Origin: Zanthoxylum bungeanum
Taxonomy: Eukaryota > Streptophyta > Magnoliopsida > Sapindales > Rutaceae
Direction: 5' to 3'
Length of the DNA stretch: 64,000 bases
Assembly: GCA_019454045.1 (NCBI GenBank)
Contig: SKCR01007817.1
Coordinates: 372,001 to 436,000 of the forward strand
Under the pieces are notes generated by a model. The model was given only the letters and a program-made list of their open reading frames with translations. It was not told where the DNA came from and searched no databases. Positions 1-64,000 of this stretch are shown piece after piece. Both the position numbers and the translations under genes were made by a program. How positions within the stretch are numbered: the first letter of the stretch is position 1; the number at the start of each line of letters is the position of its first letter.

Positions 1-1606
1 AGGCTTTTCCTTTTATATTTTCCAAAAATATAAAATGATTTACCTTTTGCTTTAATTCAAAATCAAGCAAAAAGTTGGAACCAAAAGCATAAAGTTTTCC
101 CTCCAAAATGCTTTTTACACTTTATGTCAACTTTAAGTCATATCAACTTTAATAAAGTGACATGTCTTTGACGCTTGATGCGACTTGCGTCGCCGCACTC
201 GAATTTGAAGTACGAATGCGCTCGCAATCACACCCGGGCTCGGGTTCGTTAATTCCAAATTAACGATTTTTCCGTCGCGTCGTAATTAAATGATTACGCC
301 TAGCGAACTCACTATTCACGTCGCTAACGAATTAATTCTAAATTAATTCGTTCGCCCGAATTAAAATCTAATTTTAATTCCGCGTCGAAATCTAATTTCA
401 TTTAATATATCGAATATATTAATTTAATCGATTAATTCCAAATTAATCGTTATCTCTCTCTTGACGATATTTTATTCTAGATAAAATATCTCCGTAATTA
501 ATCCTAGATTAATTTTCTCTCTCTTCTATATAATCCCAGATTATTCAAGAGTGCGAGTTGTGCGTCATCGGTGGATTATCGGGAAGCGACCCATGAGATC
601 CCCGGATTAGCTGGTAGTAAATACGGTCGTCGGAGTATCCGAATCACGTACGTACCAAGTACTACGTTCTACCGATTTACGGGACAAGGTCGACTCCTAG
701 TAAAGCAACAAGTGTACCCAATTCTCCGGACATATCCATTTAAGAATATTAAAGATCTGTATCAAGCGTAGTATACTAATGTATTGTGCATATCGGCCCA
801 GTATCAGATAGTCACGTGCTAGGGCTGGGGCTTGATAAGTGTCTGCCCCATCCGAAGCACATATCGGATGTCTGGTAACATAGTCTCTATAATCGGATAG
901 TTATGACCTGGTCACAATATCCCGATTGGTTGCGCAACACTCAAGAGCACTACTACCATATCCTGCGTGACATCATCTCCATAATGACTGAAGTGACACT
1001 TCCGTCTCGACATCACACCCAATACACTACGACTCTCTGATAAACCCAGAAGTGGTGTACGCAGAACCGGTTAAAGCATGTACCACCAAGACCAAAGTTT
1101 ATCGATTATCGTAAGTATTAGCGATGTAAGTCTCAGGTTAAGACTATACACACCTACCTTGATTTCGGCCTCCCATAGACACATAGTCATAATACCAATG
1201 GGATTCCGAGGGGTCTATCCAGAGCGAAGCTGTTTCCCGTACCATCGGTGAAACACGACCTCCTATCGCACTTGCATAAGTATCCAATACTTATATATAT
1301 AAGAACTATGTCGTTGTGCCCTCACAACGCACACAAGTGCAATACTAGCCTATTCCGCATTATCGATGTCCAGTCTCGATAATACTACGGCTAGGGATAC
1401 TTAATGATTAATCCTTCGGGGACTGATACTGTCTCATATCATTCTCAGTCCAGGAACTAATCATAGGGACCTCTCTTCATTTATATATATTTATGGTGAT
1501 CTAATCACAAATGATGAGAGTGCAATTTCCTTGTCACATAGTTAATTTGCTACAACAACACAATGATCTGTGCAAATAGTGACGCTATGGGTCATTTTGT
1601 CCAACA
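1..1606 (-). mobile_element. Partial Ty1/copia LTR (element 0), running off the window
   Basis: Read on the minus strand the LTR begins at 1606 with TGTTGGACA, the same start as the LTRs of elements A, E, G and J, and can be followed to base 1 without reaching its end. It aligns along its length with 2080-3549, 10080-11448, the reverse of 34782-36788 and 62019-63914. It abuts element A's 3' LTR at 1607, where that LTR is cut internally. The simplest reading is that element 0 inserted into A's 3' LTR and that its body lies to the left of the window. The open frame at 571-771 lies in conserved LTR sequence and is not a gene. Confidence 0.85.
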
Positions 1607-3549
1607 CTTTGAAGCTCCTCCAAGGTCTCGGCAGTGGGCTTTCTTGTTGTCCTCAAATTCGGCCATGGAAGGGTGCATCAAGCTCCAAGCTTTGTTGTAT
1701 AATTCCATGCACACGGGTGGGTTTCCCTATCACCTTTATATGTCTCCATTGTGTGCTAGCACTCTTGATTTTTGCCACAAAAATCACTCTTTGCTTCTCC
1801 ATGACTTACGGTAGTGAGCTGAACAGAAGAAGGAAAAATTTAGCCCCTTGGGCGTGAATTGGAGAGAAGAAGAAATGAGAGAGTAAGTTGTAATGGTTGT
1901 AAATTAGAGTATCTAATACACTTTCTTTTAATTTCAAAAATCAAAATAAAACATATACAATTAATAAACAATTGTAAATGTCAATCAACCATCACACTTG
2001 AGAGTCAAACACTCCTCCATCACTATTCACATCAAAGTGACATGTTGTCAATCACTCAAAGTGACTAGACATCACATCAATCAAAGTGACTAATGATTTG
2101 ACGCTAGATGTGACTAGCGATTTGACGCTTGATGTGACTTACGTGCCGTACTCGAATTCGAAATGCGAATGCACTCGTAAACACTCCCGGTCTCGGGTTC
2201 GCTAATTCCGAATTAACAAATTTTCTGTTGCGACGAAATTAAATAATTTTGCCTAGCAAAATTACTATTCACGTCGCTAATGAATTAATTCTAAATTAAC
2301 TCGTTCGCCCGAATTAAAATCTAATTTCAATTCCGCGTCGAAATCCAATTTCGTTTAATATATCGAAATTATTAATTTGTCGATTAATTCCAAATTAACT
2401 GTTATCTATCTTTAAATAATATTTTATCCTAGATAAAATATCTCCGTAATTAATCCCAGATTAATTTTCTCTCTCTTCTAATTAATCCCAGATTAATTAA
2501 AGTGCGAGTCATACGTCATCGGTGAATCTTCGGGAAGTGACCCATGAGATCCCCGGATATGTTGGCAGTAAATTCGGTCGTCGGACTATCCGAACACGTA
2601 AGTACCTAGTACTACGTTTGTACCGATTTACAAGACAAGGTTGGCTTCTAGCAAAGCGCCATGCCTACCCAATTCTCCAGAAATATCCTTACAGGAATAT
2701 GTGATCTATATCAGGCGTAGTATACGTAGTATTGCGTATTTCGATCCAGTATCGGATGATCAGATGTAAGGCCTGGGGCTGGTACATTGTCTGCCCCGTA
2801 CGAAGCATATATCGGATCACTAGCAACCAGTCTCTTTATTATCAGATAATCATGACCAAGTCATATTATCCCGATGGTTGCAACCCTTAGAGAACCAGTT
2901 TTGTATCCCTACGCGATCATCATCTCCATATGACTGGAGTGATACTTCCGTCTTGACATCACTCCCAACACACTACGATTCTCAATATACCCGCAGAGGT
3001 GTACACAGAACCTGTTAAAGCCCTGGACTACCTAAAACCAAAGCATATTGATTGTCGTAAGTATTAGCGGTGCAAGTCTCAGGTTAAGACCAAATACACC
3101 TACCATGATTTCGGACTTCCATAGACACATAGTCATACTACTAATGGAATTCCGAGGGGGTCTATCCAGAGCGAAGCTGTTTCCCGTACCATCGGTAAAC
3201 ACAACCTCCTACTACACTTGCATGAGTATCCTATACCCAAATATATGTGAACTATGATGTTATGCCCTCACAACGCGCACAAGTGTAATACTAGTCTTTT
3301 ACGCATTATCGATGTCCATTCTCGATAATACTCTGACTAGGGATATTTAATGATTAAACCTTCACGGATTGATACTGTCTCATATCATCTCAATCCAGGA
3401 ACTAATCATAAGGACCTCCTATCATTTATACATCTTGGTGATCTAATCACAAATGATAAGAGAGCAATCTCCTTTGTCACATAGTTAATTTGTACAACAA
3501 CACCATGATCTGTACAAATAGTGACGATATGGGTCATAACTATCCAACA
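1607..3549 (-). repeat. 3' LTR of copia element A (3'-truncated)
   Basis: It aligns with 9608-11448 and starts at 3549 directly next to the polypurine tract. The family's terminal portion corresponding to 9478-9607 is missing because the LTR of element 0 interrupts it at 1606/1607. If that was a clean insertion the 5-bp target would be CTTTG (1607-1611), but its second copy lies outside the window. Confidence 0.85.
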
Positions 3550-3562
3550 ATCTCCCACTTGG
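3550..3562 (-). promoter_or_regulatory. Polypurine tract of element A
   Basis: Read on the minus strand this is AAGTGGGAGAT immediately upstream of the 3' LTR start, the standard place for the plus-strand DNA primer. Element E has the same sequence before its 3' LTR at 42685. Confidence 0.85.
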
Positions 3563-6500
3563 CTTATAGCCAGTCACTCGAGTGTCCTACACCCGAACTA
3601 TATACAGTTGGCTCAAATTATTGAGAAAAGACTTTCGTCAGCGGATTTGCATGATTATCATCTGATGCAATTTATTCGATCATCACATCACCACGATGTA
3701 TGATCCGAACAAATCAGATGAATAGTCGAAGTATGTATCTGGATCATTGATGAGACCATTAATTCTTTAGCATGTATTGAAGCCTAGCTCAGCTGCTAAC
3801 ATAACTATATCTAATCTAATTAGATTTGTTATTGACCTAAATTGATTCTTTTGCTGCCTCAGCTACAGCAATAACCCGCATTTGTTGTTTATTCGGTAAC
3901 AGTATCTTGCTTGGAAGATTTCCAGCTCACTGTACCGTTATTCAAACTTTATAGTACGGTTGTTACGACTAACAGTTGTTATTATCGGTTATGAAACTTG
4001 CAGCAGTGATCCAGTCACTTCAAGTTCTCCTTCTCTATAGTATAAGACAGCATCCTTAGATCTCTAAGATTCTAAAGGATGTTCTTAACATCAATCCACT
4101 GACCATCACTAGGATTGGCCTGATTGTGAATCCATATGCTCAAAGCGTATGAGACACCAGGTCACGTACATTTTTGTACCGGTTCTCGGAGAGTGTTCAA
4201 CAACTTCAAATCTATCCCAGTAGATCTTTATTCCTAGAATAAAAGTTGTTTCTCCCAAGAATTCTACGGAGAATTTTCACGAAAGCTAAGCTTTCACCGA
4301 TTGTATTTTTGGGAATATCATTTCCAAGAAATGACGTATTATCATTATTTTAGGACATTATTGTCAGTGCGCTCCCACTAACCTCCTTATTTATACACAA
4401 GAATCATTTTCGTTTTGAATTAAATCATATACCATTATGATTACATCAAAACAATAATTCCAAGAATTCAATGCTTGTTTCAATCCATACATGGATCGAA
4501 TAACCTGCAAACCTTGTTTGCTAGTTATGGTACGACAAAACCGTCAGGATGTTGTAAACATCCTCCAAAAGGTTTCTGTTAAGGAAAGCGGTTTTGGCAT
4601 TACAGCTGCCATATTTCATGAATGAAACATGCAGCATCAGCAAGTATTATCGAAATGGATTTATCATGGCAACATGTAAAAGGTTTCGTCGTAATCTACA
4701 CAATGTTGATAACGATACCTTTTCGCTACAAGCCTAGCTTAGTATGTTGGTATGTTGCCTTCCATGTATGTCTTCCTTGAAGACTAATATAATACCAATA
4801 GGCACAATGCCTTGCAGTACAACAACTAGTGTCTAAACATAGTTGGTATACATGGAATCCATTTCGTATATCATGACACTTTGCCATAATAGAGAGTCGA
4901 TACCTTGTATCATTTCCTCATACGTAGTCAGTTCGTATTCCTCAAGAAGATTGACATCTTTATGAGGTGAGATCAGAAACCCATACCCCAGGTTGTTTTC
5001 TGACTCTCTCCGACTTACGTGGTTATTGTGTATTCGAAGATTATGGTATAGTTTCATCCTTGATGAACTATTCATGTTCCATTAAGGACTCGGTGCCTAG
5101 AATAGTATTACTCCGATTTTCATCGAGGTTTACTTTCCTCCCACTTACCACTGCATATCGGTATTCCTCTTAGGAAAACCGCATGGCGAGCAATAATTAC
5201 ATTGTTCTCTTATGAGTTGTATAAGTACTATACTTTGGTGTCCTTAGGATAACCTACAATTAGACACTTATCCAATTTGGGTTTTAGTTTGGTATCATCC
5301 AAACATATGCCTAGCATACCCAAATAATCAAGAATGAGAAACCCGGTTTCTTTCCTGTTTATATCTAATATGAAGTCTGTCAAACAGATTTTTATGGAAC
5401 CTTATTCAAAATAAGTTCTGCACTGTTTATGCGTATCCGTTGAAGGAAATGATAGCTCAGAGTGACTCAGGATTAACCTTATCATGTATAACAAAATTCG
5501 ATCACTCTGTTCGGACACACCGTCAAAATGACGTGTTCCGGGATGAGTCCTCATTGAAAGATTACTATACTCTTTCAAGTATTTGAGAAACTTATTGCTT
5601 AAGTATTTTTATCATGGTCTAATCGTGGTGTTTAATACTTTAGCCGATCTGTTTGTCTATTTTGTGTCGAAACTTTAAAAGTTTCCGATTTTTGTTTCAA
5701 AAGAAACACATAACCATAACGCGATGCCACATCCGTAAAGGTCACGAAATATTCATATCCACCTCTAGCCTAGCTAGATATGGGCCCACTTGCTTCACTA
5801 TGAACTAGGGCTAACAGATCGATGGCATTGGCATTTTTAAAAAAGTAAATAGTGTTATAGGCACTTTACCCAATAAACTAGATTCGTAGACATTATTTGA
5901 TTGGAATCAAATTTTTCCTAGTACCCACTCTTCAAAAGTGTGGATATACGAGTCTTGTTTAATTGTCTCCCATACAACAATGCCACAATATAAGTTTCAA
6001 CTGATTAAATCAGTTCGAGTTTTTTGTTTGTCATGTTATATGTTTGAGATCTATTTATATTCAAAATATAAATTCTGTTATTCACATCTAATGTGTTTAT
6101 CTCAATATCATCTTTATATAAAAAAACACTTTAGTGTTCTAGAATATAAAGGTATATCCGCAACGGATTATACTCTGATGTAGAGATAATGTTTCTAGTC
6201 AAACTAGTTACATTTTAACAGTTTCCTAATTTAAGTACACACCCGAAGGGTAGTTCCTAAATTTAGGTATCTACGGTTAAAACAATGACTTTCGTCCCGT
6301 TCTCAATTCACAAATTAATCTCATCTGAAGTCAGTATCCTGCTCATAGCAGATTCTGCAAACCAGTACATATTTATGTACTACACTAAGTGTCTAAAATC
6401 CAATTTTAATACTAGTAGTGAACATATTTATGACAAACATATTTGAAGTCAGAGCCTTGCTCGTCTTCAATTCCTTCATGTCTGCTTTGTCCAAATGGCA

Positions 6501-7084
6501 GTCATGCTTCCGCGATCCCGTTTGCCATATTTTAGGCAGACATTTTGGGATATGTCATTTATCTTCCGAGAAGATTATAATGATTTTGTCTTTGCCCATT
6601 TCCACACTCCAGAAGCCTTTGGCCAAGCTTTGGCCTTCTTAAATGTCGAAGTAAGGTGCACCTTGCGCTTCTTGCCTTATTGCAAACTTTAACTTTGTCT
6701 CCTTGAGAACAGTCATTAACTCTCCAAGAGTTTATATTACAATTTAGTACTTCTAAGATCTATAAAGATCCTTCAATTTCATTATCATACTATAAAGATC
6801 TAATCTTTATTTCTGATTAAGAAATTAAGGACTCTATTCGGCAAGTTTAATGGATTAAGTACTAAAGTTATCATCACATGAATCTTCCAAAGATCATGCT
6901 CTACTATTTTTCTTAACTCCGGGCTTAGGCCTAATATGTTATTTTATCAAATAAAGTAACTTATTAGTTTCCAGGACCATCCTGAAATTTATTCCCAATT
7001 TGAAAATTAAAGTCGTTTAAATACATTTTCCCTAGGATTATGTTTTAAATGCTAATCTTTCAATTTTATCTTGATTCTAATAGT
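3563..7084 (-). pseudogene. Decayed copia gag-pol of element A
   Basis: Fragments of a copia polyprotein are readable on the minus strand in several frames. Near 7084 is the gag start, recognised by alignment to the gag starts of E (39138) and G (59771). Near 6480-6560 is a degenerate nucleocapsid Cys-His stretch. Between about 5075 and 4833 is the linker leading into reverse transcriptase, with ISPHKDVNLLEEYELTTYEE and a following MDSMY motif. Near 3840-3870 is the RNase H end (AEAA-like). No frame stays open beyond 81 codons, so no protein is expected. The copy parallels 39138-42672 of element E, which helps locate each block. Confidence 0.75.
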
Positions 7085-7343
7085 CCAACTATTTAATTAA
7101 TGATTTTCGGTACTATTTATTATAATGATTATTATAGTCCAACTATTTAATCAACTATAATTTAATAGGTTAAAATCAATTATATTGATTACTATAATCC
7201 AATTATAAAATCAACTATAATTAATCAAATAAATTCAAGTATATTGATTACTATAATCTAATTATATAATCAACTATAAATGAATAGTTTGAATACAGTC
7301 CAACTGTTTATTAAAACAATGATTTAAATATTAGTCCAACTAA
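7079..7343 (-). other. Array of six mini-hairpins in leader of element A
   Basis: Just upstream of gag on the element strand there are six short inverted repeats with a 3-base loop: 7079-7093 (AATAGT/ACTATT), 7133-7147 (ATAGT/ACTAT), 7193-7207 (TATAAT/ATTATA), 7252-7266 (TATAAT/ATTATA), 7295-7307 (ACAGT/ACTGT) and 7331-7343 (TTAGT/ACTAA). The loop is CCA or CTA on the plus strand, TGG or TAG on the element strand. Stem sequences differ but stay complementary. Equivalent arrays occur at 38916-39123 and 59781-59921. Function is unknown; an RNA structure in the genomic transcript is inferred. Confidence 0.7.
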
Positions 7344-7514
7344 CATTTAATTTATTTGACGAATGATTTTGATATGAGCGTGTATGGCAAGTTATTAAAC
7401 GAATATTGCAAATTCAATACTTGTCTCTCACTATTTTTCGGCGAGCCTCTAACCCTCTGTCGAGAACTCGGGAAACCGTGTTTCCTAGTGGGCTAGGATC
7501 CTGTTAAATGTCAC

Positions 7515-7900
7515 ACAATCTTGACTTTGGCCAACAAATTGTATGATAATTAACTAGGTAGATCTCTAAGATCAATTGGATCCCATCCAATTCCTAGATC
7601 CAGTAGGGGGACATCCAAGTCTGAAACATATATCTTATATATGCCAATATATCCAATATATTACCTAACCTTTTTCCTCTGAATCAACTAAGCATTGGCT
7701 TTGGCATAACAAACTTAGTGATCCCAGTTAAGCGGAACCCATTGACCATGGAAAGCTTCGTAATCAATGTCGATGGACAAGAAGTGGTCTTGACTTTGGC
7801 CAACAAACCACAACTTGGACAAGACACCGATATGGAACAAAGCTCTCATGATTCAAACATATCCTCGACGGACAAAGGTCTTGACTTTGGCCAACAAACC
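7515..7900 (-). other. Four palindromic-loop stem-loops in leader of element A
   Basis: Four copies of a motif with element-strand consensus TTGTTGGCCAAAGTCAAG lie at 7515-7542, 7688-7718 (a diverged copy), 7784-7811 and 7877-7900. Each is closed by a different paired stem (given on the plus strand): ACAAT/ATTGT, CTAAG/CTTAG, GTGGT/ACCAC and GGT/ACC. The loop contains the self-complementary octamer TTGGCCAA in three of the four. The same four positions are occupied in elements E and G with compensatory stem changes. The antisense reading frame at 7718-7921 overlaps these repeats and is probably fortuitous. Confidence 0.75.
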
Positions 7901-9464
7901 AATGCCAGTCTTGGATCTTAAGTAAGAATCACTCAATGGAAGGAAAAATGCTTAATATTTTATGAGGGTTTTTCGCGTGCAAATTGGCAACCAATTTATT
8001 ATCTTTGTTAAGGTCTCATCATCATACACTATTAAACATGTATTCTAAACACATAATAAGGCGCGTAAATAAATAAATAATAATGATATGCGGATGGATA
8101 CTTAACACATTGATCCTAGATCAAATCTCTCATTTTCCTCTCTCCCGCTAGCACATGTATTACTTCTACCTGATACATAACACTTCTAAAGAAACCTCAT
8201 TTACATTGAGGGGAATAGGTGAGAAGAGAAATACAAAGAGTATGAGGTAATAGGCTGGACACGCAGGTCCAATTAATAAATTCTAAATTTATTACAACAA
8301 TTTCCAAAATTGCCCCACCCATCTAATATCCATCCGATATACATTATTCATGCATTGCAACCATGTATTCACACAAGCATGTTATCAATAAATCTAATCC
8401 AATTAATTAATCTGATATTAGTGACCATCCAATGTTCAAACAACGATTTGATTTTGCGCGAGTCCAACTCGTTTTGCGAATAAGTACTCAAAGTACGAAT
8501 TCTTGAATTAAATTAAACTACAAAATTAAATCCAATTTAATATGTATTTAATACTAATTCACTATTTAATTCCAAATTAAATATTACACTTTATTAACGA
8601 ACCTTTTACGACTTAAATTCCAAATTTAATCGTTACGGGTCTCAAAGCCCGATTAACGTCCAACGTTAAATAAATTAAAGTATAATGGGCTTTCAATTAA
8701 TTTTTTTAAGGCGTGGACTTTTGGTCAACTTGGGTCAAACCCAATAACCAAAGCCCAATCAAGGAATAACCCATAAGCCTAGAAATAAATTTAGGCCCAT
8801 TAGGCCCAATTAAAATAATTAAGGTCAATTAGTCGCATTTGGACTTTATGGAAATGGTTTTGGGCCCAATTTGATCCAATCAATTTAGCCTAAACTCATC
8901 TTGTTACAACCAAACCCATTTAGCCCATTTACAACTTTTAAGCCCAAATCCAATTTAAGCCCATTTAATTAAACTACAAAAATTCCAAATTTCATATTTA
9001 ATTAAACAAAGTGTATGGCATAATTAATTACCCAATTCAATATTTCCAAAACATCAATTAGCCTAATTAATCATGCTCTTTAACAATAATTAGTGTCCAA
9101 CACAATTTATCAAAAATCAAACCCATATATACATGCTATAGTCTCGGCAATTTGGGGATAACTATGTCCAATTCGAATACAATCCAATTAAATCCAATTA
9201 AACATTAAATCAACATTCCCAACATGATTCCAACTCATCCAATGAATCAAAAATAAAAAATCCCAAGACATTTAGGGTTCCTCTTCATTCGGCCAAGCCA
9301 AGAATATTGGGGAAAATTGTTCCAAACAACATTTCATGAAATTGATCCAATCAATCTTCAATTCAACATCATTTAAGCATACTCAATCATCCAATTTCAT
9401 TAAATCATGCTCAAATACATTTTACCCAATTTTAACCCTAAATCAAGTTTCATGCTTTTACCTC
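7901..9464 (-). other. Untranslated leader of element A, no further gene
   Basis: This AT-rich leader lies between the primer site and the hairpin arrays. It matches 36804-38340 of element E and 60480-62003 of element G in the opposite or same orientation. Repeated GGGCC/GGCCC words occur at about 8680-8960. I see no coding region or RNA gene in it. Confidence 0.6.
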
Positions 9465-9476
9465 GCTCTGATACCA
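9465..9476 (-). promoter_or_regulatory. Primer binding site, initiator tRNA-Met type (element A)
   Basis: On the minus strand it reads TGGTATCAGAGC followed by GAGG, complementary to the 3' end of plant initiator tRNA-Met. It sits one base inside the 5' LTR end (ACA at 9478-9480 as rc). It is the best preserved primer site of this LTR family in the window. Confidence 0.9.
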
Positions 9477-9477
9477 T

Positions 9478-11448
9478 TGTTGGAGTTTTCTACGGTCCCG
9501 AGGATCTATTATTAAGCATAAAACATATGTGAATACATCGAAGAAGTTGCGGAATACTTACATCGATCGATTGAGCGATGCGGTGAAGAACAAAAAAACT
9601 TTTTAAGCCCTTTGAAGCTCCTCCAAGGTCTCGGCAGTGGGCTTTCTTGTTGTCCTCAAATTCGGCCATGGAAGGGTGCATCAAGCTCCAAGCTTTGTTG
9701 TATAATTCCATGCACACTGGTGGGTTTCCCTATCACCTTTGTATGTCTCCATTGTGTGCTAGCACTCTTGATTTTTACCACAAAAATCACTCTTTGCTTC
9801 TCCATGACTCACGGTAGTGAGCTGAACAGAAGAAGGAAAAATTCAGCCCATTGGGCGTGAATTGGAGAGAAGAAGAAGTGAGAGAGTGAGTTGTAATGGT
9901 TGTTGTAAATTAGTGTATCTAATACACTTTCTTTTAATTTCAAAAATCAAAATAAAACATATACAATTAATAAACAATTGTAAATGTCAATCAACCATCA
10001 CACTTGAGTGTCAAACACTCCTCCATCACTATTCACATCAAAATGACATGTTGTCAATCACTCAAAGTGACTAGACATCACATCAATCAAAGTGACTAAT
10101 GATTTGACGCTAGATGTGACTAGCGATTTGACGGTTAATGTGACTTGCGTGCCGCACTCGAATTCGAAATGCGAATGCGCTCGCAAACACTCCCGGGCTC
10201 GGGTTCGCTAATTCCGAATTAACGAATTTTCCGTTGCGACGAAATTAAATAAATTTACCTAGCAAAATTACTATTCACATCGCTAACGAATTAATTCTAA
10301 ATTAACTTGTTCGCCCGAATTAAAATCTAATTTCAATTCCGCGTCGAAATCCAATTTCGTTTAATATATCGAATATATTAATTTGTCGATTAATTCCAAA
10401 TTAACCGTTATCTATCTTTAAATAATATTTTATCCTAGATATTGAGATCCCGGGATATGTTGGCAGTAAATTCGGTCGTCGGACTATCCGAACACGTAAG
10501 TACCTAGTACTACGTTTGTATCGATTTACAAGACAAGGTTGGCTTCTAGCAAAACGCCATGCCTACTCAATTCTCCAGAAATATCCTTACAGGAATATGT
10601 GATCTATATCAGGCGTAGTATACGTAGTATTGCGTATTTCGATCCAGTATCGGATGATCACATGCAAGGCCTGAGGCTGGTACAGTGTCTGCCCCGTACG
10701 AAGCATATATCGGATCACTAGCAACTAGTCTCTTTATTATCAGATAATCATGACCAAGTCATATTATCCCGATGGTTGCAACCCATAGAGAAACAATTCT
10801 GTATCCCTGCGCGATCATCATCTCCATATGACTAGAGTGATACTTCCGTCTTGACATCACACCCAACATATTATGATTCTCAATATACCCAGCAGAGGCG
10901 TACACAGAACCTGTTAAAGCCCTGGATGACCTAAAACCAAAGCATGTTGATTGTCGCAAGTATTAGCGGTGCAAGTCTCAGGTTAAGACCAAATACACCT
11001 ACCCTGATTTCGGACTTCCATAGACACATAGTCATACTACCAATGGAATTCTGAGGGAGTCTATCCAGAACGAAGCTGTTTCCCGTACCATCGGTAAACA
11101 AAACCTCCTACTACACTTGCATGAGTATCCTATACCCAAATATATGAGAACTATGTCGTTATGCCCTCACAACGCGCACACGTGTAATACTAGTCTTTTA
11201 CGCATTATCGATGTCCATTCTCGATAATACTCTGACTAGGGATATTTAATGATTAAACCTTCGCGGATTGATACTGTCTCATATCATCTCAATCCAGGAA
11301 CTAATCATAAGGACCTCCTATCATTTATACATCTTGGTGATCTAATCACAAATGATAAGAGAGCAATATCCTTTGTCACATAGTTAATTTGTACAACAAC
11401 ACCATGATCTGTACAAATAGTGACGCTATTGGTCATAACTGTTCAATA
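9478..11448 (-). repeat. 5' LTR of copia element A (1,971 bp)
   Basis: It ends in CCAACA next to the primer site and matches 1607-3549 with scattered substitutions and small indels. The outer end at 11441-11448 is mutated from the family start TGTTGGAC. The LTR holds no protein gene. Confidence 0.88.
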
Positions 11449-13349
11449 TTCCACACTTAGATGGTAGTCACGTCACCGATCTACTTAGATCAGACCTCCG
11501 CCTGTTCGTTGGGTGTGGATAGATCCTTAGGGTGTCCAGTGTGTATCGAGATAGGATCCGTCAATTCTGTGTATCAGAGCATAGATAATCCATATGATTA
11601 GCAATCAGATAAAAACCATGGGCCCGTGGTACAATTTAGAAGTTAGTTCTAAATGTTCTTTTTGAGATTGCTAATAGAATAGTCGACTTGATAATCCCTA
11701 TAGAGATTTGACGTTTACATCTATATCTCTGGGATATATCCGGATACCTGTGACGGAGGAATTATACATTTTCCATGACCTCGACCTGTATGATTCAGCG
11801 AGTTTATCCGTGGTTGTCATAATTTACGGGTGGATAAATTATGGACACGAAATTAGATTTCGCGACGGATATGCCTGAATCTAGAGAGTCTCACTAATGA
11901 AATATACTCGTAGAGCACTAGGGCAATATTTATAAATAATATTGATTATTTATAAAGTTTTTTAAAGGTTAAACGCAAAATACATGTGTAGGGACCCGAT
12001 AGTCATTTCCTTAATTTTTGTGTATTTGCATTTAATGCTTGATTAATTCAATACACATTAATTAATTGTCAAATTGAGATATTTGACTAATATTATAAAT
12101 ATATATATGTATTTGATATTTATTGTAAAAATAATATATATTTAATATATTTGTATTTAATTAATTAATTAATTATTTAATTGTTAAATGATTAAATTAA
12201 TTAAAATATAAATATCTTAAAGTTATGATATTTTATTAATGGTTTGAGTTGCAATTGTTGACTAACTTTAATTCATTAAATGGTTTGATGATTAAAGTTA
12301 ACAAGTTGTAAAGTTAAAATTAATTGAAACAAAAACAAATATCTTGATATTTTGGCTACTACAATTTCGGCCAAGGGCAAAATTGAAGGTGTATATATTG
12401 TTTCTTTTATTTTAGGGTTTGAAACCATCAACACTTACTACAAAAACTCCATTGAAGAAACAAAAGAAGCTTGAGAGAAAGATAAAGTAATACAAGAAAA
12501 TCTTGGAATTTTATTAAGTTTTTCCAACTTACTATTAGAGAGGAAAGTGTTCCTTTTGTTCTAGGCTACATGCTATGATGTTCTCATGTTATTCTTTTCT
12601 TTATTCTTTATGTTTTTGTTTAATGGAAGTTTGAGTAAAGGGTTGAGCATGTATAAAGTTAATAGAATGTTAGTAGTAAGCATTCTTTTCATTGTTTTAG
12701 AACCTTGTTGCCATTCTAGAGTTATTGACCCACTCTTAAATGACCTAGATTTGTTCTATTTTTGTTTCATTGTGGTGAGGCTTGATTGTAATGGAAGAAA
12801 CATGATTGAAGTATTGGATTTTGTTAATTTGGTCTAATTTGTCCAATTTGAAGAAATTGAAAAATTAGGGTTTAAGACTTGTTCCAAATTTGGGGCTTTT
12901 CATTTATGTTGTGTATTTGAATGTGTATATGATACATTTTAAATCTTATGTTGATTGGATTTCATTTGCATGTGTTTTGAACAATGGAAATGCAAAATGC
13001 ATATTCCCTCATTGTGAGGCTCTCGGCCTTATGGCTAAAATTTGGGTTTTTTGTTGCTAATTGTATTTTGACATTTGAAACATGTTAAATTCATATTAGA
13101 AATGATTTAGAATCATTCAAAATTGTTTTGAACAATTTCGGATTAAAAATAAACAAAAATATTATGTATAAGGGCAATTCGGTAAATTCACATAAATTTG
13201 ATTTATTGTGTTTTATTTCATAATTTGATTATTGGATAATAAAATAAATAAGTTTATTTTATTAATCCGAGAAAAAGTTTTGAAATCGAAAAATTTTGAG
13301 TTTCCACTGTTCCGTTGCGTTACCGGATATCCGCAAGAAAACCCCTTCA
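11449..13349 (+). repeat. 5' LTR of element B, missing its first 494 bp
   Basis: It is co-linear with 18566-20479 and nearly identical over long stretches. It ends in CCTTCA three bases before the primer site. The reading frame at 12586-12837 lies in LTR sequence, has no counterpart of the same length in the 3' LTR, and is not considered a gene. Confidence 0.9.
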
Positions 13350-13352
13350 AAA

Positions 13353-13364
13353 TGGTATCAGAGC
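13353..13364 (+). promoter_or_regulatory. Primer binding site, initiator tRNA-Met type (element B)
   Basis: TGGTATCAGAGC followed by GAG starts three bases after the 5' LTR end. This is the usual copia minus-strand primer site. Confidence 0.92.
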
Positions 13365-13589
13365 GAGTTTGATTCTAGGCCCCCTAATATGAGTAGCCCT
13401 TTAATTCAATGTTTAATCATGTTTTCTTGACTTTATACATGCACGTTATAATCTAATTTGATTAGATTTAGGGTGTATGACACTTAGCAGAAAATTCCTA
13501 ATTAATAAGGTTTAAATGTAATTATGTATTTGATGCATGTTATGTGGTCCGTCTTGTTAATACGGTTTATAAATATTTCTCCGTGACTA

Positions 13590-13900
13590 CATCTGAGACC
13601 GTGCCTCTGCTGTGAGGGTGTAGCCGATAGAGATTTATTTATATCGGATGTATATCATATATTAGATAATTTCAAGCGAAAGCGGAATCCTGAACGTGCC
13701 CTAGCTGTCAGGGTTACGCAAGTAACTTGAGTTTATCATTGACGAGTTTAACCTTGGTACGACTCCTTATGGGCCTGCCTTAGCAGCAACAATGAGAAAC
13801 GACCAGGACCGGAAACCTAGGAGTCACTAGTGAGTGATTGTCAAATGAGTTGTCTACCTGATGAATATACGTAGGCGAGACCATGCCTCTGCTGTGAGCT
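13590..13900 (+). other. Leader repeats with GTGCC...GCTGT core (element B)
   Basis: Four spaced, related motifs lie between primer site and gag: around 13600 (CCGTGCCTCTGCTGTGAG), 13689-13713 (CCTGA stem, CGTGCCCTAGCTG loop, TCAGG stem), 13771-13786 (GGGCCTGCCTTAGCAG) and around 13880 (CCATGCCTCTGCTGTGAG). They occupy the same positions as four GTGCCAAAGCTGT motifs in the leader of element C (29450-29753). The copy at 13689 forms the same 5-bp stem as its partner in C. Function is unknown. Confidence 0.6.
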
Positions 13901-14111
13901 GAAATATATTCACGGGATCCACCCTTCACTATTTGTATTTAATTTAATTATTAAATCTTTGTATTCTGTTTGGGGATTACAATATTGCATGATTTAGTGG
14001 GATAGGCATTTTTAGATTAAAAATCCATGATCTAGTTTATGCTTATGATATTATATGAAACTGCTTAAATTTCTGCTAACCGTTTTTCGTGATCTATATG
14101 ATAGATTTACG

Positions 14112-14985
14112 ATGGCGGCACCATCCACAAATAAGTTTGTGTGTATGCTTGATGCGAACAAACTAAAAGGCGCTGATAATTTTGCCAATTGGGATATGGA
14201 TTTGAGGATTGTCCTCGATTCCGAGAGGTTTGGATATGTTCTTGAGGGTCCACTGCCTCTTGCTGTGGCAGAGGACGCTACACCGGAAGAACGCGAAGTC
14301 TTCCAAGCTTGGAAGGATGATGATTTAAGGGATAAATCATACATCTTAATTCGCTTTCACTGGGACTCAAGAAACAATATTATGGCATGCCAGATGCTTA
14401 TACTATGATGACACGATTAAGACAATCGTTTGAGAACCAAGAACAAGTTGTTGTTCATAAGGTCGCAATGGAACTGTTCCATGCGCGATTGGATGAGGGG
14501 CAAGCTGTTAGCCCACATGTTCTTCAGATGATCGATTTGATCGATCAATTGAGGCAACATAATCTCATTCTGAATGACATTCTCGGTAGGAGTGTCATTC
14601 TTGGTTCTCTCCCAGCTTCTTATCGCCAGTTCGTGATGTATTTTAACATGAACAGGATTATCTGTACCTACCAAGAGCTGCATAGGATGTTGCTCACGGC
14701 GGAAGAGGACCTCAAGAAGGGAGTACCGACTCGCCCTCCAAGACCTACTTCACTTTCTGCTTCTTCCCAGACTTGGTCAAAGGGAAAGAAGAAGAAAGGG
14801 AAGAAGAAGAAGGGTCTCGGTCCTCAACCACTGGCAAAGATAGCAAAGCCCAAAAGGGCTTCTGAAGACAAATGCCATCACTGCAGCAAAGTCGAGCACT
14901 GGAAAAGGGACTGTCCTGACTACATTGCCCAGCTGAGGAGGGAGAGAGCATCTACATCAGGTACATTTATTTTTCCAATTATTGA
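14112..14985 (+). pseudogene. gag: Copia gag and nucleocapsid of element B (frameshifted)
   Basis: The chosen start is the ATG at 14112 (MAAPSTNKFVCML...), where family similarity begins; the upstream in-frame ATG at 14055 lacks it. The capsid-type region shows NFANWDMDLRIVLDSERFGY and YILIRFHW. At about 14355 the frame shifts by one base, and the protein continues in the frame open from 14387 (YTMMTRLRQSF). A basic Lys-rich linker at about 14780-14810 precedes a CCHC zinc knuckle, CHHCSKVEHWKRDC, at 14872-14913, in which the usual Gly before the His is Glu. Gag packages the element RNA in cytoplasmic particles. The frameshift makes this copy defective. Confidence 0.88.
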
Positions 14986-16266
14986 TTTATCTTTGGCTTG
15001 TGAAGCCGTTACCTCCAACTGGATTTTAGATTCTGCTTGTCCCATTCACATTTGCAATTCGTTGCAGGTGCTGAAGGAAAGTAGAAGTCTGAAGCCTGGA
15101 GAGATGCAGTTGCGATTCGGGAGTGGAGACTCTCCGGATGTAGTTGCAGTGGGAGTATGCGAGATCTCATTGCCGAATGGGACACTTTTGTTAAATGACT
15201 GTCATTTTGTACCAGGATGTGTAGCTAATATTATATCACTTTTTGTATTGGATACAGAAGGCTTTCGTATTAATATTAAGAACTATTTTTTGTATTTATA
15301 TGATAAAAGTAATATTCAGATCCTTTGTTGTCCAAACCAGCATGGTCATTATACATTGCAAACTTCAAAAGATATTTTAAATACTGGAATTAATAAACGT
15401 AGTTTACCTGTAATTAATAATACTGAACTTTGGCACATGCGACTAGGTCATATAGGCGTTAAACGCCTTACCCAATTGGTTAGGAATGGTTTGATACCAG
15501 ATCTCACCATTGAATCCTATCCAACTTGTGAATCGTGTATTCAGGGTAAGATGACCAAAGCCCCATTTTCTGGTGGTGGACACCGCGCCACTAACTTACT
15601 GGAACTCGTACATTCTGATGTATGTAGTCCACTAAGTCAGACTACTCACAGTGGTTATTCGTACTTCGTTACCTTTACCGATGATTTGTCACGGTACGGT
15701 TATGTGTATTTGATGCGACATAAATCGGAAACCTTTGAAAAGTTCAAAGAGTTCCGAAATGAAGTAGAAAAACAAACTGGTCAATATATTAAATGGCTTC
15801 GATCTGATCGAGTCGGTGAATATATGAGTGGTGAGTTCATGGATTATATGAAGGAGAGTGAGATTCTCGCTCAATATACTCCTTCAAGTACTCCACACAC
15901 AATGGAGTGTCTGAGATGAGAAATCAGACTTTATTGGATATGGTCCGATCGATGTTGAGTTTCACAGATTTGCCCTATTACTTATGGGGCTACTCTCTTT
16001 TAACAGCTGCACATCTTTTGAATAAGATTCCTTCAAAATCTGTTCCTACGACTCCGTATGAGATATGGTTCGGTATAAGACCAAATCTTAGTTACATTAA
16101 GGTTTGGGGTTGTCCTGCTTATGTCAGGGTGACTCAGCAAGATAAGCTTTCGCCTCGAGGGCAAAAGTTTAGGTTTGTCGGATATCCTTCGAATACGATG
16201 GGATATATGTTCTATGATACCGAGCATCGAAATGTGTTCGTAGCTCGCTTCGCAAAATTTCTATAA
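14986..16266 (+). pseudogene. pol: Copia protease and integrase region of element B (frameshifted)
   Basis: After the zinc knuckle comes the aspartic protease site WILDSACPIHIC; families normally have DSG or DTG, so the active-site Gly is replaced by Ala. The GAG-pre-integrase zinc domain follows (LWHMRLGHIGVKRL...CESCIQGK, an HHCC arrangement) and then the integrase core with HSDVCSP and RSDRVGEY carrying the two Asp. One base is missing near 15893, so the Glu-containing helix (NGVSEMRNQTLLDMVRS) continues in another frame from 15907. A stop at 16264-16266 ends that frame (ARFAKFL). Integrase inserts cDNA into the host genome; this copy cannot make it intact. Confidence 0.9.
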
Positions 16267-18055
16267 GTAGAATTTTTGTCAGAAGGTGGTAATCATAGAC
16301 ATGTTGAACTTGATGAAGTCCAACCTGAAAACAATGAACCAAAGGAGGAACCTGAAGTTCAAGTAGATGAATGACCTTCAACACACACACTCCGTAGGTC
16401 AGAAATGGTATCTAGACCTCATGAACGCTTGTATTTGATACAAGAAAAGAGTATAGATGTTCTCTTAGTTGAAGAGACTGATCCTTTCACCTATAGAGAA
16501 TCGATGTTGGACATCGACTCCGTGAAGTGGCAAAGTGCCATGAAATCCGAGTTAGACTCAATGCATAAGAATCAAGTTTGGGACTTGGTTCCGCTTCCCG
16601 AAGGAATTGTTCCTATCGGTTGTAAATGGGTTTACAAGAGGAAGCGCGGCCCTGACGGTAAGGTTGAAACTTACAAGGCCCGACTGGTAGCAAAAGGTTA
16701 CACGCAGCGACCTGGCGTTGACTACGATGAAACTTTTTTACTTGTAGCAATGCTTAAGTCTATTCGGATTTTGCTTTCTATAGCTGCATATCATGACTAC
16801 GAGATTTGGCAAATGGATGTCAAAACGGCTTTTCTAAATTGATTTCTTGATGAAGAAATCTATATGGAACAGCCAGAAGGTTTTGCATCCAGTGAAAACT
16901 CGGGTATGGTATGTAAGCTTAAGAAGTCCATTTATGGACTTAAACAAGCTTCACAAAGTTGGAATCTTCGATTCGACGAGATTATTAGATCGTCTGGTTT
17001 TCTCAAGAATTCGGAAGAATCATGTGTGTATCAGAAGGCCAGTGGGAGCATGGTCGTATTTTTAGTCCTATATGTTGATGACATCCTAATCATTGGGAAT
17101 GATTTAGGTATATTACAAAGCGTCAAAGCGTACATCTGTAAGAATTTCTCCATGAAGGACCTGGGAGAAGCGTCCTATGTTTTAGGCATAAAACTCTATA
17201 GAGATAGATAAAGAAGGCTGATTGGGTTATCCCAATCAACGTATATAGATAAGATCTTGGTACGGTATAATTTTGGTAACTATAAGACAACAAACATACC
17301 ATTCAGACATGGGATTCATCTTTCAAAGAAGATGAGTCCACAAACAGAAGATGAGAAGGTTAGAATGTCTAACCAACCTTATGCTTCGTGTTTGGGTAGC
17401 ATAATGTATGCCATGTTATGTACAATGCCTGATATCAGTTTCGCTGTTAGCGTAACTAGCAGATATCAGTCCAATCCAGGTAATGACCATTGGATGGCCA
17501 TTAAACATATCCTTAAGTATCTTAAAGGTACTAAGGATAAGTTAAAAATTTATAGAGGAAACGAACTGCAAGTTAACGGGTATACGGATTCTGATTTCCA
17601 ATCGGATCCCGATGATAGAAAGTCTACATCTGGATTCGTATTTACCCTTAACGGAGGTGCAATTTGTTGGAAGAGTTCCAAACAGGGATCAACAGCAGAT
17701 TCCACCGCTGAGGCGGAATATATTGCAGCTTCTGAAGCTGCAAAACAGGCTGTGTGGATAAAGATTTGTCACAGAATTGGGAGTTGTCCCAAGTATCAAG
17801 AATGCGATTCCGTTATACTGTGATAATACTGGAGCCATTGCGCAAGCATAGGAACCAAGGGCCCATCAGAAGTTGAAGCATGTGGTACGCAAGTACCACA
17901 TCATTCGAGAGATTGTGTCGCGATGGGATATTGTCGTGTGCAAGGTACCGAGTAAAGATAATGTAGCAGACTCACTGACGAAGGCCATACCTCCGAAGTT
18001 GTTTGATAAACACGTGGAGTCGATGGATATTAGATACAATCGTTATTGGCACTAG
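16267..18055 (+). pseudogene. pol: Copia reverse transcriptase and RNase H of element B (stops)
   Basis: Reverse transcriptase blocks appear in order: KWVYKRKRGPDGKVETYKAR, VAKGYTQRPGVDYDETF, WQMDVKTAFLN, SIYGLKQASQSW and the catalytic LYVDDILIIGND. RNase H follows with GYTDSDFQSDPDDRKSTSG and STAEAEYIAASEAAKQAVW. In-frame stops occur at 16841 (TGA, just after FLN) and 17209 (TAA). A frameshift near 17815 and a TAG near 17850 precede the C-terminal HIIREIV...DNVADSLTKAIPPK block, which ends at the TAG at 18053. The stops lie in otherwise well kept sequence, suggesting fairly recent inactivation. Confidence 0.92.
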
Positions 18056-18058
18056 AGC

Positions 18059-18071
18059 AGGTGGGAGTTTT
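18059..18071 (+). promoter_or_regulatory. Polypurine tract of element B
   Basis: AGGTGGGAGTTTT lies directly before the 3' LTR start TGTTGGGATTGG. Element C has the related AAATGGGAGAAA at its 3' LTR. Confidence 0.85.
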
Positions 18072-20479
18072 TGTTGGGATTGGTGCTCAGAGCGCCAATT
18101 CTCGGTTGTATTTCTTTATGAATACTTCTGTAAAACGTTATTATTTTGAATAATATATGCAGTTTCTATAATATAATCTATCTTTTAATATGGTAAAGAC
18201 GTAATGACCTTAGAATGACTAGTCATGGTGCAGTTGCAAAAGCGTCGCAACTGACATTGAGTTGTATCATGACGTTGTCATTCTCAGACAGTTCCTGGTC
18301 AAGGTTTACACTACTTGGTTAGTATAGTAAACCCGTTGAGACCGGTACATGTCGTATACTGGAATATATGATTCCAATGGTTTCTCAATGAACCATAAGT
18401 CTTCGAGACTAGTATAGACATGTAGATGTTTATAGCGGATAAACACTGAACGACTCACCGAAGATTCTTAATGGATGGTACACCAACATCAATAAGAATC
18501 TTGTCGGGTTGAGTAGCACTTGTGATTCTTCGACTTGAGATACCACTGTGGGCGCATGAGACATCTTCCACACTTAGATGGCAGTCACGTCACCGATCTA
18601 TTTAGATCAGACCTCCGCTTGTTCTTTGGGTGTGGATAGATCCTCAGGGTGTCCTATGTGTATTGAGATAGGATCTGTCAGTTCTGTGTATCAGAGCATA
18701 GGTAGTCCATATGATTAGCAATCAGATAAAAACCATGGGCCTGTGGTACAATTTAGAAGTTAGTTCTAAATGTTCTTTTTGAGATTGCTAATAGAATAGT
18801 TGACTAGATAATCCCTATAGAGATTTGACGTTTACATCTATATCTCTGGGATATATCCGGATACATGTGACAGAGGAATTATACATTTGCCATGACCTCG
18901 ACCTGTATGATTCAGCGAGTTTATCCGTGGTCGTCATAATTTACGAGTTGATAAATTATGGACGCGAAATTGGATTTCGTGACGGATATGCATGAATCTA
19001 GAGAGTCTCACTAATGAAATATACTCGTAGAGCACTAGGGCAACATTTATAAATAATATTGATTATTTATAAAGCCGTTTAAAGGTTAAACTCAAAATAC
19101 ATGTGTAGGGACCCGATAGTCATTTCCTTAATTTTTGTGTATTTGCATTTAATGCTTGATTAATTCAAATACACATTAATTAATTGTCAAATTGAGATAT
19201 TTGACTGATATTATATATATATATATATATGTATTGATATTTATTATAAATATAATACATATATTTAATATATTTGTATTGAATTAATTAATTAATTATT
19301 TAATTATTAAATGATTAAATTAATTAAAATATAAATATCTTAAGGTTATGATATTTTATTAATGGCTTGAGTTGCAATTGTTGACTAACTTTAATTCATT
19401 AAATGGTTTGATGATTGAAGTTAACAAGTTGTAAAGTTAAAATTAATTGAAACAAAAACAAATATCTTGATATTTTGGCTACTTCAATTTCGGCCAAGGG
19501 CAAAATTGAAGGAGTATATATTGTTTCTTTTATTTTAGGGTTTGAAACCATCAACACTTATTACAAAAACTCCATTGAAGAAACAAAAGAAGCTTGAGAG
19601 AAAGATAAAGAAAAACAAGAAAATCTTGGAATTTTATTAAGTTTTTCCAACTTACTATTAGAGAGGAAAGTGTTCCTTTTGTTCTAGGCTACATGCTAGG
19701 ATGTTCTCATGTTATTCTTTTCTTTATTCTTTATGTTTTTGTTTAATGGAAGTTTGAGTAAAGGGTTGAGCATGTATAAAGTTAATAGAATGTTACTAAT
19801 GTAGTAGTAAGCATTCTTTTCATGGTTTTAGAACCTTGTTGCCATTCTAGAGTTATTGAACCACTCTTAAATGACCTAGATTTGTTCTATTGTTGTTTCA
19901 TTGTGGTGAGGCTTGATTGTAATGGAAGAAACATGATTGAAGTATTGGATTTTGTTAATTTGGTCTAATTTGTCCAATTTGAAGAAATTGAAAAATTAGG
20001 GTTTAAGACTTGTTCCAAATTTGGGGCTTTTCATTTATGTTGTGTATTTTGATGTGTATATGATACATATTAAATCTTATGTTGATTGGATTTCATTTGC
20101 ATGTGTTTTGAACAATGGAAATGCAAAATGTACATTCCCCTATTGTGAGGCTCTCGGCCTTATTGCTAAAATTTGGGTTTTTTGTTGCTAATTGTATTTT
20201 GACATTTGGAACATGTTAAATTCATATTATAAATGATTTAGAATCATTCAAAATTGTTTTGAACAATTTCGGATTAAAAATAAACAAAATGTTATGTTTA
20301 AGGGCAATTCGGTAAATTCACATAAATTTGATTTATTGTGTTTTATTTCATAATTTGATTATTGGATAATAAAATAAATAAGTTTATTTTATTAATCCGA
20401 GAAAAAGTTTTGAAATCGGAAAATTTTGATTTTCCACTGTTCCGCTGTGTTACCGGATATCCGCAATAAAACCCATTCA
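18072..20479 (+). repeat. 3' LTR of element B (2,408 bp)
   Basis: It starts TGTTGGGATTGGTGCTCAGA and ends CCATTCA at 20479. The start matches the LTR starts of element C (25917 and 32610 on the minus strand). Downstream, 20480 onward belongs to gypsy element I, with no recognisable target duplication. Confidence 0.9.
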
Positions 20480-20533
20480 ACGTAACCACACAAATAGTCA
20501 TGGTGGCTTCCGCGTAGTGGACCGTGATAGAAA

Positions 20534-21421
20534 CCTGTCTGGTTAAAGCCAAACAAACCCCTCCACGTATTCTAAGCCCCAAGAACCACGAATCTTGATT
20601 TTGTAAGAACAAAATCCTTCCAAGATCAAGTCCAACCCTTAAAGAACTTTGCCCTTAATAACTTTTCTTTATTTCTTTGGAGAATCTTGAACAGCGATAC
20701 AGCACCACAACGCTTGCCACACGTTGATAAGCTTTTGTTCCGTAGAACCAAGGAAGAATCCATTCCCTCAAGATGACACAAGTCACTTTGTTTTGTAAAA
20801 AAAAATATTCTTAGTTAATTCCCAATTACAATGAATATTGCCCCTTTAAATAGGTGGATAACCCTAATTCTACCCAAATATAATAAACCCTAGTAAAATA
20901 AACCCAATAACATATAAAATACTTTAAAATTTCGTGCATGGGCTTTGTAATATAATTAAAGCTCAGCCCAGCACTTAAACAACACATAACCTTAAAAAAT
21001 ATAAAATATAAAACCTGTAGGGATATCTTGCATCCTCATTTTGACCAAGAAGAATTCCGAACTGGACTTTGATGTAAGCTTCAAAGTTGTATATCTACGA
21101 GTTCCCTTTCCAATGAAACTTGAATCACCAAAATTGGATATCGTACGGGAAAGTTACGCCCAACATACGAAGACTACGCAAATCTTGCCACTACTAATGC
21201 ACCATTCGGAAATAAAGCCCAAAATCAATCAAGGCAGCCCATGCACGTCCAAAACCCATTTCATTCTTGATTTAGACAAAATAAATCCTTCATGTAAAGT
21301 CTCATGCATGGACCAAACTCCAGAACCCAAGGAATCTTCCAAATCCACCAAAATGGCCCAAATATACCAATCTGACCAAGCCATGCAATCAGCCACAACT
21401 TCAAGTTAACTTGCCCCAACA
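20534..21421 (-). mobile_element. LTR-like insert inside element I
   Basis: The homology between elements I and D is interrupted here: D is continuous across the equivalent point at about 54711. On the minus strand the insert starts TGTTGGGGC at 21421 and can be read to a possible end CCAGACA at 20534. A TATA-like stretch (CTATTTAAAGG on the minus strand) lies near 20850. The flanking 5-mers do not match convincingly, so an insertion followed by decay, or different exact borders, is possible. No reading frame is recognisable as a gene; the frame at 21041-21409 has no known domain. Confidence 0.45.
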
Positions 21422-22470
21422 AACAGAGCTCATTCTGGATCATATCAGACCAGGTAATCTCTTGTGATTTCTTCTTTGGTATCCACCAGTTATTAAGACA
21501 TGAAAAAGACAACTTGGCAGGCTGTGGCAGTTTATCCATAGACGGTCCCCCATGATCTATTGATTGTTGAAATTTTTGACTGCACATTTGGAAAAGTTGA
21601 CTTGACCATTGTTTGAGCTTCCCATGGATCATCTTCAAGCAAGCATTGACTGTAGATTTCCTCTTTTTGTGATGTTTTACGAGTGATTTCAGTTCTGATT
21701 GTGGAGGATCTGCTTTGCTTGGCCGCATTATGCTCATTGGTTGCTTAACTGCGGGTTCACCCTGCGTATTTAAAACTGCTTTTACTACAAGATCTAACAT
21801 GTGACATTCTTCATCACCTTGAGGACTCGGCATGGCTTTGAAAACACTGAAGGTGACTTCTTCATCTTGAACTCTCATTTTCAATGATCGCTCTGCCTGT
21901 TGCCAAGAAAGATCGCCCAATGATGATTGGGACGTCATGATCCTCTTCCATATCAAGAACAAGGAAGTCAGCAAGAAAATAAAACTTATCCACATTAACC
22001 AACATATCTTATATTATTCCTCGCGGGTAGGTGAGAGATGTATCTGCTAGCTGCAATGTCACTGTTGTTGGCTTCGCCTCACCTGTGCCCAACTGTTTGT
22101 AGATGGATAACGATATGAGATTGATACTTGCCCCTAAATCACATAATGCCTTACCAAAATATCGATTCCCAACGGTGCATTATATGGTGAAGCTGCCAGG
22201 ATCCTTTAGCTTTAGTGGAAGCTTCTTCTGTATGATGGTACTACACTCTTCTGTGAGTGCTATTGTTTCAAAATCTGCCAACATCCTCTTTTTGGACATT
22301 ATCTCCTTCATAAACTTCATATAATTAGGCATATGTTCTAATGCATCTGCGAATGGGATATTGATATGGATCTTTTTGAAGATGCCAAGGAATTTGGCAA
22401 ACTGAGCATCCAACTTCTTCTTTTGAATACACTGAGGGTATGGTAAAGGTGTATTCGGGATAGGTGGTAG
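21422..22470 (-). pseudogene. Gypsy protease with unusual C-terminal tail (element I)
   Basis: Minus strand, broken. FLGIFKKIHINIPFADALEH and SKKRMLADFETIALTEEC (22413-22200) are the late-gag/pre-protease block of Athila-type elements. A protease core follows (DLGAS-type around 22140 and VPIIIGRSFLATGRA around 21915, the latter in a shifted frame). From about 21740 the protein continues after PPQSELK with a Lys-rich tail: STVNACLKMIHGKLK, CSQKFQQS, SMDKLPQPAKLSFSCLNN and IPKKKSQEITWSD. In autonomous relatives, including F in this window, PPxLELK leads straight into reverse transcriptase. The same tail occurs in element D at 54681-54950. Confidence 0.7.
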
Positions 22471-22677
22471 CTTATATGGGGGAACTACTACATTGTTCTC
22501 CTCTTCTGTTACTGTTTCCTAATGAATTGCCACTTATTTTTCTTGATTGTATTGGTCTTATTAGGTGTCTTTCATCTCTTTTTCGCTCCTGAGGGTTATG
22601 ACGTGACACTTCTCTTTGGGGTTGACCTCAGTATTACTAGGAAATACCCATTTCTGATTAGCTACATACGAAACAAT

Positions 22678-23931
22678 CTACCCAATTTGCACTTCTAAAG
22701 GCTTCATTGTTGCTCTGATATTTCCCATGTGCGTCTCAATATTATTCAGCCTTGACTCATTCTTCTCAAACCTCTTTGAAGTTTTAGCAACAAACGTGCT
22801 CATGAGGTCTTCTAAGGAAATTTTATGCTCAGCTCTTTGACTGTTCAAGCCATAAGGAGGTTGCAAGACATTCTCTATATTAGCGCATGACAAATTCGGA
22901 TGATAATGGTTAGGCACAGGATTGCCTCAATAGTTGTTGAAGTTCCAATTGTTCACATATTGGACTTGCTCAAAGCTCGGGTCTCATTCCAATAACAGCA
23001 TATTTGCAACCACGATAGATTTAATAAATGGTTGTATTCGTGGATTTGTTAGGGCTGCTACATGAGTCGATAGGGTTGAAATCTGAGTTGTAAGTGCCAT
23101 AAGAGGGTCAACTTCATGTATGTCAGCCACCTTGGTCACCGTAGTGCGTTCACTTGGCCATTGGAAGTGGTTAATGGCCATCTCTTCTAATAAATTGTAG
23201 GCATCCTCAGCTGACTTCTTAAATAGAGCTCCCCCAGCTGCTGCATCAACCAGAGTCCTATTCGAACCATTCAGCCCATTATAGAACAACTGAATCTGTA
23301 CCCAGTTTGCATAATCATGTTGTGGGCATTTTCAGAGTAGATCATTAAAGCGCTCTCATGTTCCATATAGATTCTCAGTCTCCAACTGTTTAAATATGCT
23401 AATTTTTGCTCTCAGTTGAGCTGATTTAGCTGATGGAAAGAACCTTTCAAGAAATTTTGTGGCCATATCCTGCCATGTCATGGTACTCCTCATTTGTATT
23501 GATTGAAGCCAATCCCACGCTTTATCCCTTAAAGAGAATGAGAATAAGCATAGCCTGATAGCCTCCTTAGTCACGTCATTCATCTTTATAGTGTCTGCCA
23601 TCTCCAGGAACATCCTTAAATGCATATTGGGATCCTCTACAGCTGAACCCCCAAACTGATTCTTTTGCACCATGTTGATCAATGAAGGTTTCAGCTCAAA
23701 GTTGTTAGCATTGATTAGAGGATGCACAATCCCATAGTAATTATCATCTATGACCGGCTTGAAGTGATCTCTGATTTCCACATGGTGTGGATTGTTCTCT
23801 CTGTTTTCAGCCTCCATTGCTTCCTTTTCAAATTTTCTTTCTTTCCTAAGTCTCCTCGCTGTTCTTTCTATTTTAGATAAAAAAAAAGAGCGAGTCCATA
23901 CTTGTGGATCTTTGCATCTATGCAAACACAA
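22678..23931 (-). pseudogene. gag: Athila-type gag of element I (broken)
   Basis: The minus-strand N-terminal part (23931-23356) has an Arg/Lys/Glu-rich start (KIERTARRLRKERKFEKEAM) and a capsid-like block with EDPNMHLRMFLEMADTIKMN, IRLCLFSFSLRDKAWDWLQS and TWQDMATKFLERFFPSAKSA. A stop and frameshift at about 23356 precede the second part (23289-22984) with DAAAGGALFKKSAEDAYNLL and EEMAINHFQWPSER. A third part (22917-22678) has LEDLMSTFVAKTSKRFEKNE, a typical late-gag coiled-coil segment. Gag would form the particle; the product is disrupted here. Confidence 0.85.
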
Positions 23932-24040
23932 AAGAAAAAAAAATAAAATAAAAGCAAATATAAACTAAAAATATAAAATAAAAATCTAAATTAAAGCTAA
24001 GATTACTTGGTAATAATATTAGTGTGGATTAAATTAACAA

Positions 24041-24058
24041 TCCCCGGCAACGGTGCCA
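24041..24058 (-). promoter_or_regulatory. Primer binding site, tRNA-Asp type (element I)
   Basis: The minus-strand sequence TGGCACCGTTGCCGGGGA differs at one base from TGGCGCCGTTGCCGGGGA, the tRNA-Asp-complementary primer site characteristic of Athila elements. It lies a few bases inside the LTR end. Confidence 0.88.
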
Positions 24059-24064
24059 AAAACC

Positions 24065-25360
24065 TGTTGTGATATTTTATATCGTACCGCAAGTGTACGG
24101 TGTCAAATTTTAGTTAAGATGAGTGAAAGAGTGTCGAACCCACAGAGATTGTATTCAATTAACACTAAGTATTATAATTAATAAACCTAACTTTATTTAG
24201 AAAATTATTAAATTGAAATTAAAAACTAGAGAAACAATATATTAAAACGTTAATTAAGATATTCCAATGAAGAGAGAGATTCTAGAGTCTGATTTCACCT
24301 ATCTATCCCCTATGTATTTGTCATGCTAATCAATCCTTATTCAGTTGCATTGTTTATAAGTTAAGAATCCTAAAGTATTCCACTCCCTCTCCCGAGCAAT
24401 AGTGAAAAGATTATTAATTACAGACTTCGATATCCGTATAAAAATCTAGTAATCAACAATTTATTATGCTTTGTGATTGTTTATTAACGACTTCAAAGAA
24501 ACTATAGATTCTCCCGAACTCTATAAAACTCTTAGGTTATATTCTCTTGATCCTATCCAAAATCTATCTCTCCCAAGCGATAGATTCTAAACATCCATCA
24601 TCTCAATTTGTGGCCAACAAACAAGAAGCATTAAACAAAAGAGAATATAAATAAACTTAATTATAACTTCATAAAAATCAAACTGGCAATCAATACATAG
24701 GTTGAAGCATTGGCTACATCATTCTCTAGAATTATGGAGTTAGTTCATGACTAAAGATAAAAACAATAAGAACATGATCATGAATCTAATTGAAATCATT
24801 AGAGTTAAAGAAAGAAACTAGATGATAAAACCTGAATCGAATCCATTCGTCTTCGGACGTTACCGCCTTTGTCTCCTCTTGTCGCTCTTCAATATTCCTC
24901 ATTGGATCTTTCTAAAATTTGAGTTTTGAGTCTTCTTGTTGTGTATTAGCCTCCTCTTTTAGGGTTTTGGACGAGCCTATATATTTATAGGAAAGTCTTG
25001 GAGTCTGTGTGCATGAAAAACCCCAAATTGATGATTCTGGGGGTCTGAAGCAGAGCCGCGGCGCCGGAAAGTGGCGTCGCGGTGCCGAACTCTCGGTAAT
25101 TTTATATGGCACTAAACTGAAGGCGCGTCGTGACGCAAGGCAAAATTTCAGGATGTTGATTTCTGTATTTTCGCTCTTCCCGTGTGTTTCCTATGCGTCC
25201 GTAGGGTCCCAAAACAAGTCAAATTGGCCCAAGATCAATGTTCCAATGCTTCCTACAAATAAATCATAAAAAAAACTACAAAAGACAGTAAATGACATGA
25301 AACTTAACAAAATAGTAAGTTAAAAATGCATGAATAAGTGGGTATAAACAACACTTATCA
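24065..25360 (-). repeat. 5' LTR of element I (1,296 bp)
   Basis: On the minus strand it starts TGATAAGTGTTG at 25360 and ends CACAACA at 24065, followed by the primer site. A TATA-like CCTATAAATATATAGG (minus strand) at about 24975-24990 is the probable U3/R promoter. The end region contains the phrase GTGTCGAACCCACAG (plus strand, about 24134-24150) that is common near the ends of gypsy LTRs. No second LTR is present in the window. Confidence 0.78.
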
Positions 25361-25917
25361 AGAGGATACCTCATACATCCATGGTGGTATCTCAAGTCAA
25401 AGAATCATTATGCTACTCGACCTGAGAAGATTCCTAATGACGTTGGTGTACCATATATTAGGAAATCTTCAGTGAGTCGTTCAGTGTTTATCAAATAAAC
25501 ACCTACACGTCTATACGGGTCTCCCAAAACTCATGGTTCTTTGGGATAAACCATCGGACCAAGTCTCGATATAGACATGTACTGGTCTCAACAGATTTTA
25601 CTAACCGACCCGTGTCAGTAAATCTTGACCATGAACTTTATTTGAGAATATACAACTTATAATGACGCTTCCCAATGTCAATTACAAACTACGTTGTAAC
25701 TGAGCACTACGTTGTAAATTATGGGGTCTTTGTCTAATATATACATATCACTAAATCATATTTAGTTTCAATCTAATCGTAATTAGATTGAATACGTATA
25801 TAAAAACAAGAGGTACAACCATTAAGTAAGTAATATTATGCAAAAAAGAAATTGTTCGTATTCATGAATCGGACACAAATACGATACGGATTGGCGCTCC
25901 GAGCACCAATCCTAAAA
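25361..25917 (-). repeat. 3' LTR of element C, first 557 bp only
   Basis: It aligns to 32055-32610 and starts at the polypurine tract. The cut at 25361 is at the LTR position complementary to the start of B's truncated 5' LTR (11449): one retains positions 1 to about 557, the other begins at the next few bases. Confidence 0.85.
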
Positions 25918-28900
25918 ATTTCTCCCATTTGTTCTAGTGCCAATCCAGGATATCATATACACATATAAATATGTATCACATACGCATGGTCTTCAAGAGC
26001 TCACCTAGCATTGAAGAGGTAGGCAACAACAAATAGGTCCGCTATAACACATTGAGTTTGTCCAACAAACCCAAACGTTTTCCTTAGCTAGCATCATTCA
26101 TATTTTGTAGAACCTAAGTTATACATTAATATGACTCAGATGCGACATCAATATAATGCTAAAGATACTGAATTGTACAAGTATTTATGGATCAAATCCA
26201 AAATACTATGCAGACAATCATAGGCACAACACTAATATAAAAAATTCTAATCTATAAGGTCACTTTGCAACTTCATAAGTCAATACTTCATAAGTTGCAA
26301 CTAATTCCATTTACACAGTAGAATCATTCGTGACACTCTCACTACATCTTTTCTGACTCTTTTATGACGTAGACAGTTTAACATCACAATTAGACTCAAA
26401 ACTAATATGACCCTCATGGTTGCAGATTATATTCTCCACGAATAAGAAAATTGTTCTTAATATCTCAAAGATAACAAATATCATGTTTCAAGACACACCA
26501 TATGGTCTATAGCATATCAAAATAGTTTGTAACAATTATGACAAAATTGATATTTTCATCGTACATAGTATAATATTCATTATACCATCATCGTATGATG
26601 CATAAGAATGACTAGACATTCAAATCAACTTCTCTTTCGACAAAGGAATCATCTTTTTCAAAAGATGAATATTATTAACAAGAGAACACTAACTGTCAAA
26701 CAGTTATACTAACTATCAAACAGATAGTCTTGATGTGTCCTTTATTAGATCACATCTAATGCATGACTAATGAGAGTATCTCATAAGTCCCTTAGTTTTA
26801 TATCATTTATAAAAATTTATATCGAATATAATAAAGACTATTATCACTACTTTCACGGAGAAAATAAGACTTAGATAAACCTTTTATCTCACAAACATCT
26901 CATTATTACATTAATAATGATAATGTCGTTAGGATATATAACACTAGAAAGAAATTTTTACGCTCCCACTAACCCTACTGTCACATATGTATTCTATATA
27001 CTTTGATAAAATCAAACAATCTGACTGATATCAAAATTAGAGAACACGGATTTCCGGAAGGCTCACCTGAGTCTAAAATCGGCTCTACATGCTAGTATAC
27101 CAAATTGCGAACTTAGCAGAACACAAACTCCATGGCCATTCCAGAACAAACTCTTCAAAACAAAGAAATCACAATGGAACTCTTCTTCGAAGAAACCATT
27201 CAGAAGCGCAACTTTGTATTCCTAGCTAAAATACATAGTTTAATATCAAGATTAACCAACAGATCCTCAATTTTTCAATTAGTGTGACTAGATACAAGTT
27301 TCCTCATACAATATATACTGAGTATAACCTTTCTCGTTGTCATACTATAAATGTCAAATTTTTAATAAGCTCACTTTACTTTTGCTGCGCAAACCATTTG
27401 CACATTTTATGAACGATTCATAACGAAAGCATAATCAAGTTCAAAACTTGATCGTAGTAAGTTATGAACAATCTTAGATTTATGGTCTAATCTAACTTGC
27501 GGAATCGATATCAAATATCGCTCCCACTATAAGTTATGGGATAATTTTCTTCAATAAGAAAACAAAAGAACCATTAAGTATCAAATACTTTGTAAATGAT
27601 TCTGACATCCTATTGAACTTATACGGAAGATATATTAGGGTCATTTCATCTTATTAATTATGTAATTCTATTTATAGCTTATCACTCTCACATTTGACTT
27701 CAATAAGTCAAGTCTTTTCTATAATGGTCAACATTCGATGTTATTTACTAAGTAATAAAATAATTTTATTATCTAATATTCTATTAAATAGAATAAATGA
27801 TAAACTTTTACTTGTACCTCCGAGGCGCAAGTATTTTCAATTATATAACCATTATATAAAAGAAAGATTCAGATCTCAAACTTTTCACGATTCGAATTTT
27901 CTACCTATACATATCAAATACGTAACTGTAGAAAATAATGGAACCTTAATTAAAAGGATGAATTAGTGTTACTGGAGCATATCTCCAAGAGTATTGAAAC
28001 CAATTCAGTAACACTCAATATCAAATAAATCAAATCATATAATATTTGATTCCTCCCACTAACTAATTCCATCACGATGGAATCGTAGAAGAATAATATT
28101 GAGTAAGAATCATATTCATTAAATAATTTTAGAACTAATTTCCATAAATTCATATTTTGATCGTATCAAAGATCTTTGAACAATTCAAAGACTAACTATG
28201 AATTTTAAAGATACGGTTTTCAAAACTTCAGATCGAATATCTTTGAACCACTCAAAATATTCTATTCGCATTTCATCAGAAACATATTGAAAGTTCTCGA
28301 ACCATTCAAGACGTTCAATATGTTTTCTTTTAGAAACGCGTAACTAAGTCATGACAACTCATTAACTAAGTTACAAAGTAAAGAAAACTATCCAATGGAA
28401 TTTATAATTTATTAAACTACATACATCTAATGTATTAGTTTAATAAATCTGTGATTCAATGACGATCATTGGTTAAATGAGATTTAATCACATTCCTGAA
28501 TACAATATTCATTAAATGGATAAGGATATGTGGTGTGATTTTATATCAAACCATCTTTTACCATACAAAATAAGCATCTAATGCTTAAGTGATAAAATCT
28601 CATAAAATATTGTTCTAAATTATTTACTTTACCGAATATTTTTCTTAATGTTTATCCCTTCCATAATGACACTACTAGTCATATTAAAATATGTAACAAT
28701 TATTTATAAAGAACAAGTAACTATCCAATAGTCGCAAGTTCTGATATAATATATCAAAACAATCATTAAATAATATTTCAAATAACTTGACGGGAGATCT
28801 GGTATCCAATAACTATAGTTGTCATATTGTGAAAATCGATATTCTCTACACACAACTACACACATCTCCTTTCTTTAGCTTTATGATTTGCCTTCAGCTA

Positions 28901-29400
28901 TTCACAACAATTGCAAATAATTGATTAGCAAACTGTGTCAGACACATTACCTCTAAAGGTCTCTAAAGACAAGAAATATCATTATCGGATAAATAAATAC
29001 CTAATGGGGGTCTTAATGCCAGTAAAGAATATCGAGACATGAACCAATTCATTTCAATATTTACTGCATAAGAAACTATTCTCTCTTGACCATTATATCC
29101 TAAAACGTATATCTTTTTAGATTACCTATTATGACTTAATAATTAAGTCACTAACCATCTTGACTTTCCAAGAAAATTTGAAACAATAGTTCCTGATGGT
29201 TTAAACTAATCTAATTATATATAAATAATATGCATACAGTGGATAAGAAGTTTAATTCTATATACACAATAGAATAAATGAAACATAAGCGGAAATTTTC
29301 ATAATATTACATAATGTCTTAGTCATGGATTTTTAACCCAGCAGTGTCTCCCACTACTTTACGTAATACCGTAATCCCCAACAGAAAATGGGAATGCAAT
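25918..29400 (-). pseudogene. Eroded copia gag-pol region of element C
   Basis: No open frame of more than 70 codons with recognisable domains remains on the minus strand. Position between polypurine tract and leader, plus scattered similarity, identifies it. The stretch around 26930-27000 (minus strand) resembles the start of the YVDD box of element B, with stops. The plus-strand frame at 27694-27966 is antisense to this region and not a gene. Low GC and the density of stops suggest an old copy. I see no other gene in this 3.5-kb stretch. Confidence 0.6.
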
Positions 29401-29439
29401 AATTAAATTGAATTCCATAGTGAGAAGTGGACCCATGAA

Positions 29440-29760
29440 TATATTTCGACTCACAGCTTTGGCACGTTCTCGCCTACGTATATTCAAAGATAGACAACTC
29501 ATTATCAATCACACTCATCGTGACTCCTGATTTTGGTCCTGACCATTTCTCGTTGTGAAACTTTTGGCACGATCACAGGAGGTTTATCAATACTTCACTT
29601 GTCAGTGAAAAACTCAAGTTACCGATGTAGTCCTGACAGCTTTGGCACGTTCAGGATTTCCACATTCACTTGAATTCGTCTCTTATCATATAAGTTCTAT
29701 TGGTGTAAATGAACTACCATCAGCCATAACTACACAGCTTTGGCACGATACAGCTATAGC
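29440..29760 (-). other. Leader repeats GTGCCAAAGCTGT (element C)
   Basis: Four spaced copies of the element-strand motif GTGCCAAAGCTGT lie at 29452-29466, 29555-29578 (GTGCCAAAAGTT), 29632-29655 and 29730-29753. Three are closed by different stems: TGTGA/TCACA, CCTGA/TCAGG and CTGTA/TGTAG (the last with two G-U pairs as RNA). They parallel the four leader motifs of element B. They are presumed RNA structures in the genomic transcript. Confidence 0.62.
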
Positions 29761-29975
29761 ATCAAGAAAACATTTGCATCCGTACTGACAAGGCGGACCA
29801 AGAAGCAAGTATTCCTAATAATAGTTACTTTCATGCCTTATTAAATAGGGATTTTCCGCAAAGTGTATACACCTTATTTAATCAAATTAAATAACACACG
29901 CATGCATAAAGTAAAGATTAGATTAAATATCAAATTTAAGGGGCCTAATCATATCATGGGTTCAAGATCATATTT

Positions 29976-29987
29976 GCTCTGATACCA
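29976..29987 (-). promoter_or_regulatory. Primer binding site, initiator tRNA-Met type (element C)
   Basis: TGGTATCAGAGC on the minus strand, four bases inside the 5' LTR end. Confidence 0.9.
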
Positions 29988-30164
29988 ATTTTGTTGGGGG
30001 TTTTTTGGGCGGATTACCCGGGTAACTCAGCGGAAAGCGGGAAAATCCAATTTTCCGATTTCTTTATTTTTTCTTGGGTAATTAAAATAAAAAAATTTAT
30101 TTTAATCACTCAATACTCAAAACATAATATTTAACACAGAAATCACAATTTCGGTAAATTACCG

Positions 30165-30580
30165 TAAAGCCCCAAAACTTTCAATTTTAATCATTTTAGT
30201 CCTAAGTTGTTCAAAATAAGCTTAGGTGATTTTCAATCACAACAAAAATGATTTTACATCAAATATACATGAAAATAGAATTCTAAAAAAATTTCCAGAT
30301 TTTTCAGTGATTACTGAAAGGTCCCAATAGTTTATAGTTTGATCATTTTGGTCCTAATTTGTCAAATACAAGATTAGGTGATATCCAATCACTACCAAAA
30401 TAATTTCTACATATTATATACAGTAAAATACAACCATAAATTTGTTCCTAAATTTTCCAAATTGCCGTGAGATCCCAATACTTTTCATTTTGATCATTTT
30501 GGTCCTAATTTTGTGAAAACAAGCTTAGATGATTTCCAATCAACACCAAAATGATTTGTATATCTTATATACATCAAAAT

Positions 30581-30585
<5 letters not shown>
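30165..30585 (-). repeat. Three tandem copies of about 150 bp inside the LTR of C
   Basis: Copies begin near 30170, 30325 and 30470. Each carries TTTGATCATTTTGGTCCTAA or a close variant, followed by a CTTAGGTGATTTCCAATCA-like segment and a Lys-codon-like AT-rich end. The equivalent segment is single in element B's LTRs. Confidence 0.75.

Positions 30586-30619
<34 letters not shown>
30584..30619. repeat. (AT)n microsatellite
   Basis: An uninterrupted AT dinucleotide run of about 36 bases within the LTR of element C. Confidence 0.97.
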
Positions 30620-30623
<4 letters not shown>

Positions 30624-32610
30624 ATCTCCAATTTTGGTTTAGGTTAGAAACCCTAATTCTTTAATTAATCAAATTAACCAAAATTAACACAATCCAACAC
30701 TTTAATCAAATCTCTACAACACCAAACAAGTCTCACCACTTTGAAACAACTCAAGAATAATTCTAGGTCATCATTGAGTGGCCTAACAACTCTAGAATGG
30801 CAACCAAGTCACTAATGACTAAAAGTGTGCTTATTATCCATTAATAAGCAAACTTTGTTTACATACATGCATATATCATTTCATCCAAGCTTCCAAGTTT
30901 CTCAACACAAAATACGAGAGAAGAAAAACACATTCTTACATCATATGTAGTAGCCTAAAGTAATAGAAATAATTTTCTACAAAATGAAAGGATGAAAATA
31001 CCTTGATTTCTAAGTTTTCTTCAAGTTTCAAGCTTAAAGACTTGGGTTTTTCTCTCAACTTCTTCTCTTGTATTTCTTGGAGGTTTAAACTTATGAAAGC
31101 ATAAAATGAAACAAAAATTTTATATATCCACACACTAAGGCCGAAACCCTATGGGCAAAATTGTCATTTTATTTCAATTTTATATCATTAAATAAAAGCT
31201 TAAGTTACTTGTTCAAGTTGTCTACTACAACTTTAAATATTTTCCACCAAGTGCACCAATCTAATTAATCCACTTTCTAACTTAATTATGAAATAGATAA
31301 TTTGTATTTAATTATTCTAATTATTTAACAATTAAATAATTAGATAATTACTTAATACAAATATCTAAATATATGTATCATATTTACTTTAAATATTCCA
31401 TAATACATATATTTGTAACAAGTGTCAAATATTTTATTTGATAAATAATTAATGTGTATTTAATAAAATCATGTATTAAATCTAAATACACTTTAATTAG
31501 GAAATGACCGAAAAAGCCTTAAGCATGTATCATTTCGTTTAACTATTAAACGATTTATAAATAATCAATATTATTTATAAATGTTGCCCTAGTGCTCTAC
31601 GAGTATGTTTCATTAGTGAGGCTCTCTAGATTCAGGAAAATCCGTCATGAAATCTAATTTTGTGTCCATAATCTACCCACCCGTAAATTATGACGACCAC
31701 GGATAAACTCGCTGAACCATACAGGTCGAGGTCATCACATACGTATAATCCCTCCGTCAAAGGTATCCAGATTATCCCAGAGATATAGATAAAACGTCAA
31801 ATCTCTATAGGTATAATCCTGTCGACGTATCTATTAGGAATCTCTTAAATAACACTTAGAACTTACTTCTACAGTGTACCACAGGCCGATGAATTTAACA
31901 AATTTCTAATTCCATATTGAATACCTATGCTCTCTACACAGAACTGACAGATCCTATCTTGATACACACAAGATATTCTGAGGATCATTCCACACCCAAC
32001 GAACATGCGGAGGTTTGATCTAAATCGATCGGTGACGTGACTGCCATCAAAGTGTGGAGGATACCTCATACATCCACGGTGGTATCTCAAGTCAAAGGAT
32101 CACTATGCTACTCAACCCGAGAATATTCCTATTGACGTTGGTGTACCATCTATTAGAAAATCTCACGTGACTCATTTAGTGTTTTTCAAATAAATATCTA
32201 CACGTCTATACGAGTCCCTCAAGACTCATGGTTCATTGGGATAAACCATCAGACCAAGTCTCGATATACGACATGTACTGGTCTCAGAGGATTTTACTAA
32301 CCGACCTGTGTTAGTAAATCTTGACCATGAACTTTATTTGAGAATATACAACTTATAGTGATGCTTTCCAATGTCAATTACAAACTATGTTGTAACTGCG
32401 CACTACATTGTAATTCATGGGGTCTTTGTCTAATATATACATATCACTAAATCATATTTAGTGTCAATCTAATCGTAATTAGATCAAATACGTATATAAA
32501 AATAAGAGGTGCAACCATTAAGTAAGTAATATTATGAAAACAAATTATATGTATTCATGAATCAGACACAAATACGATCCGGATTGGCGTTCCGAGCACC
32601 AACCCTAACA

Positions 32611-32965
32611 TGAAGGTATGACGGGGATCGACCCCAATATGATAACCCAAAAACTCCGTGTGGACCTAGAATATCCTCCAGTGAAGCGGAAGAAAAGAAA
32701 ATTTGCCCCAAAAAGGAGTTATTATAGAAGTCCAGTATCCCGAGTGCTAGCCAACGTTGTGGTGGTTTGGAAGAACAATGATAAGTTTCGAGTCTGCATC
32801 GACTTCATAGATATGAACAAGATATGCCCAAAAGGCTCATTCCATTGCCTGATATCGACTCGATGGTTGATGCTTTAACTGGGCATGAGTTATTGAGCTT
32901 CATGGATGTCTACTCAGGCTACAATCAGATTCTCATGTACCTAAGCAACTAGAAGAAGACGACAT
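32611..32965 (+). pseudogene. Ty3/gypsy reverse transcriptase fragment (Tat-like)
   Basis: Plus-strand blocks read MTGIDPNMITQKLRVDLEYP, KRKFAPKR, VLANVVVVWKNNDKFRVCID and then, after a frameshift near 32830, a GHELLSFMDVYSGYNQI-type palm block. This is the N-terminal half of a gypsy reverse transcriptase. Sequence quality and wording differ from the Athila-type enzyme of element F, so it is a separate scrap. It lies between the outer end of C's 5' LTR and F's gag leader. It encodes no functional protein. Confidence 0.82.
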
Positions 32966-33099
32966 TCATCTGAGCCAAATACTTTAGGCAACACTAAAGT
33001 CGAAGCGCCTTCCCCAAACAACGTATTTTAAGTTTAATTTCGTTTTTAAGTTTTGTATTTGCAATTTCATATTTTTACATATAGTTTTTTTTAAGTTGC

Positions 33100-34781
33100 A
33101 TGAAACACTGGTCTCGAACATCTAGTGGCAGATTAAAAAGAGAGTCCTCATCACCTTCATTGTTAGTCAGAATGGCTGAAAACCAAATTGAAAATCCACC
33201 TTCCCAAGTTGAAAACCCAGTTAATCAGGAAGAAAATGAGTCTCAGCATGAAGATCCTAATCACTCTAGGAAACTCAGACAATTCATGAATCCCACTAGG
33301 TCAGGACCACCATCTTGCATTGTTTTTCCTCCAGAAGCAGTACATTTCTATTTTAAATCAAGTGTCATCAATGTTTTACCCACATTTCATGGTCTAGAAT
33401 CAGAAAACCCTTATCAGCACCTAAGAGAGTTCGAAGAATTATGTAACACTTGCACATACCAAAATTGTAGCATGAATATAATTCGGTTAAAGTTTTTTCC
33501 CTTTTCTTTAAAGGATAAAGCTAAAATTTGGCTACAAAACCTTAGGTCATGATCGATTAGAACATTGGATGATTTAGAAGAGCAGTTTCTTAAAAAGTTC
33601 TTTCCCTCTCATAGGACAAATTCCTTTAAGAGAAGAATCACAACATTCACACAAGATTCGGGGGAACACTTTACCAATGTTGTGAGAGGTATAAAGAAAT
33701 GTTAAATATTTTTCCACATCACGGGTTTAAAACATGGAGGTTATTTGCCCAATTCTACGAGGGTTTAACACCCCAAGGTAGACAAGTAGTGGATATGATG
33801 TGTAATGGTGAGTTTAGGGATAAAGATCCTGAAGATGCACTAGATTGCCTAGAGCATATAGTAGAGAATACAAAACAATGGGATACAATTGGTACATATG
33901 AGTCATCTGTTAAACCACAGCCATCTGCTAGAGGTATATTTAACCTTAGGGAAGACCATGACCTTGCTGCCAAGTATGCATTTTTGTAAAAAAAAAATGA
34001 GGCTTTAGAAACAAGGAAGAGGGATCATGTCAAGTCAGTTCAGGAAATCATATGTCAAATTTGTAGTTCAAATGAACATGTCACATAAGTTTTCCCGTCC
34101 TTACCAGCCCTGAAAGAATGTCTCCATGACCAGGTCAGTTCTATAAATACATTAAATAGACCAAATCCAAACCAATACTCATAGACCTATAATCCTGGTT
34201 GGTGAAACCATCCAAACTTCAATTGGAGGAATGATAACCAAGAACAACCTTCACACCAACCTCCCAAGTTTTGCCAGAATTTCCGAAACTCGCAGAATTA
34301 TGCACCATATGTCCCACCACCAAAGAAAACCATTGAAGATAACTTGAGTGCATTCATGGAAAAACAAGAAACCATCAATAACCAAAAAGCACAAATGATG
34401 AATGATTTGAAAGAAACTTTTGATAAAATCACATCTGCTTAAGCCATTAAAGAGAAAGATATGTTTCCTGCACAACCTCAGTCAAATCCCAAAAGTCATC
34501 AAAACCCTCACGAGGGTATTTTTGGAAGTCAACACTTAGACCAAGTCAAATCTATTATTACTCTTGGTAGTGGTAAGACCATCCACAGACCTATTCTTGA
34601 ACCTCGTGAGGGTAAGGAAGGGATTGATGAGCCATTACCCGTCGTTGATAATAACAGTTTTTCTCATGCACCTCCATTTCCTCAAGCATTAAAAACAAAG
34701 AAATTGAACCATTCCCCAAAGATTTATGAAATATTCAAACAGGTAAAGGTCAAAATCCCTTTGTTAGATGCCATTCAACAG
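33100..34781 (+). pseudogene. gag: Gypsy gag of element F (frameshifted, then interrupted)
   Basis: The first frame (33100-33552) has RKLRQFMNPTRSGPPSCIVF, NVLPTFHGLESENPYQHLRE and IRLKFFPFSLKDKAKIWLQN, the capsid signature of Athila-type gag. A stop after LRS and frameshifts lead to FFPSHRTNSFKRRITTF and then FKTWRLFAQFYEGLTP (33699-33989). A late-gag part follows (34461-34781) with SIITLGSGKTIHRP and QVKVKIPLLDAIQ. The protein resumes at 44384 as IPSYAKFLKDLCTVKRKH after the inserted element E. The C-terminal residues of the open frame after 34781 are LTR, not gag. The same blocks occur in D. Confidence 0.88.
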
Positions 34782-36788
34782 TGTTGGACAATTATGACCC
34801 ATAGCAACACTATTTGTACAGATCATGGTGTTGTTGTACAAATTAACTATGTGACAAAAGAAATTGCATTTTTATCATTTGTAATTAGATTACCAAGATG
34901 TATAAATGATAGAAGGTCCATATGATTAGTTCCAGATTGAGATGATATGAGACAGTATCAATCCACGAAGGTTTAATCATTAAATATCCCTAGTCAGAGT
35001 ATTATCGAGATTAGACATCGATAATACGTAAAAGACTAGTATTACACTTGTGCGCGTTGTGGGAGCATAACAACATAGTTCTCATATATTTGGGTATTGG
35101 ATACTCATGCAAGTGTAATAGGAGGTTGTGTTTACCAATGGTACGGAAACAGCTTCGCTCTGGATAGACCCCTTGGAATTCCATTGGTAGTATGACTATG
35201 TGTCTATGGAAGTCCGAATCAGGGTAGGTGTATTTGGTCTTAACCTGAGACTTGAACCGCTAATACTTGCGACAATCAATATACTTTGGTTTTGGTCGTC
35301 CAGGGCTTTAACAGGTTCTGTGTACGCCTCTTCTGGGTATATTGAGAATCGTAGTGTATTGGGTGTGATGTCAAGACGGAAGTATCACTCCAGTCATAGT
35401 GGAGATGATGATCACGTAGGATACGGAACTGGTGCTCTTATGTATTGCAGTCATCAAGATAATATTACTAGGTCATGATTATCCGATTATAGAGACTAGT
35501 TCCCTGAGATCCGATATGTGCTTCGTACGAGGCAGACACAATTCCAGCCCCAAGCCTTGCACGTGACATCCGATGCTGGATCGAAATAAGCAATACTACG
35601 TATACTACGCCTGATATAGATCACATATTCCTATAAGAATATTTCTGGAGAATTGGGTAGGCATGGTACTTTTCTAGAAGCCAACCATGTCTTGTAAATC
35701 GGTAAAAATGTAGTACTAGGTACGTACGTGTTCGGATAGTTCGACGATCGAATTTACTACCAACATATCTGGGGATCTCATGGGTCGCTTCTCGAAGATT
35801 CACCGATGACGTATGACTCACACTTTATTAATCTTGGATTAATTATAAGAGAGAGAAAATTAATCTAGGATTAATTACTGAGATATTTTATCTGGGATAA
35901 AATATTAATTAAAGAGAGAGAACGATTAATTTGGAATGAATCTATAAAATAATATATTTTATATATTAAACGAAATTGGATTTCGACGCGGAATTAAAAT
36001 TAGATTTTAATTCGGGCAAACGAGTTAATTTAGAATTAATTCGTTAGCGACATGAATAGTAATTTTGCTAGGCATGATTATTTAATTAAATTTGATTTAA
36101 TTATGTCGCAATGGAAAATTCGTTAATTCAGAATTAGCGAACCCGAGCCCGGGAGTGTTTGCGGGCCCACTCGCATTTCGAATTCAAGTGCGGCCCACAA
36201 GTCACATCAAACGTCACATCACTCGTCATTCAAGTGATGTATGTCTTGTCACTTTGAGTGATTGACAACCAGTCACTATTCATTGATTGATGTAAGTGGT
36301 TGTATGGCTTTAATGCTTGTACTTTTGGAATTTGAATTTTTGGTATTAGGTTTTTGGAAAACCAAATACACAAACTAATCTCATCTTCCTCACTTCTTCT
36401 CTCTCTCTCACGGCCAAGGGCCAAGTTTTCTTCTTTCTCCATTTTCTTGGCAAGGCTGAAAATAGCAAGTTGGAATGGGAAAATTTGTGGCAAATTTTTC
36501 CAATGCTAGCACATGAAGGGTCATCCAAAGGTGATTGGGAAACCTATTCATGAGCATGGAATCACAACACAAAGCTTGGAGCTTGGAGATCCATCCATGG
36601 AGTTGACCGAATTTGGAGGACCACAAAATCTAGCCATTGCCGAGAGCTTCATCAAGGGAGTAAAAAGTTTTGTGTTCGACGCATCGCAAATCCGATCATT
36701 GTAAGTATGATTCCGCCATGCTTCTTTGTAGTATTCACACATGATTTATTGCTTGAATTGATCTTGGGACTAACCTAGAAACCCAACA
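34782..36788 (+). repeat. 5' LTR of element E (2,007 bp)
   Basis: Bounded by target duplication on the left and primer site on the right. It matches the 3' LTR except for a block of about 310 bases lost from the latter. Confidence 0.93.
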
Positions 36789-36789
36789 A

Positions 36790-36803
36790 TGGTATCTTGA
36801 GCC
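36790..36803 (+). promoter_or_regulatory. Divergent primer binding site of element E
   Basis: TGGTATCTTGAGCC stands where A has TGGTATCAGAGC. Only the first seven bases match the initiator-Met type. Element G (62004-62017) has TGGTATCATGAGCC, so both have one extra base in the middle. Confidence 0.7.
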
Positions 36804-38340
36804 ATTTTGAGCATGAAATTGAAATTAGGGTAAAATTGGGCAAAATTGATTTGAGCATGTTTGAGTGAAATTGATTGTTTAAATATGCTTGAATGATGAT
36901 AACATGGTGTTATGCATGATCGATTTGATGAAAATTGAATTGGATAAATTTTCCCCAAATTGCTTGGCTTGGCCGAATGGTTAGACTACCATAATGTCAT
37001 GGTATTTTTTGATTTTGATCATTGGATGAGTTGAAATCATTTGGGGAATGTTGATTTAGGATTTAATTGGATTGAATTCGGAATCGGACATGAAAAATCC
37101 TAAAATTCCGTGAATGATGTAGCATGGCAAATGATTGATTTTTTGATTCAAATGTGTTGGACATGTTTTGATGATGATTAGCATAATTAATTGAGTGAAT
37201 TAGTATTTTGGAAATGTTAATTTGGTTAATTAATTATGGCATACACTTTAGGTTAATTAAATTATGAAATTTTGAATTTTGGTAATTTAATTAATTGGGC
37301 CAAATTTGGAATTGGGCTTGTAAAGTTGTAATTGGGCTTAATGGGCTTGGTTGGGCCAAGTTTGGTTTAGGCTAATTGGTTGGATCCAATTGGGCCCAAA
37401 ACCATATCCATAAAGTCCAATTATGACTTAATGGACCTTTAATTTTAATTGGGCCTAATGGGCCTAAATTGGTTTCTTGGCTAATAAGGGTGATTCCTTA
37501 AATGGGTTTTGGTATTTGGGTTTGACCCATATTGACCAAAATTCCATGACTTATGAAATTAATTGAAAGCCCATTGGACTTTAATTAAATTAACATTGGA
37601 TGTTAATCGGGCTTTGAGACCCGTAACGATTAGATTTAGAATCTAAGTCGTAAAGGCACATTAAAAAGTGTAATTATTTAATTTAGAATTAAATATAGAA
37701 TTAGTATTAAATACAAATTAAATTGGATTTAATGTTGTAGTTTAATATAATTCAAGAATTCGTACTTTGAGTACTTATTCGTAAAACGAGTCGGACTCGC
37801 GTAAAATCAAATCGTTGTTTGAACATTGGATGGTCATTAATTTTCAGATTAATTAATTGGATTAGATTGATTGATAACATGCTTGTGTGAATACATGGAT
37901 GCGATGTATGAATAATGTATATCGAATGGATATTAGATGGTGAGGGCAATTTTGGAAATTGTTGTAATAAATTTAGAATTTATTAATTGGACCTGCGTGT
38001 CCAGCCTATTACCTCTTGACTCTTTGTATTTCTCTTCTCACCTATTCCACTCAATGTAAATGAGGTTTCTTTAGAAGTGTTATGTAATCGGGTAGAAGTA
38101 ATACTTGTGCTAGCGAGAGAGAGGAAATGGAGAGATTTGTTCTAGGAACAATGTGTTTAAGTATCCATCAGCATATCATTATTATATTTACTTACGCTTC
38201 TTATTATGTGTTTAGAATGTATGTTTAAGGGTGTATGATGATTAGACCTTAACAAAGATAATAAATTGGTTGCCAATTTACGCGAAAAACCCTCAACACA
38301 TAATAAGCATTTTTTCCTTCCATTGAGTGATTCTTACTCA
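36804..38340 (+). other. Untranslated leader of element E, no gene seen
   Basis: AT-rich leader homologous to 7901-9464 of A and 60480-62003 of G. Many GGGCC-containing words occur at about 37300-37600. No coding region is apparent. Confidence 0.6.
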
Positions 38341-38358
38341 AGATCCAAGACTGGCACT

Positions 38359-38744
38359 GGTTTGTTGGCCAAATTCAAGACCTTTGTCCGTCGCGGATGT
38401 GTTTGAATCATGAAAGCTTTGTTCCATATCGGTGTCTTGTCCAAGTTGTGATTTGTTGGCCAAAGTCAAGATCACTTCTTGTCCATCGACATTGATTACG
38501 AAGCTTTCCAAGGTCAATGGGTTCCGCTTAACTGGGATCACTAAGTTTGTTGTGCCAAAGCCAAGGCTTAGTTGATTCAGAGGAAAAAGGTTAGGGAATA
38601 TATTGGATATATTGGCATATATAAGATATATGTTTCGGACTTGGATGTCCACCTACTGGATCTAGGAATTGGATGGGATCCAATTGATCTTAAAGATCTA
38701 CCTAGTTAATTATCATACAATTTGTTGGCCAAAGTCAAGATTGT
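38359..38744 (+). other. Four palindromic-loop stem-loops in leader of element E
   Basis: Copies lie at 38359-38382 (GGT/ACC stem), 38448-38475 (GTGAT/ATCAC), 38541-38571 (CTAAG/CTTAG, diverged loop) and 38717-38744 (ACAAT/ATTGT). Loop consensus is TTGTTGGCCAAAGTCAAG with internal TTG/CAA pairing and the palindrome TTGGCCAA exposed. The second stem differs from its partner in A (GTGGT/ACCAC) by a compensatory pair change. The reverse-strand reading frame 38338-38652 covers the same bases and is probably incidental. Confidence 0.75.
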
Positions 38745-38915
38745 GTGTTATTTAACGGGATCCTAGCCCACTAGGAAACAAGGTTTCCCGAGTACTCCAC
38801 AGAGGGTTAGAGGCTCGCCGAAAAATAGTGGGAGGCAAGTATTAAATTTGCAATTTTCGTTTAGATACTTGCCATACGCGGTCATTACAATTTTTTCGTC
38901 AATATAAATTAATAT

Positions 38916-39123
38916 ATTAGTTGGACTAATATTTAATATTGTTTTAATTAAACAGTTGGACTATATTCAAACCATTTCAATTAATAGTTGATTTTATAAT
39001 TGGATTATAGTAATCAATATAATTTAATTTAATCAATTAAATTATAGTTGATTATATAGTTGGACTATAGTAATCATTATAATGAATTGTACCTAAAATC
39101 GTTGATTAAATAGTTGGACTATT
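38916..39123 (+). other. Mini-hairpin array upstream of gag in element E
   Basis: Hairpins with TGG loop lie at 38916-38930 (ATTAGT/ACTAAT), 38995-39009 (TATAAT/ATTATA), 39055-39069 (TATAGT/ACTATA) and 39109-39123 (AATAGT/ACTATT). A weaker one is at about 38952-38964 (AGT/ACT core). All share xxxAxT-TGG-AxTxxx, and the outer pairs vary but remain complementary. The last ends about 15 bases before the gag start. Confidence 0.7.
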
Positions 39124-39137
39124 AGAATCAAGATAAT

Positions 39138-42100
39138 TGAAAGATTAGTGTTTAAAATATAAACCTGGGTGAAAATATTTTAAACGGCTTTAATTTTCAA
39201 ATTGGGAATAGATTCTCAGGATAGTCTTGGAGACCGAGAAAGTTACTTTATTTGATATAGTGACGTCTCGAGCCTAAGCTCGGAGTTGAGCAAATAGTAG
39301 AACATGATATATGGAATATTCATGTGATGATAACTTTAGTGCTTAATCAATTATGCTTGCCGCAAAGACTCATTAATTTCTTAGTCAGAACTAAGGATTA
39401 GATCCTTATAGTATGATATTGAAATTGAAGGATCTTCATAGATCTATCCTTAGATCTTAGAAGTACAAATTGCAATAGAAAACTCTTGGAGATTTAATGG
39501 CTATGCTCAAGGAGACAAAGCCAGAGTTTGCAATAAGGCAAGAAGCACAAGGCGTATCTTACTTCGACATCCCAGAAGGCCAAGGCTTGGCCCAAAGGCT
39601 TATGGAGTGTGAAAAAGGGGCAAAGGCAAATTCATTATAATCTTTTGGGAAGAGAAAGGACATATCCCAAGATGTCTGCCTAAACTGTGGCAAACGGGGT
39701 CACAGAAGCGTGACTGCCGTATGGACAAGGCAGACATGAAGGAAGTGAATAGGGGCAAGGCTCCGTCTTCAAATATGTTTGTCATAAACATTTTTTATAC
39801 TGGTTTCAAAATTGGATTTTGATACTAGATGTGGTACATAAATATGTACTGGTGTGCAGAATCAGCTGAAAAACAGGATACTGACTTCAGTTGAGATTTA
39901 CCTACGAATAGGAAACGGGAGGAAAGTCGTTGTTTTAACCGTAGAAACATAAGCTTAGGAACTACCATTCGGGTATGTACTTGAATTAGGAAACTGTTAC
40001 AATGTAACTATTTTGACTAGGAACATTATCTCTATAGCAGGGTTTAACCCGTTGCGGGTATACCTTTATATTCTAGAACACTAAAGTGTTTTATTTTATA
40101 AAGATGATATTGAGATAAACACATTAGATGTGAATAACAGTATTTATATTTTGAATATAAATAAATCTCAAACGTATAACATGACAAACAAATAGCTCAA
40201 ACTGATTTAATCAGTTGAGACTTATTTGTGGCATTATTGTCTGGGACACAATTAAACAAGACTCGTATATCCACACTTTTGAAGAGTGGATACTGGGACG
40301 GATTTGATTCTATTCAAATAATGTCTACGAATCTAGTTTATTAGGCAACGTGTCTATAACACCTTTTACTTGGTAAAAGTGCAAGTGCCACCGATCTGTT
40401 AGCCCTTGTTCATAGTGACGTAAGTCCCATATCTAGCTAGGCTAGAGGTTGATATGAACACTTCGTAACCTTTACGGATGTGGCATCACGTTATGGTTAT
40501 GTGTTTCTTTTGAAACACAAATCGGAAACTTTTGATGAATTCAAAGAGTTTCGACACGAAGTAGACAAACATATCGGCTATAGTATTGAAACCGTCACGG
40601 TTAGACCATGGTGGAAAATACTTAAGCAATAAGTTTCTCATATACTTGAAAGAGTATAGTATTCTTTCAATTAGGACTCCTCCCGGAACACATCAATTTG
40701 ACGATGTATCCGAACAGAGAAACCGAATTTTGTTAGACATGATAAGGTTAATCATAAGTCGCTCTGAGCTACCATTTCCTTCAACGGATATACATTAGAC
40801 AGTGCAAAACTTATTTTGAATAAGGTTCCATAAAAATCTATTAGACAGACTTCATATTAGATATGAACAGGAAAGAAACCGGGTTTTCTCATTCCTTAAG
40901 ATTTGGGAATGCTAGGCATATGTTTGGATGATACCAAACTAGAACTCAAATCGGATAAGTTCCTAATTGTAGATTATCCTAGGGAAACCAAAGTATAGTA
41001 CTTATACAACTCACAAGAGAACAATGTAATTGTTGCTCACCATGCGGTTTTCCTAAGAGGAATACCTATATGTAGTGGTAAGTGGGAGGAAAGTAAAACT
41101 CGATGAAAATCGGAGTAATACTGTTCCAGGCACTGATTCCTTAATGGAACACTAATAGTTCATCAAGGATGAAACTATACCAATAATCTTCAAATACACA
41201 AGAACCGCGCAAGTCGGAGAGAGTCAGGAAACAACCTGGGAGGTATGGGTTTCTGATCTCACCTCGTAAAGATGTCAATCTTATTGAGGAATATGAACTG
41301 ACTACGTATGAGGAAGTCATACAAGGTATCGACTCCCAATTATGGCAAAGTGCCATAATGTCCGAAATGGATTCCATGTATAACAACCAAGTTTGGACAC
41401 TAGTTGTTGTACCGAAAGGCATTGTGCCTGATGGTGCTATATAAGTCTTCAATGAAGACATACATGGAAGGCAACATACCAACGTACTAAGCTGGGCTTG
41501 TAGCGAAAAGGTATCGTTATCAACATTGTGTCGATTACGATGAAACCTTTTACCAGTTGCCATGGTTAAATCCATTTGGATAATGCTTGCTAATGCTGCA
41601 TGTTTCATTCATGAAATATGGCAGCTGAATGCCAAAACCGTTTTCCTTAACGGAAACTTTTTGGAGGATGTTTACAACATCCTGATGATTTTGTCGTACC
41701 AAAATGAGCAAACAAGGTTTGCAAGTTAATTCGATCCATTTATGGATTGAAGCAAACATTAAGTTCTTGGAACTATCGTTTTGATGTAATCATAATGGTA
41801 TATGATTTAATTCAAAACGAAAATGATTCTTGTGTATATAAAGAGGTTAGTGGGAGCGCACTGACAGTGAATGTCCTAAGTAATGATGACATATCATTTC
41901 TTGGAAATGATATTCCCATAATACAATCGGTGAAAGCTTGGCTTTCATGAAAAATTCTTCGTAGAATTCTTGGGATAAACAACCTTTATTCTCGGAATAA
42001 AGATCTACTGGGATAGATCTAAAAGTTGTTAGTACTCTCCGAGAAATCGTACATTGAAATAAATGTACGCGACCTAGTGTCTCATATGCTTTGAGCATAT

Positions 42101-42672
42101 GGAGTCACAATCAGGCCAATCCAAGTGATAGTCACTGGATTGATGTTAAGAACATCCTTTAGTATCTTAGATGAACTAAGGATGCTTTCTTATACTATGG
42201 AGAAGGAGAACTTAAAGTGACTGGGTTCACTGCTGCAAGTTTCCAAACTGAAATAAACGACTATAGGTCGCAACAAAGGTACTATACAGTTTGAATTACG
42301 GAACAGTGAGATGGAAATCTTCCAAGCAATATACTGTTACCGAATAAACAACAAAAGCGGAATATTGCTGCAGCTGAGGCAGCAATAAAAGCCTTTTGGA
42401 TCGATAATAATCCTAATCGATTAGGACTAGTTCTGTTGGCAGTTGAGCTAGGCTACAGCACAGGCTAAAGAATTAATGGTCTCATCAACGATCCAGATAT
42501 ATACTTCAAACATTCATCTGATTCGTTCGGATCATACATCGTGGGAGATTGTTGAATAAATCGCATAAGATGATAACCATGCAAATCCGCTGACGAAAGC
42601 ATTTCCTCAGCAGAAGTTTGAGCGAACCGCACATAGTTCGGGTGTAGGACACTTGAGGGATTGGCTATAGAC
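39138..42672 (+). pseudogene. Decayed copia gag-pol of element E
   Basis: Recognisable plus-strand blocks: a gag start near 39138; a nucleocapsid with VCLNCGKRGH near 39682 whose last Cys is lost by a frameshift; integrase segments near 40586-40780 (KPSRLDHGGKYLSNKFLIYL, RNRILLDMIRLIIS); the pol linker near 41260-41400 (RKDVNLIEEYELTTYEE, SEMDSMYNNQVWTLV); reverse transcriptase near 41747-41950, where the catalytic box reads SNDDISFLGND instead of YVDDILxIGND; and an RNase H end near 42375 (AAAEAAIKAFWID in a shifted frame). Many stops separate the blocks, so no product is expected. Confidence 0.82.
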
Positions 42673-42684
42673 CAAGTGGGAGAT
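42673..42684 (+). promoter_or_regulatory. Polypurine tract of element E
   Basis: CAAGTGGGAGAT directly before the 3' LTR start TGTTGGACA at 42685. Confidence 0.88.
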
Positions 42685-44378
42685 TGTTGGACAATTATGC
42701 CCATATCATCACTATTTGTACAAATCATGAGGTTGTTGTACAAAATAACTATGTGACAAAGGAAATTGCCCTTTTATCATTTGTAATTAGATTACCAAGA
42801 TGTATAAACGAGAGAAGGTCCATATGATTAGTTCCGGATTGAGATGATATGAGACAGTATCAATCCACGAAGGTTTAATCATTAAATATCACTAGTCAGG
42901 GTATTATCAAGATTGGACATCGATAATACGTAAAAGACTAGTATTACACTTGTGCGCGTTGTGGGAGCATAACAGCATAGTTCTCATATATTTGGGTATT
43001 GGATACTCATGCAAGTGTAATAGGATATTGTGTGTACCGATGGTACGGAACAGCTTCGCTCTGGATAGACCCATCCGAATTCCATTGGTAGTATGACTAT
43101 GTGTCTATGGAAGTCCGAATCAAGGTAGGTGTATTTGGTCTTAACCTGAGACTTGCACCGCTAATACTTGCGACAATCAATATACTTTGGTTTTGGTCGT
43201 CCAGGGCTTTAACAGGTTATGTGTACGCCTCTTCTGGGTATATTGAGAATCATAGTGTATTGGGTGTGATGTCAAGACGGAAGTATCACTCCAGTCATAG
43301 TGGAGATGATGATCACGTAGGATACGGAACTGGTACTCTTATGTATTGCAGTCATCAGGATAATATGACTAGGTCATGATTATCCGATTATAGAGACTAG
43401 TTCCCAGAGATCCGATATGTGCTTCGTTCGGGGCAGACACAATTCCAGCCATGGGCCTTGCACGTGACATCCGATGCTGGATCGAAATACGCAATACTAC
43501 GTATACTACGCCTGATATAGATCACATATTCCTATAAGAATATTTCTGGAGAATTGGGTAGGCACTGTACTTTTCTAGAAGCCAACCATGTCTTGTAAAT
43601 CGGTAAAAACGTAGTACTAGGTACGTACGTGTTCGGATAGTCCGACGACTGAATTTACTAAGCATGATTATTTAATTAAATTTGATTTAATTATGTCGCA
43701 ACGGAAAATTCGTTAATTCGAAATTAGCGAACCCGAGCCCGGAAGTGTTTGCGGGCCCACTCGCATTTCGAATTCAAGTGCGGCCCACAAGTCACATCAA
43801 GTGTCACATCACTCGTCATTCAAGTGATGGATGTCTTGTCACTTTGAGTGATTGACAACCAGTCACTATTCATTGATTGATGTAAGTGGTTGTATGGCTT
43901 TAATGCTTGTACTTTTGGAATTTGAATTTTTGGTATTAGGTTTTTGGAAAACCAAATACACAAACTAATCTCATCTTCCTCACTTCTTCTCTCTCTCTCA
44001 CGGCCAAGGGCCAAGTTTTCTTCTTTCTCCATTTTCTTGGCAAGGCCGAAAATAGCAAGTTGGAATGGGAAAATTTGTGGCAAATATTTCCAATGCTAGC
44101 ACATGAAGGGTCATCCAAAGGTGATAGGGAAACCTATTCACGAGCATGGAATCACAACACAAATCTTGGTGCTTGGAGATCCATCCATGGAGTTGACCGA
44201 ATTTGGAGGACCACAAAATCTTGCCATTGCCGAGAGCTTCATCAAAAGAGCAAAATTTTTTGTGTTCGACGCATCGCAAATCCGATCATTGTAAGTATGA
44301 TTCCACCATGTTTCTTTGTAGTATTCACACGTGATTTCTTGCTTGAATCGATCTTGGGACTAACTTAGAAACCCAACA
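42685..44378 (+). repeat. 3' LTR of element E (1,694 bp, internal deletion)
   Basis: It is co-linear with the 5' LTR up to about 43660, where TTTACTA is followed directly by AGCATGATT. The 5' LTR has about 310 extra bases here (about 35757-36070), bounded by similar TTT(A/G)CTA words. The deletion is therefore post-insertion or arose during reverse transcription. Confidence 0.9.
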
Positions 44379-44383
44379 AACAG

Positions 44384-45480
44384 ATACCATCATATGCCAA
44401 ATTTCTGAAAGATCTATGCACCGTTAAAAGAAAACACTAGGTAAGAAAGAAAGCTTTTCTAGCTGAACAGGTAAGTTCCATTCTCTCAACCAATAATGCA
44501 TTAAAATACAAAGACCCTGGTTGTCCAATTATTTATTGTATTATTGGAAATCAAAACATTGAACATGCTTTGCTTGATCTTGGAGCTAGTGTAAAACATG
44601 AAGAAGCACCCAATTTGGAGTTAAAAGATTTTCCAGAAGGACTGAAATATGCATTTCTAGAAGATAATCAAACTTACCCTGTGGTAATCTCTTCTTCTCT
44701 CACAAGCGATCAAGAAGGTAAACTTTTAAATGTGTTGAAAGAACATAAACTGGCAATTGGATAGACTTTAAAAGACATAAAAGGTATTAATCCATTAATT
44801 TGCACACATCGAATACATCTAGAAGATAATACTAGGACATATCGTCAACCCCAATTAAACCCTCACATGAAAGAAGTAGTAAAAACTGAGGTCCTTAAAC
44901 TTCTTGATGCATACATTATCTATCTTATTTCTGATAGTAAGTGGGTAAGTCCTACACAGGTTGTACCTAAAAAGTCTGGAATCACTGTTGTAAAAAATGA
45001 TAAAGGGGAATTAATCCCAACTCCCATTTCATCTAGTTGGCGTATGTGCATTGATTATAGAAAATTGAATGACGCAACTAGAAAAGATTATTTTCCTTTG
45101 CCATTTCTTGACCAAATTTTAGAAAGAGTAGTTGGACACCCTTATTATTGTTTTCTTGATGGTTACTCGGGTTATTATCAGATTCCCATTGCTTTAGAAG
45201 ACCAGGAAAATACCACATTCATATGCCCCTTTGGAACATTTGCATTTAGGAAAATGCCTTTTGGACTTTGTAATGCACCTGCAACATTCCAACGGTGCAT
45301 GTTGAGCATATTTAGTGACATGGTTGAACACTGTTTATAGGTATTTATGGATTATATAACTGTCTTTGGAAATTCATTTGATAATTGTTTGACTAATCTG
45401 GAAAATTATTTGAAAAGATGTGAAGAAAAATGACTTGTGTTAAATTTGGAAAAATGCCATTTCATGATTGATTCAAGTCG
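44384..45480 (+). pseudogene. pol: Gypsy protease and partial reverse transcriptase of element F
   Basis: Late gag/protease resumes after element E with IPSYAKFLKDLCTVKRKH, KYKDPGCPI and the protease-type LLDLGAS (44573-44593). A shortened protease leads to APNLELKDFPEGLKYAFLED. The reverse transcriptase shows WVSPTQVVPKKSGITVV, WRMCIDYRKLNDATRKDYFP, CFLDGYSGYYQIPIA, FGLCNAPATFQRCM and, after a stop at 45338-45340, VFMDYITVFGNSF, where the second catalytic Asp of the xxDD box is Tyr. Further stops are at 44762 and near 45431. Homology ends at about 45480 after EKCHFMIDSS. RNase H and integrase do not follow. Confidence 0.9.
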
Positions 45481-45525
45481 GTTATTTTAGTTTCCTAAAA
45501 ATACTAATACCCTACAAACCATGGC

Positions 45526-46074
45526 ATGGAAGAAACTCTGGCAACCCTCCATAAATATTATCTTGCACTTCCCCGAAATGCTCAGATTAAAATTTACAAA
45601 GCCCACACATAAAGAATGATAATTCTTATGATTCATGGTATTCCTAGTGATATTCGTTGGGTAATCGAAGCAAGGGTTCGTTTGGAAAGTGAGTCACCTG
45701 ACTCCTTCATTCGTTACATGCCTGGTTCAGGGAAAAGCACCTATTCTAAAAAATGAAGAGCTAAACAAATGGGTGTTTGTTATAAGTGTGCACGTTGTAC
45801 GTGCAACACTCGTTGTCGTTCTTTAGGAATTATGTCCGATAATCGTGAGGATAAAATAAAATTCATTAGGGATGGACTGATTAATGAGCCTTTTGATGAT
45901 ATATCATTGACTCTTGAGACGCATCCTAGTGGATATGTTCATCGTGAAATTCTGAGATTACGCACACAATTTCATAAAGAAAGACAACCATACAGTCTCG
46001 GGAATCTGACTTTAAAAGACCATGTTTGCCAATTTATAAGAAAATTGGATGGGAAGCCTATCCCTGAACCATAG
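45526..46074 (+). pseudogene. Cys-rich accessory ORF of element F, unknown (virus NABP-like pattern)
   Basis: One frame stays open from ATG 45526 to TAG 46074 apart from two internal stops, a TAA near 45610 and a TGA near 45754 (182 codons in all). The central part reads HGIPSDIRWVIEARV, then KKxRAK, then CYKCARCTCNTRC and DNREDKIKFIRDG. This order (short hydrophobic helix, basic patch, Cys cluster, then FIxxG) resembles the small cysteine-rich nucleic-acid-binding proteins of carlavirus-like plant viruses. I infer this from pattern only and have not confirmed it. The N-terminal 28 residues and the C-terminal 70 (IRKLDGKPIPEP end) match nothing I know. It sits between the broken reverse transcriptase and the LOG-like gene, where gypsy elements often carry extra frames. 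Confidence 0.5.
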
Positions 46075-46179
46075 AGGGCGTTCAAGCCGTTACTGGACGT
46101 AAAACCAGAGGAAGATGTGAGCCACAATCACAACTACTAGTACATATTATTGCATTGATTTTCTTTACTTTAAATTATT

Positions 46180-46352
46180 GTTTTCCTTTACTTTTTACCG
46201 ACAGTATCTAACTTTTTTGTTCACGATCTACTTTTCTGATAGTTGTCATTTTACAGATATTAGTGCATTTCTCACTCACCTTTTTCAGGATCTATAAATT
46301 CAGCTCGTCATCTCCATTTCCTCAACACATCTAGCTAAGAGAGGTAGCACAA
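46180..46352 (+). promoter_or_regulatory. Possible promoter or splice acceptor before the LOG-like gene
   Basis: A pyrimidine-rich stretch ends in CCTTTTTCAG at about 46280-46290, which fits a plant 3' splice site. Immediately after is CTATAAATT, a TATA-like word about 60 bases before the ATG at 46353. Either could allow expression of the downstream gene: a spliced subgenomic RNA, as reported for envelope-like genes of some gypsy elements, or an internal promoter. Both are inferences. Confidence 0.3.
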
Positions 46353-47007
46353 ATGGAGACAACTTCAAAACGACGTTTCACTAATATTTGTGTATTTTAT
46401 GGATTTAGCTCCGGAACTAAACCAGAATTTGTTGAGGGAGCAAGAGAATTGGGTAAAGTTATGGTGAACAGAAATATGCACTTAGTATATGGCGGTAGCA
46501 ATCTTGGATTGATGGGGTGTATTTCAAAAGCTGTACAAGAAGGTGGAAGTCAAGTTTTGGGGATCATCCCAAAACCTTTAACAGAAAGCCACATCATCAG
46601 AAAATCAAATAGAGAATAATGTATTGTCCCATGTATGTCTGAAAGACTCACTGAAATGATCAATCATGATGATGTTTTCATTGCTTTACCAGGTGGGCTC
46701 GGAATGTTGGAAGAAATATTCACTGTTGCGTCATGGGCAAACTTGAATATTCACCAAAAACCTATTGGGTTGTTTAATGTTAATGGATTTTTCAATTTTT
46801 TTTTTTGTATTTCTTGAAGATGCCAAAAGGAATAGGTTTATTTCAAAACCGGTAAGAGATATCTTCCTAACTGCACGAACAGCCGATGATTTAATTGACC
46901 AACTCTTAGCTTATGAACCAAAAATCGACCATATTCTTTCAAAGTTGAACTGGTCTGGTAACGATCGTGGAAAAAAGCGCAAAGTAAACCTGGACCTTAA
47001 TCTGTAA
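46353..47007 (+). pseudogene. LOG-like cytokinin riboside monophosphate phosphoribohydrolase, intronless
   Basis: LOG enzymes release active cytokinin base from its riboside 5'-monophosphate. The start ATG at 46353 gives a protein of normal LOG length (about 217 codons). It shows FTNICVFYGFSSG, ARELGKVMVNRNMHLVYGGS, LGLMG, VLGIIPKPL, MSERLTEM (equivalent of the active-site Arg region), VFIALPGGLGMLEEIF and NLNIHQKPIGLFNVNGFF. The hallmark PGGxGTxxE is present as PGGLGMLEE (Thr to Met). A TAA at 46617-46619 and a slip in a T11 run (46796-46806) break the frame, yet the C-terminus is kept: GKKRKVNLDLNL, with a basic nuclear-localisation-like KKRKV and an LxLxL EAR-like end not typical of LOG. 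Host LOG genes have several introns, so this is cDNA-derived. Confidence 0.88.
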
Positions 47008-47625
47008 TCTTTAGTTATAACTGTCAATTCCACAATAACCAGGTGATATCTTCTAAACTCTTTCTTTCTTTCTTTAAACATTGGGGATAATGTCTCGTTT
47101 TGGTTGGGGGGGAGAGGATAGTTTAGGTAATAAATAATTTTCATGTTTATGTCTATTTCATTGATGTTAGTTTTTATTGTGTTGTTATTTTGTGTGTAAA
47201 AATATATATCCATATATATACACACAAACTAACAACAAATTTGTTTTCTAAACCAAGTGGAATTGTTGTTCAGAGGTGGATGTGTAAGGAGTTTTCACTC
47301 CTTAGAGCATCTCAATATAATTCGTAACAAGTTATTTATCGTTCCCTTCTTTTTGAATCATTTAAATTTGTGAATTCTCCATAACATTGATTAAATTTGA
47401 TCTTTATATGCTCGTCTGGCAGATATTATCAACAATATGGTAACATATGACCATGGGTGGTAAGTGAAAATTCTGTAATATTCAGTTCTCTAATTTGTTG
47501 GAGGTAACACCTAAAAATAGTGAAATTTTTTATTATGCAAAAAAAGATAAAAAGATAAAAAAAAAAAAAGATAAAAAAAAAAGAAAAGATAACTTTGAAT
47601 AAAGTTCGTTTCGTAGCCTTTCTAA
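47008..47625 (+). other. 3'UTR of element F after the LOG-like gene
   Basis: The phrase ACATTGGGGATAATGT at about 47077-47092, followed by GGTTGGGGGGGAGAGGA at about 47102-47118, corresponds to the CATTGAGGACATGCAAG and TGTGGGGGTG phrase in D's 3'UTR (54369-54404, minus strand) and is familiar from plant gypsy 3'UTRs. An A-rich run with GATAAAA repeats at 47538-47592 could be simple sequence or a relic poly(A) tail. No gene is seen. Confidence 0.6.
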
Positions 47626-47999
47626 CCCGAGCAATTAAGTCTGAATGAGTGTTTTAACACTTAGTACCCTAAGGCCAACTGGTCTGGGAATTACAGGCCC
47701 AAAGCTCGTTATAAGGGTTAAAAAGAAAGCTTAAGAAAATCAGACACTGTTTATTTGAGATCCGAGCAATTAAGCCCGTATGGGTGTCTTAACACCTAGT
47801 GCCCTAAAACCAACTGGTTTAGGAGTCACTGGCCCAAAGTTCGATACATGGATTGAAGATATATTTTAGACACTATTTATCTGAGGTCCGAGTAATTAAG
47901 CCTGTAGGGGTGTCTTAACACCTAATGCCCTAAAACCAACAGGTTTGGGAGTCACTGGCCCAAAGTTCAATACATGGATTGAAGATATGTTTATAAATA
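47626..47999 (+). repeat. Three tandem repeats of about 110-136 bp in 3'UTR of F
   Basis: Copies start at about 47626, 47762 and 47888 with CCGAGCAATTAAG. Each contains a small inverted repeat (GTGTTTTAACAC in copy 1, GGTGTCTTAACACC in copies 2 and 3) and CCAACTGGT...GGCCCAAAG. Copies 2 and 3 are most alike. Tandem repeats just upstream of the polypurine tract are known in Tat-type gypsy elements. Confidence 0.88.
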
Positions 48000-48251
48000 A
48001 ACTTTCACTGCCAAAAATGTGTAAACTCTAATATAATTTTAGGACAAAAATATTACTCTCTTTTCAATAAATACATATGATATTGTGGGCACAATATATT
48101 GATTAATACCTTATTTTATGAGTGTATGGAAGAATGGTAAAAAAAAGTACAGGAGAAGTCATTTATTTGATCATTCAGAAAGAAAAAAAAAACAAATGTT
48201 GACTTAGATAAGAATTTTTCTTCCGCTTTAATTACTAGGGACTAGTAATAA

Positions 48252-48263
48252 GCTGGTTGGGGG
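48252..48263 (+). promoter_or_regulatory. Polypurine tract of element F
   Basis: GCTGGTTGGGGG sits directly before the LTR start TGTAATGAATAC. Element D has the near-identical GCTGGTTGGGGGTTG before its 3' LTR. Confidence 0.8.
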
Positions 48264-48470
48264 TGTAATGAATACTAAAAAGTGCATATTTATTAGACGA
48301 TAAGTTAATCATTTTACACTTATAGTTTCACTAATCCCCTTAAATTGACACATTTGTGACATTTTAAAGTTGTGCTTTGAGTGCTTTTACTGTGTTATTT
48401 TATGATTTTATCAGGAAAAATACTGCTCGGAAGCTCGACGAGACAAATCAGACGTGAAAAAAAAAACGGA

Positions 48471-48570
48471 AATTCTGCAAGCACGTCCTAAATTCTGCAA
48501 GCACGTCGTAAATTCTGCAAGCACGTCGTAAATTCTACAAGCACGTCATAAATTCTGTAAGCACGTCATG
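48471..48570 (+). repeat. Five tandem copies of a 20-bp unit in U3 of F
   Basis: Unit AATTCTGCAAGCACGTCGTA, with starts at 48471, 48491, 48511, 48531 and 48551. Each copy carries an ACGT core (CACGTC) and the array runs directly into a CACGTG box. Confidence 0.93.
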
Positions 48571-48708
48571 ACACGTGGAACCTTTGCATCGCGACACGTG
48601 TCCCCAACGCGGCTTCACCATTCTCTGACATGTGTCCCTAACGTGGCTTCACCATTCGTTGACATGTGTCCACAACAAGCATTCGCTGGTCTGGGTGGCC
48701 AAGTTTCC

Positions 48709-48717
48709 TATAAATAG
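48709..48717 (+). promoter_or_regulatory. LTR promoter TATA box of element F
   Basis: TATAAATAG preceded by C-rich sequence, about 110 bases downstream of two CACGTG boxes. Its place within the LTR fits the U3/R border. Confidence 0.65.
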
Positions 48718-49008
48718 GAGCGTCCGACATTAGAAATTTTCATACTTTCTTTTCTGATTCCTCTGTAAATCTTGGAGAGAATCTTGTTTATTTATTTACT
48801 TAAAGCTTTTTGTAATGTCTTTTTCTTTAAATAATAAAAGTACGAGTATGTCTTATTACAAAATGAGTAGCTAATTTCTTTTCAGCTGGGATAAGAGTGA
48901 AGCTTTTATAATGGAAACATAAATTAAACTCGCTTCTATTATAATAAATAAATTGAAATCTAATGATTAAAACTTAATTTAATTCTAGATTAATTATTGA
49001 GAATCTTT

Positions 49009-49300
49009 CTACCGCCTTTATGGCTGGTTTTATCTTTCTACCGCCTTTATGGTTGGTTTTATCTGTCTACCGCCTTTATGGCTGGTTTTATCTATCTACC
49101 ACCTTTATTGCTGGTTTTATCTTTCTACCACCTTTATTGGCCGATTATATCTTTCTACCGCCTTTATGGCTGGTTTTATCTTTCTACCGCCTTTATGGCT
49201 GGTTTTATCTTTCTACCGCCTTTATGGCTGGTTTGATCTGTCTACCGCCTTTATGGCTGGTTTTATATTTCCACCACCTATATGGCTGGTTTTATACGAT
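49009..49300 (+). repeat. Ten-copy 29-bp minisatellite, hairpin-forming, in LTR of F
   Basis: The unit begins CTACCGCCTTTATGGCTGG and ends TTTTATCTTT. Ten copies with few changes run in a row, plus two isolated copies near 49350 and 49427. Each unit can fold as ACCGCC, loop TTTAT, GGC-T-GGT with one bulged base. Open frames in all three phases here are by-products of the repeat. Reverse-oriented relatives are in the solo LTR at 51510-51670. Confidence 0.92.
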
Positions 49301-49761
49301 TTTGGCATAACTAAGTACCTTGATAGGACTTGTTATAGACAAACGGTATCACCGCCTTTATGGCCGGTTTTATGTTTTTGGCATACTTAGTACTGTGGTA
49401 GGACTAATTATCGACATAAATGATTACTGCTTTTATGGATGGTTCTTTATATTGGCATAATTAATTCCTATAATAAATTAAGTGGGTAACAAAGGCAATT
49501 TATAAATTATAATAAAGCGAGATTTCTAAATGCTTAAATGACTAAAATTGGATCCCTAACTCCAGCATTTCATTCTATTATTGCATTCCAACCTAAAAGT
49601 CTCCAACTATTTCAACAAATCAAACTTTTCTTTTCTGCACTGTTAATTATTCTATTTTGCTAAATCACTTCTCTGTGGATCGACCCCGGACTCACCGAGT
49701 TATTTTATTACTTCGACACTATTATACTTGGGAGTAAAAGATAATTTTTTCGAGCGTGTCA

Positions 49762-49931
49762 ACTTCTAATAATCGCCAGTCGATAGAGAGGTGCCCTCCA
49801 TCTGTGACATCTTCTCCACACGGCATGGAATGAATGAAACTTTTCTCAGTCAACCTGGCTGGGTGTCCGATGACATCGAAAGACCTAGAGATTCATCTAA
49901 CATAGATGACATAGCATGATCCTTTCTCTAG
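49762..49931 (-). other. Left remnant of leader of copia element H
   Basis: Sequence between the 3' LTR of F and the target duplication of D. It uses the same GACATC...TCTTCTCC and GACCTAGAGATTCATC vocabulary as 58407-58963, to which it was joined before D inserted. There is no gene. Confidence 0.45.
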
Positions 49932-49936
49932 CGAAC

Positions 49937-50599
49937 TGATTACCCCAAAAAGTACTCGCTACTATCGCAGTATAGTTGGGGTGTCGATTCCTCAGAGAGA
50001 TGTTTACAATGAACTAATTTACTTAAACAAAAACATTAGCAATAACTTAATTAAAGAAAAGAGATTAATCAGTAATGTGAAATAAAAATGATGAAAAGTA
50101 CGTAAGAGTTATCAGTAGAGAAAAGCAGCAAAGCATCGAGAATCCATCTTGCATCAAATCCCTATATTCAGTAATTGATTCCTTTTATTACTCAATTGAA
50201 GGTTTCGCATCACAAACCAACCATCAGAAGACATTTCAATCAAAACATATTAAATTATAAGGTAATCGATGAATTGTTTTCTTTATGTTAACAACACACA
50301 ATGTTATCGTTACAACCTATCTAACGTCGAACCCTCAGGCAATACTGCAGCAGAAGATCAACTCATAAAACAATATTACCAGTCACAACTGCATTCCCCA
50401 ATCACACATAGAAGAAGCATGACTATTCCTATATACAAGTTGGTAAAACACAATCTCTGGATTATAAATCAAAAGATAATAAAGAATAACAAACATCAAT
50501 ATAAGTAATCAATTACAAGAGTTTATCATTAGCTTTGCCTTGGAGATTAGTTATCCATGTAGAAGATAGACATAGCCTTGATAGATCGGAGAAGCATCC
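49937..50599 (-). repeat. 3' LTR of element D, distal part
   Basis: It matches 57170-57890. The 3' LTR is split by the solo LTR at 50600-52812 and continues at 52818-53316, with CATCC at both edges (50595-50599 and 52813-52817). The frame at 50269-50508 is repeated at 57503-57748 only because both are LTR. Confidence 0.9.
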
Positions 50600-51509
50600 T
50601 GACCGGCGTAAACACACACGTATAACGCAAGCGCACATATCGTTCAAGTAGTATAAAAATATTGATCCCACGAGGACTTAATATCTAATCTATTAATTTT
50701 ATGAGGTCAAATGATTACTAGTATCTAACAGGTTGTTGGATTGATTTGAAATGGTGATGATTCTAAATTTAAAAACAAGTAAATAAAATTGTTCGAAAGT
50801 AGATTTAAGAAAATTCAATATTAAAAACTATCTAGGGTTGTGATTTCTTCCAATATCATTTTAAAGATGAAGTGGTTATCTTAAAGTTGGGTAATATATT
50901 GATTTATTAACCTGGAACACTAAATTATGTGTAAGCCTCTGTCGATGGTCAGACACAAATACCCAGTTTAACCCAATTGAACCATATGTCTATGTCAACC
51001 AAATTATCTGGATTCATTAAGTTTAAGTTCCAATTATGGCTACCCCCGCCCGACAGGTATATTCCTATCCTGTAAGGAAATCTATTAAAGGGTTATCTAT
51101 CCTCAAGCAAGATCGTGGGCTATTGAGTCTAAGGCTGAAACCTAAAATCCCTATGTCTAGTTCATTTTAGATTTACCAGATCAATTTTATTAATGGCCAG
51201 TTAATGAAAAAGCATTAAGTTTAAGACTCAATAAATAAATCTTTATATTACCCAAGCTATAATCTAACCCCTTATAAAACGGTGATATTAAAAGTCATCA
51301 CAACCCTAGATAACTAATTTAGTTACAACACATAACTAGGGCTAGTAAAAACTTGAAAATAAAAGACATAAAGTAAAAATGCGGTAAAGTAAATACTGAA
51401 AAGTAAATTACAATAAAATAAAATGCTAAGGTAAAAGGAATTACTTTTACTACTACTAATTTAGATATCTCCCATAAAATAATATATAAACTTGTGATTC
51501 TTTTTCCAA

Positions 51510-51670
51510 CCAGCCATAAAGGCGGTAACCTGATTAAGTCAAATTAAGTCCAACCAGCCATAAAGGCGGAACCAAAATTAAATTAGCAACCGACCAATCT
51601 GGCGGTATCCTTTATTAGTCAGGTTTAAACCAGATTAAAATGAATTACCAACCGACCAATCTGGCGGTAT
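51510..51670 (-). repeat. Hairpin repeats related to those in LTR of F
   Basis: Four interspersed copies: two of AACCAGCCATAAAGGCGG (near 51511 and 51553) and two of AACCGACCAATCTGGCGGTA (near 51590 and 51649). Read on the minus strand each has an ACCGCC-like arm, a 5-base loop (TTTAT or AGATT) and a complementary arm. Confidence 0.8.
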
Positions 51671-52099
51671 CCTTTTTAAGTCAATATTTTAAATAGTGAA
51701 TATATTATTTTTAAGGGAGATTAATCTAAATAGTAACAGTAAAAGAATTACCTTTCACCCTAGCTGGGGAAGTTACCTCCTCATGGTAAATAGTAAAAAC
51801 TGTAAAAAGTAAAAATTAAATTACTATTATTACAAAATGTAATTAAAATTAATTACAAAACTAAAAAACTAAAAAACTAAAAAACTAAAAATTAAAAGAA
51901 AGTAGAGAGAGAAACTCTCTCTTTAGATAGAATATAAGAGACAGAGTGGTGCAATGAATTCTGAAATCTCGAGCTCAATTTAGAGGCCTCGGTAGGCTTA
52001 CAACGTCGCGACGCCAAGGCCTCTAGCGTCGCTACGCTGGATTTTGTCGACGTGGCACGCTCTGGTTCGCCTGTTTAAAGATTCTGGATAAGCTGATAA

Positions 52100-52510
52100 G
52101 GTGACACGTGGCAGAGTGGTTGGGCTTCAATTATTGTGACACGTTGCGGCTTCTGATTGGTCAATGAGATTCTTATACGCCACGTGTCAGATAAGGATTA
52201 GATACTTAATGATTGATGCTGACGTGGCATTGACGTGGCGGTGATGTGGCGGTGACGCGGCGACACGTGGGAAAGAGACTGTCGGCACCGTAGGATTGCG
52301 ACACGTGGCACTTCCTGATTGGATGATGATGATGTGGCACGACACGTGGTAATGTTGACTTGTTGACTTGCTGACATGGCTGATGACATGGAGACACGTA
52401 GGATGACACGTGGCACACGTGGTGATGATGACTGTCGGCACCGTAGGATGCTGACACGTGGCACGGCGCTTGTTAGCAGATCGGTTGTGATGGTGACACG
52501 TGGCACGGTG
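52100..52510 (-). promoter_or_regulatory. Array of nine CACGTG (G-box/ABRE-like) sites
   Basis: CACGTG occurs near 52105, 52181, 52264, 52301, 52343, 52407, 52415, 52455 and 52497, mostly as GACACGTGGC; GACGTGGC occurs twice near 52220-52238. On the LTR's own strand this reads GCCACGTGTC, the plant ABRE/G-box bound by bZIP and bHLH factors. The array is about 150-560 bases upstream of the putative TATA, as an enhancer would be. Confidence 0.8.
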
Positions 52511-52817
52511 CACGTTAGCAAAGTTAAACTTTTCTCAGATTCTGATTTGTGGACCCGGCGCACATTAGCACTGTTCGGTGCATGTTAGGCGTCGCGACGC
52601 TGAAGGTCTTGGCGTCGCGACACGGGAATTTATAAAAATGCCCTTTTCGTCCAATTTTCACTGTTTTGGCCCAAATCACCTCCAGAATGTCCTGAAACTT
52701 TATTTATCTACAAAATAACACAAAACACATCAAAATATTCATAAAACTCAAGAAACTATACAAATTATTAGGTTAAATGAGTGGGAAATAGTGATAGATT
52801 TACCACTCATCACATCC

Positions 52818-53316
52818 TGTCTGGCATGAAGCTTCCTCTTTCTTCTCTTTCAAAATTATGTTTCTAACTCTTTTTTGTGTGTTTTCTCTATTTTTCTCTC
52901 TTCCTTTCTCTTTTTCTCTCCTCTTTTCTCTCTCCCTTAGGGTTTGGACGAACTTGGGTTTATATACGGAAGTCTCGGAGTCATTGTGGACATCAAACAA
53001 GTCTAAATTAGGTTTCTGGTGTCTTCCAGGGCGCCGAGGCGCCAAACCTGCTGGAAAATGTATGGGATGAAATTGTGGAGGCGCCACGGGGCCAAGAAGT
53101 GGGCGCCGCGGCTCCAGTTGGTTTCTGGTGCTCCGTGTTTTCTTCGTTTCCGCTCTTCCCGCGTGCTTCCAAGGTCCCGAAACATGTGTAATTGCTCTAA
53201 TATCCATGTTCGATTGCTTCCTAATAATATGACATAAAATAAATTATAATTGAGATTAAACTCATGATAATCAAGTCAAATTAGCGATGTTCAAAGTACA
53301 ATTTCATGCACTTACA
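52818..53316 (-). repeat. 3' LTR of element D, proximal part
   Basis: It starts TGTAAGTGCATG at 53316 beside the polypurine tract and matches 57885-58401. It contains a TATA-like TATATAAAC (minus strand, near 52960). The reverse frames 52800-53207 and 57929-58291 are the same LTR sequence twice and not a gene. Confidence 0.88.
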
Positions 53317-54680
53317 CAACCCCCAACCAGCTTATTGTTAGTCCTTAGAAATTCAAGCGCAAAAAGAAAATAAGAACTAAACTAAATTAAAAATAAATAG
53401 ATAAAAATTATCTAAGCCACTTTCATAGGGATCATGATTGCATTTAGCATATGTAACAAGCCTTTAAACCCCTAGGTGTCCCTATTGGATGAGTTATAGT
53501 CTCGTGAGGACTTACAGCGACAACACCCACAAACGTCATTCAAAATACATGCAATCAAGCAAAAATAACAAAATGAAAATAGTCTCAATAGTTACACATA
53601 TTATTGTCCTTAAAGAATGTCTAGCAATGAAATCAGAGAATATTGAAAGTACTCAATGCAACTTAAATCAAAGTCCTTGAATAAATCATCTAAGCCAGAC
53701 TCACTGTGTGTGTAAAGGTTCATTCACAGCTCGACTCCTAAGTAAGCCAACTCAATGATTCTGTTTAAAAATTGGGATCCAATGGGTCAAACCAACATAG
53801 ATATCTCAAATGTGCTATGTAATTGTTTGTCTTTGCTTAGTATGGTATGATTTTTTTTCTTTTTTTTCTTTCTCTTTTTTCAACTTTTTTCTATTCTTTC
53901 TTCTTCTTTTTTCAACACACATACCCTTTAAGGTAGCATTTATCTTCATGGTGGTCATAACACTCGCCCATGGGTAGCTTCATGCTTATCGGTTATAGGT
54001 GGTTTAATTTATTTCTTTCGAGACTTTCTTTTTTTAATTTTAACCATACCATACATCATAACACTATCAAATCATGATAGACATCTAAGCAAACAGTCAT
54101 TCATCTACATAGAATTTCTTCAGCTAGTCACTTTGCCAACTGTCTGGGTTCTTACTGCTAAAAACCTATAGTTAAGTGCTTACGAGTCTAACCTAGATCA
54201 ACTACTCAAGGCATCATATAAAAGTAAATTAAAGAACTTATTGTTTCTATTTTTCATCCTAAAGCAAACAATATTCATCATTAGACTTATGATTTACTAT
54301 TAAGGACTAAATAAAGACTAAAAACTAAAATAATTTTTCTTTTTATTTTTGTAACAGGTATATGCATACACCCCCACACTTCAAAACTTGCATGTCCTCA
54401 ATGTAAAATAAATATGAAGAAAAAAAAGTGAGGAACAACACTACCAGGCATGGAGTTGATCAGGTTCCTGCTGGTGAGACTTTAGTTGTGCGGGCTATGT
54501 TGGTTGCGCTAACACATGTATAAATACTCATGCATATAATAAACATGTAATTAGCATACAATAAAATAAAACTGAAGTAAAGAAAAAAAGGAAATAAAAT
54601 AAAATAATTGCAAATGCAAGGGTTGCCTCCCCGCTAGTGCTAAGTTTAACGTCTTCATCCAGACGTAATCTCCCAAGTGG
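53317..54680 (-). other. Polypurine tract and 3'UTR of element D
   Basis: GCTGGTTGGGGGTTG (minus strand, 53317-53331) precedes the 3' LTR. The UTR contains the CATTGAGGACATGCAAG...GTGGGGGTG signature (54369-54404) and a GCGGGGAGGCAACCC phrase (54618-54645), both usual in gypsy 3'UTRs, and pyrimidine-rich runs at 53850-53915. No gene is seen in this 1.3 kb. Confidence 0.7.
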
Positions 54681-55711
54681 TCATGGTGGCTTCCATTTAG
54701 CGGACAAAGTAGTCTCATGTTCTTTCTTCTTCGGCAGACCTTGGTGATTAAGACAAGAAAAAGAATTTCTGGTTGGCTGTGGCAATTTATTCATGGATCC
54801 CCTAGGGTTTACTGATATTTGAGATTTTTGGCTGCACGTAAGAAAAAATTGGTTCAATCTCATTTTTAACTTCCTAAAGATCATCTTCAAGTGAGCATTA
54901 ACTCTCATTTTCCTATTTTTACGGTTCTTTGGGATCAACTCCAGTTCAGGAGGGCTAGATTCATGTGGTGTAGAGTTTGTCTCTGGTAAGACTGTGTCTA
55001 TCAGATATGTGTACTGACATTCATCATCATCTAATGGTTGTTTCTCAACATGAAAAATATTCATTTCCAGTGTCATGTTTCCAAATGATATCTTCATGAT
55101 ATCGTTCATGCAATTGATAAGGGCATTAGCTATAGCAAGAAAAGGTTTACCTAAGATAGTTGAATTTTTGACTCAGTGTTAACCACAGATTGAGTGTCTA
55201 AAATTAGGAGATCAACAGGGTAGTAGATTTATCAATTTGTAGTTAAACATCCTCAATTACTCCCCGCGGTGTTCTGATAGAGCGGTCAGCTAACTGTAAA
55301 ACCACTTATGTTGGTTTAATCTCTCGAAGTCCTAGCTGCATATAAATAGAATATGGCTTGAGATTAACACTAGCCTAAATCTAATAAAGCTTGACCAAAC
55401 TCATATGTGCCAATGTGGCAAGCAATAGTGAGGCATCTCAGATCTTTGTATTTTTGTGGGGTCCTCTGCTCAATTACTGCACTTGCTTGCTCTATCCAGA
55501 ATGTAGTCTTCTTCACATGATGCTTTCTCTTTATGGTGCATAGATCCTTCAAAACCTTCGCATAAGTGGGAACTTGTTTTATCACATGTAACAAAGGAAT
55601 GTTGATTTTTACATGCTTTAAATGTTCTAGGATCTCACCATTTCGGTCTGTAGCTCTCGTATTGGGCCTAAGAGCTTGAAGGAAAGGTATTCTAACTGGG
55701 ATATGTGGCAC
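54681..55711 (-). pseudogene. Gypsy protease with unusual tail (element D)
   Basis: On the minus strand, HLKHVKINIPLLHVIKQVPT, YAKVLKDLCTIKRKHHVKK and IGTYEFGQALLDLG lead into a protease (DLG then a broken stretch with ADRSIRTPRG). Stops separate this from CMNDIMKISFGNMTLEMNIF (protease end). After SSPPELELIPK the protein does not enter reverse transcriptase but reads RVNAHLKMIFRKLKMR, FFLTCSQKSQIS, SMNKLPQPTRNSFSCLNHQG and LPKKKEHETTLSAKWKPP, then stops. The same tail, residue for residue at the Cys, KLPQP and KKK positions, is in element I. Its function is unknown. Confidence 0.75.
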
Positions 55712-56149
55712 TTTTTCTTCTTGAGGAGTACTTGCACTACCATCCTTAGTGGCACCTACAGTGTCGGAGGTGCCCTACATCCCTACCTCTTTACCACTCC
55801 TAGTGATTATGGCATTAATACTTTTTATATTGGATGCCTCATGATCAGCCTTTGCCATATGTTGCCCGTGTGGATTAGGTTGAGCCTGAGATGGAAATTT
55901 TCCTTATTCTTGCACACTCAGGACATTAGTCAACTTAGAGACTTAACTCTTTATCTCTTTATTGTCTTCCACTACCTGAGCTATCAATAACTCAAACCAT
56001 TGATTGGTTTTGCTCCGGGCCTCCATAACTCCCTAGTCAAAATATACCGCATGCATAGTCTTGCTATCTTTGGCTTTTAAGGCTCCTAACTCCCTAGTCA
56101 ATAGCTCAACATGTGCCTTAAGACTATCATCTTCCCTAAAGTGGTGTAT

Positions 56150-56977
56150 GTCTATGCTAGAAAGAGTGGAGTTGTCCTATCAGTGCTACCAATGGAATTA
56201 GGTCCAGTCCAAGTGTGTGATTTCTCAACTAGGTCATTTAAGTACTATAATGCCACATCAGGATCCTTGGATGAACTCACCATTGCACATTGTCTCAACA
56301 AATTGGCGCTCTATAGGGGTTAGACCATCATAAAAATAACTTACTAAGCGCCAACTCTCATACCCATGGTGAGGACAACTAGCTAACATCTCTTTAAAGC
56401 TCTCCCATGTTTGATAAAGAGTTCCACTCTCTTTCTGGGAGAAGGTATAGATTTTTCTTTTCAGGGCATTCGTTTTTTGGTATGGGATGTATTTGTTAAA
56501 GAATGCAAGTGTCATCTCGCTCTATGATCATATTGACCAAGGTCTCAAAGAATACAACCAGTTTTTAGCTTTATCCTTAAGGGCAAAGAGGAAGGACTTA
56601 AGTCTAATTGTGTTTGTAGTCCCAAACCGATCAAGGAAAGTTTCTACAACCTCTTCAAATTCTCTAATGTGCATATAAGGGTTCTCGTTCTCCAAACCAT
56701 GAAATCTTAGGAGGTACTGTATCATTCCAGGTTTAAAATCTATATGTGGTGAATTATGAGGAAACATTATGCATGATGGTGTAGTTGTGCGAGTGGGATG
56801 GAGGTACTCTTCAAGAGTCCTCATGGGTGGTCTCTCGTACTCACTCATGCTATGTGTGCTAAATGTAGATAGTGTGGCAAAAAGATTATCAAACAGACTT
56901 TCTGAGTCTGAGTTTTCCTCTTCAATTCTAACAAATCTACCAAACTTATCCCTACATCTAGGTATGTAATTAAACAC
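56150..56977 (-). pseudogene. gag: Athila-type gag of element D (broken)
   Basis: The frame starting at 56977 shows RTLEEYLHPTRTTTPSCIMF, YLLRFHGLENENPYMHIREF and TIRLKSFLFALKDKAKNWLY. After a frameshift near 56520 it continues with FFNKYIPYQKTNALKRKIYT, YQTWESFKEMLASCPHHGYE and VSYFYDGLTPIERQFVETMC. It is the closest relative in the window of the gag of element F (33100-33989), whereas element I has a different gag. Confidence 0.87.
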
Positions 56978-57146
56978 AAGTAAAACGAGAAACGAGAATA
57001 AAAGAAACTAAACTAAAAATAAAAATTTAATCTAAACGAAAACTAAAATAAAATAAATAAATGATAAATAAAAAAATAAAGATGAAACGAAGTTACCGCT
57101 TTTGTTATTGACCAAGCAAACCAGCTCTTTTTTCTTGTAAATCATC

Positions 57147-57163
57147 TCCCCGACAACAGCGCA
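57147..57163 (-). promoter_or_regulatory. Primer binding site, degenerate tRNA-Asp type (element D)
   Basis: The minus-strand TGCGCTGTTGTCGGGGA has three differences from the corresponding bases of the Athila primer site TGGCGCCGTTGCCGGGGA, a few bases inside the 5' LTR end. Confidence 0.75.
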
Positions 57164-57169
57164 AAAATT

Positions 57170-58401
57170 TAATTATGCCCAAAAAGTACTCGCGGCTATC
57201 GCAGTATAGTTGGGGTGTCGATTCCTGAGAGATATGGTTACAAGGAACTAATTTACTTAAACAAAAACGTTAGCAATAACTTAATTAAAGAAAATAGATT
57301 AATCGGTAATGTGAAATAAAAATGATGAAAAGTACGTAAGAGTTATCAGTAGAGAAAAGCAGCAAAGCGTTGGGAATCCCTCTTGTATCAAATCCTTATA
57401 TTCAGTAACTGATTCCTTTTATTACTCAATTGAAGGTTTCGCATCCCAAACCAACAATCGGAAGATATTTCAATCAAAACATATTAAATTATAAGGTAAT
57501 CGATGAATTGTTTTCTTTATGTTAACAGCGCACAATGTTATTGTTACGACCTATCTAACGTCGATAATATACCCTCAGACAATACTGCAGTAGAAGATCA
57601 ACTCATAAAACAATATTACCAGTCACAACTGGGTTCCCCAATCACACATAAAATAAGCATGACTATTCCTATATGCAAGTTGGTAAAACATAATCTATGG
57701 ATTATAAATCAAAAGGTAATAAAGAATAAAAAACATCAATCATATTAAACGTCGAAGCGCATTTAGGAATAAAAAACATGAATATAAAAAATCAATTATA
57801 AGAGTTCATCATTAGCTTTGCCTAGGATATTAGTTCTCCATGTAGAAGAGAGACATAGCCTTGATAGATCGGATGAGCATCCTGTCTGGAATGAAGCTTC
57901 CTCTTTATTCTCTCTCAAAATTATATTTCTAACTCTTTGTTGTGTGTTTTCTCTCTGTTTCTCTCTTTCTTTCTCTTTTTCTCTCCGTTAGGGTTTGGAA
58001 GAACTTGGGTTTATATAGGGAAGTCTCGGAGTCATTATACGCATCAAACACGTCAAAATTAGGTTTCTGGTGTCTTCTGGGGTGCCGCGGTGTTGGAAAG
58101 TGGCGTCGCGGTGCCAAACCTGTTGGAAAGTATATGGGATGAAACTGTGGAGGCGCCGCGACGCCAAGAAGTGAGCATCGCGGCGCCAGTTGGTTTTTTT
58201 GTGCTGCGTGTTTTCTTCGTTTCCTTTCTTCTCGCGTACTTTTGATGCGTCTGCAAGGTCCCGAAACATGTGTAATTGCTCCGATATCCATGTTCCATTG
58301 CTTCCTAATAATAATACATAAAATAAACTATAATTAAGATTAAACTCATTATAATCAAGCCGAAATGGCGATGTTCAAAGTACACTTTCATGCACTTATC
58401 A
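57170..58401 (-). repeat. 5' LTR of element D (about 1,232 bp)
   Basis: It starts TGATAAGTGCATG at 58401 and ends near GGGCATAATTA at 57170. A TATA-like CCTATATAAACC (minus strand, near 58010) marks the promoter. The inner end is slightly diverged from the TGATTACCCC (plus strand) end of the 3' LTR. Confidence 0.9.
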
Positions 58402-58406
58402 CGAAC

Positions 58407-58963
58407 CCTTAAGAACCCACAACGGGTTCAGCCGGCACGACCTCTAATCGATGGGAGAAGTATTTATTATCAAAACAGTTAAGCATGTTTGTGGTTTCAG
58501 ACACAAAACCAATACTAGTCGATATAATGATCTCAATACACGACTAATCCAATCAACAGGGTAGAATCATCACACCTCTGATAATATAGCACCAAGAGTC
58601 CAATCGACATCAATTATATGGTAGATTAAGAGTGAAGACCTGGACCTTCATCTGGTATAGACAATATAGAAGACTCTTCTAGACCTTTTTCAGGTCTAGT
58701 CGACTCGATATTATCCTAGACCATCATCTGGTCCAGTCGATGAGAATATTCCCCATGACTCTTGTCGAGTCAGGTTGAAGACATGAACCTTATTATGGTC
58801 ATGACGACATCGAATACTCCCTTGGAACTTCTCCAGGTCCTGTCGACTGAAGTTTATCCTGGACCTTCATCTGGTCTAGTCAACGGGAACTTTCCCAATG
58901 ACTCTTGTCAAGTCATGATGAAGACCTGGACCTTCATTTGGTCTAGATGACATTGAAGACTAC
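58407..58963 (-). other. Leader of copia element H with clustered hairpins
   Basis: Between 58620 and 58960 lie at least six inverted repeats. These include 58679-58699 (CTAGACCT/AGGTCTAG, loop TTTTC), 58756-58772 (TGACTC/GAGTCA, loop TTGTC), a repeat of the latter near 58900 (TGACT/AGTCA), and several GACC-TTCATCT-GGTC hairpins near 58640, 58716, 58862 and 58930. The region adjoins a primer site on the minus strand, so it is a retrotransposon leader. There is no coding region. Confidence 0.65.
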
Positions 58964-59484
58964 CATGATACCATTGTTAGTCTCCTAGACATGCCCAAGG
59001 TCTCTAAGTCATGATATTGTGTGTGAATGATCCAGAGAGTTGCGGAAAACCTTACATTGATCGGATGTAGATTTCAAAAGTTTATATGTTTGTTGGAAGC
59101 TCCAAGCCTTCTATGAGTGAATCCAACTCAAGGGTGAGTTTCCCTATCACCTTCTTTGACTCCTTTAAAGTGCTAGCTTAATGAAATTTTACAACAAAAC
59201 TTCAATGGATAAGGAAGAAGCTCACGACAATGAGCAAAGGAAAAAGATAGAGTTTGTTGTGAATAGTAACTTGTCTTACTTCCAAAGTTGACTTACTTTA
59301 ATTTATACAAAGGTTGTGTGTTGGATTTGGTTTGAGTTTTTTATAATTCAAGCCTAACCACTTCCATCACATGTCCAACAAGTTTATGTAAGTGAAGTGG
59401 GTCCCACCACTTTTAAATTACAAATTTAAGTCGGCTAACTCAACACGCAACTTCGTTCGTGCCTGGGTTCTTTTAATTCCGAAC
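58964..59484 (-). repeat. Primer site and 3' half of LTR of element H
   Basis: 58975-59484 matches 62019-62565 (element G's LTR end). It ends CTAACA and is followed by TGGTATCATGG (minus strand, 58963-58973), a primer-site relic. At 59484/59485 the LTR is joined in mid-sequence to the gag of element G, so one recombination or deletion fused two elements. Confidence 0.8.
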
Positions 59485-59771
59485 ATCATGTTGTATGGAT
59501 CCAATCCCTTGTTTTGACAACGAAATTGAGGGGTCATTGCGGCAAGCATGACGGACTGAGCAGTTGAGTTGTCATCATTGTGAGTCTTCCAAAGCCCATG
59601 ATCAACAACCCGCTCATGTCCAGGCTCAGGCCCGAGAGGTCTGTCTATGACATAGAGTAACTTCTCGACTCCCACGACAATCCTGAGATTCATCTCCCAG
59701 TCTGGAAAATTGGAGTCGTTAAAGACATTATCGCCCATGACGATGACTCTAATGCTAATATTTCCAATCAT
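59485..59771 (-). pseudogene. gag: Copia gag N-terminus of element G (truncated)
   Basis: On the minus strand from 59771 it reads NISIRVIVMGDNVFNDSNFP, DWEMNLRIVVGVEKLLYVID and RPLGPEPGHERVVDHGLWKT, then LAAMTPQFRCQ and DPYNMM. This is the UBN2-type copia gag, comparable with VLDSERFGYVLEGPLP of element B. It is cut after about 95 codons by the junction with H's LTR. The stretch is open without stops, better kept than the A and E copies. Confidence 0.85.
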
Positions 59772-59780
59772 CTTGATTAC

Positions 59781-59921
59781 AATAGTCTAACTATTCAATC
59801 AACGATATCGGGTACAGTCAAATGTAATGATTACTATAGTCAAACTATATAATCAACTAAAAATGAAGTTATGGTACAGTCCAACTGTTCAAAGAAAATA
59901 ATAAAATATTAGTCCAACTAA
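59781..59921 (-). other. Mini-hairpin array upstream of gag in element G
   Basis: Four hairpins with 3-base loop: 59781-59795 (AATAGT/ACTATT), 59835-59849 (TATAGT/ACTATA), 59876-59888 (ACAGT/ACTGT) and 59909-59921 (TTAGT/ACTAA). They are equivalent to the arrays in A and E. Confidence 0.7.
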
Positions 59922-60090
59922 TATAAATATATAATGACGAAAATAATTAAAAAGTGCGTATTTGGCAAATATTAAACGAAATTGTAAATTTAATAATGGC
60001 CTCCCACTATTTTTCGGCGAGCCTCTAACCCTCTGTTGAGTACTCGGGAAACCCAGTTTCCTAGTGGGCTAGGATCTTGTTAAATAACAC

Positions 60091-60458
60091 ACAACCTTGA
60101 CTTTGGCCAACAAGTTGTATGAAACTTAACTAGGTAGATCTCTAAGATCAATTGGATCCCATCCAATTCCTAGATCCGGTAGGTGGACCTCCAAGTCCAA
60201 ATATGTATCCAATATATATTTCCTAACCTTTTCCTCTGAATCAACTAAGCCTTGGCTTTGGCTCAACGAGCTTAATGATTCAAGTTAAGTGTGACCCATT
60301 GACAGTGGGAAAGCTTCGTAATCCATGTCGATGTACAGAAGTGACCTTGACTTTAGCCAACAAGTCACAACTGCCCAAGACATGTGATATATAACAAAGC
60401 CTTCATGGTTCAAACACATCCGCGATAGACAATGATCTTGACTTTGGCCAACAAATCA
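60091..60458 (-). other. Four palindromic-loop stem-loops in leader of element G
   Basis: Copies (plus-strand stems): 60091-60118 (ACAAC/GTTGT), 60246-60274 (TAAGC/GCTTA), 60341-60368 (GTGAC/GTCAC) and 60433-60458 (TGAT/ATCA). Each differs from its counterpart in A and E by paired, compensating changes, while the loop CTTGACTTTGGCCAACAA (plus strand) is nearly constant; the third copy has TTAGCCAA. Confidence 0.75.
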
Positions 60459-62003
60459 AAGCCAATCTTGGATCTTGAGAGAGAACCACTAAATGGAAGG
60501 AAAACACTTAATGTTAAAGTGAGGGTTTTTCGCGTAAATTGGCATCCAATTTATTATCTTTGATTAGGTTTCATCATACACCCTTAAGCATGCATTCTAA
60601 AAGCATAATAAGACGCGAATATATTAATAACGATATGCGGATAAATATATAACAATTTGTTCCTAGAACAAATCTCTCTATTTCCTCTCTCCCGCTAGCA
60701 CTATTCATACTTCTACCCAATTACATAATACTTTAAAGAAACCTCATTTACATTGAGGGGAATTGGTGAGAAGAGAAATACAAAGAGTAAAGAGATAATA
60801 GGCTGGACACGCAGGTCCAATTTAATAAATTCTAAATTTATTACAATAATTTCCAAAATTGCCCTCACCCTTCTAATATCCATCCGATATACATTATTCA
60901 TACAAATACATCCAATTATTCACACAATGCATGTTATTTAATCAATCTAATCCAATTAATTAATCTTTGAATTAATGATCATCCAATGTTCAAACAATGA
61001 TTTGATTTGCGCGAGTCCAACTCGTTTAAGAATAAATACTCAAAATACGTATTCTTGAATTATATCGAACTACAATTTTAAATCCAATTTAATTTGTATC
61101 CAATATTAATTCGTATTTAATTCCAAATTAAATAATTACACTTATTTTAGTGCCTTTTAGACTTAGATTCTAAATCTAATCTAAATGGGTCTCAAAGTCC
61201 CAATTAGTATCCAATATTATTTTAATTAAAGTCTAATGGGCTTTCAATTAATTCTTAAGGCATGGGCTTTGGCCAATATGGATCCAATCCAAGATGCCAA
61301 TGCCCAATAAGGTATTACCCTTTTTACCAAAAATCAATTTAGGCCCAATTAAATTATTAAAGGCCCAAAAGTTATATTTGGACTTTAGGGAAATGGTTTT
61401 AAGCCTAATTTGGATCCAATCCAATTATCCAAAACCATGCTTGGCCCAACCAAACCCATTAAGCCCAATTACAACAAATTTAGCCCAATCCAATTTAAAG
61501 ACTAATATTTATTAACATAATATTCCAAATATCTTATTAATTTAATTAAAGTGTAATTAGTACAATTAATCAATCAATCTAATATTTCCAAAATACTAAT
61601 TAATTTAACTAATCATACTTTACATTTCAATTCATGTCCAACACAAATTGAAGCAAAACAATTCATTCCAACATGCTTAGACTCACGACATTGACAAGAA
61701 ATTATCAAGCAATTTGATTTCAATCCAATTAAATCAACATCTAACATACATTTCATGCCAACAACACATCCAATTGTCTAATTTTCAAAAAATCACCATG
61801 AGCATATATTATGGTAGATTCGGCCAAGGTAATAAATTTGGGGAAAATTAATCTAATTAATTTTACACAAAATCAATCATGCATAACTTCAAGTTATCAT
61901 CTTATAACCATAACCAAAGAACCAATTTAGGCATTTGAAAGCTCAAAGCATAAAATCCCCAAATCAAGTATATAAACCATAAACTCAAATCATGCCTGAA
62001 AAA
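60459..62003 (-). other. Rest of leader of element G, no gene seen
   Basis: AT-rich leader homologous to 7901-9464 and the reverse of 36804-38340. Short open frames (60713-60901, 60753-60941, 61294-61515) have no conserved counterpart. Confidence 0.55.
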
Positions 62004-62017
62004 GGCTCATGATACCA
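62004..62017 (-). promoter_or_regulatory. Divergent primer binding site of element G
   Basis: TGGTATCATGAGCC on the minus strand, one base inside the LTR. It has one extra T compared with the initiator-Met complement TGGTATCAGAGCC. Confidence 0.7.
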
Positions 62018-62018
62018 T

Positions 62019-63914
62019 TGTTAGTGTCCTAGACATGCTCAAGGTCTCTAAGTAATGATATTGTGTGTGAATGATCAAGAGAGTTGCGGAAAAACTTACA
62101 TTGATCGGATGTAGATTTCAAAATTTTGTATGTTTGTTGGAAGCTCCAAGCCTTCTATGAGTGAATCCAACCCAAGGGTGAGTTTCCATATCACCTTCTT
62201 TGACTCCTTTAAAGTGCTAGCTTAATGAAATTTTGCAACAAAACTTCAATGGAGAAGGAAGAAGCTCACGACAATGAGCAAAGGAAGAAGATAGAGTTTG
62301 CTGTGAATAGTAACTTGTCTTACTTCCAAAGTTGACTTGCTTTAATTTATACAAAGGTTGTGTGTTGGATTTGGTTTGAGTGTTTTATAAGTAAAGCCAA
62401 GCCTTACTGGCAACAAATCAAATCCATAATTCAAGCCTAACCACTTCCATCACATGTCCAACAAGTTGATGTAAGTGAAGTGGGTCCCACCACTTTTAAA
62501 TTCCAAATTTAAGTCGGCTAACTCAACACGCAACTTCGCTCGTGCCCGGGTTCATTTAATTCCGAACTAAATGAATTTTCCGTCACGACGTAATTAAATC
62601 CAATTTAATTAAATAATAATGCCTAGCAAAATTATTACGAAAGTCGCTTGCGAATTAATTCCAAATTAATTCGTTTGCCCGAATTAAAATCCAATTTTAA
62701 TTCAGCTTTGAAATCCAATTTCAATTAATATATCCAATATATTATTTAATCGATTAATTCCAAATTAATCGAGTTCTCTCTTCTATTCGAATTTTATCCC
62801 AGATCAATTTTTGCCGCAATTAATCCTAGATTAATTTTCTTTCTCTCATAATTAATCCCAGATTCATTCTGTTCGAGTCAAATGTCATCGGTGAATCTTT
62901 CGGAAGCGACCCAAGAGATCCATGGATATGTTGGCAGTAAATCCGATTGTCGGACTATCCGACACGTGCGTACCGCGTACCACGTTCTCACCGATTTACA
63001 AGACATGGTTGGCTTCTAGCAAAGCACCGTGCCTACCCAATTCTCCAAAAATATTCAATGAAGAATATATAATCTATATCAGGCATAGTATACTATGTGT
63101 TGCGTATTAAGATCCAATATCGGATGTTACATGCTAGGCTTGGGGCTGGAATTGTGTATGCCCCGTACGAAGCATATATCGGATCACTAGCAACTAGTCT
63201 CTTTAATCGGATAATCATGACCTAGTCATACTATCCCGATAGTTGCAGCATATGAGAGTACTAGTTCTGTATCCCTGAGCGATCATCTTCTCCATATGAG
63301 TGAAGTGATACTTACATCTTGACACACACCCAATACACTAAGATTCTCAGTAAACCCAGAAGAGGTGTACACAGAACCTGTTAAAGCCTCGGATGAACAA
63401 AACCAAAGCGTACTGATTGTCGCAAGTATTAGCAATGCAAGTCTCAAGTTAAGACCACACACACCTACCCTGATGTGGATTCCCATAGACACATAGTCAT
63501 ACTACCAATGGGATTCCGAGGGGTCTATTCAGAGCGAAGCTGTTCCGGGTCCAACGGCTAACAGAACCTCATATCACACTTGTATAAGTATCATATACTT
63601 AAATCTATGAGAAATATGTCGTTAAGCTTCCATAACGCGCACAAGTGTAATGCTAGTCTATTCCGCACTATCGATGTCTAGTCTCGATAATACTACGACT
63701 AGTGATATTTAATGATTAAACCGTTCATGGATTAATATTGTCTCATATCTTATTAATCCGGAACTAATCATAAGGACTTTTATCATTTATATATATTCAA
63801 GTAATCCAATTACAAAATGATAAAATAACAATTTCCTTTGTCACATATTTAATTTGTACAAAAACCACAATGTCTTTTACAAATAGTGATGGTATAGGTC
63901 ATAATTGTCCAACA
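62019..63914 (-). repeat. 5' LTR of element G (1,896 bp)
   Basis: It starts TGTTGGACAATTATGACC at 63914 and ends CTAACA at 62019. It is the same family as the LTRs of 0, A, E and J. The bases after the start (CTTCAGGTCTAGTC, 63915-63928) match the H leader near 58690, suggesting that G inserted in an H-type leader. Confidence 0.9.
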
Positions 63915-63928
63915 CTTCAGGTCTAGTC

Positions 63929-64000
63929 TGTTGGACAATTATGACCCATAGCATCACTATTTGTACAGAACATGGTGTTGTTCTACAAATTAACTATGTG
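63929..64000 (+). mobile_element. Start of another copia LTR (element J)
   Basis: TGTTGGACAATTATGACCC begins at 63929 and follows the family LTR (34782 onward) to the window end. It is head-to-head with element G's LTR, 14 bases apart. Confidence 0.85.

Follow-up and report, generated by a model that had tools for sequence, protein, structure and literature searches.

The window, as we call the whole stretch of 64,000 nucleotides analysed here (Zanthoxylum bungeanum, contig SKCR01007817.1; GC content 0.357), holds copies A, E and G of one family of copia LTR retrotransposons, elements C and D, which represent two other copia families with leader repeats of their own, and a 14.5-kb non-copia retroelement stretch (44380-58900) whose one identified frame is of the RVT_1 type. 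Element C has the features of a plant Ty1/copia element, namely gag_2, BBD, pre-integrase and integrase domains (the integrase match scores under its curated cut-off), a CCHC knuckle and a PBS adjoining the LTR. Its Gag contains one zinc knuckle, CHHCSKVEHWKRDC (CX2CX4HX4C), and the PBS next to the LTR, TGGTATCAGAGC, is presumably a motif of the initiator-tRNA type. In a protein search that scored 7,991 candidates, the named relatives among the best 120 of 657 were mostly flowering-plant copia polyproteins at ~34-46% identity, further relatives among these 120 showed 67-83% identity over 33-58% of the query, and no relative was found in viral or prokaryote contigs.

The internal parts of A and E contain no sense frame of at least 150 amino acids. 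In the ~1.3 kb 3' of the leader, 35 of 41 A/E/G copies have no frame longer than 150 amino acids, and the longest frame exceeds the shuffled maximum (102) in 12 of the 41; five of the 46 loci, without the marker sequence that lies directly 3' of the leader hairpins, were left out of this count. That marker matches the genome 79,251 times (39,517 + 39,734, at most 3 mismatches), and the exact 18-mer loop of these hairpins occurs 193,312 times (96,371 + 96,941) on both strands of the 3.96-Gb genome, as against 0 occurrences of the reversed 18-mer used as a control. The family has tens of thousands of copies, yet is mostly coding-dead.

The leaders of A, E and G each carry a quartet of stem-loops, S1 to S4, and the loop TTGTTGGCCAAAGTCAAG recurs among them at the positions given below.

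7877..7900, minus strand: copy A, S1, GGT/ACC around the 18-mer
7784..7811, minus strand: copy A, S2, GTGGT/ACCAC
7687..7719, minus strand: copy A, S3, non-palindromic loop, ACTAAGT/GCTTAGT
7511..7546, minus strand: copy A, S4, 9 pairs including one T-G
7520, 7789 and 7880, minus strand: copy A, loop TTGTTGGCCAAAGTCAAG
38359..38382, plus strand: copy E, S1
38448..38475, plus strand: copy E, S2, GTGAT/ATCAC
38540..38572, plus strand: copy E, S3
38714..38747, plus strand: copy E, S4
38362, 38453 and 38722, plus strand: copy E, loop TTGTTGGCCAAAGTCAAG
60433..60458, minus strand: copy G, S1, TGAT/ATCA
60341..60368, minus strand: copy G, S2, GTGAC/GTCAC
60244..60276, minus strand: copy G, S3
60088..60121, minus strand: copy G, S4, ACAAC/GTTGT and outward
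60096, 60346 and 60437, minus strand: copy G, loop TTGTTGGCCAAAGTCAAG

These nine occurrences have 0-1 mismatch, with 0.09 matches expected by chance at up to 3 mismatches; a tenth match, with 3 mismatches, lies at 26051, outside the A, E and G leaders. The first-pass annotation had counted four copies of the loop per leader: three are indeed near-exact, whereas the fourth, that of S3, differs (TTGTTATGCCAAAGCCAA in A, and mostly TTGTGCCAAAGC or TTGAGCCAAAGC among 66 copies). The three stem comparisons that it quoted are exact in the window, and its leader length of ~2.3 kb is right, given that the quartet of A lies 1576-1965 nt 3' of the PBS and that 317 nt separate S4 of G from the first gag-side ATG downstream. 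Inside the 18-mer UUG/CAA could pair too, leaving a bulged G on the 3' side; because these inner pairs hardly vary, covariation speaks neither for nor against them. The S1, S2 and S4 stems have predicted pair probabilities of 0.76-1.0 over the paired positions in A, E and G, and those of S3 are 0.28-0.47 in A and mostly at least 0.9 in E and G. Rfam gave no match at gathering score in 7000-9600 of the window, the sole match at E<=1 being SNORD19B (25.3 bits against a gathering score of 50).

Two more perfect hairpins, TCCTAG-CCCA-CTAGGA and GGAAA-NNNNN-TTTCC, directly follow S4 (7467-7510 of A, minus strand; same place in E and G), and at another locus of the family (L027, 2046-3754) the first part of the quartet region is tandemly triplicated.

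For the analysis of covariation, 46 copies were aligned, taken among the 100 places listed of the 193,312 exact loop matches after 8 duplicate loci (L001-L008) and 3 short matches (L031, L042, L050) had been left out, and 20 held-out copies were taken among the 100 marker matches listed of the 79,251, all of those listed being exact. Since copies were selected by matches inside the region itself and are not a random sample, absolute loop conservation is inflated. Among the 46 copies, the stems vary in a paired way at each site. S1 occurs as GGT/ACC, GGC/GCC and GAT/ATC, and as GGG/CCC with matched one-base losses on both sides in four copies (L024, L026, L037, L043), with one copy (L021) showing a 5' change without a matching 3' change; S2 as GTGGT/ACCAC, GTGAT/ATCAC, GTGAC/GTCAC and the wobble form GTGAT/GTCAC, with one mismatch, GTGAT/ACCAC (L016); S3 as AAG/CTT and AGG/CCT; and S4 as ACAAT/ATTGT, ACAAC/GTTGT and ACAGC/GTTGT.

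When S1, S2 and S4 were pooled into 96 distinct hairpins (alignment A1; 5 of 101 left out), 88.9% of 768 cells paired, compared with 79.4+-0.7% in shuffles (0/500) and 18.9-56.8% when the partners were slid, and 145 cells were changed on both sides, compared with 41.6 (0/500). Two of the five measures do not clearly exceed the shuffles, namely the number of pairs with a double change (5 vs 4.4; 182/500) and that of further pair types (15 vs 12.8; 34/500). Pooling mixes sites that are unlike each other, so each of S1 to S4 was in addition tested separately on a tree of the 66 copies, with a home-made null (not R-scape) in which the observed changes were moved to random branches in 500 simulations, on a single tree, an assumption that recombination among the copies violates. 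Taking all quartet stems together, 95.3% of cells were paired, compared with 87.9+-2.5% under this null (0/500), and 84 cells were changed on both sides, compared with 12.1+-9.4 (0/500). The observed pairing was reached by 6, 22, 2 and 1 of the 500 simulations for S1, S2, S3 and S4, respectively, and the observed double changes by 10, 0, 74 and 6. In the 20 held-out copies 457 of 480 stem cells were paired. The octamers within the loops (for S3, a nonamer) accumulated 0.67-1.25 changes per column, compared with a block mean of 2.14 and with 1.9-4.2 in the stems (66 copies).

Whole-alignment E-values had low power in the first 46-copy block, where the best pair was an S2 pair at E = 1.7. When local column pairs were ranked by covariation, hairpin pairs, defined on the same alignment as was ranked, took ranks 1, 3, 4, 5 and 6 of 114,332 and seven of the top 60 places (0.1 expected); the S2 G-C/A-T pair stood at rank 4 (E 1.6), and E fell below 0.05 for only three local pairs, two of them hairpin pairs (ranks 1 and 3) and the other, at rank 2, not a predicted hairpin pair. 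The first-pass annotation had made its case for paired changes from three copies and left it to a larger alignment to decide; in the larger alignment the stems are kept by compensatory change, which confirms that the quartet stem-loops are real and covarying.

Elements C and D also have four stem-loops each in their leaders, ~80-105 bases apart and 228-559 nt 3' of the PBS, with a TGCC-NNN-GC core (TGCCAAAAG at the third hairpin of D) and stems unlike those of A.

13587..13623, plus strand: element C, hairpin 1, CTACATCT/GGGTGTAG, core TGCCTCTGC
13686..13715, plus strand: element C, hairpin 2, AATCCTGA/TCAGGGTT, core TGCCCTAGC
13766..13793, plus strand: element C, hairpin 3, core TGCCTTAGC inside CTGC/GCAG; outer stem weak, limits approximate
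13862..13912, plus strand: element C, hairpin 4, TGAATATA/TATATTCA, core TGCCTCTGC
29724..29759, minus strand: element D, hairpin 1, CTATAGCTGTA/TGTAGTTATGG with G-U pairs, core TGCCAAAGC
29632..29655, minus strand: element D, hairpin 2, CCTGA/TCAGG, core TGCCAAAGC
29554..29577, minus strand: element D, hairpin 3, TGTGA/TCACA, core TGCCAAAAG
29436..29486, minus strand: element D, hairpin 4, TGAATATA/TATATTCA, core TGCCAAAGC

In an alignment of 42 copies (C, D and 40 others hand-picked among the 100 matches listed of 18,140, hence a non-random set), 1272 of 1352 stem cells were paired (94.1%, compared with 86.6+-2.0% under the tree null; 0/500) and 47 were changed on both sides (compared with 15.1+-8.3; 2/500). 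For hairpins 1 and 3 both measures show signal; hairpin 4 pairs above the null (11/500; inner helix 5/500) and its double changes are not above it; and hairpin 2 exceeds the null on neither measure (274/500 and 142/500). A covariance model built on the A hairpins (R1) did not match either the C or the D leader at E <= 1, so that common descent of the two kinds of quartet is not established; what they share is the architecture and the GCC-NNN-G core.

The first-pass annotation had interpreted the A/E/G quartet as a multivalent dimer initiation site, in which four palindromic loops kiss through the self-complementary octamer TTGGCCAA, like the retroviral DIS. Of 66 copies, 55 have the exact octamer at S1, 54 at S2 and 61 at S4; at these sites it changes at 0.75-1.25 per column against the block mean of 2.14, and it sits on the stems predicted at 0.76-1.0 in A, E and G. 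S3, in contrast, is palindromic in 0/66 copies, and its loop is as conserved as the other quartet loops (0.67 changes per column); it keeps GCCAA in 65 of the 66, which could pair with UUGGC of the other loops. At S1, S2 and S4 the number of self-complementary octamers equals the number of exact ones, which means that no variant among the 66 copies was restored to Watson-Crick self-complementarity by a matched change. The C/D quartets lack TTGGCCAA altogether (0/42 copies). The claim of four palindromic kissing loops is not supported in that form, since a self-complementary sequence is not exposed in each loop as in a retroviral-type DIS, and the palindrome as a general property is ruled out by S3 and by the C/D quartets. 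As judged from the aligned copies, the palindrome is a feature of one family, and what is common to the families is the set of four leader hairpins with a GCC-NNN-G core. With S3 never palindromic and the C/D quartets devoid of the octamer, the kissing-loop interpretation is weakened and we regard it as unlikely for the quartet as a whole, dimerisation via the A-family octamer being possible as an added function.

Beyond the coordinates and claims of the first-pass annotation, a larger array of small hairpins with a U-N-G triloop was found. Hairpins with the loop TTGGA and at least 4 perfect pairs number 16, 8 and 10 in the leaders of A, E and G, compared with 0.03-0.07 in shuffled sequence. 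Among 5-base loops in 46 sense-oriented loci of ~4 kb each, TTGGA occurred 361 times, TTAGA 136, TTTGA 70 and TTCGA 13, while changes at the four other loop places were rare (0-21 each). In the same loci, T-N-G (TGG, TAG, TTG or TCG) accounted for 731 of 1016 triloop hairpins with a stem of at least 6 pairs, compared with 18 for the complement form C-N-A and 34 for the next loop, AAG; the closing pair of the T-N-G hairpins was TA in 580, CG in 79, GC in 57 and AT in 15.

The window contains 138 U-N-G hairpins, of which 137 lie in copia stretches, all of them on the element (gene-sense) strand and none on the opposite strand, and one in the unassigned stretch 20481-25300; 44380-58900 has none on either strand, the non-copia comparison covering ~19 kb of the window. 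Shuffles of the window regions gave ~1.8 in sum. Arbitrary, unannotated genome stretches totalling 25.5 kb (3 of the 20 regions drawn did not exist and were left out) held 15 T-N-G hairpins on both strands, among 36 triloop hairpins in total. The main groups are as follows.

7081..9355, minus strand: leader of A, 14 U-N-G hairpins, with loops at 7087, 7201, 7260, 7655, 7990, 8118, 8285, 8306, 8534, 8574, 8622, 8662, 8738 and 9349
36899..39123, plus strand: leader of E, 14 U-N-G hairpins, with loops at 36905, 37597, 37637, 37684, 37724, 37953, 37974, 38143, 38270, 38604, 38922, 39001, 39061 and 39115
59783..61866, minus strand: leader of G, 11 U-N-G hairpins
35827..36496, plus strand: 5' LTR of E, nine U-N-G hairpins with stems up to 10 bp
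62499..62966, minus strand: LTR of G, nine U-N-G hairpins
39392..42101, plus strand: decayed coding region of E, 11 U-N-G hairpins
14336..17823, plus strand: element C, three open reading segments, 10 perfect triloop hairpins

Some coding-region hairpins of E share their stem with A (e.g. 41901 in E and 4327 in A). In C and D the first loop base is freer, and G fills the third place in 13 of the 16 internal triloop hairpins of C and in 19 of the 26 of D, compared with 0 of 10 in 44380-58900. The open segments of element C (2655 nt) contain 10 perfect triloop hairpins, compared with 1.69 in synonymous shuffles (0/1000), and nine of the 10 have G in third place, compared with 0.79 (0/1000).

Clusters of U-N-G hairpins are also present in the LTRs (1-3560, 9477-11458, 34774-36780 and 61951-64000), and inside one such cluster the two LTRs of A differ in length, with an alignment break near 10441 versus 2435-2545. 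Between the quartet and gag of A (7050-7360, minus strand) there are similar AT-rich units bearing U-N-G hairpins, with the stems TATAAT/ATTATA and AATAGT/ACTATT, and TATAGT/ACTATA in E and G.

Constraint on the array was assessed by defining hairpins in a random half of 45 full leaders (L027, L014, L050 and L042 left out) and testing them in the other half, in three splits with 18-20 hairpins and 122-135 pairs. Pairing was 94.8-95.5%, compared with 90.3-90.4% (sd 0.8-0.9), and double-changed cells numbered 65-80, compared with 15-17, with 0/200 for both measures in each split. Changes per column were 1.05-1.11 at the U in first place, 2.72-3.25 at the N in second place and 0.68-0.75 at the G in third place, with 0.80-0.84 in the array stems and a leader mean of 1.64-1.72. 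An unconstrained base flanked by two conserved ones, atop stems whose changes are paired, marks a loop that something reads. In predicted folds, 10 of the 14 array hairpins of A and 11 of the 14 of E had a mean pair probability of at least 0.4, whereas values below 0.2 were predicted for two of the 14 in A, three of the 14 in E and one of the 11 in G.

Along the leader, conservation is 0.83-0.96 and mostly at least 0.89 at positions ~760-2080, lower in the gag stretch after 2440 (0.82-0.91), and lower still than gag in the first 760 bases (0.70-0.90). Near leader position 2080 of A (7396-7436, minus strand) conservation drops from 0.92 to 0.80, directly after a splice-donor-like stretch, which reads GGCAAGTATT in E; near the LTR end there is GTAAGTATT.

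The hairpins are specific in strand and loop, kept by compensatory change and in excess over chance. We infer that the repeated loop is what a protein reads, and the most likely reader would be Gag. CCHC zinc knuckles are modules suited to accommodate an exposed G, and work on the MLV nucleocapsid indicates that an exposed G, with pyrimidines nearby, is what a single knuckle reads. We propose, with a probability of about 0.55, that the RNA-sense strand carries two layers of cis-acting hairpins whose repeated loop is probably read by Gag for packaging. The first layer is the leader quartet, with a family-specific conserved loop (around GCCAAAG or UGCCNNNGC) on stems that change yet keep pairing; the second consists of dozens of small perfect-stem U-N-G triloop hairpins across LTR, leader and coding sequence, in the looser form N-N-G in families C and D. 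The many hairpin copies may nucleate and load Gag along the genomic RNA, so that this RNA would be selected for, and compacted within, the virus-like particle, the quartet being its strongest, Psi-like site, and such signals could let coding-dead copies be mobilised in trans. The strand-specific loops, their presence in LTR, leader and frames and their absence from non-copia sequence fit cis-acting signals on an RNA packaged by Gag, and a conserved leader (~760-2080) in copies mostly without frames fits packaging signals with Gag often supplied in trans. Packaging or dimerisation of the genomic RNA is our best guess for the role, drawn from sequence analysis in one host genome.

Three other explanations have to be weighed against packaging by Gag. 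A host RNA-binding protein could read the loops as signals for translation, export or stability, which the position of the G quartet, ending 317 nt 5' of the first gag-side ATG, would allow; triloop decay elements have been described elsewhere (PMC11609897, in the cited excerpt). Such a role would hardly call for hairpins throughout the element, open frames included, nor for their absence from the neighbouring non-copia retroelement stretch of the same host, and we consider it improbable. Host proteins that read triloop hairpins do exist, Roquin in animals being one. Somewhat more doubtful still is a role at the DNA level, as protein-binding cis-regulatory repeats like the LTR palindromes of Sireviruses, possibly feeding host small RNAs: part of the array does lie in the LTR and, in the excerpts cited, palindrome arrays are known from plant copia LTRs (PMC2829016, PMC10760457), but a DNA-binding palindrome would show the opposite of a varying stem around a fixed loop, the loop occurs on one strand only (137 vs 0), and the array continues through leader and open reading frames. 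Least probable of all is a mutational by-product, in which template switching during reverse transcription or replication would perfect quasi-palindromes and so yield perfect stems and double changes without selection, as could be imagined for copia DNA made by an error-prone reverse transcriptase, since it leaves unexplained the constancy of U and G on either side of a variable middle base, the conserved quartet loops and the absence of the hairpins from the 14.5-kb RVT_1-type stretch.

Returning to packaging by Gag, a broader and more tentative form of the proposal, to which we give somewhat less than even odds, is that plant copia RNAs are written throughout, frames included, with an N-N-G (U-N-G) hairpin code for the Gag knuckle, together with four strong hairpins before gag. 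If so, the entire RNA, and not one Psi site, would confer packaging specificity, which would explain how families that are mostly coding-dead come to number tens of thousands of copies. LTR retrotransposons make up much of large plant genomes, and, to our knowledge and from a non-exhaustive search, little is known of how they select their own RNA for packaging. The loop-specific covarying array provides a motif directly testable with Gag and a sequence test for which families can be trans-mobilised, and it gives an example of retrotransposon coding sequence being constrained by RNA structure.

Among systems already described, the retroviral Psi/DIS and yeast elements likewise have hairpins or palindromes near the 5' end of the genomic RNA. 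According to the cited excerpts, Ty1 and Ty3 dimerise via short palindromes (PAL1/PAL2 of Ty1, PMC9503155; DS/PAL6 of Ty3, PMC11381356), and MLV has several NC-binding hairpins, DIS-2, SL-C and SL-D (PMC8472981). An exposed palindrome as in the retroviral DIS is found in three of the four A/E/G hairpins, whereas, unlike these systems as excerpted, the elements described here have four hairpins per leader, 1.6-2.0 kb 3' of the PBS in A, and the palindrome is missing from S3 and from the C/D families. BARE of barley, comparable by description only, is likewise a plant copia element with an untranslated leader, for which "conserved dimerization and packaging signals" are stated and a gag-less form is packaged in trans; the excerpt describes no hairpin array or quartet (PMC3735527). 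Sireviruses, as excerpted, are also plant copia elements with arrays of short inverted repeats and a 3-base spacer (CACCGGACNNNGTCCGGTG), located mainly in LTR cis-regions (PMC2829016, PMC10760457); there the stem is conserved, whereas here the loop is conserved, the stems covary, and leader and coding sequence are covered as well. The conserved CGG-CCG stem core of the Sirevirus repeats was not found in the stems of the present array, most of which are rich in A and T and no two sites of which need be alike.

A further likeness is with dispersed packaging signals, proposed for several viruses as stem-loops with a common recognition motif (PMC6281560, in excerpt). As in the single-stranded RNA viruses and the HBV pregenome (PMC6281560, PMC7612645, both in excerpt), the genomic RNA here carries multiple stem-loops with a short shared loop motif on variable stems and in varying surroundings, and selection of the stems for pairing holds for quartets and array together, with hairpin 2 of C/D taken alone as the exception. 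A non-exhaustive literature search turned up no title or abstract opening on such a hairpin array in a retrotransposon, and the excerpts of the papers compared here describe no loop-conserved, stem-covarying one. The viral signals, as excerpted, are tied to coat or core proteins, whereas the present hairpins are carried by an LTR retrotransposon, have a U-N-G (N-N-G) triloop as their motif and have Gag as a candidate reader.
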